Below, piece after piece: positions 1 to 42,639 of a stretch of DNA of 42,639 bases. Origin of the DNA: a virus; the IMG/VR virus record IMGVR_UViG_3300045051_000149, positions 1 to 42,639 of that record; one strand, given 5' to 3'. Positions within the stretch are counted from its first letter, which is position 1. Every line of letters begins with the position of its first letter. A model generated the notes under the pieces. That model saw nothing but the letters and a program-made list of their open reading frames with translations, was not told the DNA's origin and did not search any database. A program made the position numbers and the translations under genes.

Positions 1-30
1 TTGCAGAACATGAACAGGAGCGATGCATGA
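1..30 (+). CDS. 3' end of the methyltransferase-DUF115 gene (partial copy)
   Basis: Bases 1-30 encode the last nine residues (LQNMNRSDA) and the TGA stop of the gene seen complete at 41203-42492. It appears here only because the circle was opened inside the gene. The ATG of the next gene overlaps its stop. Confidence 0.85.
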   Translation: MQNMNRSDA

Positions 31-177
31 GTGATTTCGGGAGTATGGAACAGCATTTCGACGCGCGGAACGGCGGAATTGTCGAGTTCGGCAACGATGC
101 CCGTTTGTTCGTTGAGTTCTACAGCCGCTCGGTGCGGGATGAAGTGGCCAGCAAGGAAAGAGATCGCCCGGTCCATG
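1..177. repeat. Left copy of the terminal direct repeat (circular closure)
   Basis: Bases 1-177 are repeated at 42463-42639 with two differences, at 41 (g versus a) and 50 (a versus g). Both are synonymous third-codon changes in the gene starting at 27. From 51 to 177 the match is an exact 127 bp. The overlap runs through coding sequence, so it shows circular or circularly permuted DNA rather than a special terminus. The exact 127-base length is typical of a de Bruijn assembly k-mer; that origin is inferred. Confidence 0.9.
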
Positions 178-626
178 TCACGATGGATTACGTTCGCATC
201 CGCCAGCCCGGCGAGCGCGACGAGATCAATCGGCCGGCACATGACGGCGATCGGCGCCGGTTTACCCGTCACTGGCAGGCTTACCAGGAAGGCCGGCAGG
301 CAACCCCTGATGGCACGCCGCTCTCGATCCTGTTCCCGAACAATCCCGAGATTGTGGAAAATCTGAAATACGACAAGATTTTCGTTGTCGAACAGCTCGC
401 CGAACTGAACGACACCCAGATCGGAAACATCGGCCTTGGTGGTCGCCAGTTCGTGGACAAGGCGAAGGCGTTCCTGAAGGCAGCCAACAGCGGCAGGGGC
501 TTTGCCCAGCTCTCCGCCAAGGTTGACCAGATGGAAGCCGATCGCGCGGCGGACAAGGAGCGCATCAAGGCGCTTGAAGCGGCACTCACGGAAGCAACAG
601 CAAAGAAGCGCGGCGAGGCCGCATAG
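27..626 (+). CDS. Conserved podovirus head/tail-region protein with C-terminal coiled coil
   Basis: This is a 199-residue protein. Residues about 50-130 resemble a family common in podovirus structural operons, with features such as DYVRIRQPGERDEINRPA, then a run ending GTPLSILFP, and a VEQLAELND stretch. Residues about 160-199 are a charged coiled coil rich in E, K, A and D. Its ATG overlaps the preceding stop (ATGA), so it is translationally coupled to the methyltransferase-DUF115 gene. It lies between the head genes and the head-tail adaptor. The biochemical function is unknown to me; a virion or assembly role is inferred from position. Confidence 0.75.
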   Translation: MSDFGSMEQHFDARNGGIVEFGNDARLFVEFYSRSVRDEVASKERDRPVHVTMDYVRIRQPGERDEINRPAHDGDRRRFTRHWQAYQEGRQATPDGTPLSILFPNNPEIVENLKYDKIFVVEQLAELNDTQIGNIGLGGRQFVDKAKAFLKAANSGRGFAQLSAKVDQMEADRAADKERIKALEAALTEATAKKRGEAA

Positions 627-640
627 CAAGGAGAGAATAA

Positions 641-1006
641 ATGGCGTCGTCTGGTGAACTTATCGGCCTCGGCATGGCTCCGAAGCTGTCCGGCCTGGTT
701 GGCAATCTTCCCTCGGCCAAAACCGGCGTTGGCACGGCACAGGCTACCGCTACCCCGATCACGACGAACTTTACGGTTCTGACGACCGCGGGCGGCGCGA
801 CGGCGTTCCTTTTGCCGACCGTGCCGGCAGGCGCTGGCCCTTACTTCCTGTTCACTGCCACGTCTACTACGGCAGTGATATTTCCACCGGTTGGGGGATC
901 TATTCAGGGCGCCGCGACCGATGCGAAGTTTGACCTCGCGCAGAACAAGGGCGCCTTGTTCTACAAGATCAGTTCCACTGCCTGGGCTGTCAATCTCTCT
1001 GCGTAA
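641..1006 (+). CDS. Putative small virion protein (beta-rich, Thr/Ala/Gly-rich)
   Basis: This 121-residue protein starts at ATG 641 behind a good AAGGAG ribosome site. It is rich in T, A, G and V with alternating hydrophobic residues, as expected of a beta-sandwich decoration or fibre-like subunit. No enzymatic motif is seen. It sits between the coiled-coil protein and the adaptor, in a purely structural operon. A virion location is inferred; I do not recognise the family. Confidence 0.6.
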   Translation: MASSGELIGLGMAPKLSGLVGNLPSAKTGVGTAQATATPITTNFTVLTTAGGATAFLLPTVPAGAGPYFLFTATSTTAVIFPPVGGSIQGAATDAKFDLAQNKGALFYKISSTAWAVNLSA

Positions 1007-1015
1007 GGGGCGATA

Positions 1016-1951
1016 ATGGGAACGCCGCTCACGCTGTTGGAGATCGTCCAGACGGCATGTCAGGAACTCGGCCTGAACGCGCCGGCCACCGTTGTCGGTT
1101 CACAGGACTTGCAGGTTATCCAACTGCTCGCCCTGGTGAACCGCGACGGCAACGAACTCTATCGGTCCAAGGACTGGACGGCGCTGAGCGGTGAACACAT
1201 TGTCAACCTGCAAACGCCGATCACGGTGACCGGGGATGTGGTTGAGGGCTCGACCACGGTCAGCAACACGACCACGGCAGGGATAGCGGCTGGAGCCTAT
1301 TCGGTTTCCGGGGACGGCCAGCCAGCGGCGCAAAGGGTGCTTTCCATCACCGATGCGACCACGCTCGAACTGGAAATGGAATCGACGGCTACCGCCGTAG
1401 GAACTTCTCTGATCTTTGCCCGGGATACCTACACGATCCCCTCTGATTTCGATCATTACATCTCGCATACATGGTGGGACCGAACCAATCACTGGATGCT
1501 GGTCGGGCCTCAGTCTCCGCAGTTCGACCAGTGGCAGAGATCCGGCATCGTCACGACAGGCCCGCGGCTTCGCTGGAGGCAAATCGGCGTAAGGCCAACC
1601 GTATTTCGGCTATGGCCGCCTCCGACAAGCGCGAGCACGCCGGATGCCTTGGTGTTCGAATACATCAACGATGGCTGGGTCCAGCACATCGACGGCACGT
1701 TCGGCAACAAGTTCACGGCCGACACTGATATTCCGCTATTGAACGATCAGATGTTCATCCTCGGGGTGAAATGGCGCTTCTGGCAAATAAAAGGCTTTGA
1801 TTATGGAGCGATGCAACAAGAGTGCCTCGATTTCGTGAACCGTGAAAAGGCGCGGGACGGCGGTATGCCAGACCTACAGATGGGCCGCAGGAAGCAGCCT
1901 TACCTCATCACGACTGGAAACGTGCAAGACGGCAACTTCCCGGGGAATTGA
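1016..1951 (+). CDS. Head-tail adaptor (tail tubular protein A-like)
   Basis: This 311-residue protein starts with the signature of podovirus adaptor proteins: a helix beginning LLEIVQTACQELGL, then LLALVNRDGNELYRSKDW at about residues 38-56. It continues with a beta region (YTIPSDFDHYI; then RPTVFRLWPPP) and a C-terminal helix with LGVKWRFWQIKGFDY. In this family the protein forms the ring joining portal to tail nozzle. The next gene overlaps its stop and encodes the nozzle, which fits that role. Assignment is from sequence pattern only. Confidence 0.75.
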   Translation: MGTPLTLLEIVQTACQELGLNAPATVVGSQDLQVIQLLALVNRDGNELYRSKDWTALSGEHIVNLQTPITVTGDVVEGSTTVSNTTTAGIAAGAYSVSGDGQPAAQRVLSITDATTLELEMESTATAVGTSLIFARDTYTIPSDFDHYISHTWWDRTNHWMLVGPQSPQFDQWQRSGIVTTGPRLRWRQIGVRPTVFRLWPPPTSASTPDALVFEYINDGWVQHIDGTFGNKFTADTDIPLLNDQMFILGVKWRFWQIKGFDYGAMQQECLDFVNREKARDGGMPDLQMGRRKQPYLITTGNVQDGNFPGN

Positions 1952-3597
1952 TGCGCCTTACCGCTCTCATGAAAAACCGCACCGCCATCGGCAAGCTCGG
2001 CGGGCCGCAGGTTTCGTCAGGCGCATCCCAGCCGGCGCCAATCGAGGGCTGGGATGCAGTTTCTCCGATTGCGTCGATGTCGCCAAAGCGCGCCGTTCGG
2101 ATGGACAACTGGTTTCCGCAGCCGGACTGGATCGAAGTTCGCAAGGGCTACATCATCCATGCGCCATGCACATCCGAACCGATTGAGACGCTCGCAACCT
2201 ATAACGGGCTGACGACGCGGACCATGTTTGCGGCATCGAATGGCGCCATCTATGATGTGACCTCGAATGCTGTTGGGACTTTGATCCAATCAGGCTTCAC
2301 CAACAACCGCTGGCAGTATGTGAACTTTGCCACCACGGGAGGGAATTTCCTCTACATGGTGAATGGAGCGGATGATCCTCATTACTATGACGGCCATCCC
2401 GGCCACTTCCATGCGGCCGTAATCACAGGGATAACGGCGTCCGACATCATCGGTGTGAACGCATTCAAGAACCGCCTTTGGTTCACGCTGATCGGGTCGT
2501 CCGACGTAGCCTATCTTCCGGTTGATTCGATCCAGGGCGCGGCAAGCATATTTCCCCTCGGGGGCCTCTTTACCAAGGGCGGGTTCCTGATGGCCATGGG
2601 AACATGGTCGATCGATGCCGGCAACGGTCCTGACGATTATGCCGTGTTCATGTCATCGATGGGACAATGTGCCATCTATCAGGGTACAGATCCTTCATCG
2701 GCCAACACATGGGCGCTGGTTGGTGTGTTCGACATGGGGGCGCCAATCGGGCGCCGCTGCCTGACACGGGTCGGAGCAGACATCGCGCTGATCTGCATCG
2801 ATGGTGTTATTCCACTTTCAAAGGCGATGATCTTTGAGCGTGCTGCTGTTGTAAAGGTATCGCTGACCGAGCGCATTCAGCGGGTCATGAACCAGTCGGC
2901 GCGGCTCTACCGGGATAATTTCGGCTGGCAGTTGATCTCTTATCCACGGGGGACGCGGGCGATCCTCAATATCCCGATCGAGGAAAATAACGACCAGGTT
3001 CAGTACGTCATGAACACGCTCTCTGGGGCGTGGTGCCGGTTTATTGGAATGAAAGCCAATTGCTGGGAACTGTTGAACGAGGATCTGTATTTCGGAGGAA
3101 ATGACGGGATTGTCTACAAGGCCGACACATCAGGAACGGACGCTGCCAACACGCTAAGCGCCGACATGATGACGGCCTATAATTACTACGGGATGCGGGG
3201 AAATCAAAAGCGCTGGACCATGTGCCGGCCGCAGTTGACCACGGACGGCCAGGTCAATCCCGGACTTGCCCTAAACGTGGATTTCCGCGACGACGCGCCG
3301 CTTTCCGTCCCGTCAACCCAAATCACGGCGGCGTCCTTGTGGGATGTCGCGTTGTGGGATCAGGGGCTCTGGAGCGGGGATGTCAGGACCAAGGCCAATT
3401 GGGATTCGGTGGATGGGATCGGGTATTGCGCGTCAGTTCGGTTGGCCGTGGATATCGAGCCGGATCTACAAGGCGACGCCGCCGTATGGGGAACCTCGGC
3501 GTGGGGCACCTCGACATGGGAATTGCCGATCGCGGATGAAATCGTTCTCCAGGTAAATGCCTTTGACGTGGTGATGGAGAAGGGGGCAATCGTATGA
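1951..3597 (+). CDS. Podovirus tail nozzle / DNA-stabilisation-like protein
   Basis: This protein of about 548 residues begins with a proline-rich segment, then GWDAVSPIASMSPKRAVRMD and a NWFPQ...EVRKGY motif, typical of large podovirus tail-tube proteins that work like P22 gp10 or T7 gp12. The middle and C-terminal parts are beta-rich with repeated WDVALWDQGLW-type segments (about residues 465-475), suggesting a propeller-like fold. ATG 1951 overlaps the adaptor stop by one base; a TTG at 1948 is an alternative start. It would form the distal tail tube through which DNA leaves. Confidence 0.72.
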   Translation: MRLTALMKNRTAIGKLGGPQVSSGASQPAPIEGWDAVSPIASMSPKRAVRMDNWFPQPDWIEVRKGYIIHAPCTSEPIETLATYNGLTTRTMFAASNGAIYDVTSNAVGTLIQSGFTNNRWQYVNFATTGGNFLYMVNGADDPHYYDGHPGHFHAAVITGITASDIIGVNAFKNRLWFTLIGSSDVAYLPVDSIQGAASIFPLGGLFTKGGFLMAMGTWSIDAGNGPDDYAVFMSSMGQCAIYQGTDPSSANTWALVGVFDMGAPIGRRCLTRVGADIALICIDGVIPLSKAMIFERAAVVKVSLTERIQRVMNQSARLYRDNFGWQLISYPRGTRAILNIPIEENNDQVQYVMNTLSGAWCRFIGMKANCWELLNEDLYFGGNDGIVYKADTSGTDAANTLSADMMTAYNYYGMRGNQKRWTMCRPQLTTDGQVNPGLALNVDFRDDAPLSVPSTQITAASLWDVALWDQGLWSGDVRTKANWDSVDGIGYCASVRLAVDIEPDLQGDAAVWGTSAWGTSTWELPIADEIVLQVNAFDVVMEKGAIV

Positions 3598-4004
3598 TCC
3601 TCCTTGGTCATGATGAGGCCGTTGCCAATTGGGTTTCTTCCTTCACGGGGAAGCCGTTTCATCCGCCTTATACCGCATTTGGCACGATCCATGAGGGTCG
3701 GATAACCGGCGGCTTTGTCTTCACGGGCTTTAACGGCACCTCGATCGAACTTTCCCTTGCAGGCCATGGGGTGACGCATCGTGGGCTCTGGCGGGCCATT
3801 CTCCATTACGTGTTCGACCAGTTAAAGGCTGATCGGATTCAGATCCACACCGCGACAAGTAATGATGTCGTCAAGAAACTTGCCCCACGTCTTGGGTTTG
3901 CGTTCGAAGGCAAATCACGTAGATACTACGGTCGAGAGGATGCCTTCGTTTATTCGCTTGTTCGGGATGACTTGCCGTCATTCCGGCGACGATGGAGGCT
4001 ATAG
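3594..4004 (+). CDS. GNAT-family acetyltransferase-like protein
   Basis: This 136-residue protein has the GNAT layout. A central beta-strand pair with GFVFTGF is followed by an acetyl-CoA-binding helix region (GVTHRGLWRAILHYVFDQL) and the strand RIQIHTATSN. It ends with KLAPRLGFAFEGKSRRYYGRED, the usual GNAT C-terminus. Its ATG overlaps the nozzle stop by four bases (ATGA) and the next gene begins directly after its stop, so it is embedded in the tail operon. The substrate is unknown; it may modify a virion protein or, after entry, a host protein. Confidence 0.72.
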   Translation: MILLGHDEAVANWVSSFTGKPFHPPYTAFGTIHEGRITGGFVFTGFNGTSIELSLAGHGVTHRGLWRAILHYVFDQLKADRIQIHTATSNDVVKKLAPRLGFAFEGKSRRYYGREDAFVYSLVRDDLPSFRRRWRL

Positions 4005-5021
4005 GTGGATACTCCGCAAGCTCCCGCCGCTCCCGATCCCGCGAAAACCGCCGCCGCACAGTCGCAATCCAACAAGGAAACTGCGGTCGCTCAGTATGGC
4101 CTGAACGCGACCAACCAAGTTACGCCGCAGGGCACGCTGAGTTATAAGCAGATCGGCACATGGTCAGACGGGACGCCGCGGTTTGAGGCGACCACCGCGC
4201 TTTCTGCCGATCAGCAGAACCTCTATAACAAGGGCCTCGTTACCCAAGGCAACCTTGCCGACATCGGCAATCAGCAGTCGGCCAAGATTGGCGCATTACT
4301 GAACTCTCCGGTCAATCTGAACACGGCGACCGAGGACAAGATCGCTAAACTTGGATCGGCCCGGCTCGACCCGCAATTTGCCCGCGAAGGGGCGGCGCTC
4401 GATACCAGCCTGATTAACAAGGGTATTCGGCCCGGTTCTACCGCATGGAATGACGCTCACACCCAATTCTCTCAGCAGAAAAACGACGCCTATAACCAGC
4501 TTTATTTGAGCGGCCGCGGGCAGGGCGCACAGGAAGCATTGACCGAGCGTAACCAGCCGATCAACGAGATTTCCGCGCTGCTGTCGGGCTCTCAGGTTTC
4601 GCAGCCCGGCTTTACGAACACGCCGACGCCTGGCGTTGCGCCTACCGATGTGATCGGGGCAAATCAGCAGAGCCTGAACCAGCAGAACGTCGGGTATCAG
4701 GGGCAACTTGCCAATCAGCAGGCTCTCACAAACGGCCTGTTCAAGCTCGGCAGCACGGCCCTTGGCGGTTGGGCGATGTCGGATATCGACACCAAGGAAA
4801 ACATCGAAGTCGTCGGCGAGCGCTCGGACGGCCTTCATGTGATCGACTTCGATTACAAGCCGGAATTCGGCGGCGGGAAGGGCAACCGCGGCTTCATGGC
4901 GCAGGAAGTCGCGCAAGTCTATCCGGAGGCCGTGACGCGCGTTCCTGCGATGGGTAACCGGATGGCTGTCAATTACGCAGCGGTGCCCGGTGGCTTGATG
5001 GCGCTCGGGAGGGCTGCATAG
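4005..5021 (+). CDS. Internal/tail virion protein with C-terminal S74-like chaperone domain
   Basis: This 338-residue protein uses GTG 4005, directly after the preceding TAG. Residues 1-250 are Q/N/A-rich and probably helical, as in podovirus internal proteins. Residues 259-338 resemble the peptidase S74 intramolecular chaperone domain: SDIDTKENI, then IDFDYKPEFGGGKGNRGFMAQEV and YPEAV. Ser259 and Lys264 are spaced as in the known Ser-Lys autocleavage dyad (S-D-x-x-x-K). In that family the domain assists trimerisation and is cut off. Here it ends a protein that does not look like a fibre, which is unusual. Confidence 0.7.
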   Translation: MDTPQAPAAPDPAKTAAAQSQSNKETAVAQYGLNATNQVTPQGTLSYKQIGTWSDGTPRFEATTALSADQQNLYNKGLVTQGNLADIGNQQSAKIGALLNSPVNLNTATEDKIAKLGSARLDPQFAREGAALDTSLINKGIRPGSTAWNDAHTQFSQQKNDAYNQLYLSGRGQGAQEALTERNQPINEISALLSGSQVSQPGFTNTPTPGVAPTDVIGANQQSLNQQNVGYQGQLANQQALTNGLFKLGSTALGGWAMSDIDTKENIEVVGERSDGLHVIDFDYKPEFGGGKGNRGFMAQEVAQVYPEAVTRVPAMGNRMAVNYAAVPGGLMALGRAA

Positions 5022-5119
5022 TGGCCACTACTCTGACAGTAGAACGACTGAAAGAGTTGCTCACTTATGAGCCTGATGGGGAGTTCGCTCGGGCATCGGG
5101 AGACAGCGATGGCCGATAG
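5021..5119 (+). pseudogene. Short ORF resembling the N-terminus of an HNH endonuclease (remnant)
   Basis: A 32-residue ORF with GTG 5021 overlaps the preceding TAG by one base. Its peptide contains LTVERLKELLTYEPDGEF, closely like the opening helix of phage HNH endonucleases (ERLKELL-Y-P-TG-F-W). No zinc or HNH residues follow. It runs into the ribosome site and start of the next gene, so I read it as the stump of a deleted homing endonuclease. It could instead be a small translated leader. Confidence 0.4.
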
Positions 5120-7025
5120 TTCTCAGTACGACGAAGCCACCCAAGCTCGGCGCTACGCCATGGCGCAGAAGCTTCTGGCAGGTGACAAGCCTCCTATCCG
5201 TCATTGGGCGGAAGGGCTCGGCAACATGGCCGAATCCCTGCTTGGTGGCTACCAGCTTTCAAAACTGGATAACGAGCGGAGGGCCGAAAAGGAGCAGGGG
5301 AAAGCTGACCTCTACGCAACGCTTGGGTTGCCTGCTCCTGCAGCGGCGACCGCAGCCCCGGAGGGCGGATTTCAGAAGCTAGCGGCGCTGCTCTCAGGCG
5401 GTTCTGGCTCTGCATCAGCGCCGGCCATGGCGGCTCCTACAGCCCCGGATCAGACTTCCTATCCAACGCCGCCCGCGGCTCCTCCCGCGCCTACCACGTT
5501 CCGGCCCGGCATAACGGCGCCGGCTGCAGCACCTGTTGCACCAGACGCTTCGCTTCCGCGCGGCCTTCGCAACAACAACCCGTTGAACATCGAGGCGGGG
5601 GATTTCACGAAAAGCCAGCCCGGCTTTGTCGGCTCTGATGGCCGTTTCGCACGGTTCGAAACCCCCGAACAGGGCACGGCAGCGGCGAGCAAGCTGCTGG
5701 ATACTTACGAGAGCAAATACGGACTCAATACGCCGGCAGGGATCATTGGGCGCTGGGCGCCGCAGGGTGAAAACAACTCGGCTGCCTATGCCGCAACGGT
5801 CGCAAAAAAGCTCGGCATCGGGCCAAACGATCCGATCACACCGGAAATGCGGCCGCGACTGATCGCGGCGATGTCGGAAGTCGAGAACGGCCGTCCTGCA
5901 GCGGTCCCGCAAGCCGCACCTCCTTCGGCCGCTCCGCAGGTTGCCGCGGCCCTGACGGCACCCGCTGGCGCTCCGACCGATGTCTCTGCTGCTGCCAAGC
6001 CCCCGGCTGTTTCAACCGCTCCGGGTCTATTGTCTGGCGTTCCTGACGAGAAGAAAGCGCAGATCGCGCAAATGCTAACGTCTCGCAACCCGACCGTGAA
6101 AGCGCTCGGCACGCAGTTGATGACGCAGGCGATGGCGGCCTCTGATCTTCCGAAATACGAATTTAAGACGGCCGGAGATAACATCTATCGGACCAATGCA
6201 AGGACCGGGACTGCCGAACCGATCCGCGATACCGGCCGCGGTGTCAAACCGATGACGCCAGAGCAACGCAAGGAATGGAACGTTCCGGAAGGGATGTCCG
6301 CCGGCATTGATGACAATGGCAAGCCGATCTTCTCGCCTCCGGGGACCAATATCAATTTGAACACGGCCCAAGCTGGCACCAAGGCCATGCAGGCGAAAGC
6401 CGTAGAGGACTTCCAGGCTGTGCAGGAAGCCTCGCGCAGCGCGGTAAAGCGCTCCCCGATCTGGGATCAGATGGAGCAAGCGTCCAAGGGGTTTACTCCG
6501 GGCGCCACGGCTGAGATGAAATTGACTGCGGGCAGGTATCTGAAAGACCTCGGCCTTTCTGCGGGCGAAGGCGTCCCAGATGCCGAAGTCTTCAAGCAAC
6601 TGCAGCAGCAAATCGCCATCCATGCCCAGCCAAAAGGTCAGGGGGCGGTTTCCAACGTTGAGCGCGAGCTATTCGCCAAGGCCATTCCGAATATCGCGAT
6701 GTCGCCAGAAGCGTTGCAGCGGTCAATCAATATCAGCCGTTCGCTAGATGAGTATGATCGCAAGGCCGCGCAGATTTATCGCGACAATGCCAAGAAAAAT
6801 GGCGGTATCCCCGATTCGATTGAGGTCAATCAGGAAATTGAAAAACTCGGAGCGCCGCTTTCGACCGCAGATACCAGCTTCCTGCAGAAAGCGGGCGCTG
6901 GGGCTGAGGCTGCAAAGCCTGCAGTAACGCCGGCCAAGACTCCAGTTCAAGGTCAGACCGCAACCAACCCTAAGACTGGTGAAAAAATCATGCTTAAGGA
7001 CGGCCAGTGGGTGCCGGTGCAATGA
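5109..7025 (+). CDS. Internal virion (ejection) protein with lytic transglycosylase-like domain
   Basis: About 638 residues from ATG 5109, preceded by GGGAGA at good spacing; an ATG at 5067 has no such site. The N-terminal part is helical (YDEATQARRYAMAQKLLAG), followed by a Pro/Ala-rich linker. Residues about 150-260 match a muralytic domain of podovirus ejection proteins: GLRNNNPLNIE, then GRFARFETPEQG, KYGLNTPAGIIGRWAP and NNSAAYAATVAKKLG. The rest is helical with low-complexity ends. It probably opens peptidoglycan locally during DNA entry. It is coupled to the next gene by an ATGA overlap. Confidence 0.75.
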   Translation: MADSSQYDEATQARRYAMAQKLLAGDKPPIRHWAEGLGNMAESLLGGYQLSKLDNERRAEKEQGKADLYATLGLPAPAAATAAPEGGFQKLAALLSGGSGSASAPAMAAPTAPDQTSYPTPPAAPPAPTTFRPGITAPAAAPVAPDASLPRGLRNNNPLNIEAGDFTKSQPGFVGSDGRFARFETPEQGTAAASKLLDTYESKYGLNTPAGIIGRWAPQGENNSAAYAATVAKKLGIGPNDPITPEMRPRLIAAMSEVENGRPAAVPQAAPPSAAPQVAAALTAPAGAPTDVSAAAKPPAVSTAPGLLSGVPDEKKAQIAQMLTSRNPTVKALGTQLMTQAMAASDLPKYEFKTAGDNIYRTNARTGTAEPIRDTGRGVKPMTPEQRKEWNVPEGMSAGIDDNGKPIFSPPGTNINLNTAQAGTKAMQAKAVEDFQAVQEASRSAVKRSPIWDQMEQASKGFTPGATAEMKLTAGRYLKDLGLSAGEGVPDAEVFKQLQQQIAIHAQPKGQGAVSNVERELFAKAIPNIAMSPEALQRSINISRSLDEYDRKAAQIYRDNAKKNGGIPDSIEVNQEIEKLGAPLSTADTSFLQKAGAGAEAAKPAVTPAKTPVQGQTATNPKTGEKIMLKDGQWVPVQ

Positions 7026-8626
7026 CCAACCTCCCGCCCGGCTTCGTTCTAGACGAGCAGAACAGTGCACCAGCGCTGCCGCCGGGGTTTGTTGTGGACC
7101 AACCGTCAATGGCTGAGGATATCGCGAAATCTGGCGGCATCGGGTTGGCAAAAGGCGCTGTTGGCATTGCAGGCGCGGGCGGCGATGTCCGCAATCTTCT
7201 GAGCAAGGGGGCCGACTACCTTGGCGGCAAAGCAGGTCTTTCGCCTGAGACGATTGAAACCGTGAAGAATGTGGCATCTCGGGCAGCCAAGATGACTCCT
7301 GCTCGGGGGATCGCAGAGGGGCCGACATCTGCCGACATCCAGTCAAAAATCGAGGAACAGACCGGAGAGTTCTACAAGCCGCAAACCCGCGCAGGAAAGT
7401 ATGCCGAAAGGGCTGCCGAATTCATCCCCGGTTCTCTCATAGGTCCGGGCGGCGTAGCGCGGAACGTCGCGACTGGAGCGATATCCGGCCTCGCCAGCGA
7501 AGCTGCGGGGCAAGCCACGGAAGGCACCAAGGCCGAGCCTTACGCGCGGATTGTGGGTGCGCTGGGTGGGGGTCTTGCGCCGACTGCAGTTGGCCGGGCG
7601 GTCACGCCTATCCCCACTTCAGCGGCACGGCAGCGTCTTGTGGACGTTCTCGCCGATGAAGGTGTTACGTCCCTGACGGCGGGACAGAGGACCGGCAACA
7701 AGGCCCTTAAATATGCCGAGGACATGCTTGGCAATGCCCCCGGCGCCGGGCAAGGCGCTGCAAACATCATGCAGCGCGGTCAAGAGCAATTCACGGAAGC
7801 GGCTATGCGACGCGCCGGGCAGGGCCTTGAGAGCGCCACACCGGAAGTTCTGGCCGCAAATCAGGCCCGGCTCGGCAATGAATTCGAGCGACTTTCGGCC
7901 GCAAATAATCTGACGCCTGATAATCAGTTCATCACGGATCTAACCGAGGCGGCTCGGAACTATCGGCGTGTTCCGGATTCCCAGCAACGGCAGATGGTGC
8001 AGGGATATCTTGACGATATCATCGAGCATGTGAACCAGGGGTCTATGCCGGGTCCGCAATATCAGGAAATGCGGTCGCGTCTTTCAACGCAGGCTAATTC
8101 ATTGCGCCAGAGTGATCCGACGCTTTCGAATGCGTTGCGGGATATGCGAAACGCTCTCGATAACGCAATGGGCCGGTCGATTAGCCCCGCTGATCGTGAA
8201 GCATGGCAGGCGGCACGACGTGAGTATGGCGCACAGCGAACCATTGAGAAAACAGCCTCCAAGGCCGGCGAAGCTATAACGGAAGGTCAAATACCGCCTT
8301 CCGCTCTCAGGAACACGGTTTCGGCCGAAAATCGCGGGGCATACGCCAGAGGCCAAGGCCCATTCTCCGAATTGGCGAGGGCAGGCGCTGGTGTCATGGC
8401 CCAGCTTCCAAATTCAGGAACAGCGCAGCGGCTCAATCTGACCAACGTTGCCATGTTGCCGGTAACGGCGACCATCGGAAGGGCGCTGATGTCGCGGCCG
8501 GCACAAGCCTATCTCGGCAATCAACTGATGACACACCAGCTAAGAAACGCGCCTTCGGTTCGGGAGGCTATCGCGCGAGCGCTTCTGCAAAACCGAACGC
8601 AGGCTTTGGAGGGTCCACGCCAATAG
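7022..8626 (+). CDS. Putative internal virion / DNA-ejection protein
   Basis: This protein of about 534 residues starts at ATG 7022, overlapping the previous stop (ATGA). The N-terminus has two copies of a short LPPGFV-x-D element (residues about 3-30). A Gly/Ala-rich segment with hydrophobic stretches follows (about 40-60, 130-190), which could insert into membrane. The remainder is long amphipathic helix (about 230-450). Size, composition and position after the muralytic ejection protein fit podovirus proteins that form the trans-envelope channel. I see no catalytic motif. Confidence 0.62.
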   Translation: MTNLPPGFVLDEQNSAPALPPGFVVDQPSMAEDIAKSGGIGLAKGAVGIAGAGGDVRNLLSKGADYLGGKAGLSPETIETVKNVASRAAKMTPARGIAEGPTSADIQSKIEEQTGEFYKPQTRAGKYAERAAEFIPGSLIGPGGVARNVATGAISGLASEAAGQATEGTKAEPYARIVGALGGGLAPTAVGRAVTPIPTSAARQRLVDVLADEGVTSLTAGQRTGNKALKYAEDMLGNAPGAGQGAANIMQRGQEQFTEAAMRRAGQGLESATPEVLAANQARLGNEFERLSAANNLTPDNQFITDLTEAARNYRRVPDSQQRQMVQGYLDDIIEHVNQGSMPGPQYQEMRSRLSTQANSLRQSDPTLSNALRDMRNALDNAMGRSISPADREAWQAARREYGAQRTIEKTASKAGEAITEGQIPPSALRNTVSAENRGAYARGQGPFSELARAGAGVMAQLPNSGTAQRLNLTNVAMLPVTATIGRALMSRPAQAYLGNQLMTHQLRNAPSVREAIARALLQNRTQALEGPRQ

Positions 8627-8755
8627 CACGGTCGCGAGAAGGGTGATGATGAACGCGACCATGGAAAGAACAAAGGCGTTTGGGGTCCATTCGTAATAGA
8701 CGCCCGTAAACATGACCGAGAGAAAGACGCAGATTTGAAACAGTTTCCAGAGCAT
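8540..8755 (-). CDS. Small two-helix membrane protein encoded antisense to the tail operon
   Basis: A 71-residue ORF starts at ATG 8755 on the minus strand. It has two hydrophobic helices, residues about 4-22 (including LFQICVFLSVMFTGVYY) and 26-48 (AFVLSMVAFIITLLATVLLA), then an Arg/Ser-rich basic tail. It fills the only sizeable gap between plus-strand tail genes (8627-8791) and overlaps the 3' end of the ejection-protein gene by 87 bases. A small membrane protein under separate control, for example in superinfection exclusion, is possible. No function is shown. Confidence 0.5.
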   Translation of the reverse strand: MLWKLFQICVFLSVMFTGVYYEWTPNAFVLSMVAFIITLLATVLLAWTLQSLRSVLQKRSRDSLPNRRRVS

Positions 8756-8791
8756 CCGGCCAATATAGCCCAAATTCGAGGGATTCGATAG

Positions 8792-9745
8792 ATGCCGCGC
8801 AACGGTTCCGGGTCATATTCCTTGCCAGAAGCGGCATTCATCCCCAACACGGCGATTTCGTCGGCTGCGGTGAATTCCGATTTCTCCGATATCGCAACCG
8901 CCCTGACGGGATCGCTCGCACGTGACGGGCAGGGCGGTATGACAGCGGTTCTGCCTCTGGCCAATACTGGCTTTGTCTATCTGAATGATCCCAATACTGG
9001 TATCCGACGCACCGCTTCGGATACGCAGGTGATTTTCGGCGGCTCCGTCGATACGGTCGAAGTTACTACAACCGGCGCTTCGGTGACCGGGACGTTGGCC
9101 GTCTCCGGAGCCTTCACAGTGGGCGGGGCTCCTTTGCTCCCGATCGGGCTTGGACCGCTTCCATGGTCCGGGCTGACCGCCCCGACGAAATGGCTGCTAT
9201 GTTATGGGCAGACTCTATTACGGGCAGACTATCCAGACCTATGGACGTTCATTTCTGCGGAGATTACTGGCGGCAACACGCTTTTCACCAACGGTAACGG
9301 CTCAACCACGTTCACCATGCCGGATATGCGCGGCCGCGTGCCCGCTGGCAAGGACAACATGGGAGGTTCTGCCGCTAGTCGCTTAACTGGTTCGACAATG
9401 ACGCCTGACGGTGAAACGCTGGGCGCTGTAAATGCTGCCTCTGGCGGGCAAGTCGTAACGCTTGCGCTTGCCCATCTGCCAACCGGCATTACCTCGGTAA
9501 ATGCCGCACAGGCTATTACCGTTACGACTGCACAGAAAGTAGTGAACGGACCCAATCCTGGGTCTGCGGTTGGCGGCGGCACTCAGGTTACGGCGTCAGA
9601 CACTGGATCTGGCGGCGCTCTTAGTCTGCTTAATTCGACAGGCAGCAACTCGATTTCCGTAACTTCCAATAACACTGGTGCCGGCGCGCATTCGAACGTG
9701 CAGCCGACCATCGTCACTAATTACATCATTTTCGCCGGAGCCTGA
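8792..9745 (+). CDS. Tail fibre with phage tail-collar domain
   Basis: This 317-residue protein has a fibre-like N-terminal half (LPEAAFIPNTAISSAAVNSDF, then SDIATALTGSLARDG). A tail-collar domain follows at about residues 120-200: PLPWSGLTAPTKWLLCYGQ, then YPDLW, TTFTMPDMRGRVPAGKDNMGG. It ends in Ser/Thr/Gly-rich sequence with GAHSNVQPTIVTNYIIF, the usual C-terminus of collar-domain fibres. It is probably a receptor-binding appendage or fibre base. It opens the first group of fibre genes. Confidence 0.82.
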   Translation: MPRNGSGSYSLPEAAFIPNTAISSAAVNSDFSDIATALTGSLARDGQGGMTAVLPLANTGFVYLNDPNTGIRRTASDTQVIFGGSVDTVEVTTTGASVTGTLAVSGAFTVGGAPLLPIGLGPLPWSGLTAPTKWLLCYGQTLLRADYPDLWTFISAEITGGNTLFTNGNGSTTFTMPDMRGRVPAGKDNMGGSAASRLTGSTMTPDGETLGAVNAASGGQVVTLALAHLPTGITSVNAAQAITVTTAQKVVNGPNPGSAVGGGTQVTASDTGSGGALSLLNSTGSNSISVTSNNTGAGAHSNVQPTIVTNYIIFAGA

Positions 9746-9747
9746 TA

Positions 9748-11031
9748 ATGCCCAGAAGTGCAACAACCGGCGTCTTTGCAAGAGTCAGCAACTCATTCTC
9801 CAATCCGGTTTTCGGAACGTTGATCGATCCAACCGATGCCGATGCATTGTTTGACGATCAGGATGTAGGACTAAACCCGCCTATTCTGGCAGGCCCTCTA
9901 ACCGTTACCGCTCCGGTTACCATAGGCGTTGCGGGCACCACGGCTGGAACTGCCATCTTTCTGAATGCCACCAGCGGTTCAATCACGCTGACGCCGCCAA
10001 CGGGCGCGCTTGGCACGCGCACACTCACATTGCCCGTGGCGACTGATACACTCGTTGGCAAGGCCACCACGGACACGCTGACGAATAAGACGTTTGATAC
10101 GGCGGGCACTGGCAATTCGTTTTCTATCAATGGTGTTGCCGCTACCGCCAACACGGGGACGGGCGCAGTAGCGAGGGCTGACGGCCCGACATTTACTGTA
10201 CCGATTTTGGGTGTCGCAACAGCGACCTCCTACAACAAGGTTACGATTACGGCCCCGGCCACTTCGGCAACTCTGACGCTGATCGATGGCACGGTGCTTA
10301 CTGGTCCGGCCGCGACCGATACGCTGGTAGGCAGAGCTAGCACCGATACTTTTACCGGAGTAAAGACGTTCGGCTCTGCCGGCGCGGTCGGCCGGCTGAA
10401 GGTTGCCGGCACTACCAGCGGGTCAACGATCCTGGACGCGACTGCCATAGCGTCTGGCACACTCACGCTTCCCGCCGCGACCGATACTCTGGTTGGCAAG
10501 GCTACCACTGACGTTCTCACCAACAAGACGTTTGACAGCGCCGGCACCGGCAATGTGCTGCAGATTTCCGGAGTGACCGTCAGCCGCGGTCAAATCCCCG
10601 GCGTCAGCACAAACACTGTGGCGACAGCGGGGAATATCGGCGAAGGCATCTCGTCAACCATTTTATTTGCGTCCGCCGTTGGGCTCTCGACGGGCACACC
10701 GGCCAACATAACGTCTATCAGTCTCACGGCTGGTGAATGGGACGTTACCGCCGATTATGATTTCACTGGCAACGCGGCGACGACCGTCACCAACCTGATC
10801 GGCAGTATCAGCACGACATCGGCCACGCTCAATGCAACGGCTGGCAACTACACTGTCGAAAATTTCACCAGCTTTACAGCATTCTCCGCGAATAACACTT
10901 TCGTCCTGAAAGGTGGTCCGGTTCGCATGAGCCTTTCCGGAACGACGACGGTTTATGCTGTCGCCCAGGCGGCATTCGCGACCAATACCTGCAGCGTCTA
11001 TGGCCAGATCAGAGCAACGCGCGTCCACTAA
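9748..11031 (+). CDS. Tail fibre protein with internal repeats
   Basis: This 427-residue protein starts two bases after the previous stop. Three imperfect repeats built on ATDTLVGKATTDTLTNKTF begin near residues 99, 190 and 243. This DTLxxKT type of repeat is common in trimeric phage fibre shafts. The C-terminal 130 residues are beta-rich with many T and S residues, consistent with a receptor-binding head. The DNA repeats make this a likely place for recombination between related phages. Confidence 0.72.
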   Translation: MPRSATTGVFARVSNSFSNPVFGTLIDPTDADALFDDQDVGLNPPILAGPLTVTAPVTIGVAGTTAGTAIFLNATSGSITLTPPTGALGTRTLTLPVATDTLVGKATTDTLTNKTFDTAGTGNSFSINGVAATANTGTGAVARADGPTFTVPILGVATATSYNKVTITAPATSATLTLIDGTVLTGPAATDTLVGRASTDTFTGVKTFGSAGAVGRLKVAGTTSGSTILDATAIASGTLTLPAATDTLVGKATTDVLTNKTFDSAGTGNVLQISGVTVSRGQIPGVSTNTVATAGNIGEGISSTILFASAVGLSTGTPANITSISLTAGEWDVTADYDFTGNAATTVTNLIGSISTTSATLNATAGNYTVENFTSFTAFSANNTFVLKGGPVRMSLSGTTTVYAVAQAAFATNTCSVYGQIRATRVH

Positions 11032-11114
11032 AAGTTGATTCAAGTCAGTAGTTTAACAGGATACTCACAACCTGCACTTGCGTTCGGTAATTCATCATCA
11101 TAGACTCGGGCGAG
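11032..11114 (+). promoter_or_regulatory. Non-coding gap before the secreted-protein gene
   Basis: These 83 bases hold no ORF. GANTC sites (the target of alphaproteobacterial CcrM methylation) occur at about 11036 and 11103. A weak promoter-like arrangement (TTGCGT at about 11078, then CATAGA) precedes the next ATG at 11115. A separate promoter for that gene is possible but unproven. Confidence 0.25.
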
Positions 11115-11681
11115 ATGGAACAGGTCAAGGTATTTCTTATAGTTGCATTGATGTTGCTGGCTGGGCAGGCCAGTGCGCAAACCACTATCGGACCAACTTG
11201 GGAAACAGTCAGCACGTTTCATGTCAACACTGGGCCGCCGCGCCAGTATATTGGCCCGGTGTTTGTGATCTCGTCGAACTCGCCACCGTCAGGCCCTCCA
11301 GCGGACACATGGCAGGAAGTGGATTTGACCGCAGCGCCTTGGAATGTCGGGGTGACGGCAAAAGCCGCCTTCCTTGCTGGTCTGGTCATCATCTCAAGCG
11401 GCAATTCGGCACCGGAAACCGACAGCGCGGGGATCATCTTTCGCGCGCCGGGCGATACCCGCATCTCATGCAGCACTGCCAATTTTATCGGTCAGACCAT
11501 TTTCCAGGTGAATACGGTTAGCGGCGTCATTCTTGGCGGCGGCCAGCGGGCGGCGATGGCAACATGGGTGCCTGTCGTTAATGGCAAGATCGAATATTGC
11601 TGGACCCGAAACACTACGGGGTCTTGGCCAAATTCTGGAGCCTACGGCTTTAATCTCGCCGTACAGGCATGGGCTGAGTAG
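11115..11681 (+). CDS. Exported protein with N-terminal signal peptide, function unknown
   Basis: This 188-residue protein has a clear Sec signal peptide: a charged start (MEQVK), the hydrophobic core VFLIVALMLLAG and the cleavage motif QASA-Q at about residue 22. The mature part is beta-rich with two cysteines (in RISCST and EYCWTR) that could form a disulphide. It sits between the fibre genes and the lysis cassette. A signal peptide is unusual in a virion operon and suggests a periplasmic or envelope role in the infected cell, such as receptor masking, rather than a fibre. Confidence 0.65.
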   Translation: MEQVKVFLIVALMLLAGQASAQTTIGPTWETVSTFHVNTGPPRQYIGPVFVISSNSPPSGPPADTWQEVDLTAAPWNVGVTAKAAFLAGLVIISSGNSAPETDSAGIIFRAPGDTRISCSTANFIGQTIFQVNTVSGVILGGGQRAAMATWVPVVNGKIEYCWTRNTTGSWPNSGAYGFNLAVQAWAE

Positions 11682-11682
11682 C

Positions 11683-11716
11683 CCCTATACAAATCAATTT
11701 TGCCGCGGGTAAAAGT
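11683..11716 (+). promoter_or_regulatory. 34-bp late-region motif, copy 1
   Basis: CCCTATACAAATCA at 11683-11696, a 13-base variable spacer, then TAAAAGT at 11710-11716. The same two blocks at identical spacing recur at 13752-13785 and 34621-34654. This copy follows the stop of the exported-protein gene and precedes the endolysin gene, whose own AAGGAGG site lies between motif and ATG 11747. It is probably a promoter or other late control element. Confidence 0.65.
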
Positions 11717-11746
11717 GCTGAAATCTAAGGAGGTTTCGGTGCTTCC

Positions 11747-12346
11747 ATGACGGAAATTTCAACCCGCGGACTGATCGAGATCATGTCTCATGAGGGCATT
11801 TGTCTTGAGCCATACCTTGATTCCGTGGGGGTCTGGACTATCGGAGTCGGGCAGACAAAATCGGATGACATAGACCCCCGCACCGTTGGGAAGCTGACAC
11901 TTCAGCAGGCAATTGACCTCTTCAAGCGCAAGATCAAGCAGTACACCAAAGCGGTGGATGATCTCCATCTCAGCCTGACGCAGTACCAGTACGATGCTCT
12001 CACATCGCTCTGCTACAATTTTGGCCCCGGTAATCTGCGAAAGCTTTGCACCGGGCGTTCGCTGGATCAGATCGGCGAAGCGATCATGCTTTACACGAAG
12101 CCGCCCGAGATCACCGAGCGGCGCCGGAAAGAGCAGGCGCTTTTCAAGATGGGGAAATATTCCAACACTGACGGCTCTGTCCTCGTGTTTCCGGTCGAGA
12201 ACAATAAGCCGCGGTATGGCAAGGGATACCGCGTCAACGTGTGGCCGTATTTCTCGGATGCCCCGAAGCCGCCCGCTCCGACCGAAATCAAACCGGCGCC
12301 ACCGTCCTTCTGGGAACGACTTACCAGCATTTTCGGGGGCAATTAG
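11747..12346 (+). CDS. Endolysin, GH24 (T4-type) lysozyme
   Basis: This 199-residue muramidase has the GH24 catalytic triad at family spacing: Glu16 (SHEG), Asp25 (PYLDSVG) and Thr31 (VWTIGVGQT). A helical domain with LTQYQYDALTSLCYNFG follows at about residues 76-95. The C-terminal 60 residues are a Pro-rich extension ending in an amphipathic segment (SFWERLTSIFGG). No signal peptide is seen, so export should depend on the holin encoded directly downstream. It has a strong Shine-Dalgarno and lies just behind motif copy 1. Confidence 0.92.
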   Translation: MTEISTRGLIEIMSHEGICLEPYLDSVGVWTIGVGQTKSDDIDPRTVGKLTLQQAIDLFKRKIKQYTKAVDDLHLSLTQYQYDALTSLCYNFGPGNLRKLCTGRSLDQIGEAIMLYTKPPEITERRRKEQALFKMGKYSNTDGSVLVFPVENNKPRYGKGYRVNVWPYFSDAPKPPAPTEIKPAPPSFWERLTSIFGGN

Positions 12347-12580
12347 ATGCCGACGCCCATCGCTCCAACGATAATTTCGGTCATTGTTCTTGTCGGATTC
12401 GCCGGCTTCTCGTTCCTCGCGATGAAGCCTGAACTGTCCGGTGTGAAGGAGTCGGTAGTTCTCTTCCTGCTAGGTGCATGGTCAACCCTTGCGGCGGGCG
12501 TCGTGAATTATTGGGTTGGATCGTCCAGCAGCAGCAAGCAAAAGGATGAGACGATCCAGAACATGGCAGCCAAGCCATGA
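12347..12580 (+). CDS. Holin, two transmembrane helices
   Basis: This 77-residue protein begins immediately after the endolysin stop. It has two hydrophobic helices at about residues 8-26 (IISVIVLVGFAGFSFLAM) and 37-57 (VVLFLLGAWSTLAAGVVNYWV), then a Ser-rich, charged tail. Size, topology and position match class II holins, which form membrane lesions that release the endolysin. The assignment is by context and topology. Confidence 0.75.
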   Translation: MPTPIAPTIISVIVLVGFAGFSFLAMKPELSGVKESVVLFLLGAWSTLAAGVVNYWVGSSSSSKQKDETIQNMAAKP

Positions 12581-13059
12581 AGTGGATTTTAGACCTCGTA
12601 CTTGGCGGCTTGAATATGCTTCTCGGCACTGCCGGCAAGGTGGTGACGGACATCCACGCCGATAATACCACGCGCTACAAGAACGAGAACGACTCCGGCA
12701 ACCAGCTTGCCGGCACGATGGTCAGTGGGGCAAACACCGCTGGCGCCCAACGGGCCGGCGTGCAGAAATCGCAGGGGTCATGGGGACCATTTGGCATCGC
12801 CGGGTTTATCATTGCTATGGCATTTGCCTTTCACGTCGTAATGGTCGTGATGGATTCGACAAGCTGGCATCTCATCCCGACCATGAAATGGTACGTCCTG
12901 CCGTGGCTGGAATGGCAGCAGCATGTTGTGGGCTCGTGGAAAATCGCAACGTTACCCGGCAAATTCGAGGATACAGAGCACGAGATCCTTAAGGCGTTGT
13001 TCTACGTCGGGCCGCCTAGCGCGGCTCTCGTCATCGCATCAAAAGCTTTCAGGAGGTAG
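12577..13059 (+). CDS. Lysis-cassette membrane protein (holin-associated)
   Basis: This 160-residue protein overlaps the holin stop by four bases (ATGA). A hydrophobic N-terminus (ILDLVLGGLNMLLG) is followed by a polar stretch, a strong transmembrane helix at about residues 71-92 (GIAGFIIAMAFAFHVVMVVM) and a weaker hydrophobic C-terminal segment (YVGPPSAALVIAS). It lies between the holin and a small anchored protein, so it may be a second holin or antiholin. I cannot name the family. Confidence 0.6.
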   Translation: MKWILDLVLGGLNMLLGTAGKVVTDIHADNTTRYKNENDSGNQLAGTMVSGANTAGAQRAGVQKSQGSWGPFGIAGFIIAMAFAFHVVMVVMDSTSWHLIPTMKWYVLPWLEWQQHVVGSWKIATLPGKFEDTEHEILKALFYVGPPSAALVIASKAFRR

Positions 13060-13061
13060 TT

Positions 13062-13220
13062 ATGACCACATGGATGATCTCAGGAGCACTCAGCTTTGTG
13101 GCCGGTGGCGCACTGATCTGGTTCTGCAAAGACCCTGTGACGCGCTGGTACAAGGGCGCCGAGAACTTCGTCGGCGATCTTGAGGACCAGGTTCGATCGC
13201 TCAAAGCACGGCTGAAGTGA
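13062..13220 (+). CDS. Small membrane-anchored protein of the lysis region
   Basis: A 52-residue ORF starts at ATG 13062 behind AGGAGG. One N-terminal membrane helix (WMISGALSFVAGGALIWF, about residues 4-21) is followed by a helical charged tail (residues 33-52, GDLEDQVRSLKARLK). It follows the holin-associated gene by two bases. It may be a short spanin-like or regulatory component. Function unknown. Confidence 0.6.
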   Translation: MTTWMISGALSFVAGGALIWFCKDPVTRWYKGAENFVGDLEDQVRSLKARLK

Positions 13221-13337
13221 CAAGGCGACCCGCCGCGCCGGTTGCACCCAGCGCGACGGATCTAACCCGAGTTCGGCGTAAACCGAGCCCAGGCTGGGAA
13301 TATCCTAGCGAACGGCGGTAGCTAGGAGATTAACGGG
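13221..13337. other. Non-coding stretch before the spanin-like gene
   Basis: These 117 bases carry no ORF and break the otherwise tight lysis operon. The 3' end folds into a hairpin over the next ribosome site (see the entry at 13304). I see no strong promoter. Confidence 0.4.
13304..13326 (+). promoter_or_regulatory. Hairpin next to the ribosome site of the spanin-like gene
   Basis: CCTAGC (13304-13309) and GCTAGG (13321-13326) are perfect complements with an 11-base loop. The right arm overlaps the AGGAG ribosome site (13324-13328) of the gene at 13338, so the fold could hold back its translation. Confidence 0.35.
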
Positions 13338-13751
13338 ATGACGGCTTATCAATGGGTGACGCTGGGGCTGGGGGCTCTTGGGTTTTTGGCTACCTGGATT
13401 TTAGGAGCATTCAAACTCGGCCGGGCCGTTGAGCAAATGAGGTCGGAAATCCAGGGAGAGATCGAGCAAGAGCGCGACGAATTATTAGGGAAGCTCGAAA
13501 AGCTTGAGGAAGAATTTGAGGAACGCCAGCGCACGCAAGACCAACACTTCGGAGAGGTAGGCGCTGCCATGCGACAATATACAGCCGATGTTGAGAAGAA
13601 GCTTCGCGAGGTCGAAATCTACGGCCGAGACAATTACGTCAAGATACCTGACTTTGAGAAGGCCATCGACCGGATGGGAGAGACCTTCAAGGCAGCCGTG
13701 ACCGAATTGAAAGAGGATATGAGGCGCATTTTGCGGACCCCGCCGCACTGA
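13338..13751 (+). CDS. Membrane-anchored coiled-coil protein, spanin-like
   Basis: This 137-residue protein has one N-terminal membrane helix (about residues 5-26, VTLGLGALGFLATWILGAF). A long charged coiled coil follows (residues 33-90, rich in E, K, R and Q, e.g. IEQERDELLGKLEKLEEEFE) and then more helix. This topology resembles an inner-membrane spanin (Rz-like), which joins inner and outer membranes in the last lysis step. No separate Rz1-type lipoprotein was found nested or downstream, so the assignment is tentative. Confidence 0.5.
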   Translation: MTAYQWVTLGLGALGFLATWILGAFKLGRAVEQMRSEIQGEIEQERDELLGKLEKLEEEFEERQRTQDQHFGEVGAAMRQYTADVEKKLREVEIYGRDNYVKIPDFEKAIDRMGETFKAAVTELKEDMRRILRTPPH

Positions 13752-13785
13752 CCCTATACAAATCAGATTCGACGCACATAAAAGT
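13752..13785 (+). promoter_or_regulatory. 34-bp late-region motif, copy 2
   Basis: CCCTATACAAATCA (13752-13765), a 13-base spacer containing GATTC, then TAAAAGT (13779-13785). It starts directly after the stop of the spanin-like gene. A GAGAGG ribosome site and ATG 13809 follow, so it heads the second structural block. Confidence 0.65.
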
Positions 13786-13808
13786 ACAGAAACCAACGAG
13801 AGGTTAGC

Positions 13809-14135
13809 ATGTCCGGAACGAATCTGTTTACGCCAAAGGCGCAGGGCACCACATCGATCACATCTGCGGTGACGACAGCGCGGGTTTTGCTGACAAAGCC
13901 GTCATCCGCCATGCAGATCCGGGTCAAGAACATCGACGCCACGAATATCGCCTATGTCAACTTTGGCGATTCAACCGTGGTCGCGACTGTTCCTTCAGGT
14001 GCCACACCGGGGTCAATGCCGATCGGAGCCGGCGAGACTGCCGGCTTTACCGTCCCAGAAGGGACGACGCACGCGGCTTCAATATGCACGGCCGGGACGC
14101 CGATCGTGTTCTTCACGCCGGGGAATGGCACATGA
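13809..14135 (+). CDS. Small beta-rich virion protein
   Basis: This 108-residue protein has the pattern of small phage surface proteins: ARVLLTKPSSAMQIRVKNID, then AYVNFGDSTVVATVP, PIGAGETAGFTVPEG and a C-terminal IVFFTPGNGT. It begins the block of fibre and spike genes downstream of motif copy 2. No catalytic residues are seen. It could be a decoration, collar or fibre-adaptor subunit. Confidence 0.6.
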   Translation: MSGTNLFTPKAQGTTSITSAVTTARVLLTKPSSAMQIRVKNIDATNIAYVNFGDSTVVATVPSGATPGSMPIGAGETAGFTVPEGTTHAASICTAGTPIVFFTPGNGT

Positions 14136-14260
14136 TCTGGATTGCTGCCTTCAAGGCCATGATGGGCCTCGGGCTTTCTCTCGCTATCGAGAAAACGGCT
14201 AGTGCCGGCGGGTCGCCTCCAGCGTCAGAAGAACTTCCTCACTTCACAATCATTTTTTAA
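14132..14260 (+). CDS. Very small coupled protein, unknown
   Basis: A 42-residue ORF with ATG 14132 overlaps the previous stop (ATGA) and ends at TAA 14260, just before the ribosome site of the next gene. The N-terminal half is hydrophobic (WIAAFKAMMGLGLSLAI), the rest polar. Coupling supports expression; no function is known. Confidence 0.5.
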   Translation: MIWIAAFKAMMGLGLSLAIEKTASAGGSPPASEELPHFTIIF

Positions 14261-14272
14261 GGGGGCGGGCAC

Positions 14273-14881
14273 ATGGCCGCTGGCGTCATTTATCAAACGG
14301 TAACGACAACTTCCGGAGAAACGGTTGAGTTGGCATTTTATGTTGATGACACCGTTACGCCAACGACATGGATACCCGTTCGCGTTGCAGCAAATACTGC
14401 TGGGGCACCTGTTGCATTTGGATCTGGAGCTAACGGTGCTACTGTTCCTCGCGTAGCTCTTGCTACGGACAGCCCCGGCATCATCCCGACGGGAACCGCT
14501 GGGACGCCTTCTGCCGTTGTTCTGTCGGTACAGGGCGTGGCATCTGGAACAGTTATTCCAGTAGCCAACACGCCGCTCACAAACTTCGGAGCTGGTGAAT
14601 ATGAGACGGTCGCGGCATCCCAAACCGCTCAGGTTCTCGGAGCTACGGGTGCCACTGGCGATTACATCTCTGGAATTCTCGTTATTCCGGCAACTACGAC
14701 CCCCGGCGTTATTACCCTTTTAGACAATGCAACATCAATCCCTCTCTTTGTGGGGGGCGCGTCCAGCGTTTCCAATCTTGTGCCGTTTTTTATCCCTCTT
14801 GGGATGATTTCAGTCTCTGGAGCTTGGAAGGTCACCACCGGGGCGAACGTTTCCTGTATCGGAATTGGGAATTTTACCTAA
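14273..14881 (+). CDS. Putative virion/tail appendage protein
   Basis: This 202-residue protein is Thr/Val/Gly/Ala-rich and beta-strand-rich throughout, with segments such as GVIYQTVTTTSGETVELAFY and IPVRVAAN typical of phage head or fibre accessory proteins. It is preceded by a GGGGGCGGG-containing ribosome region and followed directly by another structural-type gene. I cannot assign a family; a structural role is inferred from composition and neighbours. Confidence 0.55.
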   Translation: MAAGVIYQTVTTTSGETVELAFYVDDTVTPTTWIPVRVAANTAGAPVAFGSGANGATVPRVALATDSPGIIPTGTAGTPSAVVLSVQGVASGTVIPVANTPLTNFGAGEYETVAASQTAQVLGATGATGDYISGILVIPATTTPGVITLLDNATSIPLFVGGASSVSNLVPFFIPLGMISVSGAWKVTTGANVSCIGIGNFT

Positions 14882-15529
14882 ATGTGGGTACTCCGTAAGG
14901 GGATGATTGTCGGTCGTGGCGCGCTGGATGCGGCTGCTGCCGGGAATACTCAAACGGTGGAGGCTACTGGGAGCGCGACTTCTTCAGCCGCCTCGTTTAC
15001 TGTTGGCATAACAACGCTAACAGCAAACGCCGTAATAGTTCTGGGGTTTACCAGTAACTCTGGCAGTCTTTCCACCGCGCCAACCGCTACGGGTGCGGGA
15101 AGTCTCACCTTTACTGTTGGATCTAACGCTGTACAGAGCGGCGTTGGCTACTATTACGCCCTTGCGCCAACGGCGGGGGCTTATACGATCACGGTAACCC
15201 CGGCATTCGCGGCCTTCTCGACCGCTATCGTCATCTCCGTTACTAACTCCTCTTCGGCCTTGTTCGACGGTACCGTTCAACTGGCTGGGTCGGACCCAAT
15301 ATCGATTACAACCACTAATGCCAACGATACCGCATTTGTGGTCTACAAGATGGGCGGAACATCGGACCCCACGACGGGATCGGGTGGATTTACGCAAGTC
15401 GCGGCGTCGGGAAGTTTCATGTATTTCGGGTACCGGATTCTATCTGCAACCGGGACTTATACACCTACCATGTCAACTGGCGCGGGTGACGCAAACGGCG
15501 CGCTAATTCACGCGCTGAAGCAGGGATAG
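14882..15529 (+). CDS. Putative fibre/appendage protein
   Basis: This 215-residue protein starts immediately after the previous TAA. A short basic start (MWVLRKGMIVGRG) is followed by a long Ser/Thr/Ala-rich beta region. Segments such as NAVIVLGFTSNSG, VGYYYALAPTAGAYTITV and FDGTVQLAGSD resemble carbohydrate-facing immunoglobulin-like or jelly-roll domains of phage appendages. It sits directly before the tailspike and may act as its adaptor. Family not recognised. Confidence 0.55.
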   Translation: MWVLRKGMIVGRGALDAAAAGNTQTVEATGSATSSAASFTVGITTLTANAVIVLGFTSNSGSLSTAPTATGAGSLTFTVGSNAVQSGVGYYYALAPTAGAYTITVTPAFAAFSTAIVISVTNSSSALFDGTVQLAGSDPISITTTNANDTAFVVYKMGGTSDPTTGSGGFTQVAASGSFMYFGYRILSATGTYTPTMSTGAGDANGALIHALKQG

Positions 15530-15531
15530 AA

Positions 15532-18381
15532 GTGGCAGGCTGGTTCCCGATATTCGCATCCTCATTTAATGAGGCTAACCGGTCCTCCATCAACACGCCG
15601 GGGCCTGATACTTTTTCCTATATGTTCATCGACCACTGCAAGCAGGCTGACTTTCAGTGGGCACCGACCAGTGGTGATTGGACGAGCTTTAATCTGACGC
15701 AAAGCGTTGATGCTAACGGATGGGTCAACAAGGACACTTCTGGAGGCACCGGGGTCAATACGGAGGCTATGGGGAATGGTATCCGTATCCCTGCTACGAC
15801 CGACTATTCTGGCGCATGGGTCCTGACGTGGCAGGGTAACGGTACCGTCACCATCAACGACAATGGCGTTGGCCTCACATGGACGCAGGACAACACGACG
15901 CCGCTTGGTAACACATCAGGTACTTATACCCGGGTTGGAGATAGTTGGACAAACCAAGCGGGCCAGAACGCGGTGGTGGTCATCAGCGGTAGTGGCACCA
16001 ATGGCCCGGCGCTGATTCGCCTGATCCAAGACAGCACTGGCGGCACGCCCTACCTGACGAACTTGGAGTTCTATCGGGCCGATGATCTGACCGACAAGCA
16101 AGCCGGATTGATCTTCCGAAGGAAGTTCAAGGAGCAGTACGCTACCTTGAATCCGCACTCTGTACGTGCGCTTGACCTGATGGGGGCGAACGCTACCAAC
16201 GTAGTGCGGTTCGAGCATCGCAACCAGCCATCCTACGCAAGCTGGTTCGAAAACTGGGGGGGCAACGGACAGCCTAAATACAGCGTCATCACGCTGGGTT
16301 CGTCGTCGTGTCAATGGCTATTGGACCCTGGCGGCGTTTCTGGAATGCCGGCCTCCTATCAGCATGGGGAACAAGTAACCCCGCGCACGATATTGGCGAA
16401 CGCTCTGCGTGCCGGAATCCCCATCCAAGCCGTCAGCGTGGCGACCGATGCGCAGGTCACTATCGATCTCACGCAATCCTCTTTTGCCCAATACCCGCTG
16501 ACGATGAACCTCTCGGCCTTGTCGTGGTCAGGGGGCGTAGCCACAGGCACAGTCGCGGCCTCCGGAGGTCTTACCGGACATGGGCTTCCTGTTGGCGCAA
16601 CCGTCCAACTGGCGATCGCCGGCTGCACGCCATCTGGCTACAATCAGTCCAACGCGACATGCACGGTGACCAGTGCGACTCAGTTCACCTATGTGATCGC
16701 GAATCCGGGCGCTGCGACGGTGCTGGGGACTGCGGCCGGGCATGGCTACGCCAACGGCGACAATGTCGTTTTGATCATGTCGAGTTCGACGAACAATTCG
16801 ACCCCGACTGGCATGACGCAGATTGACCGAAAGATCGCCGTCGTTGCTAGTTCGACCCCGACTACCTTCTTGACTGGTATTGCATCCACCGGCTTTAGTG
16901 CATTTACCACCGGCTATGCCGTCAACAATCTGACGCTCAATGTAGGCGCGCGGGGCGTAAAGCCTGTCGTGCTGAACGATGGCAATTCTCCAGGGCTGAA
17001 GTATCACGGAGATACGATATCGCAGGGCGGATACTGCACCTTCACCTATGACAGCACTCTGGTGGCCAATAGCGGGGTGACTGGTGCGTGGATCATGACG
17101 GCAAATGGCGGTGTGCTGAATGCCGGGGTACCGCCTGAGATCGTGACTGCGCTCTGCAATGAGTTGATGGCGCTGAACCCGACGAACCCAATCAATTTGT
17201 ACATCACCCTCCCAACCATTGGGTTGAACTCGGCAGATAACGACTACACATCGGCCTCGAATTTTGCCGTCAACTATATCGACGTGATCATCAACCCGGC
17301 ATCCTCGCAACGTGCTGTTGGGTACAGTTCGCTGGACAGCCGCTGCACTCTGTACGTCGAACATTCCAATGAGACTTGGAATCAGGGGCCTTACATCTCA
17401 TGTCTCTATCAGGCATGGCGCGGTTATTTGGCCTTTGGTGGCGGGGGCTCCGACGTCAGCACCTACTCGTCAATTCGGGCGGTGCAGACCATTCAGGATG
17501 TCCAAGCGGCATTCCCTCGGGCATCTTGGCCGAAGATCGAATACATCCTCGGAATGCAGAGTTCGAACGGAACTGGTGCGCCAAACGACGTGCGGCTGAA
17601 CGGAAACGCGAATTTCAACTCCGTTGTTGCAGGAGGCCATACGCCGCTGTTCTACTTCGATTTCGCGAATTTTGCCTGCTACGCCAACAATGACGACAGC
17701 ACGCCGGCTAACAGTCTGACGACAAACGTGGCGGCCTTTGTCGCGGCAGCAGGCAACGCAGCCGCGGAAGAGGCGGCGTATCTGGCCTATTCGGAAGGGT
17801 TCAAGTACGTCGCCAAAGGAGGCCAATTCACCATTGATGGCTATCTGAGTGTTCTGGCCACGTTGGCGACCGCCGTCGTCGCGCAAGGCAAGCGAATTAA
17901 GGGATATGAGGGCGGATTCGAGCCATCGTCATACACTCCGACAGAGGATCGGCTACCAGTCACCAATGGGCTCAACACGATTACAGCCTCGCGCGGCTAT
18001 AGTGTTGGCGATTATATCGATGGACTAGGCTGGCCGGCGCGCACCAAGATCACGGCTAACAACGGCACCACGATCACGCTATCGAACGCCTTCACAGGAA
18101 CAACGGCGTCGCTGAGTTATGCCTTCGTATCTTCTCCGACATCGAGATTTATCGCCGCGTGCCGCGCCAGCGCGTCTTGGGCCACAATCCACCGGACTTG
18201 GTTCGATGGCGCGGTTGCCGTTACGGGATCGGTAGCTCCAGCCGAGTTCATTACCTTCAATTCCGGCAACACCAACCGCTGGTATCACACCTTCTGGCGC
18301 GACACCTATTCTGGTGGCGTTGAGAATGCTGGGCTAGATTTCGATTATATCGGTCAAGGCAATAGGAACCGGGGACTTTAA
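15532..18381 (+). CDS. Large tailspike with predicted glycoside-hydrolase domain
   Basis: A 949-residue protein with GTG start 15532. Residues about 90-190 form a beta-sandwich (ILTW-like VLTWQGNGTVTINDNG), then FEHRNQPSYASWFENWGG and an inserted Thr/Ser-rich beta region (about 320-470). Motifs of a retaining GH-A-type barrel follow: YVEHSNETWN with Asn613-Glu614 (candidate acid/base) and KGYEGGFE with Glu793 (candidate nucleophile), 179 residues apart. The C-terminus is again beta-rich. The likely role is binding and cutting host surface polysaccharide. Catalysis is inferred from motifs, not shown. Confidence 0.65.
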   Translation: MAGWFPIFASSFNEANRSSINTPGPDTFSYMFIDHCKQADFQWAPTSGDWTSFNLTQSVDANGWVNKDTSGGTGVNTEAMGNGIRIPATTDYSGAWVLTWQGNGTVTINDNGVGLTWTQDNTTPLGNTSGTYTRVGDSWTNQAGQNAVVVISGSGTNGPALIRLIQDSTGGTPYLTNLEFYRADDLTDKQAGLIFRRKFKEQYATLNPHSVRALDLMGANATNVVRFEHRNQPSYASWFENWGGNGQPKYSVITLGSSSCQWLLDPGGVSGMPASYQHGEQVTPRTILANALRAGIPIQAVSVATDAQVTIDLTQSSFAQYPLTMNLSALSWSGGVATGTVAASGGLTGHGLPVGATVQLAIAGCTPSGYNQSNATCTVTSATQFTYVIANPGAATVLGTAAGHGYANGDNVVLIMSSSTNNSTPTGMTQIDRKIAVVASSTPTTFLTGIASTGFSAFTTGYAVNNLTLNVGARGVKPVVLNDGNSPGLKYHGDTISQGGYCTFTYDSTLVANSGVTGAWIMTANGGVLNAGVPPEIVTALCNELMALNPTNPINLYITLPTIGLNSADNDYTSASNFAVNYIDVIINPASSQRAVGYSSLDSRCTLYVEHSNETWNQGPYISCLYQAWRGYLAFGGGGSDVSTYSSIRAVQTIQDVQAAFPRASWPKIEYILGMQSSNGTGAPNDVRLNGNANFNSVVAGGHTPLFYFDFANFACYANNDDSTPANSLTTNVAAFVAAAGNAAAEEAAYLAYSEGFKYVAKGGQFTIDGYLSVLATLATAVVAQGKRIKGYEGGFEPSSYTPTEDRLPVTNGLNTITASRGYSVGDYIDGLGWPARTKITANNGTTITLSNAFTGTTASLSYAFVSSPTSRFIAACRASASWATIHRTWFDGAVAVTGSVAPAEFITFNSGNTNRWYHTFWRDTYSGGVENAGLDFDYIGQGNRNRGL

Positions 18382-18395
18382 CAACGGATGGTAAG

Positions 18396-18566
18396 TTAAT
18401 AATCAGCCCACTGATCGCGGACCAACTTATATTCCCCTCGCGTTATTCGGTTGAGGCATCTTGTCATGATGCGCTTCAGCCAGCCGTCTCTTGGCGGCTC
18501 CGGTGGCTGGAGGCGTTGTTCAGCTACATACTTTTGAAATGTAACGCGAATATCTTCATCTGGCAT
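18396..18566 (-). CDS. Small hypothetical protein
   Basis: This 56-residue protein starts at ATG 18566 with a GAGGAT ribosome site upstream; an ATG at 18584 lacks one. It is charged and helical (DEDIRVTFQKYVAEQ, then DGWLKRIMTRCLNRIT). It is the last gene of the leftward operon and converges on the tailspike gene with a 14-base gap and no clear terminator. Function unknown. Confidence 0.55.
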   Translation of the reverse strand: MPDEDIRVTFQKYVAEQRLQPPEPPRDGWLKRIMTRCLNRITRGEYKLVRDQWADY

Positions 18567-18625
18567 TTTTAGATCCTCGCACAAGATCAGACGCTACCCC
18601 ACGTTGCCCCCTCCCGCAAGCTGTC

Positions 18626-18829
18626 TCAGGGAGATGGCGAGAGTGCGGCAACGGTTTTGCGGGCGTAGTCCAGTTCGACCTGCAATTGGTTGCGCTGCTC
18701 GACCAGAAAGGCGTAGCCGGCCATCATGGACCCGATTGGGTCGTCGCCGCCACCAATGCCCCGTTCGAAGAAGAATGCAGCCACCCGCGCTTCGTCCGGC
18801 GTATATGGTTTCTCGTCGATATCTCTCAT
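18626..18829 (-). CDS. Hypothetical early protein
   Basis: This 67-residue acidic protein has a strong AAGGAGG site seven or so bases before ATG 18829. It has a helix-rich N-terminus (PYTPDEARVAAFFFERG), a Gly/Asp loop and a C-terminal coiled coil (FLVEQRNQLQVELDYARKTV). I see no catalytic motif and cannot assign a family. Confidence 0.6.
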   Translation of the reverse strand: MRDIDEKPYTPDEARVAAFFFERGIGGGDDPIGSMMAGYAFLVEQRNQLQVELDYARKTVAALSPSP

Positions 18830-18856
18830 GGGTCTAGCCCTCCTTGGCCAGCACGG

Positions 18857-19468
18857 TTAGGCTCCTCTGATGCCCTGATCAGCAAGCCAACGCGCCGTTT
18901 CTTCGGCCGTCATCTTCCGTGCTACGCGAGACTTTAGCTGCTTCTCCACAATGCCCCTATACTGCGGCAGCAAGGTAGCTCCACGGGGAAGCGAGACAGC
19001 ATTCAGCGCACACCACGCAACGCCGCGGGCCTTCTTGGCGGCCTGTTCATCCAGCCACTTGACCCAAGCATTGTAGTACAGCGATTCCTTGGGGAAGTTG
19101 GACCGCTTATTGAACGTCGGGATCGGTTCGTGCTTAACGCGCGGCTTTTTCCGTCGCGCCAAAGCCTCCTTCGCACCGATCGGCTCAAAGCCAAGCCCCA
19201 TGCGATGGCGGTTCTCTTCCCATAGAGCTCCAAGGGCATGATTGCATTCTGCATGAGCCAGCCGCACATTACCCGCCGTATTCGGGCCCCCGTCACGACG
19301 CGGGATAAGATGCTCGACCGTGGCGGCGCGGGGATTGTGCGAGGTCTGCCGCTTGTAGGGCTCCATTTCCTCGCCGCAGAGACAGCAAAGCTTCTTCTGC
19401 TGCTCCCACCAATAGGCGACAACGAGCAGCTTCTCGTCTCTAGTGCTCCACTGAAAATTCATGTCCAT
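18857..19468 (-). CDS. HNH endonuclease
   Basis: This 203-residue protein carries a zinc-supported HNH fold at about residues 28-80: CCLCGEEM, then ATVEHLIPRRDGG (catalytic His), NTAGNVRLAHAECNHALG. The C-terminal 100 residues are basic (RRKKPRVKHEP) and helical, probably for DNA binding. It is in the leftward accessory region, far from terminase, so it is more likely a free-standing homing-type nuclease than part of packaging. Confidence 0.82.
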   Translation of the reverse strand: MDMNFQWSTRDEKLLVVAYWWEQQKKLCCLCGEEMEPYKRQTSHNPRAATVEHLIPRRDGGPNTAGNVRLAHAECNHALGALWEENRHRMGLGFEPIGAKEALARRKKPRVKHEPIPTFNKRSNFPKESLYYNAWVKWLDEQAAKKARGVAWCALNAVSLPRGATLLPQYRGIVEKQLKSRVARKMTAEETARWLADQGIRGA

Positions 19469-19492
19469 CGGTGGTAGTCTCGTGGTTGTCGC

Positions 19493-19600
19493 TTAGCTGC
19501 GTGAGACTGCGGCGATTATGCCAACGGCAAGAATCCACCAGCCCCTGAAGTATTGGCGGACAAGCCACTCCGAGAAGTAGGGTTTAAACATCATGGTCAT
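19493..19600 (-). CDS. Tiny membrane protein
   Basis: A 35-residue ORF with ATG 19600 and a GAGCAGAG sequence just upstream. It has an aromatic, basic N-terminal half (FKPYFSEWLVRQYFRG) and one membrane helix (WWILAVGIIAAV). It lies between two HNH genes and is one of five similar micro-proteins in this region. Confidence 0.45.
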   Translation of the reverse strand: MTMMFKPYFSEWLVRQYFRGWWILAVGIIAAVSRS

Positions 19601-19606
19601 CTCTGC

Positions 19607-20257
19607 TCATGAATGGTTGACCGTCTTCTTTAGTGGCTGTCCAGACCGGAGTCCCAATCGATAGGTCCTGTTCATAACGGCCGATACTGGCCGGCCAACA
19701 AATTCAGCGATCTTGGGGAAATTATACCCGAGATTGACGGCCTCCTTGATCCTAGAATCTTCCTCGGCCGTCCACTCTTTGATCTTCTTTGGCTTGCTCC
19801 AGGTGCGCCCTAACCACACGTCGCTAATCGTGGATTCGGATACGCCGAATTGCTCGGCGACCTCTCTCTGAAGTTTTACGCCCTTCAGGAGACGGATTTC
19901 GGCAGCCTTGGCAAAGCTTAAGATGCCCATCCGGCCAACCTGATTTTTTGCTTGTGTGCCGTGCCGCCGGCAATCAAGCTGGTTATCGGACTTCGTTTTC
20001 CATGACAGATGGTTCGGGTTGACACACCCATCGTGTCCACGCCCGCAGGAATGAGCGGCCTCATGCTGAGGCGACGGGGCCGTGCCATGCCGTAGCTCGC
20101 ACATAAACCGATGTGCGTAGTAGCCTTTGCCAAGGTACCCGAACTGGCCGTACCCGTGCAGCTTTGAAGCAAACGGCCAAAGCAAGCACCAATCGTCCTG
20201 ATAATCAGAATGTGCTCTGATCCATCGGATTGCCTTTCCTTCTCCGCGCTTAGGCAT
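19607..20257 (-). CDS. HNH endonuclease with HTH and Myb/SANT-like DNA-binding region
   Basis: About 216 residues from ATG 20257 (AGAGAAG upstream). An N-terminal HNH_3-like nuclease has YAHRFMCELRHG, HEAAHSCGRGHDGCVNPNHL and then WKTKSDN. After it come a helix-turn-helix (KLQREVAEQFGVSESTISDV, about residues 128-147) and a Myb/SANT-like helix set (EWTAEEDSRIKEAVNLGYN). This is the layout of a sequence-specific homing endonuclease. It sits among small accessory genes. Confidence 0.82.
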   Translation of the reverse strand: MPKRGEGKAIRWIRAHSDYQDDWCLLWPFASKLHGYGQFGYLGKGYYAHRFMCELRHGTAPSPQHEAAHSCGRGHDGCVNPNHLSWKTKSDNQLDCRRHGTQAKNQVGRMGILSFAKAAEIRLLKGVKLQREVAEQFGVSESTISDVWLGRTWSKPKKIKEWTAEEDSRIKEAVNLGYNFPKIAEFVGRPVSAVMNRTYRLGLRSGQPLKKTVNHS

Positions 20258-20295
20258 GGTCACTTCTCTTTTTTGAGGGGCCTACCGTTGGTCGG

Positions 20296-20391
20296 TCAAC
20301 AGAACCAGTAGACGCCAATACAAATGCCCAACAAAAGAAACATAAGGCACATAAGAGCGTCGGCTAGCGGCTCAAATTTGTCTCTGGTCAT
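20296..20391 (-). CDS. Tiny membrane protein
   Basis: A 31-residue ORF whose ATG (20391) overlaps the stop of the upstream gene (ATGA). A short charged start (MTRDKFEPLAD) is followed by one membrane helix (ALMCLMFLLLGICIGVYWFC). Translational coupling supports expression. Confidence 0.5.
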   Translation of the reverse strand: MTRDKFEPLADALMCLMFLLLGICIGVYWFC

Positions 20392-20606
20392 GGGGTCTCG
20401 CGCGTCCCATTCGAGAGCGCCGCACGGCATTTCTTGCAAGCGTTGCCGAGCGGGACATTGATGGTCATCCGGTAGTTCCCTTCCATGCGCTGCCCGCAAA
20501 TCGGGCGGCTAAGGTAGCCGGCGCGAACGATGTCGCCGCGGTGTTCCTCTCCGGGTTCGCAGGCCAGGTGCAGCTTTCGGCCGGACTTGATTTGGGCGTA
20601 GATCAT
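20388..20606 (-). CDS. Small cysteine-containing protein, possible zinc binding
   Basis: This 72-residue protein has a GGGAG site before ATG 20606. Four cysteines, in HLACEPGE, RPICGQRM and NACKKCRA, could form a zinc site. It is coupled at its 3' end to the tiny membrane protein. A DNA- or protein-binding role is possible; the family is not recognised. Confidence 0.6.
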   Translation of the reverse strand: MIYAQIKSGRKLHLACEPGEEHRGDIVRAGYLSRPICGQRMEGNYRMTINVPLGNACKKCRAALSNGTRETP

Positions 20607-20618
20607 CTCTGGCGCTCC

Positions 20619-20903
20619 CTATTGAGCATCGGGCTGGGTCCGCTCAGGACCAATATTCACGATGGGCGAGGCGTTGAGCATCGTCAGCACCGCATCGAGA
20701 TCAGGGCATTCCATGGTATCCACGTAATACGTGGTATAATTCTTCTGCGTCTTGCCTATACGCGGGCCGCCGCTCTTGACGACAACCAGGCGTGGATAGG
20801 TTCCGCTCTGGTAGTGGTTCTCATAGGCGCCGCGATCCATGTCCAAAAACATGGTCCCGCGGAACTTGGATTTGGTTTTGAGATCATCCAAGGTGATTGC
20901 CAT
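20619..20903 (-). CDS. Hypothetical early protein
   Basis: About 94 residues. ATG 20903 lies at good distance from GGAGG, while ATG 20909 is only about one base from it and is the less likely start. The protein is mixed alpha/beta (ITLDDLKTKSKFRGTMFLDM; then YPRLVVVKSGG). It is the first gene downstream of the integrase/att region in this orientation, so it may have its own promoter in 20910-21062. No family recognised. Confidence 0.55.
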   Translation of the reverse strand: MAITLDDLKTKSKFRGTMFLDMDRGAYENHYQSGTYPRLVVVKSGGPRIGKTQKNYTTYYVDTMECPDLDAVLTMLNASPIVNIGPERTQPDAQ

Positions 20904-20948
20904 CGTCATTCCTCCATAAGCCGCTATACGCGGCCGGTTGCGGTAGGG

Positions 20949-21055
20949 ATGACTGACTTAGCTAAGGCTAAACAACGTCCGAATGATCTTCCCAGAAGAT
21001 CGAACACTCGGGAATTATCGAACAATTGAAATAGCTTAGATTCCAAGTCAGTCAT
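20949..21055. other. Palindrome-rich region beside the integrase, candidate attP
   Basis: An 11-bp perfect inverted repeat, ATGACTGACTT (20949-20959) and AAGTCAGTCAT (21045-21055), brackets further structure. Inside are a palindrome CTTAGCTAAG (20957-20966), a hairpin GATCTTC/GAAGATC (20985-21001) and two direct copies of ATCGAACA (about 20999 and 21018). It is non-coding and directly beyond the integrase stop. The repeats are plausible integrase or excisionase binding sites; no host sequence is available to define the core. Confidence 0.5.
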
Positions 21056-21062
21056 TAGTCAG

Positions 21063-22343
21063 TTATCGGGTCGTCTCTTTGTTCTTCCGGCTATCGATCC
21101 GGGCCTGCATTACCTTGGCGGTCGCCTTTTCCTGGCCCCGGTCATAGGCCGCGGTCTGGGAAACGTCGCTGTGCGTCGCCGCGTGGCGCACCATCTCGAT
21201 CGGCATCCCGGCCGCAATGGCCTCTGTGATCGCTCCTGAGCGGCTGTCCATGTTCCATGTGTCCTTGGGCACCCCAGCCGCGGTTGCTACCTTGCGCCAC
21301 TTCCTGCGCCATTCGCAGTCGGTCCACGGCAGGCCGTTGGTATCGCAGATCACGATCGGCCCTGACGCCGGCAACAGGTGCCGATGGACGGTGACCTTCT
21401 TGGTGGCCTTGTCGATCGTCACCACCGGCTCGCCGCCAGTCAGTTCCCGCAGTTCCTCAAGGACCATCGGCGCCAGTTTCAGATCGACCGTGGTTTCCTT
21501 CTGCTTCTTGCTGGTGACGTGGCGCAAGATCAGGTTTTCGTCGATCTCCTGCCATGCGATGCCGCGGATCCACTTCTCCGACTTGTCGATAACGTCGGAC
21601 AGGCCGGGCTCGTCAAGGGGCACCCATTCGCCGATGATGTCCTTTTGGCGCAAGGTGCATTCGAACTGGAACGCCTGCCCGAGAGCCATCGAATACCATC
21701 CGAAATGAAGCCGGGCCTTGTAGCGAACGGCGTCTGCCTGTTCTGCCGTCAGCGTCTTTCTCCGCGGCCCGCGGCCCTCGGCCCGGAAGTCCCTCATGAT
21801 CATGCCCAGGCGCACGCAATCCTCGACGCCAAGTAGGGACCGGCCAAACGAGAACAGCGTCCGCAGTTGCCCGACATAGGCCTTCCCGGTTGCTAGCTTC
21901 ACGCCATCGCCCGTCCATTTCTTGTACCAGGCGATGATGGTCCGGCCGCCGATGTCTCCCAGATCCTCGTCGCCGTGCCACTCGGCGAGGCGGCGCAGCT
22001 TGTAGTCGGTGTTCGTCCGCACCTTGAAGCGCAGCTTATGGTATCGGGAATCCGGGTCGGTCTGGTAGCAGTTGATCAGCGAACGCAATGTGCCATTGAA
22101 CGCGGTGACAGCCGGCAAACCGCCGCGGCTGAACGTCAGCATTTCATCCTGTAGGCGCCGGCACGTATCTTGGATGAACGCGATCTCGGTTTCGTTCGGC
22201 TCGTCGCCGACGAATAGCTGCTGGCTCTTTGGCTTGAACCCCTTGTCGATCAGATCGGTGCGGCACTGCCAGCGGCATTCCCAGCCCTTGACGTGCTTGC
22301 GCCAGATGTGGCCAGGCGCTTCCGTCATTTTCGGATGTGTCAT
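21063..22343 (-). CDS. int: Tyrosine-family phage integrase
   Basis: This 426-residue site-specific recombinase has Arg232 in the CTLRQKDIIGEW block, a SKKQKE beta-hairpin lysine near 280, Arg368 in MDSRSGAITEA, His391 in ATHSDVSQ and the nucleophile Tyr400 in TAAYDRG. The usual His of the HxxR motif is Met here (MDSR). The N-terminal 190 residues would bind arm sites and core. The ATG overlaps the excisionase-candidate stop (ATGA), so the two are made together. It gives the phage its lysogenic ability. Confidence 0.9.
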   Translation of the reverse strand: MTHPKMTEAPGHIWRKHVKGWECRWQCRTDLIDKGFKPKSQQLFVGDEPNETEIAFIQDTCRRLQDEMLTFSRGGLPAVTAFNGTLRSLINCYQTDPDSRYHKLRFKVRTNTDYKLRRLAEWHGDEDLGDIGGRTIIAWYKKWTGDGVKLATGKAYVGQLRTLFSFGRSLLGVEDCVRLGMIMRDFRAEGRGPRRKTLTAEQADAVRYKARLHFGWYSMALGQAFQFECTLRQKDIIGEWVPLDEPGLSDVIDKSEKWIRGIAWQEIDENLILRHVTSKKQKETTVDLKLAPMVLEELRELTGGEPVVTIDKATKKVTVHRHLLPASGPIVICDTNGLPWTDCEWRRKWRKVATAAGVPKDTWNMDSRSGAITEAIAAGMPIEMVRHAATHSDVSQTAAYDRGQEKATAKVMQARIDSRKNKETTR

Positions 22344-22570
22344 ACCGAGCCCCCACCGTATTGCTTATCCATGTAGCCCTTGACCGCCGGCCAGTATCGA
22401 CGATCCCCCCAAAGCTTTTGCTTCCTCGGGAATCCAGATTTTGCTTCAAGCATGCGAATTGCCTCTCGTGCTTTCTTTTCCGGCACGCCGATGCGACGGA
22501 TCAGCTCTGCGTCGGTGACCCAGAGCTTGTCCTGTTCGCGTTCAAGTGTTTCGGTGGCTGGCGTGCTCAC
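22340..22570 (-). CDS. Winged-helix DNA-binding protein, excisionase candidate
   Basis: This 76-residue protein has the order LWVTDAELIRRIGVPEKKAR (recognition helices), then EAIRMLEAKSGFP, and LWGDRRYWPAVKGYMD (wing). This matches small winged-helix proteins found directly before integrase genes in alphaproteobacterial prophages. It is coupled to int by a four-base overlap. A recombination directionality (Xis) role is inferred; it might also regulate int. Confidence 0.65.
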   Translation of the reverse strand: MSTPATETLEREQDKLWVTDAELIRRIGVPEKKAREAIRMLEAKSGFPRKQKLWGDRRYWPAVKGYMDKQYGGGSV

Positions 22571-22645
22571 GAGGCAATAATCCTATAATCTGTGCGGCTT
22601 GTGAATGACTGATCTTTTTGCGATCCCCTGCGGAAAACGAGGGTG
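22571..22645 (-). promoter_or_regulatory. Non-coding region before xis-int, possible promoter
   Basis: On the minus strand TTCACA and TATAGGATTAT form a weak promoter-like pair ahead of the winged-helix gene. ATGACTGA (22605-22612, plus strand) repeats the core of the inverted repeat flanking the attP candidate, so it may be a shared integrase or excisionase site. Confidence 0.35.
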
Positions 22646-22816
22646 TCACGGTGTTTTTGCACCCTCTGACGGAGACAGCGCGTATTCCCACCCATCGAAC
22701 CCGCCGCCGATATTCCACCAGGCATAAAGCGGGCGCCGGAATGGCGGCTTCCAGAACAGCCACATCGGGGTTGCTTGCCAATCCCCACACGGGCAACGGT
22801 AGGCTTCGCTAATCAT
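22646..22816 (-). CDS. Small tryptophan-rich protein with CxC motif
   Basis: A 56-residue ORF with ATG 22816 overlaps the stop of the PAPS-reductase-like gene (ATGA). It has YRCPCGDWQ near the start and many aromatic residues (WLFWKPPFRRPLYAWWNIGG). Its coupling to the upstream ATP-pyrophosphatase-type gene suggests a shared pathway. Family not recognised. Confidence 0.6.
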   Translation of the reverse strand: MISEAYRCPCGDWQATPMWLFWKPPFRRPLYAWWNIGGGFDGWEYALSPSEGAKTP

Positions 22817-23556
22817 GCCGGCTCCATTTCGGCTAGGTGGCAAAGGAAGTCGCACGCTGGCACAATCGGGCTCGTCATCGGCCAGTCGGCTGGGATCTCG
22901 TCAATGAAGATCCGCACGTCGTTGATGCGAGTCAGCCGGCAGCCGATCTCGCGGGCATATGCGGCTGTCCGCGCGAAGTTCTCAGGGAAGTGGTGCCGGT
23001 ACAGCGACCAGTAATCCGGGCTCGTAGCCTTCACGCAGCCGGTCTGTAGGCAGTTCGCGTTGGGGAAGCCCATCGCATAGGACCGAGGCAGGGCAACGCC
23101 CCAGCGCTCTACCAGGGCCAAGCAGGCGGCTTTAGTCACGCCTTGGTCGATCAGCGGCACGCGGACGGTAAGCTCTGGATAGTTCGCCTTTAGCCGCTCG
23201 AACCTGTCTACGTCCTCGGCGTCGGCCGTGTAGCCGAACACATGGGTATCGGTCGGCTTCTGGAACGCCAAGCGGGGCGCAATCTTCATGGCTGCGGTGC
23301 AAGGCGCCCCAGCAATCCCCGACATATAGCGGCGCTTCTGCCAAACATCCCACACGTTTTCATACTCATCTGAGTTGAGCAGGGTCATGGTCCGGTTGAG
23401 CAGCCGCATTATGTCGGCTTCAAAGCGGTAGTTGTCGGGGTCTTCGTTTGATGTTTCACAGCGCACAATCATCCCGTCAGGATGACGCCACAGCGCGAGC
23501 TGCGCCATGACCGCGCTGGCGGCACCAGTTGACCACCAAATAAGGGTGCGGCTCAT
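22813..23556 (-). CDS. PAPS-reductase / ATP-pyrophosphatase superfamily protein
   Basis: This 247-residue protein opens with a strand and PP-loop-like turn (LIWWSTGAASAVMAQLAL, residues 5-22), comparable to the SGGxDS loop of PAPS reductases and N-type ATP-pyrophosphatases. It continues with CETSNEDPDNYRFEADI, then VWQKRRYMSGIAGAPC and later NCLQTGCVKA. The cysteine pair could hold a metal or sulphur intermediate. Related phage proteins exist but their reaction is unknown to me. It overlaps both neighbours by four bases. Confidence 0.72.
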   Translation of the reverse strand: MSRTLIWWSTGAASAVMAQLALWRHPDGMIVRCETSNEDPDNYRFEADIMRLLNRTMTLLNSDEYENVWDVWQKRRYMSGIAGAPCTAAMKIAPRLAFQKPTDTHVFGYTADAEDVDRFERLKANYPELTVRVPLIDQGVTKAACLALVERWGVALPRSYAMGFPNANCLQTGCVKATSPDYWSLYRHHFPENFARTAAYAREIGCRLTRINDVRIFIDEIPADWPMTSPIVPACDFLCHLAEMEPA

Positions 23557-23873
23557 TGGGGGTCTCGCCCTGTTCCCACACGATCGAGCGCCCGGCGTGC
23601 GACCATGCCAGCCTCGTCGGCTCTCACGTCTCCCAACTCGGCTATCTCTTTGAGAGCCTGCACCAGCGCGTCGTGGTTGTTCACGGCCTTGATGATGAAG
23701 TTGGCTCGATCCTCGTAAGGGTCCATTCCGTCACGACGGTATTCGTCAAACTTATCGCTGCCGATCTTGCTGTTCTTTGCTTGGGCGGCGGTTTCGCCGT
23801 CAGCGTCGCGAATCCAACCCCAGTCATCATGTCGGAGAGGGCGGACAGTCCAAGGCAATCTCATGTCTGACAT
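23553..23873 (-). CDS. Conserved phage hypothetical protein
   Basis: This 106-residue protein has GGAG at good spacing before ATG 23873. It contains PWTVRPLRHDDWGWIRDADG followed, from about residue 55, by ANFIIKAVNNHDALVQALKE, a sequence type very common in proteobacterial phage early genes. Its function is not known. It is coupled to the PAPS-reductase-like gene. Confidence 0.7.
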   Translation of the reverse strand: MSDMRLPWTVRPLRHDDWGWIRDADGETAAQAKNSKIGSDKFDEYRRDGMDPYEDRANFIIKAVNNHDALVQALKEIAELGDVRADEAGMVARRALDRVGTGRDPQ

Positions 23874-24070
23874 TACTTCGTCTCCGGGTTCGACGGTGTG
23901 GACACAGGATCGCTGGGCACGTCAATGAACCAGTCCTCGACCGCCTGCTGGATGTCCAAAGCCAAGCTATGCAGGTACTTCTTATGCAGGTCAGGATCAG
24001 CCACGCACGGTTCGTCTTGCAGGAAATGTTCGGCCAATTCGTAGCAAGCGGGGTCATAGGTCTTAACCAT
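23873..24070 (-). CDS. Small conserved phage protein
   Basis: This 65-residue acidic protein starts at ATG 24070 behind a strong AGGAG. The sequence begins VKTYDPACYELAEHFLQDE, which recurs in many phage early operons; a helical middle part (LHSLALDIQQAVEDWF) follows. The stop overlaps the next ATG by one base. Function unknown. Confidence 0.68.
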   Translation of the reverse strand: MVKTYDPACYELAEHFLQDEPCVADPDLHKKYLHSLALDIQQAVEDWFIDVPSDPVSTPSNPETK

Positions 24071-24101
24071 GATCGTTCTCCTGAGAAGAGGTCGAGGACA
24101 T

Positions 24102-24242
24102 TCATGGGGTCTCACGGTGGGGGCGCGTGAGAGCTATGGCCTCGCGCAGCTTGGCTACCTCTGCTTCCAGCGCCTCGATTCTCTTCAAGAGCGGCGCGAG
24201 GTCATCGCGAACCTGCTTTTTCTCGTCCATGGTCCTGTACAT
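24102..24242 (-). CDS. Small coiled-coil protein
   Basis: A 46-residue protein starting at ATG 24242 (GGAG upstream). It is almost entirely charged helix, e.g. VRDDLAPLLKRIEALEAEVA, with heptad spacing, so it probably oligomerises or binds a partner. No function known. Confidence 0.5.
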   Translation of the reverse strand: MYRTMDEKKQVRDDLAPLLKRIEALEAEVAKLREAIALTRPHRETP

Positions 24243-24273
24243 CACTTGCTCTCCGGGGATGGAAATGTGGTGC

Positions 24274-24378
24274 TCATAATACGACCACCAGAACGATGAT
24301 GATGACGACACACGCCACGATCAAAAACGGTGCCAGCAGAGTTCCAAGAACTCTTGGTGGAAGAGGGGCCACGCCCAT
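24274..24378 (-). CDS. Tiny membrane protein
   Basis: A 34-residue ORF whose ATG (24378) shares a base with the stop of the upstream gene (TGATG). After PLPPRVLG it is one long hydrophobic helix (TLLAPFLIVACVVIIIVLVV). Confidence 0.5.
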   Translation of the reverse strand: MGVAPLPPRVLGTLLAPFLIVACVVIIIVLVVVL

Positions 24379-24941
24379 CACTTGCCCTCCGTCGATGGTT
24401 GGGCAGCACCATCAGACCGCGCGTCCATCTCAGCTATTAGCGGGTGGACCTTGCTTCGGATGTATTCCATCCCCTCGGAATCAATCTGGACTGCGGGACC
24501 GTGGCCGATATAGCCGGAGAGCCAGTCGCAGAAATCTATGGCCTTGCAAGCAGCGGCTACGCTTACTGATGCGCCGGATGGCAAGGTGAGGCGTGGCGGT
24601 GTCGCCGCTGCATCGGGGAGGGTGGCCAGCACGCGGTCTATTTCTTCGATGCAGCCATCAGCGTAAGTGGCAGCGCTGTTGAATAGCGCCTCTTCTGAGG
24701 GGTATCGAAGGCCGGGTGTCTCCTTGCGGTGCGAGCGAAACACGTCAAGATAATGTCGCGCAGCTTCAAGCGCATCCACGATGACAGGAGAACACCGCTG
24801 TTCAGTCATCGATCCCTCTTTTGGTTTATAGAGCGAGCAAAATTCGCTGAAGACCAGCGCCCGCTCGTCCTTGCGTATAGCCGCCTCGGCTTTTTGGGTT
24901 GGGCTGGTGTGGCGAACATCATTGATTTCGTCTGGCGTCAT
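24378..24941 (-). CDS. Hypothetical early protein
   Basis: About 187 residues from ATG 24941, behind AGAGG; its start overlaps the stop of the tiny gene upstream. It is mixed helical with DALEAARHYLDVFRSHRKE, a DGCIEEIDRVLATLP helix and an Asp/Gly-rich C-terminus. No catalytic motif is visible. It lies within a coupled run of accessory genes and micro-proteins. Confidence 0.6.
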   Translation of the reverse strand: MTPDEINDVRHTSPTQKAEAAIRKDERALVFSEFCSLYKPKEGSMTEQRCSPVIVDALEAARHYLDVFRSHRKETPGLRYPSEEALFNSAATYADGCIEEIDRVLATLPDAAATPPRLTLPSGASVSVAAACKAIDFCDWLSGYIGHGPAVQIDSEGMEYIRSKVHPLIAEMDARSDGAAQPSTEGK

Positions 24942-25027
24942 CACACGAACCTCTCAATGGTTTTCAGCAGGACGAACAAGACAACGAGCCCGGCTGCGAT
25001 ATAGGCAAAGGCGCGGTATCCGGTCAT
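24941..25027 (-). CDS. Tiny membrane protein
   Basis: A 28-residue ORF, ATG 25027 overlapping the previous stop (ATGA) and its own stop overlapping the next ATG. It is nearly all one membrane helix (FAYIAAGLVVLFVLL) with a charged end (KTIERFV). Confidence 0.5.
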   Translation of the reverse strand: MTGYRAFAYIAAGLVVLFVLLKTIERFV

Positions 25028-25167
25028 AGGTGGCACCTCGGGCTAACAAAGCAGATGATGGGAACGGCGACCCAGAAAGTGAACCAAATCGCGAAAGCGA
25101 GTAGGGCAAGCCCCGCCGCACGGATAAGGAGTCTGGCGACCTTGGGCTGGATGCGCGAGTCCCCCAT
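25024..25167 (-). CDS. Tiny membrane protein
   Basis: A 47-residue ORF, ATG 25167 sharing a base with the upstream stop. A basic N-terminus (IQPKVARLLIRAAG) is followed by a membrane helix (LALLAFAIWFTFWVAVPIIC) and a short tail with a second cysteine. It is coupled to the next tiny gene. Confidence 0.5.
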   Translation of the reverse strand: MGDSRIQPKVARLLIRAAGLALLAFAIWFTFWVAVPIICFVSPRCHL

Positions 25168-25385
25168 CACTTCACCACGTCGATGATGGGTTCAATCTCC
25201 GGATCACTCAGAACATGAGACAGCTTCCAAACATAAACTTCGCTCTCGCAAGAATTTAAGAGCTTCTCCGCCGCGGCCTTGAGGGCCGACTTTTCAGTGG
25301 TGTATTCCATCACGTAATCGCCCGTGTCGTTGTAGGTCGGCGCAAAGTCCATATCGGTGACTAGAAATGTTGGCTTAATGGTCAT
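25167..25385 (-). CDS. Hypothetical early protein
   Basis: This 72-residue protein starts at ATG 25385 (GGAG seven bases upstream; an ATG at 25397 is less well placed). It is an acidic alpha/beta protein with TFLVTDMDFAPTYND and a helix SALKAAAEKLLNSCE. It leads the run of coupled micro-proteins. Family unknown. Confidence 0.58.
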   Translation of the reverse strand: MTIKPTFLVTDMDFAPTYNDTGDYVMEYTTEKSALKAAAEKLLNSCESEVYVWKLSHVLSDPEIEPIIDVVK

Positions 25386-25423
25386 CAAAATCTCCATGTT
25401 TAAAGGGGTCTAGAGCTCATCCT

Positions 25424-25765
25424 TCATGTGCGCCACACTACCGGCCGAGATGCCGTGCGCTGTGGCGGGCGCTTCTCGAATCCGCGTGACGCAATCTTCT
25501 GCTTCGGCGCATAGATCCCGTTGTGCTTGTCGCTGATACGCTTGACCTTCGCGATCAGCGGCACGTCATGCTTACGGGTCTTCTCGTCGTGGCAGGCATG
25601 GCAAAGCACCTTGCAATTCTCCAGGGTCGGCTCGCCGCCAAGTCCGTCTGCGATGTCATGGTCAAAGTGAAACTTGACGCCGAACAACGCGCCGCAGCTC
25701 TCGCACTTCTTGTCAGCGCGCTTCAACGCCTCACGCTTGACATATTTGGAGAACTCGCGCCTCAC
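25424..25765 (-). CDS. HNH endonuclease, NinB-linked
   Basis: This 113-residue protein uses GTG 25765, overlapping the NinB stop (GTGA). Residues about 20-65 carry the zinc-HNH core: CESCGALF, FHFDHDIADGLGG, LENCKVLCHACHDEK. A basic C-terminal tail follows. HNH genes of this kind are often found next to NinB in recombination operons, so a role in recombination or DNA processing is likelier than homing. Confidence 0.78.
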   Translation of the reverse strand: MRREFSKYVKREALKRADKKCESCGALFGVKFHFDHDIADGLGGEPTLENCKVLCHACHDEKTRKHDVPLIAKVKRISDKHNGIYAPKQKIASRGFEKRPPQRTASRPVVWRT

Positions 25766-26154
25766 GATACCAACTCCAATTCCCGAAAGTGAACGCCACG
25801 CTCGGCGCCGAATTCGTACAGGCTCTCGATCAGCTCGCTGATCTCGGCCGAGGTCATCTGACTGGTGCGCATTCCGAGAGGAACAACGGTGCCCGGTGTG
25901 ATGCCTGGGACGAACTCGGCCCCGCGCAACGCGGCTGTGCTCAGATCCTTCCAATCTTCCGGCGAGCGCTTCTTGCCGAACCATTCGACCTGCTTGCTGA
26001 TCTGCGTCAGGAGGCTCCACATGAGCGCGTTCTGGTCGGTTGACCGCCGCGGCGCGCGAAACTCGACAGACGTTCCGAGCGGCACGTTGGCAGCCCAGCG
26101 CGATACCAAGTTGCGGTCGGCCTGTGCTTTTATCTGGACGACGGCGCGGGGCAT
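25762..26154 (-). CDS. ninB: NinB-like recombination protein
   Basis: This 130-residue protein matches the NinB (Orf) pattern: RRSTDQNALMWSLLTQIS, then FGKKRSPEDWKDLSTAALRG and a C-terminal TSAEISELIESLYEFGAERG. In lambda, Orf/NinB binds DNA and helps load annealing protein during recombination. Here it is coupled to the exonuclease and annealing-protein genes upstream and the HNH gene downstream. Confidence 0.82.
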   Translation of the reverse strand: MPRAVVQIKAQADRNLVSRWAANVPLGTSVEFRAPRRSTDQNALMWSLLTQISKQVEWFGKKRSPEDWKDLSTAALRGAEFVPGITPGTVVPLGMRTSQMTSAEISELIESLYEFGAERGVHFRELELVS

Positions 26155-26777
26155 CAGGCCGCTTCCTTCTGTCCATACTTGCGGATGTATTCGACCGTCT
26201 GCTGTAGCTCGATGTTGAAAAGATCGACCTCGTTGGCGATCTTCTTGATGTAATCCTCATCGCGGTAAACGCGGATCTGCAGCAGCGGTAGCTTCGGGCA
26301 GTAGGAACAGAAGTCCCACCACTCGCGCTCGCAAACCCAAAGGCTGCCTTGCACTTGCGCCTTGTGTTCGGACGGCAGTGCTCCGTCCAGAAGGCGGGCA
26401 ACTTGGATGTGAGCGGCGGCCGACTTAATCTCCAACCCGCCCTTGTCGCCGACCAGGCTGTCCGGACTGGCGCCTTTCTCGCCGTTGCGGACAAACCCGA
26501 CGCGCTGGGGGTCAACGCCATTCTGGAATGCGTAGAGGTCGCGGGCCTCGTCCTCCATCACCTTGCCGCGCTCCATGTCGGCACTGACGTAGTTCTCCAT
26601 CGGCTCGCCGGTGAGGATTTCGCCGGCCAACTTGTTGAGGTAAGCTATGCGGGTCAGGCTCTTGCCACCCTTCACGCCAACAGCCATGACGGTCGCGAAC
26701 ATACTGGCAGTCGGGATGCCGGCGCGGGCTGAAAACCATTCCGGCGTTCCCTGCTCGCATTCGATGATCTGCATCAT
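26154..26777 (-). CDS. YqaJ / lambda-type recombination exonuclease
   Basis: About 207 residues from ATG 26777 (ATG 26774 also possible); the start overlaps the ERF gene stop. N-terminal QGTPEWFSARAGIPTAS is typical of YqaJ exonucleases. The active-site set is visible as Asp106 (SPDSLV) and Glu116-x-Lys118 (GLEIKSA), followed by HKAQVQGSLWV. It would chew 5' ends to make single strands for the ERF partner. The gene order ERF, exonuclease, NinB forms a complete annealing-type recombination set. Confidence 0.88.
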   Translation of the reverse strand: MMQIIECEQGTPEWFSARAGIPTASMFATVMAVGVKGGKSLTRIAYLNKLAGEILTGEPMENYVSADMERGKVMEDEARDLYAFQNGVDPQRVGFVRNGEKGASPDSLVGDKGGLEIKSAAAHIQVARLLDGALPSEHKAQVQGSLWVCEREWWDFCSYCPKLPLLQIRVYRDEDYIKKIANEVDLFNIELQQTVEYIRKYGQKEAA

Positions 26778-27478
26778 TTCGCGGGTGCCTTGTATTCGAT
26801 GGCTTTCACGCAAGCGTCGTAGGCCGCCGCGGGGATATCCTCGAAACGCTCGACCTTTGCCCATTTGAGGAACTGCGCACGGTTCTTGCCGTGCGCCTCA
26901 ATCAGGTCGGTAAGGTCGTCAGCTTGTTTCTGCGTGACTGTCTCGACGTTCCCGCCAGCCTTCCCGTCGTCATCAGCCGCCGCCGCCAGCCCGAGCATCT
27001 GCACGAGCGAATAACGCTGCAGGTAAGTCAGTGTGGAACCGATTGCTTGGATAGCGTTCTTAGAACCGCTGGTGTCAGCCGGTCCGGTAAGGGTGGTTTC
27101 CTCGCTGTGGCCGTCCTCGTGAGACAGGATGCAGGTGACGCTGATGCGGTCGCCCTGCGCGGTTCGGAACCGGTAGGAGAGGCCATGTTCGCTCAAGATC
27201 GGGTCAACCACCTTGGCGATTGCCGCGAAATCAGCGTAGCGCTTGTCGTTGTGTCCCTTGGCATTGCGCTGGATCGGCGTGATCTTCGCCTTTGCCGCGG
27301 CAATCGCCCGGTCGAATGCCTTGCGCGCCTGTCCGGTTTCCCAGCGCTCCTGCAGGCTCATCAGCTTCTCGACCATCTCAAGGCCGGCGCCGGTTTCCAC
27401 AGCACGGTTGAGCATGTCCATTGGAGTGACGGCGGCAACAGCGCGCGGCTGTGGTTCGATCTTCTCGACTGCGTTCAT
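26774..27478 (-). CDS. erf: ERF-family single-strand annealing protein
   Basis: This 234-residue protein starts at ATG 27478, overlapping the upstream stop (ATGA). The ERF core includes FDRAIAAAKAKITPIQRNAK, then YADFAAIAKVVDPILSEHGL, and GSKNAIQAIGSTLTYLQRYS at about residues 140-160, with an acidic DDDGKAGG after it. It anneals complementary single strands in phage recombination, and may help circularise incoming DNA. The partner exonuclease is next in the operon. Confidence 0.9.
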   Translation of the reverse strand: MNAVEKIEPQPRAVAAVTPMDMLNRAVETGAGLEMVEKLMSLQERWETGQARKAFDRAIAAAKAKITPIQRNAKGHNDKRYADFAAIAKVVDPILSEHGLSYRFRTAQGDRISVTCILSHEDGHSEETTLTGPADTSGSKNAIQAIGSTLTYLQRYSLVQMLGLAAAADDDGKAGGNVETVTQKQADDLTDLIEAHGKNRAQFLKWAKVERFEDIPAAAYDACVKAIEYKAPAK

Positions 27479-27636
27479 GATGCCAACTCCATCTGTTCGG
27501 TGACTGCGCGAAGCTGTTCTTGATATTCGAGGTCCGCGCGGATCGCATCGATGCGGCGGATGCGCTCTGTAGGATTGAGCGGCCAGAGGAGTTGCCAGTG
27601 GTGCAGGAGGACGTTTGCGAGTTCCTGGTTGGTCAT
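27475..27636 (-). CDS. Small hypothetical protein upstream of ERF
   Basis: A 53-residue ORF, ATG 27636 sharing a base with the upstream stop and its own stop overlapping the ERF start. It is helical and acidic (NQELANVLLHHWQLLWPLNP, then IDAIRADLEYQEQLR). Coupling on both sides supports expression. Function unknown. Confidence 0.6.
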   Translation of the reverse strand: MTNQELANVLLHHWQLLWPLNPTERIRRIDAIRADLEYQEQLRAVTEQMELAS

Positions 27637-27815
27637 CACGCGGCCTCCTGCTTGATCTGGTCTTCGTCATCCAGATCGGGGCGAAGCTGCTCGGTCTCGG
27701 CACCGTCTAGCCAGAGAACACGATAGGTCTGGAAATTGATGCTGGTGATGTAGCCAGCCTTGAAACCCCAGGTGACGCGACCGCAGAGGGTCAAGCCTTC
27801 ATCGAACTGGATCAT
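27636..27815 (-). CDS. First gene of leftward operon, small beta-rich protein
   Basis: This 59-residue protein starts at ATG 27815 with GGGAG at good spacing. It is beta-rich (LCGRVTWGFKAGYITSINF, then YRVLWLDGAE), somewhat like KOW/SH3-type folds, with an acidic tail. It sits immediately downstream of the PL-like promoter and OL operators, the place of N-type or anti-defence proteins in lambdoid phages. No specific role is shown. Confidence 0.58.
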   Translation of the reverse strand: MIQFDEGLTLCGRVTWGFKAGYITSINFQTYRVLWLDGAETEQLRPDLDDEDQIKQEAA

Positions 27816-27842
27816 CTGATTTGCTCCCGATCTGATGGGAGT

Positions 27843-27872
27843 ACATTTCTCACAGAAATAGCTTGGCGTCAA
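27843..27872 (-). promoter_or_regulatory. PL-like leftward early promoter
   Basis: Minus-strand -35 TTGACG (27867-27872) and a weak -10 AAATGT (27843-27848) at 18 bases. The -10 lies inside operator OL1, so repressor bound there would block the recombination/integration operon. Confidence 0.5.
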
Positions 27873-27893
27873 GAGAATATTTCCGCCAGAAAT
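27845..27893. promoter_or_regulatory. OL-like operator pair
   Basis: Two 15-bp sites, ATTTCTCACAGAAAT (27845-27859) and ATTTCCGCCAGAAAT (27879-27893), lie 34 bp apart centre to centre. They share arms ATTTC/GAAAT with the two sites at 28280-28329. One overlaps the promoter -10, the other lies upstream of the -35. Confidence 0.75.
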
Positions 27894-27939
27894 GCAATTT
27901 TTTGAGGAAAGCCCTGCTCAGGATCAAATCCGCTGGGAT

Positions 27940-28245
27940 TCAAGCCTTCTTGCGCTTGCCGCCGAGTAGGGCGGCCTGTGCTTTAGGGGACAATTGGGAG
28001 AGAGCGACGAGCTGGGACTGTGAGGGGAGGGGCCGGAAGAAATCGTTGATATTGAGATCCATGTGCTCGGAGAGTCGGAGCAAATACAGGGCGTTGATAT
28101 TCTGCCGGGCACCGCGCTTTATGTTTGATATATAGCTTTGCGTACACCCAGCGATCTTTGCCGCCTCGGTCGCGCCTATGCCAAAATGCTCAAGCCAATC
28201 GCCCAGGTAAATCTCTCTTGGCTCTGTCAGTTCGCGCTTTGTCAT
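27940..28245 (-). CDS. CI-like XRE-family repressor
   Basis: This 101-residue protein has a clear XRE helix-turn-helix at about residues 20-50 (IGATEAAKIAGCTQSYISNI, followed by KRGARQNINALYLLRLSEHM). The C-terminal 40 residues are short, with no LexA-type peptidase domain, so SOS self-cleavage is not expected. It lies between the OL-like and OR-like operator pairs and is transcribed leftward, the lambda cI position. Only a weak ribosome site precedes ATG 28245. The lysogenic-repressor role is inferred from position. Confidence 0.72.
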   Translation of the reverse strand: MTKRELTEPREIYLGDWLEHFGIGATEAAKIAGCTQSYISNIKRGARQNINALYLLRLSEHMDLNINDFFRPLPSQSQLVALSQLSPKAQAALLGGKRKKA

Positions 28246-28256
28246 GTCGCATCTTA

Positions 28257-28271
28257 CTAACTCATTGTTAG
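28257..28271. promoter_or_regulatory. Second-type palindrome at the CI-like gene start
   Basis: CTAAC-TCATT-GTTAG is a 15-bp palindrome with arms unlike the ATTTC/GAAAT sites. It lies 12 bases upstream of the CI-like ATG, over its likely promoter. It may be the operator of a different regulator. Confidence 0.4.
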
Positions 28272-28279
28272 GTAACGCG

Positions 28280-28329
28280 ATTTCGGACAGAAATATTTTC
28301 GGTTGACTTTTTGTATTTCTGGTAGAAAT
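28280..28329. promoter_or_regulatory. OR-like operator pair
   Basis: ATTTCGGACAGAAAT (28280-28294) and ATTTCTGGTAGAAAT (28315-28329), 35 bp apart. The first lies upstream of the -35 of the rightward promoter and the second covers its spacer and -10, mirroring the OL pair. Confidence 0.78.
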
Positions 28330-28331
28330 AT
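28303..28331 (+). promoter_or_regulatory. PR-like rightward early promoter, leaderless
   Basis: -35 TTGACT (28303-28308), 17 bases, -10 AAATAT (28326-28331). The ATG of the Cro-like gene is at 28340, only eight bases after the -10, so the transcript should begin at or next to the start codon. No Shine-Dalgarno is present. Confidence 0.6.
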
Positions 28332-28339
28332 ACGGCCCT

Positions 28340-28564
28340 ATGACAGACCCCTTACATCCAATGCTCCGCTGGGCTGAAGGCGCCGGAATGTCCGTTGCGC
28401 AGCTTGCCGACGCCGCTGATTGCTCGGATGCGCACTTGCGCAACATCTTCGCTGGTCGAAGGGAGGCTTCCCTTGGGCTCGCCAAGCGATTGAGCGAGCT
28501 TTCTGAGGGGGCTGTCCCAATGGATGCTTTCCTGAAGCCTGTAGCTGACGAGGCGCGAGCATGA
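28340..28564 (+). CDS. Cro-like XRE-family regulator
   Basis: This 74-residue single-domain protein has an HTH pattern (GMSVAQLADAADCSDAHLRN, about residues 16-35) followed by a short helical tail (LAKRLSELSEG). It is divergent from the CI-like gene and first in the rightward early operon. Translation probably starts on a leaderless message, since the predicted -10 is only eight bases upstream. The stop overlaps the next ATG. A Cro role is inferred from position. Confidence 0.72.
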   Translation: MTDPLHPMLRWAEGAGMSVAQLADAADCSDAHLRNIFAGRREASLGLAKRLSELSEGAVPMDAFLKPVADEARA

Positions 28565-28758
28565 TCGCGTGTGAAGCGAACGATGATTCCCATTTCTTGA
28601 TTGCCCCCCTGCCGCACAAGGCGAGAGACATTCTAAACACAACTGTCGAGAGCCCGACACACAAAAATCGTCGCGCCGACATTTTTTCGTCATGTGCATT
28701 TTTGGGACAAGGAACTCACGCCACCGTGCACAGTGAAACGTCAGCGGTGCTGTCATGA
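28561..28758 (+). CDS. Small ORF after the Cro-like gene, unknown
   Basis: A 65-residue ORF coupled at both ends by ATGA overlaps (28561 and 28755). Its composition is ordinary, with no motif recognised. A terminator-like hairpin lies inside it at 28670-28687, so it may be expressed only when polymerase reads through. It is supported mainly by the two overlaps. Confidence 0.45.
   Translation: MIACEANDDSHFLIAPLPHKARDILNTTVESPTHKNRRADIFSSCAFLGQGTHATVHSETSAVLS
28670..28687 (+). terminator. Terminator-like hairpin after cro (tR-like)
   Basis: GTCG (28670-28673) and CGAC (28677-28680) form a short stem with a three-base loop, preceded by five A residues and followed by ATTTTTT (28681-28687). The stem is only four pairs, so strength is doubtful. 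Confidence 0.35.
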
Positions 28759-28997
28759 GTCGAAACTTCGGAATCATGAGCGCGCGAACGGACCTCGGGG
28801 GCAATGAGCATCCGCCCGCGCGCTACGGCGCAGGTACGCGCGCCGAACTAATTTCGTTTCCCTCTGGCTCGATCCTCAAACCTTTCAATCTCGCGGAGCC
28901 GCCGACGAACAAATTCTCTTTGTTCGAGGGCTACCTGATCTCGTTCTTTACCGGCGTCGCCTTCGTTGTCGCCGTCCTTCTTCTGTTCGTTGAGTAG
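28755..28997 (+). CDS. Small membrane protein of the early operon
   Basis: This 80-residue protein starts with ATG 28755 overlapping the preceding stop (ATGA). A polar N-terminal half is followed by one C-terminal membrane helix at about residues 58-78 (LISFFTGVAFVVAVLLLFV). This tail-anchored layout could suit an early membrane function such as exclusion or lysis timing. No family recognised. Confidence 0.55.
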   Translation: MSRNFGIMSARTDLGGNEHPPARYGAGTRAELISFPSGSILKPFNLAEPPTNKFSLFEGYLISFFTGVAFVVAVLLLFVE

Positions 28998-29016
28998 CTG
29001 CGCCTGACAGCGCAGC
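28997..29016. terminator. Strong hairpin downstream of the early membrane-protein gene
   Basis: GCTGCGC (28997-29003) and GCGCAGC (29010-29016) are perfect complements with a six-base loop, starting at the last base of the stop codon. The following CGGTTTG is only weakly T-rich, so it could be an attenuator or mRNA end structure. The rest of the gap to 29122 holds no ORF I can support. Confidence 0.4.
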
Positions 29017-29122
29017 CGGTTTGTGATGAGTGCGGCCTGCCAGCCGATGCTCGTCCATCTAGTCGGTTCGTCGTCTTGAGTGCCTCTAGCCATGATCTCA
29101 ACATGTCAGAGGAAAAAGCCAA

Positions 29123-29482
29123 ATGTCGGAGAAGTCATCCAAAATGAGTACGCGGGAAGCAATGATCACGTTGGCAGGCAGGCCGCCAGGATACGGCGAA
29201 CTCCCTCGTTGGCTTTCAAAGATTGCCAAGTCCGCCGGCATTTCATTTCGAACGGCGCGCTCATTGTGGAACGAAGAAATTTCAGATCCAGAACATTTGG
29301 CGGCCAAAGCTGTGCGGCAGCAGGCCCAACTAGAAGAGGCAAGGCGAGATGCGAAAGTGGTTGCGAACTTTTTTAATAGCCATGCTCAAGCGCTTGCCAA
29401 CATCGACCCGGATTTTCATCGGGACCAGATTGATGCGTTCGTCGCGGCGGCGCGCGCAATTAGCGGTCGAGATCGCACCTGA
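29123..29482 (+). CDS. Putative DNA-binding early regulator (CII-like position)
   Basis: This 119-residue protein has GELPRWLSKIAKSAGISFRT followed by ARSLWNEEISDPEHLAA at about residues 25-60. The pattern is helix-turn-helix-like and resembles proteins in rhizobial phages in which a similar helix ends in (Y/F)-x-E-I-x-DPEH. The C-terminal half is helical and charged. It is the first gene after the early hairpin and directly before gcrA, the position of cII in lambdoid phages. The regulatory role is inferred. Confidence 0.6.
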   Translation: MSEKSSKMSTREAMITLAGRPPGYGELPRWLSKIAKSAGISFRTARSLWNEEISDPEHLAAKAVRQQAQLEEARRDAKVVANFFNSHAQALANIDPDFHRDQIDAFVAAARAISGRDRT

Positions 29483-29498
29483 AATTAAGGGGGACTGA

Positions 29499-30017
29499 AT
29501 GGGAGGCCACGTCAACTCAATATGGACGGATGAACAGGCCGAAGCCCTGACATCCTTATTGGCTGATGGCCAATCATACGCCGAGATCGCCGCGGCATTG
29601 AACGAGCAATTCAACACGAACTATTCCCGCAATGCCGCATGCGGGAAGGGTTTCAGGCTAGGGTTAGCGGCGCCGCAGAAGGTGAAGGCGCCCCCCAGAG
29701 AACGAAAGCGCAAGCCGGCAGAGACAACCATCAAGCCACTCCCGCGGATGGAAGAGATCCAGCTTCGCTGCGCTGAAATTGAGCCTCGTCACCTAACCCT
29801 GGATCAGCTCGAACCGAACGATTGCCGGTATCCCTATGGTGATGGCCCGTTCACGTTCTGCGGCCTTCTGAACACTGACGGCAGTTCCTACTGCCCTGAG
29901 CATTTCCGGCTTTCCACGACATACACCCGCCCGAGCAGCGATGCCGTCAGCCAGGCAAGAGCCCGCCATATGCGCCGCGTCAACTTCCGCAAGGGACTGT
30001 TGGAGGGCGCGCAATGA
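29499..30017 (+). CDS. gcrA: GcrA-family transcription cofactor
   Basis: This 172-residue protein has the GcrA architecture. The N-terminal HTH has WTDEQAEALTSLLADGQSYA, then EIAAALN and SRNAACGKGFRLGL (residues 9-56); a basic linker follows. The C-terminal domain has CRYPYGDGPFTFCG and SYCPEHF, with Cys109, Cys121, Cys132 and His135. Cellular GcrA binds sigma70-RNA polymerase and activates promoters carrying methylated GANTC in Alphaproteobacteria, and has similar length. A phage copy could redirect host polymerase. Coupled to the next gene (ATGA). Confidence 0.88.
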   Translation: MGGHVNSIWTDEQAEALTSLLADGQSYAEIAAALNEQFNTNYSRNAACGKGFRLGLAAPQKVKAPPRERKRKPAETTIKPLPRMEEIQLRCAEIEPRHLTLDQLEPNDCRYPYGDGPFTFCGLLNTDGSSYCPEHFRLSTTYTRPSSDAVSQARARHMRRVNFRKGLLEGAQ

Positions 30018-30313
30018 CAAGACGCCCAATCGGGCCACTGGAAATCAGGCGCCACATCGTCAGCGTCTACATCACTCAGGGGCTTGAGACCGCAAAACCG
30101 CTGGCCGCCAAATACGGCTACCGCGCGAAATATATTAGCCAAATGGCCCGCAACATGATCGGCCGGCATCTGTCGGTTTTCTACAAGCACAGCCGGTTTG
30201 TCGAGTTCGAGTCCTTCCGTTTTGACCCCCGCTTTATCGTCAGGACAACCCATGAAGCCCATCAGAAAGCTACTCACCGACCGCAAGCAAGCGCTCAAGA
30301 CTGCCAAGCCTAA
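30014..30313 (+). CDS. Small HTH-like early protein
   Basis: This 99-residue basic protein has a possible helix-turn-helix at about residues 22-45 (GLETAKPLAAKYGYRAKYIS). It overlaps the gcrA stop by four bases and its last 62 bases are shared with the next gene in another frame. DNA binding is plausible and no more specific call is possible. Confidence 0.55.
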   Translation: MTRRPIGPLEIRRHIVSVYITQGLETAKPLAAKYGYRAKYISQMARNMIGRHLSVFYKHSRFVEFESFRFDPRFIVRTTHEAHQKATHRPQASAQDCQA

Positions 30314-30392
30314 GCAGCGGGAAAGACTGCGGCAGAAGTATCGTGAAGCGCTTGTGGTGGCGCAGCTCCGCAAGGAGAGTAAGGCCGCATGA
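30252..30392 (+). CDS. Small basic helical protein
   Basis: A 46-residue ORF, ATG 30252 behind AGGACAA, with its stop overlapping the next ATG (ATGA). It is lysine/arginine-rich helix (KQALKTAKPKQRERLRQKYR), suggesting nucleic acid binding. It starts inside the preceding gene. Confidence 0.5.
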   Translation: MKPIRKLLTDRKQALKTAKPKQRERLRQKYREALVVAQLRKESKAA

Positions 30393-30625
30393 GCACGCTC
30401 CAAAACCCATTCCTTTCTGCCGAACTAAGCCCCCCAACGGCAGAGACGGCGCCGGCATCCAACGACTGGAACCCTGAGGATGCCGGCGCTACCGACCACA
30501 TCCATGAAATCTTTCATTTCGCGCGCCAGCTTTACGCGGATGACCATCGCTTCGTGCTCGATGAAGAAGCCTTCATGGACGCGATTGAACCGCCGCCGCT
30601 GTTCATTCAGAGGGCTACGGGATGA
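30389..30625 (+). CDS. Small acidic early protein
   Basis: This 78-residue acidic protein is coupled by ATGA overlaps on both sides. The N-terminal third is Ser/Pro/Ala-rich and the rest helical (HIHEIFHFARQLYADDHRFV, then DEEAFMDAIEPPP). Function unknown. Confidence 0.58.
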   Translation: MSTLQNPFLSAELSPPTAETAPASNDWNPEDAGATDHIHEIFHFARQLYADDHRFVLDEEAFMDAIEPPPLFIQRATG

Positions 30626-30822
30626 TTGCCAAACTTGCCTATCTCACCACGCCAGCGCCCGGCCGCTACATGCTGAACTTCCAGTCGTTCGGTTCGGCTG
30701 AATTGGTCAGCATCGAAGTCGGCCCAGACCAAATGCGCAACATCCTAACAGATGGTGTCGCTCTTATGTTGCGTCAGTCCTTTCACCGAGTTCCGATCAC
30801 ACAACGAGAGAATGCGCAATGA
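30622..30822 (+). CDS. Small early protein
   Basis: This 66-residue protein is beta-rich at the start (YMLNFQSFGSAELVSIEVGP) and ends in a helix (MRNILTDGVALMLRQSF). Coupled on both sides by four-base overlaps, directly before the GapR homologue. Function unknown. Confidence 0.58.
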   Translation: MIAKLAYLTTPAPGRYMLNFQSFGSAELVSIEVGPDQMRNILTDGVALMLRQSFHRVPITQRENAQ

Positions 30823-31064
30823 CCATGCCGACAATAGGCGACAACAGCCAGCTTAAATCGATTGTAGCGCGCATAGAGCGCGAGGAAGGCGTCAAGGCTG
30901 ATATCGCCGAGGGCATCAAGGAAATCTATCAGGAGGCCAAATCTAACGGCCTGGACGCGAAGGTACTGCGCACAATTATCCGCATGCGCAAGCAATCAGC
31001 GGACGACCGGGCAAATCAGGAGGCAATCTTGGAAACCTACATGCACGCCTTGGGGATGCTGTGA
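30819..31064 (+). CDS. gapR: GapR-family (DUF2312) DNA-binding protein
   Basis: This 81-residue protein matches GapR almost end to end. A helix with LKSIVARIEREEGVKADIAE is followed by GIKEIYQEAKSNGLDAKVLR and TIIRMRKQSADDRANQEAIL, ending YMHALGM. In Alphaproteobacteria GapR forms tetramers that clamp overtwisted DNA ahead of replication and transcription and helps type II topoisomerases. Here the gene directly precedes and overlaps the replication-protein gene, so it probably supports phage DNA replication. Confidence 0.88.
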   Translation: MTMPTIGDNSQLKSIVARIEREEGVKADIAEGIKEIYQEAKSNGLDAKVLRTIIRMRKQSADDRANQEAILETYMHALGML

Positions 31065-31828
31065 ACCACTGGTGGCGCGCATATAACGAAGCGGTCAACG
31101 ATCCGAAGCTCCAGCTCATTTCGGATGCGTTGTTCCGCGCATGGTTCAACCTGATGTGTATTGCATCAGCGAACGATGGAGCGTTGCCGGCGCTCAAAGA
31201 CGTAGCATTCACACTTAGGCTTGCGCCGGCCAAGGCCGCTCAGATTTTGGCGCAGCTTCATGCGGCTGGGTTGCTCGATAAAACTGAGACTGGTTTTGCT
31301 CCTCACAATTGGAGCGGTCGTCAATATAAGTCGGACGTTTCAACCGATAGAGTGAAACGTTTCAGAAACGGTCATAGAAACGTTTCATCCGGAGTTACAA
31401 AGACCGTTTCTGAAACGCCCCCAGATACAGATACAGATACAGATACAGAAGCGCTCCCTACGGTCGCGCAGCGCGCGCCGAAGAAACGGCCACAAAAATT
31501 GCCTGATAGCTGGGTGCCTTCCGAGAAGGCATACCAGATTGCCGAGCAATTTGGGCAAAACGTCCAGGTCATTGAGCAAATATTCCGGGATTATATCGCT
31601 TCATCCGGAAAACTTTATGCAGACCATGATGCGGCATTCAACAATTTCATTCGCAATCAGAGCAACTTCAATCGAGGCGGGAACAATGGAAAACCTCAGT
31701 CTAAATCCAGCGGAAGCCTGCTCGACGCAATCGACCGAGAACTTGCAAAAACAGAACTCTCGGAAGAGTTTGATCCTGCGTTGTCAGCGAATTCTATTCT
31801 CCGCATACCGCAGCGATCAATACGCTGA
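31061..31828 (+). CDS. O-like replication initiation protein
   Basis: This 255-residue protein uses GTG 31061, overlapping the gapR stop (GTGA). The N-terminal winged-helix-like domain (about residues 1-90) has LFRAWFNLMCIASANDGALP and AAQILAQLHAAGLLDKTE. It is followed by a low-complexity linker with four Asp-Thr repeats (about 122-129) and a C-terminal helical domain (SYQ-like PSEKAYQIAEQFGQNV, then DHDAAFNNFIRNQ). The layout matches lambda O-type initiators whose gene contains the origin. No phage helicase is seen, so host DnaB is probably recruited. Confidence 0.7.
   Translation: MNHWWRAYNEAVNDPKLQLISDALFRAWFNLMCIASANDGALPALKDVAFTLRLAPAKAAQILAQLHAAGLLDKTETGFAPHNWSGRQYKSDVSTDRVKRFRNGHRNVSSGVTKTVSETPPDTDTDTDTEALPTVAQRAPKKRPQKLPDSWVPSEKAYQIAEQFGQNVQVIEQIFRDYIASSGKLYADHDAAFNNFIRNQSNFNRGGNNGKPQSKSSGSLLDAIDRELAKTELSEEFDPALSANSILRIPQRSIR
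31354..31447. other. Candidate replication origin inside the O-like gene
   Basis: GAAACGTTTC occurs twice (31354-31363 and 31377-31386). CGTTTCAGAAACGGTC (31358-31373) has an exact inverted copy at 31402-31417. Four tandem GATACA units (31424-31447) follow, encoding Asp-Thr repeats. Dense iteron-like repeats in the linker part of an initiator gene are the lambda-type origin arrangement; initiation here is inferred. Confidence 0.6.
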
Positions 31829-32225
31829 TCCTGAAGGATTCATGGCCTCCTTGGGGGCTGTTCTGGAGCAATATCCCAGCGATGTAGTGATTTATATCAC
31901 CGATCCGAGAACTGGTGTGCAGCGCGGGAAAACGTTCCCGCCGACGATTGCGGAGATCGTCAAGGCCTCAGATGAGAGGATTGCGGACATCAGGCGCCGA
32001 GAGAAGTTCGAGAAATGGGGCCAGCAAAACATCTCAATGCTGGAAGCTCCTCGGCACAAGCGGCCAAGCATTGCCGAGCTGAAGGAAAAGTACGGAGAGA
32101 ATTGGGGCATTAATCCGCCGCCTGACATGCCGCCAAAGCCGGCCTTCAAGGCACCAAGCGCAGATCAATTGCGTGAACACTATGCAAATCATGGTATCGG
32201 ATTTACGAGAAAGACAGAGGAATAG
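31686..32225 (+). CDS. Replication-region protein, overlaps the O-like gene
   Basis: This 179-residue protein starts at ATG 31686 (GGAACA upstream), so its first 143 bases lie within the 3' end of the O-like gene in another frame. It contains FSAYRSDQYADPEGFMASLG, then AVLEQYPSDVVIYITDPRTG and PPTIAEIVKASDERI, with a Pro-rich C-terminus. The conserved-looking part begins about residue 30, upstream of any later start, so the overlap is probably real. Position suggests a lambda P-like role, but I see no ATPase motif. Confidence 0.6.
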   Translation: MENLSLNPAEACSTQSTENLQKQNSRKSLILRCQRILFSAYRSDQYADPEGFMASLGAVLEQYPSDVVIYITDPRTGVQRGKTFPPTIAEIVKASDERIADIRRREKFEKWGQQNISMLEAPRHKRPSIAELKEKYGENWGINPPPDMPPKPAFKAPSADQLREHYANHGIGFTRKTEE

Positions 32226-32234
32226 GACCGAAAA

Positions 32235-32513
32235 ATGCCTGAAGTAGGCTTAGATAGGAGCAAAACAGGGCGCGCGAAGGGAACGCCCAACAAAACCACG
32301 GCCCTAATCAAGGAAGCTATCATCAAGGCTGCTGAGGCCGTTGGCGAGGACATGAACGGCAAGGGGAAGCTAACCGGCTATTGCAAGTTCCTGGCTAGGA
32401 CTGAGCCCAAGGCGTTTGCGCAATTGCTCGGCCGAATATTGCCGCTGCAGGTGACCGGAGAAGACGGCGGTGCGCTTCAAGTCGTGGTGCAGAAATTCAC
32501 GGCTGACGAATGA
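32235..32513 (+). CDS. Candidate small terminase subunit
   Basis: This 92-residue protein starts with a basic segment (GRAKGTPNKTTALIKEAI) and ends with FAQLLGRILPLQVTGEDGG, a pattern found in small proteins just upstream of large-terminase genes. It is helical in between. DNA recognition for packaging is inferred from position. It is coupled to the next HTH gene, which is a competing candidate for the same role. Confidence 0.5.
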   Translation: MPEVGLDRSKTGRAKGTPNKTTALIKEAIIKAAEAVGEDMNGKGKLTGYCKFLARTEPKAFAQLLGRILPLQVTGEDGGALQVVVQKFTADE

Positions 32514-32680
32514 CGTTGCTTACCCCGCAACAAGCCTCTGAGATCGTCGGTGTTCCAGCCGTACAGCTCTGCCGCTGGGCCTACTTGAACCAAGGCCCGC
32601 GGAACTCAGGCACGAAGCACAAGCCGATGTTTGACGAGGATGATTTGAGGGAGTGGAGGGCTAAGGTTGTCGAGGCCTAA
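32510..32680 (+). CDS. Small HTH (MerR/excisionase-type) DNA-binding protein
   Basis: A 56-residue ORF, ATG 32510 overlapping the preceding stop. It has LTPQQASEIVGVPAVQLCRW followed by a DEDDLREWRAKV end, the helix_turn_helix_17 pattern. It lies between the TerS candidate and the HNH/TerL genes, so it may help select DNA for packaging or regulate the late genes. Confidence 0.65.
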   Translation: MTLLTPQQASEIVGVPAVQLCRWAYLNQGPRNSGTKHKPMFDEDDLREWRAKVVEA

Positions 32681-33152
32681 ACAAATTCGAACGGCTGCCC
32701 AAATTGAGAAGGCAAAGATTTATCGTCGAGAAAGGCTAGCGCATTACGCCAAGTTGAATGCGACTTGGATTCGTAATAACCGCGACAAATACAATGCTTC
32801 AAAGGCCAAGTATCGGCTGAAGCTAAAGATCGAGGTCATGAGCCTGTATGCCGATCCGGTTCAATGTCAGCGTTGCGGGTTCAAGCATATCGATGGGCTG
32901 GTACTTGACCACATTGATGACAACGGCGCCGCTGATCGCAAGTTTCACAATGTCTCGTGCCGAGGCAACAAATCAGGCGTGACCATGTACGAGGTCATCC
33001 GAAAGCGCGGTAAGATAGACGGGCTTCAGGTGCTTTGTGCCAATTGCAACACCATCAAGCAGCTTCAGTACAGCCGATCTAAGACTATCAAAGACCCAGC
33101 AATTCTTCAGGAGATCGAGAGGATATATGCCAAAAATCTATATTCCAGCTAA
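32667..33152 (+). CDS. HNH endonuclease inserted before terminase
   Basis: About 161 residues with probable TTG start 32667, overlapping the HTH gene by 14 bases. The basic helical N-terminus (EKAKIYRRERLAHYAKLN) is followed by an HNH core at about residues 68-130: CQRCGFKHIDGLVLDHIDDNG, then GLQVLCANCNTIKQ. It overlaps the start of the TerL reading frame at 33127. Free-standing HNH genes beside terL may act in packaging or be homing nucleases that cut at terminase. Confidence 0.8.
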   Translation: MSRPKQIRTAAQIEKAKIYRRERLAHYAKLNATWIRNNRDKYNASKAKYRLKLKIEVMSLYADPVQCQRCGFKHIDGLVLDHIDDNGAADRKFHNVSCRGNKSGVTMYEVIRKRGKIDGLQVLCANCNTIKQLQYSRSKTIKDPAILQEIERIYAKNLYSS

Positions 33153-33267
33153 CGGATGGAGACCGAGGCAGTACCAGATGAAAGCCTGGGCTGCCTGGGA
33201 GAAAGGAGTTCGGCGGTCCCTCCTTGTGTGGCACCGCCGATTATTCGGGCAGGCAAGGACGAGTTGA
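33127..33267 (+). pseudogene. N-terminal fragment of TerL, cut off by frameshift
   Basis: ATG 33127 opens the expected TerL N-terminus (PKIYIPANGWRPRQYQMKAW, then RRSLLVWHRR). Where family members read WHRRAGKDE (Walker A), this frame has eight extra bases, about 33240-33247 (ATTATTCG), and runs on to a stop at 33267. Removing those eight bases would restore WHRR-AGKDE exactly. The fragment is therefore the broken 5' end of the gene continued at 33156-34619. Confidence 0.75.
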
Positions 33268-34619
33268 GCCTGCAGAAGTTTGCCGTTGCAAGCCAGCTTC
33301 GTCCAGCGAACTACTGGCATTGTCTGCCGCATTACGAACAGGCCCGCAAAGCGATCTGGGAAGCGGTTAACCCGCACACAGGAAAGAAGCGCATCGATGA
33401 AGTATTCCCGATGGAGATTAGGAAGCGGACGGATAATTCATCAATGGTCGTGGAGTTCAAAACAGGGTCCGTCTACCGGGTCGTGGGAAGTGATAACCCG
33501 GATTCATTGGTGGGCGCTCCACCTTTGGGTATTGCATTCTCCGAATGGGCTATCAGTAATCCTAGCGCCTGGGGTCTTCTCCAGCCTATTCTTCTGGAGA
33601 ACGGCGGGTGGGCAGACTTCATCACAACACCAAGAGGGCGCAACCACGTCCACGGCATGCTTAAAATGGCCAGAGAGCGGCCAGAATCGTGGTTCTCACA
33701 AGTCCTGACGGTAGACGACACTGGCCAGGTAACGCATGAACAGATTGCGGAAGCCAAGGCAGGCTATGTCTCGCTATTTGGGGAAGAAGCGGCCGAGGCC
33801 CTGATACAGCAGGAATACTGGTGCAGCTTTGAGGCTGCGATCTTGGGCAGCTATTACGGGAAGGAACTAGCCAATGCCGAGCAGCAGGGACGAATTACTG
33901 ACGTGGAACCTACTGGTGGAATTCCCATCCACACCGCTTGGGATCTCGGAGTGGGGGACAGCAATCCCATTTGGTTCTGGCAAGCTGTCCCTGGAATTGC
34001 AGGGCGAGGACAAATCAAGATTCTCGATTACTACACGGCGCATGGGTACGGAATTAAGCATTACGCTGACGAAGTTAAGCGACGGATCGGATATTGGGAC
34101 AGTGAAGACAGAGCCAGAGGAGGCGAAGGCTTCAGACTCGGCATCAACTACGTGCCCCACGATGCGACGGTTCGCGAACAGGGTAGCTGGAATGCCGATA
34201 CCCTGAAAGCCAAACAGCGCATCGAGGTCATGGCCGAGCAATTCGGCCAGTCTCACGTCAAGGTCGTCAAACAGCACTCCATTCAGGACGGAATTTCCGC
34301 AGTGCGGCAGATATTGCACCGCTGCTGGTTCGATGAAACGCGATGCGCAAACGGCCTTGAAGCGCTTCGCCAGTATCAATCCGAATGGGACGACAAGAAA
34401 AAGAAATTCAGGGACGAACCATTGCATGACTGGACCAGCCATCCGGCCGATGCTTTCAGGTATCTCGCCATGGCTTACCGTGAGATCGTGCAGATGGTTC
34501 CGGCGCCAGAACCTAGAGCACTGGTTATTGGCGGCCCTGAAGCGCTTCCATCTGGCATGCAGGGCGTGACAATGGAAGACCTCTGGAAAGAGCAGCGGCG
34601 CAAACGACGCCGCATGTAG
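33156..34619 (+). CDS. terL: Terminase large subunit (TerL), 5' end frameshifted
   Basis: The open frame encodes 487 residues, but true TerL sequence starts only at RAGKDELSLQKFAVASQL (about residue 31). Visible are NYWHCLPHYEQARKAIW, the Walker B/coupling region VVGSDNPDSLVGAPPLGIAF, FITTPRGRNH, and the nuclease acids in AWDLGVGDSNPIWFW and DWTSHPADAFRYLA. The residues before 30 are out-of-frame readthrough of the authentic start. TerL powers DNA packaging and cuts it. With the Walker A loop split, this copy would be inactive unless the shift is an assembly or strain-level error. Confidence 0.85.
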   Translation: METEAVPDESLGCLGERSSAVPPCVAPPIIRAGKDELSLQKFAVASQLRPANYWHCLPHYEQARKAIWEAVNPHTGKKRIDEVFPMEIRKRTDNSSMVVEFKTGSVYRVVGSDNPDSLVGAPPLGIAFSEWAISNPSAWGLLQPILLENGGWADFITTPRGRNHVHGMLKMARERPESWFSQVLTVDDTGQVTHEQIAEAKAGYVSLFGEEAAEALIQQEYWCSFEAAILGSYYGKELANAEQQGRITDVEPTGGIPIHTAWDLGVGDSNPIWFWQAVPGIAGRGQIKILDYYTAHGYGIKHYADEVKRRIGYWDSEDRARGGEGFRLGINYVPHDATVREQGSWNADTLKAKQRIEVMAEQFGQSHVKVVKQHSIQDGISAVRQILHRCWFDETRCANGLEALRQYQSEWDDKKKKFRDEPLHDWTSHPADAFRYLAMAYREIVQMVPAPEPRALVIGGPEALPSGMQGVTMEDLWKEQRRKRRRM

Positions 34620-34620
34620 C

Positions 34621-34654
34621 CCCTATACAAATCAAAATTGTCTCGCATAAAAGT
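34621..34654 (+). promoter_or_regulatory. 34-bp late-region motif, copy 3
   Basis: CCCTATACAAATCA (34621-34634), 13 bases, TAAAAGT (34648-34654), starting two bases after the terL stop. The portal ATG at 34660 follows only five bases later and no Shine-Dalgarno separates them, unlike the other two copies. Confidence 0.65.
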
Positions 34655-34659
34655 TCGGC

Positions 34660-37128
34660 ATGGCCGAAAAGCGCGACAACGAAGACAGCCCGGAACAGTC
34701 TGCTTGGCAGCGCTGGAATGACGAGCTTGAACTAGCTCGCAAAGCCAAGGGCTTTGACAACTGGACAACCAGGTCAAAGCGGATCGTCAAGCGCTACCGG
34801 GCTGACCGCGGCGATATCAGCGAGAACGCCGACAATCTGGAGGGTGCACGGTTCAACATCCTGTGGTCGAACGTGCAGACGCTCATGCCGGCGCTGTTCG
34901 CCAAATCGCCCAAGCCGGTTGTCGAGCGCAGGTATCTTGACCGGGACGATGTAGGCCGAACTGCCTCAGTCATCCTGGAGCGCACGCTGTCCTATGAACT
35001 GGACGACGGAACGTATCTTTCGGCTCTCAAGAAAGGCGTGCTGGACAGGCTCCTGCCGGGCCGTGGCGTGGTCTGGATTCGATACGAGCCGAAGTTTACC
35101 CCAATGCCGGGGAAGACGCAGGAGGCTAAGGATGCGGCTCCTATCGCGTCTGGAATGGCTCCTGTCTCCGCTGATATGGCTTCTGATGTTGCTGATCGTC
35201 CTTCGCCTGGCATTCAGGAGGCAACATCAGAAGCCCCAACCGAGCAGGTAGCCGACGAATCTGTGGTGGTCGATTACATCGACTGGCGGGATTTCCTGAC
35301 TTCGCCCGCAAGGACATGGGAGGAAGTATGGTGGGTTGGCAAACGAGTCTATATGACCCGGGAGGAGTTGGTTGCCCGATTTGGGCCAGTCGGCAAGGAA
35401 CCGACTTTGGACTGGTCTCCGGTCGAAACCACGTCATCTGCGGTTGGCCAATCGACGGAAGGCAATACCAAGCAGCGTCGAGCAAAAGTCTGGGAAATCT
35501 GGAACAAGCAGGCCCGCAAGGTCTACTGGATGGCCGAGTCCTACAAGGACAAACTCCTTGACCAGAAGGATGATCCGCTCGGCTTGGAAAGCTTCTGGCC
35601 GGTTCCGAAGCCGCTTTACGCCACGCTGACCAACGATTCGCTGATCCCGGTTCCTGACTATGTGGAATACGAGGACCAGGCGAACGAACTTGACGAACTG
35701 ACCACGCGCATCACCAACCTGGTCAAGACGATCAAATCGTGCGGCGTCTATGACGCTTCGGTTGGCGAACTCAAGCGCATGTTTGAAGAGGGGTTTGAGA
35801 ACGAGCTTGTTCCCTGCGACAACATGGCTGAATTCTCTTCCAAGGTCGGCGCCAATGGGATGGGACATATCTGGCTGCTCCCGATCAAGGATATGGCAGC
35901 CACGCTAATCCAACTATACGAGGCGCGGGAGCGGACCAAGCAGGTTCTATACGAGGTCACCGGGATCTCGGACATTGTTCGCGGTTCGTCACAGGGCGGG
36001 GCCAAGACAGCCACGGAACAGCGCATCAAGGGTCAGTTTGCCTCGATGCGGTTGAACGATATGCAGGCCGAGGTCGCCCGGTTCGCGCGGGATACGCTGC
36101 GGATCATGGGCGAGATCATCGCCGAGCATTTCGACCCGATGACGCTGTTCGAGATTTCCGGGTTCGAGCAGTATGCCAAGGAGCAGTGGCCGCCGGAAGC
36201 GCCATCGCCACCGATCGCACCGCCAGATCCGATGATGGGCCACAATGGCGGCCCGCCTCTTGAAGCTCCAGCCGGGTCTGCTCAACCGGCCGTTGGCTCG
36301 CCTGCTCCCGGGATTGCATCCTCCCCCGGGGGCGGGCTGACGCCGCCTATGGGCATGATGGCGCCGCCGCCTGATCCGAACATGATGGCGATGCAAAAAG
36401 CCGCCGATATGTTCAAGAAGGCGGTAGCCCTTTTACGGGATGACAAACTGCGCGGCTTCCGGATCGACATCGAGACGGATTCGATCATCGAGCCTGACCA
36501 GCAGCAGATGCAGCAGGCGCGAACTGAGCTGATGGGCGCGATTTCTCAGTTTCTGCCGCAAGCCATGCAGGCCGGTGCTCAGTCACCTGAGCTTAAGCCC
36601 TTGCTGGCTCGGCTGCTGATGTTCTTCCTGCGCGGCTTCAAGGCATCGCGGGATATCGAATCCGCCTTTGAGCAGTTCATCGACGATATGACGCGGGATG
36701 CCGCCAAGCCGAAACCGCCGCCGCCTCCGACGCCTGACCAGATCAAGGCGCAGATGATGCAGCAGCAGCAGGAGAACGAGAACAAGCGCATGGAAGCGCA
36801 GGCGCAGATGGATCAGGCCAATTTCGAGCGGGAACAGCAGGCCAAGCAGACTGACATGCAGATGCAGCAGCAGATGGCGCAACAGCAGTTCGAGCTTGAA
36901 CAGCAGAAGCAGGTCGCTGAAATCCAGGCCATGGCAGACAAGCAGGCGATTGAGCGCGCTAGGTTGCAAATGGAATTTGAGCACGAGGAACGCATGCTTG
37001 TTCTGAAAGAGCGGGCCGCCACCCAAGCCGCGGTGGTCAAGGCTGCGAGTGTCGAGCATTCGGCCGCCATGCAGGCAAAGGTAGCCGAGAAGAAAGCGAA
37101 GGCACCAGCGAACGGAGCTAATGCATAA
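34660..37128 (+). CDS. Portal protein
   Basis: An 822-residue portal of the podovirus type. Residues 1-100 contain FDNWTTRSKRIVKRYRADRG and FNILWSNVQTLMPALFAKSP. The core includes VVDYIDWRDFLTSPARTWEE, YEDQANELDELTTRITNLVK and VTGISDIVRGSSQGGAKTAT, followed by the long helix EQRIKGQFASMRLNDMQAEV. A Pro/Gly-rich linker (about 511-577) and a Gln/Met-rich coiled coil (about 691-790) form an unusually long C-terminus, possibly the internal barrel. It forms the dodecameric entry vertex with TerL. The start lies just behind motif copy 3. Confidence 0.85.
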   Translation: MAEKRDNEDSPEQSAWQRWNDELELARKAKGFDNWTTRSKRIVKRYRADRGDISENADNLEGARFNILWSNVQTLMPALFAKSPKPVVERRYLDRDDVGRTASVILERTLSYELDDGTYLSALKKGVLDRLLPGRGVVWIRYEPKFTPMPGKTQEAKDAAPIASGMAPVSADMASDVADRPSPGIQEATSEAPTEQVADESVVVDYIDWRDFLTSPARTWEEVWWVGKRVYMTREELVARFGPVGKEPTLDWSPVETTSSAVGQSTEGNTKQRRAKVWEIWNKQARKVYWMAESYKDKLLDQKDDPLGLESFWPVPKPLYATLTNDSLIPVPDYVEYEDQANELDELTTRITNLVKTIKSCGVYDASVGELKRMFEEGFENELVPCDNMAEFSSKVGANGMGHIWLLPIKDMAATLIQLYEARERTKQVLYEVTGISDIVRGSSQGGAKTATEQRIKGQFASMRLNDMQAEVARFARDTLRIMGEIIAEHFDPMTLFEISGFEQYAKEQWPPEAPSPPIAPPDPMMGHNGGPPLEAPAGSAQPAVGSPAPGIASSPGGGLTPPMGMMAPPPDPNMMAMQKAADMFKKAVALLRDDKLRGFRIDIETDSIIEPDQQQMQQARTELMGAISQFLPQAMQAGAQSPELKPLLARLLMFFLRGFKASRDIESAFEQFIDDMTRDAAKPKPPPPPTPDQIKAQMMQQQQENENKRMEAQAQMDQANFEREQQAKQTDMQMQQQMAQQQFELEQQKQVAEIQAMADKQAIERARLQMEFEHEERMLVLKERAATQAAVVKAASVEHSAAMQAKVAEKKAKAPANGANA

Positions 37129-37424
37129 TGGCTAAAACCGGAACCTGGGTCTATCGCAACGGCAAGCTGGTGCCGAAGCATCTCGCGCCGCCGAAGCATA
37201 CCGGCCGCGTTCGAGGCGTCATCTCCGACACCATGGACGCTCTCGTTCATCCCTGCACCGGCAAGCTGATGGACAGCAAGAGCGAGTTTCGGAAGGTCAC
37301 AAAAGCGAAGGGCGGTGTCGAGGTCGGCAACGAAAAGCTGGTCGATCGTCGCGTGGCTCCCGGCCTTGACAGTGAAACGCGACGCAGAGACATATCCATC
37401 GCAATGGAGCAACTCGGTTTATGA
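37128..37424 (+). CDS. Small conserved head-operon protein
   Basis: This 98-residue basic protein starts one base inside the portal stop (TAATG). It has GTWVYRNGKLVPKHLAPPKH and later DALVHPCTGKLMDSKSEFRK, a type that recurs between portal and scaffold genes of similar phages. Function unknown; possibly an assembly factor. Confidence 0.68.
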   Translation: MAKTGTWVYRNGKLVPKHLAPPKHTGRVRGVISDTMDALVHPCTGKLMDSKSEFRKVTKAKGGVEVGNEKLVDRRVAPGLDSETRRRDISIAMEQLGL

Positions 37425-37756
37425 CCGTTGTAGAGACCGTCAAGCGCATCTGCATGGAAGAGGCGAAGCGGCTTACCGGCGCTGAAGTCGTCGCTCCGCT
37501 TGCGGTATGGGACAACACGCAGGGCTCAATGGGCGTTCAGATCAAGGCCCCGAAGCAGATGGGTCCGCAGGCTTGTGAAGTGGTTGCAGGTTTCACGTTG
37601 ACGCCGGCAGAACTCAGGCAGGGCAATTCCATTCGTCTCAAGGCCGCGGTGGCGGTTAGCGGCATGCTGCATGACGTTCAGGTGCAGATCCGCCCGATGC
37701 AGAAGCTCAAGGATGTCGCGCCAGAGGCGCTGTTAGGGAAACGACATGCCGATTGA
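37421..37756 (+). CDS. Small head-operon protein
   Basis: This 111-residue protein, coupled by ATGA overlap, has an N-terminal helix (VVETVKRICMEEAKRLTG) then beta strands (MGVQIKAPKQMGPQACEVVA). It overlaps the scaffold start by 11 bases. No family recognised; an assembly role is inferred from the operon. Confidence 0.6.
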   Translation: MTVVETVKRICMEEAKRLTGAEVVAPLAVWDNTQGSMGVQIKAPKQMGPQACEVVAGFTLTPAELRQGNSIRLKAAVAVSGMLHDVQVQIRPMQKLKDVAPEALLGKRHAD

Positions 37757-38873
37757 AGGCGAACTGACGGCACCGGATGACTCGCTGCGCAGCGAGCTAG
37801 AGGCCGCTTTCGGGGGTGGGGATGAAGCTTCGCAAGGATCATCCTCCGAGGCCAGTCCGAACGACGCAGGAGATGCACACCAATCCGCCGTGGTGGATCA
37901 GGTATCACCCGCCGATGACACCGGGAAAGAGGCATCTTCGGATGGGCGGCAACACGGCCCGGACGGTAAGTTCATCGCGAAAGATCAAGCGGCGCCCGTA
38001 GCGGCTGACGCACAAGTAACCCCGTCCACGGACGCAACGAAGGCAAGCGAGGTAGCCGCCCAAACGGCGAACGCCCCTCCCGTTGGCTGGACGGCTGCTG
38101 AGAAGGCTGAATGGTCGAAACTCTCCCCAGCGGTCCAAGCCGCTGTATCAAGGCGAGAGATGCAGGCCAATGAAGGTCAACAGCGGTGGTCCGAGCAAAA
38201 ACGGCAGTATGAAGCCGTGCTATCACCTGTCGCGGAAGCGGCTCGTCGAAACGGGATGAACACCGAGCAGGGGCTCCAGGCCTTGCTCAACGCTCAGTCC
38301 TTCCTCGAACGGGATCCGCTTGGTGCGATCAAGTGGCTGGCACAGTCTCATGGTGTCAACCTCGCAACACTTGCCGGTCAGCCCGACGAGGTTTCGAGCG
38401 CACAAGCCCCAGACATCGAGGCGATTGTTCGACAGGCCGTCCAACGGTCAGTTGCCCCCATTGTTGCTCCAATTCAACAAAGGTGGCAGCAGGAAGAACA
38501 GCGCCAGCAGGAGATGACCACTCAAATGGTCGTATCCTTCGCCGCATCAGAAGGTCATGAGCATTTCGGCTCGGTTGAGCAGGATATCATGGACCTCATC
38601 CCCCCGCTGAAAGAGCGTAACCCGACATGGACTCCCCAGCAGGTTCTGCAGGAAGCCTATGACCGGGCCGTATTCGCCAATCCCGCAACCCGCCAGACCA
38701 TCCTGACGGCGCGCGAGACGGCAGCGGAAGAGAAGCGGCGAACCGAGGCAGCTCAACGAGCAACAAAGGCTCGTGGTGCGGCCGTGTCTGTAACCGGCTC
38801 TCCGCAGGGATCTGCGGGACAGGAACCGGCGGCTTCACTGCGCGACGAAATCATGAGGGCGATGACCGGCTGA
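37746..38873 (+). CDS. Scaffolding protein
   Basis: This 375-residue protein has the usual scaffold composition. An acidic, Ser/Asp/Ala-rich disordered N-terminus is followed by a helical part with GWTAAEKAEWSKLSPAVQAA at about residue 113 and ERDPLGAIKWLAQSHGV. A Gln/Glu-rich coiled coil (QQRWQQEEQRQQEMTTQMV) and a short charged C-terminus complete it. It directly precedes the major capsid gene, which it would help assemble before leaving the head. Confidence 0.8.
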   Translation: MPIEGELTAPDDSLRSELEAAFGGGDEASQGSSSEASPNDAGDAHQSAVVDQVSPADDTGKEASSDGRQHGPDGKFIAKDQAAPVAADAQVTPSTDATKASEVAAQTANAPPVGWTAAEKAEWSKLSPAVQAAVSRREMQANEGQQRWSEQKRQYEAVLSPVAEAARRNGMNTEQGLQALLNAQSFLERDPLGAIKWLAQSHGVNLATLAGQPDEVSSAQAPDIEAIVRQAVQRSVAPIVAPIQQRWQQEEQRQQEMTTQMVVSFAASEGHEHFGSVEQDIMDLIPPLKERNPTWTPQQVLQEAYDRAVFANPATRQTILTARETAAEEKRRTEAAQRATKARGAAVSVTGSPQGSAGQEPAASLRDEIMRAMTG

Positions 38874-38892
38874 CGCTCAAAGGAGCAAAGCC

Positions 38893-39918
38893 ATGGCCTC
38901 TCCCGGCCTAAGTGAAATCGTTACCACGACGCTGCGAAACCGCAGCAAGAAGCTCGCAGACAACATGCTGCGCAATAACGGCGTCATGACCCGGCTCAAC
39001 AGCCGCGGCAACGTGAAGCCGTTTGACGGTGGCCGTACCATCGTCCAGGAACTCGAATACGCCAACAATAGCACTTACAAGCGCTATAGCGGCTACGAAG
39101 TCCTCAACATCCAGCCCAGCGATGTCTTCACCGCTGCGGAATTCCCGATCCGCCAGGCGGCGGTCGCGGTCTCCATCTCCGGTCTGGAAATGCTCCAGAA
39201 CTCCGGGCGGGAGCGCGTGATCGACCTTCTGGAAAGCCGCATCAAGAACGCCGAGAAAACGTTCATGAACGGCCTGTCCTATGACTTCTATTCCGATGGA
39301 AGCCAGACGGCGCAGATCGGCGGACTGCAGTTCCTCGTTGCCTCGTCCCCGTCCACCGGCATCGTCGGCGGCATCGATCGGGCAACCTGGTCGTTCTGGC
39401 AGAACCAGACCTTTGCAGCGACCGCTACCGGCGGCGCGGCAATCTCTGCGTCCAACGCCTACAGCTACATGCTCAGGCTCTACACCAGCCTGGTGCGGCA
39501 GCAGGACCGGCCGGATCTCTGGCTGGCCTCGGACGTGGCATGGCGCGCATACAGTGAATCGCTGCACGCGATCCAGCGCATCACCTCGACCGACAACGAT
39601 CTTGCCAAGGCCGGCTTCATGAATCTCAAGTTCATGGATTCGGATGTTGTGCTGGACGGTGGCTTCCAGGGCACGACCTCGGACGGCAACAACTTCGGCG
39701 CAGCCGGTGCTGGTGCGGTTGGCGGCATTCCTTCGGCCGTCAACTTCTATGCGCTGAATACCGACTACATCTACTGGCGCCCTCACAAGGACCGCAACAT
39801 GGTGCCGCTGGACCCGGATCGGTTCTCGGTCAACCAGGACGCAATGGTGAAACTGATTGGCGTGGCGGGCAATATGACCGTCTCCAATTCGTTCCTCCAG
39901 GGCGTCATGACCACGTAA
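38893..39918 (+). CDS. Major capsid protein
   Basis: A 341-residue coat protein. N-terminal SEIVTTTLRNRSKKLADNML and NNGVMTRLNSRGNVKPFDGG, then IVQELEYANNSTYKRYSGYE and TAAEFPIRQAAVAVSISGLE, are typical of podovirus coat proteins with the HK97 fold. The P-domain-like helix RVIDLLESRIKNAEKTFMNG and C-terminal YWRPHKDRNMVPLDPDRF support this. Good Shine-Dalgarno (AAAGGAG). It is followed by a probable head-decoration protein. Confidence 0.85.
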   Translation: MASPGLSEIVTTTLRNRSKKLADNMLRNNGVMTRLNSRGNVKPFDGGRTIVQELEYANNSTYKRYSGYEVLNIQPSDVFTAAEFPIRQAAVAVSISGLEMLQNSGRERVIDLLESRIKNAEKTFMNGLSYDFYSDGSQTAQIGGLQFLVASSPSTGIVGGIDRATWSFWQNQTFAATATGGAAISASNAYSYMLRLYTSLVRQQDRPDLWLASDVAWRAYSESLHAIQRITSTDNDLAKAGFMNLKFMDSDVVLDGGFQGTTSDGNNFGAAGAGAVGGIPSAVNFYALNTDYIYWRPHKDRNMVPLDPDRFSVNQDAMVKLIGVAGNMTVSNSFLQGVMTT

Positions 39919-39929
39919 GGAGAACCGAT

Positions 39930-40484
39930 ATGGCTTATTCCACTTTGAACCTTGAAGGCGTCAATCTATCGACGCTTTACACCGCCTACGACCAGACGGC
40001 GGCGATCAGTTCGACCAACACGCCCGACAATCCCGGCCCGCAGTTCGCTGTGGGTACCGAAACTGTCGCGACCGATGGCTCGATCTGGCTGTTCGTGAAG
40101 TTCACGGGCGGCGTCAACCAGTACGATGTCGTCATGATCAACCCGGCCACCGGCGGCGCCGCTCAGATCCTCGGCGGCGGCGCGTCGGAATGCAACAAGA
40201 TGCGGGTAGGGTTCTACCAGAACTCGACCGCTGCGGTTGCAAACAACTACGGCTGGGTGATGGTCTCGGGCGTTCCGACCATCAACGTGCTCGGTTCCTG
40301 TGCCAAGCTTGTCCAACTCTACACCACGGACACGTCGGGCAAGCTGGATGACGCGATTGCGACCGGCTCTCAATACCCGGTTCGCAATGTCACGCTGACG
40401 ACCACGATCAGTTCTACCACGGCCTCGTTCAACACGGCGCAGGCCGCGTGGCCGAGCGTTGGGCCGCTGGGGGCGCTGCTTTGA
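39930..40484 (+). CDS. Probable head decoration/accessory protein
   Basis: This 184-residue protein follows the capsid gene by 11 bases with AAGGAG upstream. It is beta-rich with GTETVATDGSIWLFVKFTGG and VNQYDVVMINPATGG, patterns seen in small head proteins next to coat genes. Two cysteines are present. It might be a target of the glycosyltransferase encoded next. No enzymatic motif. Confidence 0.65.
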   Translation: MAYSTLNLEGVNLSTLYTAYDQTAAISSTNTPDNPGPQFAVGTETVATDGSIWLFVKFTGGVNQYDVVMINPATGGAAQILGGGASECNKMRVGFYQNSTAAVANNYGWVMVSGVPTINVLGSCAKLVQLYTTDTSGKLDDAIATGSQYPVRNVTLTTTISSTTASFNTAQAAWPSVGPLGALL

Positions 40485-41203
40485 ACCCTTCTATCTACAT
40501 TGGCTACGATTCGCGGGAGGCGGAAGCATTTTCCGTCGCCCGCGCGTCGGTTCAAGAACGTTTGACCATGCCGATCCCGATCATGGGGCTGGTGCTTCGA
40601 TCCTTGCGCAATCGCGGGCTCTATTACCGCCCCACTGAATTACGCCCCTCGGCGGCTGACAAGCCGGTTTTGTGGGACACGATTTCTGACGCGCCGATGG
40701 CGACTGAATTCGCAATCTCCAGGTTTCTTGTCCCAACCCTGGCGCAGCGCGGTTGGGCGCTGTTCATGGATTGCGACATGATGATGCTGACCAATGTTGC
40801 AAGGCTGTTTGAAGGTCTGGATCGGTCGAAGGCGGTCTATTGCGTCAAACACCGGCATACCGCTGGTCCGAAAACCAAGATGGATGGCCAGTTGCAGACG
40901 TTCTACGTCCGCAAGAACTGGTCCTCGTTCATGGTGCTGAACTGCGATCATCCGTCCAACAAGCTCCTGACGGTCGAAGCGGTGAACACCCTGCCGGGCC
41001 GGGATCTGCATCGGTTCTGCTGGCTGCAGGACGACGAGATCGGCGAACTTGATCCATCCTGGAATTTCCTTGTCGGGCATTCCGACCCTTCCATCCAGCC
41101 GAAGAACATTCACTGGACCAGCGGCGGGCCGTGGTTCCGGGAATATGAAGACGTTCCCTATGCGGAAGAGTGGCGCGACGCCCGCGACAAGGCGGTGGCC
41201 TGA
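40481..41203 (+). CDS. GT-A glycosyltransferase, GT8-like
   Basis: About 240 residues from TTG 40481, overlapping the preceding stop (TTGA). N-terminal PSIYIGYDSREAEAFSVARA is a GT8-type opening. The metal and sugar-nucleotide DxD motif is Asp97-Cys-Asp99 in ALFMDCDMMML, and HWTSGGPWFREYEDVP (residues 211-226) resembles the C-terminal His block of the family. It would transfer a sugar from a nucleotide donor. Its place among virion genes and coupling to the next enzyme suggest modification of a phage structural protein, which is inference. Confidence 0.75.
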   Translation: MNPSIYIGYDSREAEAFSVARASVQERLTMPIPIMGLVLRSLRNRGLYYRPTELRPSAADKPVLWDTISDAPMATEFAISRFLVPTLAQRGWALFMDCDMMMLTNVARLFEGLDRSKAVYCVKHRHTAGPKTKMDGQLQTFYVRKNWSSFMVLNCDHPSNKLLTVEAVNTLPGRDLHRFCWLQDDEIGELDPSWNFLVGHSDPSIQPKNIHWTSGGPWFREYEDVPYAEEWRDARDKAVA

Positions 41204-42492
41204 TGCAGCTCATCAGCGACAGCTACCGCGCTTTGCAGGCTGATCTTCACGCCCGGTTCAACTATGGCCATGGCGGGGATGCAGAAGAATGCGCCGGCAT
41301 CGTGCGTGGCCTCAATGGGTCGTCCGTCCTCGATTATGGCTGCGGCCAAGGCCATCTGGCGCATCTGCTGTATGGATACGAGGTCGAGGAATACGACCCC
41401 GCCATTCCGGGCAAGGAAGGTGAGCCGGCCAAGGCCGATATTGTTGTTTGTGCGGACGTGCTCGAGCATATCGAGCCTGACTTGCTCGGCAATGTGTTTT
41501 TGCACCTGTATGCCCTCACGCGGAAACATCTGGTCCTGATTATCGCGACCCAGCCTTCAAAGAAGATCATGGCTGACGGGCGAAGCGCACACCTGATCGT
41601 GCAGAATGCCGACTGGTGGCATTCCAAGCTATCCGGTTTGTTCGAGTTCGATCGGTTCGAGAACCGATCGGGGGAAGGGCGGGGCATTCTTGCGGTTTGC
41701 CGGCCCCGCGCATTCGATGTCCCGCTGCTTCTCCCTGTGGTCAAGATTCGCTCGCAGGCCGCTGTTTCCGATGAAGAACGCAATGACCAGATGCGGGCGA
41801 ACTGCGCGCGGATCAAGGAACGCCTTGAAATCGACCTCCCTCCCCATGACCGGACAGCGCATCTGGTCTGCTATGGGCCTTCGCTCGCAAGGACATGGCC
41901 GCTGGTTGCAATGGCAAGAGCGGTTGGGGAGGACGTGTTTACCGTTTCCGGTGCCCATCGGTTCATGATCGACCACGGGGTTATTCCCCAGGTCCATATC
42001 GACTGCGATCCAAGACCGCACAAGGCGCTCCAGATCGGCGATCCGCATCAGGATATCCAATACTGGCTGGCCTCCTGCATCTCGCCTTTCTATCTCGACA
42101 AGCTTCAAGGGCATGACGTGAAGCTGTGGCACAGCTACAACGGAACGGCTTCCCGCATCGCATTCCAGATCGACCCGGACCAGAAGATGGTGGTCGGGGG
42201 AGGCAGCATTGGCCTTCGCGCGATGTCGATCCTCTACGCCCGCGGATACCGGGAATTCGAGATCCACGGCATGGACTGTTCCTTTGAGAACGGGGAAGCC
42301 CATGCCGGCGCCCACCAGGGGAAAGCGCAAGAATTCGTTTCCGTGAAATGCGGCGACCGCTGGTTTGAGACCTCGGCCGTATTCGTTCTCTATGCGCGAT
42401 TCTTCCATAAACAATTGTCGATGATGCCCGACGCAATTATCAATCTGCACGGCGATGGGCTGTTGCAGAACATGAACAGGAGCGATGCATGA
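41203..42492 (+). CDS. SAM methyltransferase fused to DUF115/MptE-like (Maf-type) domain
   Basis: This 429-residue protein starts at ATG 41203, sharing a base with the glycosyltransferase stop (TGATG). Residues 40-165 are a class I methyltransferase with motif I VLDYGCGQGHL (42-52) and post-motif II CADVLEHI (83-90). Residues 219-415 resemble DUF115/MptE: HLVCYGPSL, VFTVSGAHRFMIDHGVIP, VHIDCDP, VGGGSIGLRAMSILYARGYR, EIHGMDCS. This fold is found in flagellin glycosyltransferases of the Maf group. With the GT it forms a compact sugar-modifying unit. Confidence 0.75.
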   Translation: MQLISDSYRALQADLHARFNYGHGGDAEECAGIVRGLNGSSVLDYGCGQGHLAHLLYGYEVEEYDPAIPGKEGEPAKADIVVCADVLEHIEPDLLGNVFLHLYALTRKHLVLIIATQPSKKIMADGRSAHLIVQNADWWHSKLSGLFEFDRFENRSGEGRGILAVCRPRAFDVPLLLPVVKIRSQAAVSDEERNDQMRANCARIKERLEIDLPPHDRTAHLVCYGPSLARTWPLVAMARAVGEDVFTVSGAHRFMIDHGVIPQVHIDCDPRPHKALQIGDPHQDIQYWLASCISPFYLDKLQGHDVKLWHSYNGTASRIAFQIDPDQKMVVGGGSIGLRAMSILYARGYREFEIHGMDCSFENGEAHAGAHQGKAQEFVSVKCGDRWFETSAVFVLYARFFHKQLSMMPDAIINLHGDGLLQNMNRSDA

Positions 42493-42639
42493 GTGATTTC
42501 GGAAGTATGGAGCAGCATTTCGACGCGCGGAACGGCGGAATTGTCGAGTTCGGCAACGATGCCCGTTTGTTCGTTGAGTTCTACAGCCGCTCGGTGCGGG
42601 ATGAAGTGGCCAGCAAGGAAAGAGATCGCCCGGTCCATG
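42463..42639. repeat. Right copy of the terminal direct repeat
   Basis: Repeats bases 1-177 with two synonymous differences (42503 and 42512). The last 127 bases are exact. It contains the end of the methyltransferase-DUF115 gene and the beginning of the next gene. Confidence 0.9.
42489..42639 (+). CDS. 5' part of the coiled-coil head/tail-region gene (partial copy)
   Basis: ATG 42489 overlaps the TGA of the methyltransferase-DUF115 gene and encodes the first 50 residues of the protein complete at 27-626, cut by the window end. The encoded residues are identical despite two base changes. Confidence 0.85.
   Translation, partial: MSDFGSMEQHFDARNGGIVEFGNDARLFVEFYSRSVRDEVASKERDRPVH

Follow-up and report, generated by a model that had tools for sequence, protein, structure and literature searches.

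The glycosyltransferase gene and the methyltransferase-DUF115 fusion gene in the virion operon of an Mx8-like podovirus are one allele of a variable slot, nested in its make-up, which lies between the genes for a head protein (HDP) and a homologue of Mx8 p50 and changes its content together with HDP. That these enzymes come, go and swap with the neighbouring head-surface protein suggests a sugar coat on that protein, and we hold it to be somewhat probable that the pair is one allelic form of an exchangeable cassette for modifying the virion, in which the DUF115 enzyme would start a glycan on HDP and the glycosyltransferase and methyltransferase would elaborate it.

Genome organization and the late operon

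The window (the whole stretch of DNA that was analysed, an IMG/VR virus record of 42,639 nt) carries a direct repeat at both ends, so the record is circular and closes to ~42.46 kb. The features on which the analysis draws are as follows, with the strand where it was recorded.

1-177 and 42463-42639, no strand: terminal direct repeat, 177 bp, 99% alike
27-626, + strand: homologue of Mx8 p50 (phrog_20268), the next gene past the cassette in the closed genome, with its start repeated at 42489
641-1006: gene between the p50 homologue and the adaptor/tail gene
1016-1951, + strand: adaptor/tail protein, SU10-adaptor-like, at the Mx8 p51 position (phrog_6013, 5e-36; PF24175, weak)
1948-3597: gene after the adaptor/tail gene in the late order across the join
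3594-4004: GNAT gene, after gene 1948-3597
21063-22343: integrase
33156-34619: terminase, late gene
34660-37128: portal, late gene, followed by two small genes
37746-38873: scaffold-like late gene
38893-39918, + strand: major capsid protein (MCP), homologue of Mx8 p48 (phrog_9953, 1.6e-101; NCBIfam capsid_maj_Podo, 299 bits; 42% identity to Mx8)
39930-40484, + strand: HDP, a head protein of 184 aa at the Mx8 p49 position with a Ser/Thr-rich C-terminus, proposed acceptor (phrog_29386 in 17/30 relatives; Phage_cement_2, weak, in 3/30)
40046-42488, + strand: block different or absent in the nearest relatives, comprising the HDP body, glycosyltransferase and methyltransferase-DUF115 fusion (blastn of the window against L171 and L172)
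40481-41203, + strand: GT8-like GT-A glycosyltransferase, 240 aa, TTG start (phrog_28018, 7e-57; Foldseek WbbM/GlyE/LgtC, 1e-8 to 6e-8; PF01501 in 28/40 relatives)
40769-40777, + strand: D97-C-D99 metal/nucleotide-sugar motif of the glycosyltransferase, D97 and D99 invariant in 40 sequences
41203-42492, + strand: methyltransferase-DUF115 fusion, 429 aa (AlphaFold pLDDT 90.7)
41314-41697, + strand: class I SAM-dependent methyltransferase domain, residues ~38-165, motif DYGCGQG (Methyltransf_23, 33.9 bits; Foldseek to SAM methyltransferases)
41788-42489, + strand: DUF115/MptE-like (Maf central-domain-like) domain, residues ~196-429 (PF01973, 50.8 bits; PDB 5mu5 Maf, profile E 6e-7, fold E 8e-7)

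In the closed genome the late genes run from terminase through portal, two small genes, the scaffold-like gene, MCP, HDP, the glycosyltransferase and the fusion, and continue across the join with the p50 homologue, gene 641-1006, the adaptor/tail gene, gene 1948-3597 and the GNAT gene. An earlier note, made from the sequence of the window, had placed the enzyme pair between the head protein and tail genes, and once the record is closed this placement holds. The capsid identity to Mx8 p48, together with the homologues of Mx8 p49, p50, p51, p52 and p53 that follow MCP in the Mx8 order, identifies the virus as an Mx8-like podovirus.

The cassette is tightly packed: the TTG start of the glycosyltransferase overlaps the upstream stop by 4 nt (a relative, L001, has ATG at the same place), and the last base of its TGA stop is also the first base of the fusion's ATG, so that the coordinates, order and one-base overlap reported previously were all correct. 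The search for a terminator or promoter separating the cassette genes gave no signal above chance, the coding strand being free of promoter-like sites, and the G+C content of the cassette does not mark it as foreign. Both enzyme genes are under purifying selection (dN/dS against L001, where dS is near saturation, of 0.18 for the glycosyltransferase and 0.07 for the fusion), and these ratios, with the preservation of cassette order in L001 at 77% and in L014 at 43% identity, argue that the cassette is not a product of chance.

Several other features of this genome lie outside the cassette. A 39-nt repeat (CCCTATACAAATCA...ATAAAAGT) occurs in three copies that are 72-85% alike (11678-11716, 13747-13785 and 34616-34654), each shortly upstream of a gene (a lysozyme-like gene at 11747, a gene at 13809 and the portal gene at 34660), and is a candidate family of phage-specific promoters. 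A 24-nt inverted repeat (88%) with a 12-nt loop is found at 31358-31417, upstream of the late genes. On the - strand, a PAPS-reductase-like gene (22813-23556; phrog_424), which matches the PADLOC model SspD at 3e-10, possibly acts in sulfur-based nucleic acid modification or counter-defence.

Domains of the two enzymes

The AlphaFold model of the glycosyltransferase (pLDDT 93.7) is matched by Foldseek to GT8/GT24 structures (WbbM, GlyE, LgtC, glycogenin and UGGT), and it predicts a GT-A fold with the DxD motif, a membership feature of GT8 glycosyltransferases. The earlier description of the enzyme as GT8-like with a DxD motif was right at the level of the family, in which PF01501 (GT8) is hit at E<=0.1 by 28 of 40 relatives, with a best value of 4e-8; the copy in the window itself hits no Pfam family. 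At least 598 relatives of this phrog_28018 protein were found in an alignment-based scan of IMG/VR.

The second gene had been read as a fusion of a class I methyltransferase with a DUF115/MptE-like domain, and both halves exceed the Pfam curated cut-offs, Methyltransf_23 over residues 38-118 (cut-off 27) and PF01973 over residues 214-363 (cut-off 34.6). The first half is a class I SAM-dependent methyltransferase, with the Rossmann methyltransferase fold and a glycine-rich motif I. Searched against the PDB, the DUF115 profile ranks Maf (5mu5) first (6e-7) and MptE second (2e-3), an order that Foldseek reproduces with the predicted model, and 31 DUF115 relatives conserve, fully or almost fully, a GP(S) motif, a DPR motif and one residue each of His, Gly and Asp. 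The NCBIfam FlagModPseD (PseD) model left the window unmatched, and relatives scored 17-20 bits against its cut-off of 670; defence-system models did not match the pair. When IMG/VR was searched with the single sequence of the fusion, L001 was the sole match, the other relatives being reached by profile searches, and in tblastn against sequenced phages the methyltransferase half alone was matched. An assembly artefact was ruled out as the source of the fusion, which is also present in L001, L014, L092 and others; fusions in the reverse order, DUF115 before methyltransferase, exist in L023 and L053.

Contents of the slot across relatives

Relatives were gathered by profile scans of IMG/VR, from each of which 80 loci were taken (the capsid has at least 580 relatives in that resource). 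By manual count, 75 of the 80 loci found with the DUF115 profile, many of them from one clade, have HDP or MCP homologues upstream and/or p50 or adaptor homologues downstream; a random placement of the pair in related genomes, named in advance as evidence against a virion role, was thus not what the survey found. The capsid-profile scan, which was not selected for DUF115, yielded 67 loci with both capsid and adaptor, and a DUF115 gene lies between HDP and the p50 homologue in 19 of these and in none of the other 48. Among the 19, three also contain a glycosyltransferase and a methyltransferase, three a methyltransferase and one a glycosyltransferase, so that such enzymes are found in 7/19 slots with DUF115 versus 0/48 without it (Fisher 6e-5). 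Since DUF115 can stand alone in the slot (L171, L189 and L195), and glycosyltransferases or methyltransferases occur there solely with DUF115, DUF115 is the core of the cassette and the other two enzymes are optional additions. The pair had been viewed as a coupled unit; this view stands for the window, where the two genes occur together, and fails across the relatives, where the slot is variable and only the DUF115 core recurs without the others.

The arrangement of the enzymes also differs among loci. Glycosyltransferase precedes methyltransferase-DUF115 in the window, L001, L092, L094 and L106 and follows it in L095, L108 and L161, loci of the L126 type have two DUF115 genes with a methyltransferase between them, and in L096 and L240 DUF115 is fused to other methyltransferases. 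Other fills of the slot include a GDP-mannose 4,6-dehydratase (L110:5040-6140), a TPR-GT9 protein (L183:7873-9327) and further methyltransferases. In bacterial genome contigs, 3 of 28 capsid loci have a DUF115 slot (L255, L267 and L275, on MAG contigs of Gemmatimonadaceae, Bdellovibrionaceae and Rhodopila, respectively). As a separate observation, TPR proteins fill the slot in both L183 and L182 (3440-4879), one of them with a GT9-like stretch, and a TPR protein is also present in the same region of MW202512.

Glycosyltransferase, methyltransferase and DUF115 genes outside the slot

A DUF115 gene is present in 16 of the 80 loci found through the glycosyltransferase (L011-L090; manual count). 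In another lineage, methyltransferase, glycosyltransferase and DUF115 genes travel together beside the portal gene: in L019, L021, L022, L024 and L025 the glycosyltransferase and DUF115 genes lie just upstream of a portal-like gene, and in several of these a methyltransferase gene precedes the glycosyltransferase gene. Caulobacter giant phages have neighbouring glycosyltransferase and methyltransferase genes downstream of their tail genes, the Manatee Spring podovirus MW202512 has a methyltransferase and a glycosyltransferase gene between its capsid and tail genes, a methyltransferase gene follows the coat gene in Roseobacter phage CRP-9, and many Pelagibacter-type phages have the glycosyltransferase in sugar clusters that lack DUF115. 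In Tetraselmis viridis virus S20 (L008, 5695-11278), an unrelated phage, a large block between the head genes and the head-closure gene carries sialyltransferase, glycosyltransferase and methyltransferase annotations, the same idea in a different setting.

Co-exchange of the cassette with the head protein

HDP is proposed to be an exposed decoration protein on the basis of its position and weak family matches, phrog_29386 being a family of virion structural proteins. In blastn comparisons of the window with L171 and L172, similarity stops at 40045 and 40039, respectively (about codon 37-39 of HDP), and resumes at 42489 and 42479. L171 shares 99% identity with the window in MCP, 95% in p50 and 93% in the adaptor versus 40% in HDP, and its slot holds a lone DUF115 gene (30% identical) with no glycosyltransferase or methyltransferase; L172, whose slot is empty, shares 95% in MCP and 94% in p50 versus 42% in HDP. 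The reverse is seen with L001, which shares the cassette and is closer to the window in HDP (84%) than in MCP (78%) and far closer than in p50 (45%).

The same pattern recurs in a second clade, in which L185 and L197 (MCP 90%) share 54% identity in DUF115 and 84% in the HDP body, L195 and L197 (MCP 91%) share 24% and 28%, and L185 and L195 share 29% and 26%. Over all pairs with MCP identity of at least 88%, HDP body identity is 26-48% if the cassettes differ (8 pairs, 3 clades) and 47-89% if they are alike (22 pairs), and in pairs with MCP identity of at least 78%, subtracting MCP from HDP body identity gives a higher value for like cassettes than for different ones (p=0.0002, for pairs that share phylogeny and are not independent). 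When all classes were lumped no HDP difference was seen, because one large clade (L124-L170), in which methyltransferase detection flickers, dominated the comparison; clade representatives were used thereafter. The HDP of cassette phages is also richer in Ser+Thr by 2.8 points (30 matched pairs, p=0.004), versus 0.9 for MCP. These comparisons show that slot content and HDP are inherited together.

HDP varies among phages with empty slots as well (L177-L180, for example, have 47% identity in the HDP body at 96% in MCP). Fast evolution of HDP was rejected as the sole cause of its divergence, in that, for the same capsid identity, HDP is far less alike between phages whose cassettes differ than between those whose cassettes match. 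An HNH/homing-endonuclease-like ORF, absent from the window, lies between capsid and HDP in L001 (8032-8730) and L172 (9028-9732) and could drive exchange of the HDP-cassette block.

A partial Mantel test of HDP against DUF115, given MCP and p50, gave r=0.51 (p=0.0005), versus r=0.23 for the p50 control given MCP and HDP. In a rank test against DUF115 given MCP, the values were 0.39 for HDP, 0.32 for the next tail gene, 0.25 for the adaptor, 0.22 for p50 and 0.02 for the scaffold control; HDP is therefore the strongest but not the sole correlate of DUF115 and, since it adjoins the slot, part of its co-inheritance may be plain linkage. These values bear on an explanation that we regard as unlikely, namely that the cassette glycosylates another virion protein, the major capsid or a tail protein, and that HDP covaries merely as the neighbour of the slot. 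The adaptor and tail gene correlations (r 0.25-0.32) are in its favour, as is the precedent of mycobacteriophages, whose major capsid and tail tube proteins are the phage virion proteins known to be glycosylated (as cited in PMC12619734 and PMC11256854). MCP, however, is nearly identical between the window and L171 despite their different cassettes, which argues against it as the target. On the far side of the slot p50 is just as close, yet it is conserved at 94-95% in these comparisons and its correlation is weaker than that of HDP, which argues against neighbourhood alone.

Proposed explanation

In the preferred reading, modification of HDP, the Maf-like DUF115 core enzyme would attach a sugar from a host-made activated donor to Ser/Thr residues of the co-expressed HDP. 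The donor could be a CMP-linked nonulosonic acid, a sugar suggested only by analogy; no nucleotide-sugar synthesis gene was seen in this phage's slot. The GT8-like enzyme would then add a hexose from a UDP-sugar and the methyltransferase would cap the glycan by O-methylation, so that the surface of the capsid would carry a coat of methylated glycan, which may hide or diversify the virion. More tentatively, and at somewhat less than even odds, the slot may be one in which phages exchange, as one substrate-enzyme allele, a protein of the capsid surface together with the Maf-like O-glycosyltransferase dedicated to it and, in some cases, hexosyl- and methyltransferases, a source of switchable glycan coats and a virion counterpart of flagellin glycosylation.

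The earlier note had allowed for either a virion protein or a host surface component as the target, and the evidence supports it in part: a virion target fits both the place of the cassette in the virion operon and the tracking of HDP by cassette identity. It is improbable that the enzymes instead act, in lysogeny or infection, on a glycan of the host surface (LPS, capsule or flagellin), causing a superinfection block or serotype change. Such a function would suit a phage with an integrase, enzymes of both kinds have such targets elsewhere (LPS for GT8 members like LgtC, flagellin for Maf), and the same glycosyltransferase family is present in larger sugar-gene clusters of Caulobacter giant phages and Pelagibacter T4-like phages. 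It is opposed by the position of the cassette in the late operon, with one-base overlaps and no promoter-like site of its own, by the association with HDP, and by the neighbourhood of the cassette, where no membrane flippase or gtr glycan-translocation partner was seen. That the genes are hitch-hiking morons in a tolerated insertion site, acting in DNA modification or small-molecule (pterin) metabolism rather than on a virion target, is very unlikely: DUF115 is named after the pterin pyrophosphokinase MptE and phage glycosyltransferases can modify DNA (as cited in PMC12619734), but Maf is closer than MptE in sequence and fold, the other slot genes encode glycan enzymes, whose company in a virion operon argues against pterin chemistry, and the exchange with HDP is a dedicated one.

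Significance

If HDP is glycosylated as proposed, virion glycosylation, for which a few mycobacteriophages supply most of the documentation, would extend far outside the mycobacterial phages. The podovirus lineage is widespread, and a Maf-like core at one constant slot in it would make such glycosylation a common and recognisable property of phages that are Gram-negative or environmental, with an acceptor that is predicted. DUF115 would also acquire a function other than those in flagellin and pterin metabolism, and compact protein O-glycosylation enzymes with a defined acceptor would become available. The natural pairs of phages with capsids 95-99% identical and slots that are filled, different or empty are ready-made tests of the role of a virion glycan in stability, adsorption, avoidance of binding or immune recognition. 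Literature searches, which covered few subscription papers, returned nothing relevant on DUF115/MptE-like proteins in phages and no description of this slot or of a pairing between a Maf-like enzyme and an exchangeable head protein.

Comparison with known systems

The closest relative of the late operon is the Mx8/Pr-like podovirus module of the Myxococcus phage Mx8 (PMC10386132), which has the same order of terminase, portal, scaffold-like gene, MCP p48, p49, p50, tail p51, p52 and GNAT p53 but differs in that p49 and p50 are only 28 bp apart, i.e. the slot is empty; the main text of that account contains none of the terms glyco, methyltransferase, decoration or moron. The glycosyltransferase shares the GT-A fold and DxD motif of the GT8/GT24 enzymes LgtC, GlyE, WbbM, glycogenin and UGGT (Foldseek E 1e-8 to 1e-6), yet is only 10-16% identical to those structures. 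MptE, the archaeal 6-hydroxymethylpterin pyrophosphokinase (PDB 8sd5), has the same Pfam family and core fold as the DUF115 domain but is a weaker match than Maf.

Maf enzymes transfer nonulosonic acid to Ser/Thr of flagellin. With the Maf flagellin O-glycosyltransferase of Magnetospirillum (PDB 5mu5), the fusion has in common the central DUF115/Maf_flag10 domain (PF01973), and an O-linked sugar on Ser/Thr of a particle subunit, as proposed here, would be the same chemistry. Maf from Clostridium botulinum (CbMaf) is described in PMC11339370 as having N-terminal Rossmann-like, central and C-terminal helical domains; the phage fusion, whose 429 aa comprise a methyltransferase followed by DUF115 only, lacks the first and last of these, has a methyltransferase in front and adjoins a capsid gene rather than flagellin. 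The best reading is that the phage fusion may work like Maf without belonging to it, given the absence of the three-domain architecture.

Mycobacteriophage virion glycosylation, in which phage-encoded glycosyltransferases are proposed to modify virion proteins and glycans are placed on capsid and tail-tube C-termini (Freeman et al. 2023, cited in PMC12619734 and PMC11256854), is the functional precedent. No mycobacteriophages were among the records matched by the glycosyltransferase or the methyltransferase half, and the system described here differs in its Maf-like core and in the exchangeable head protein that adjoins the enzymes.
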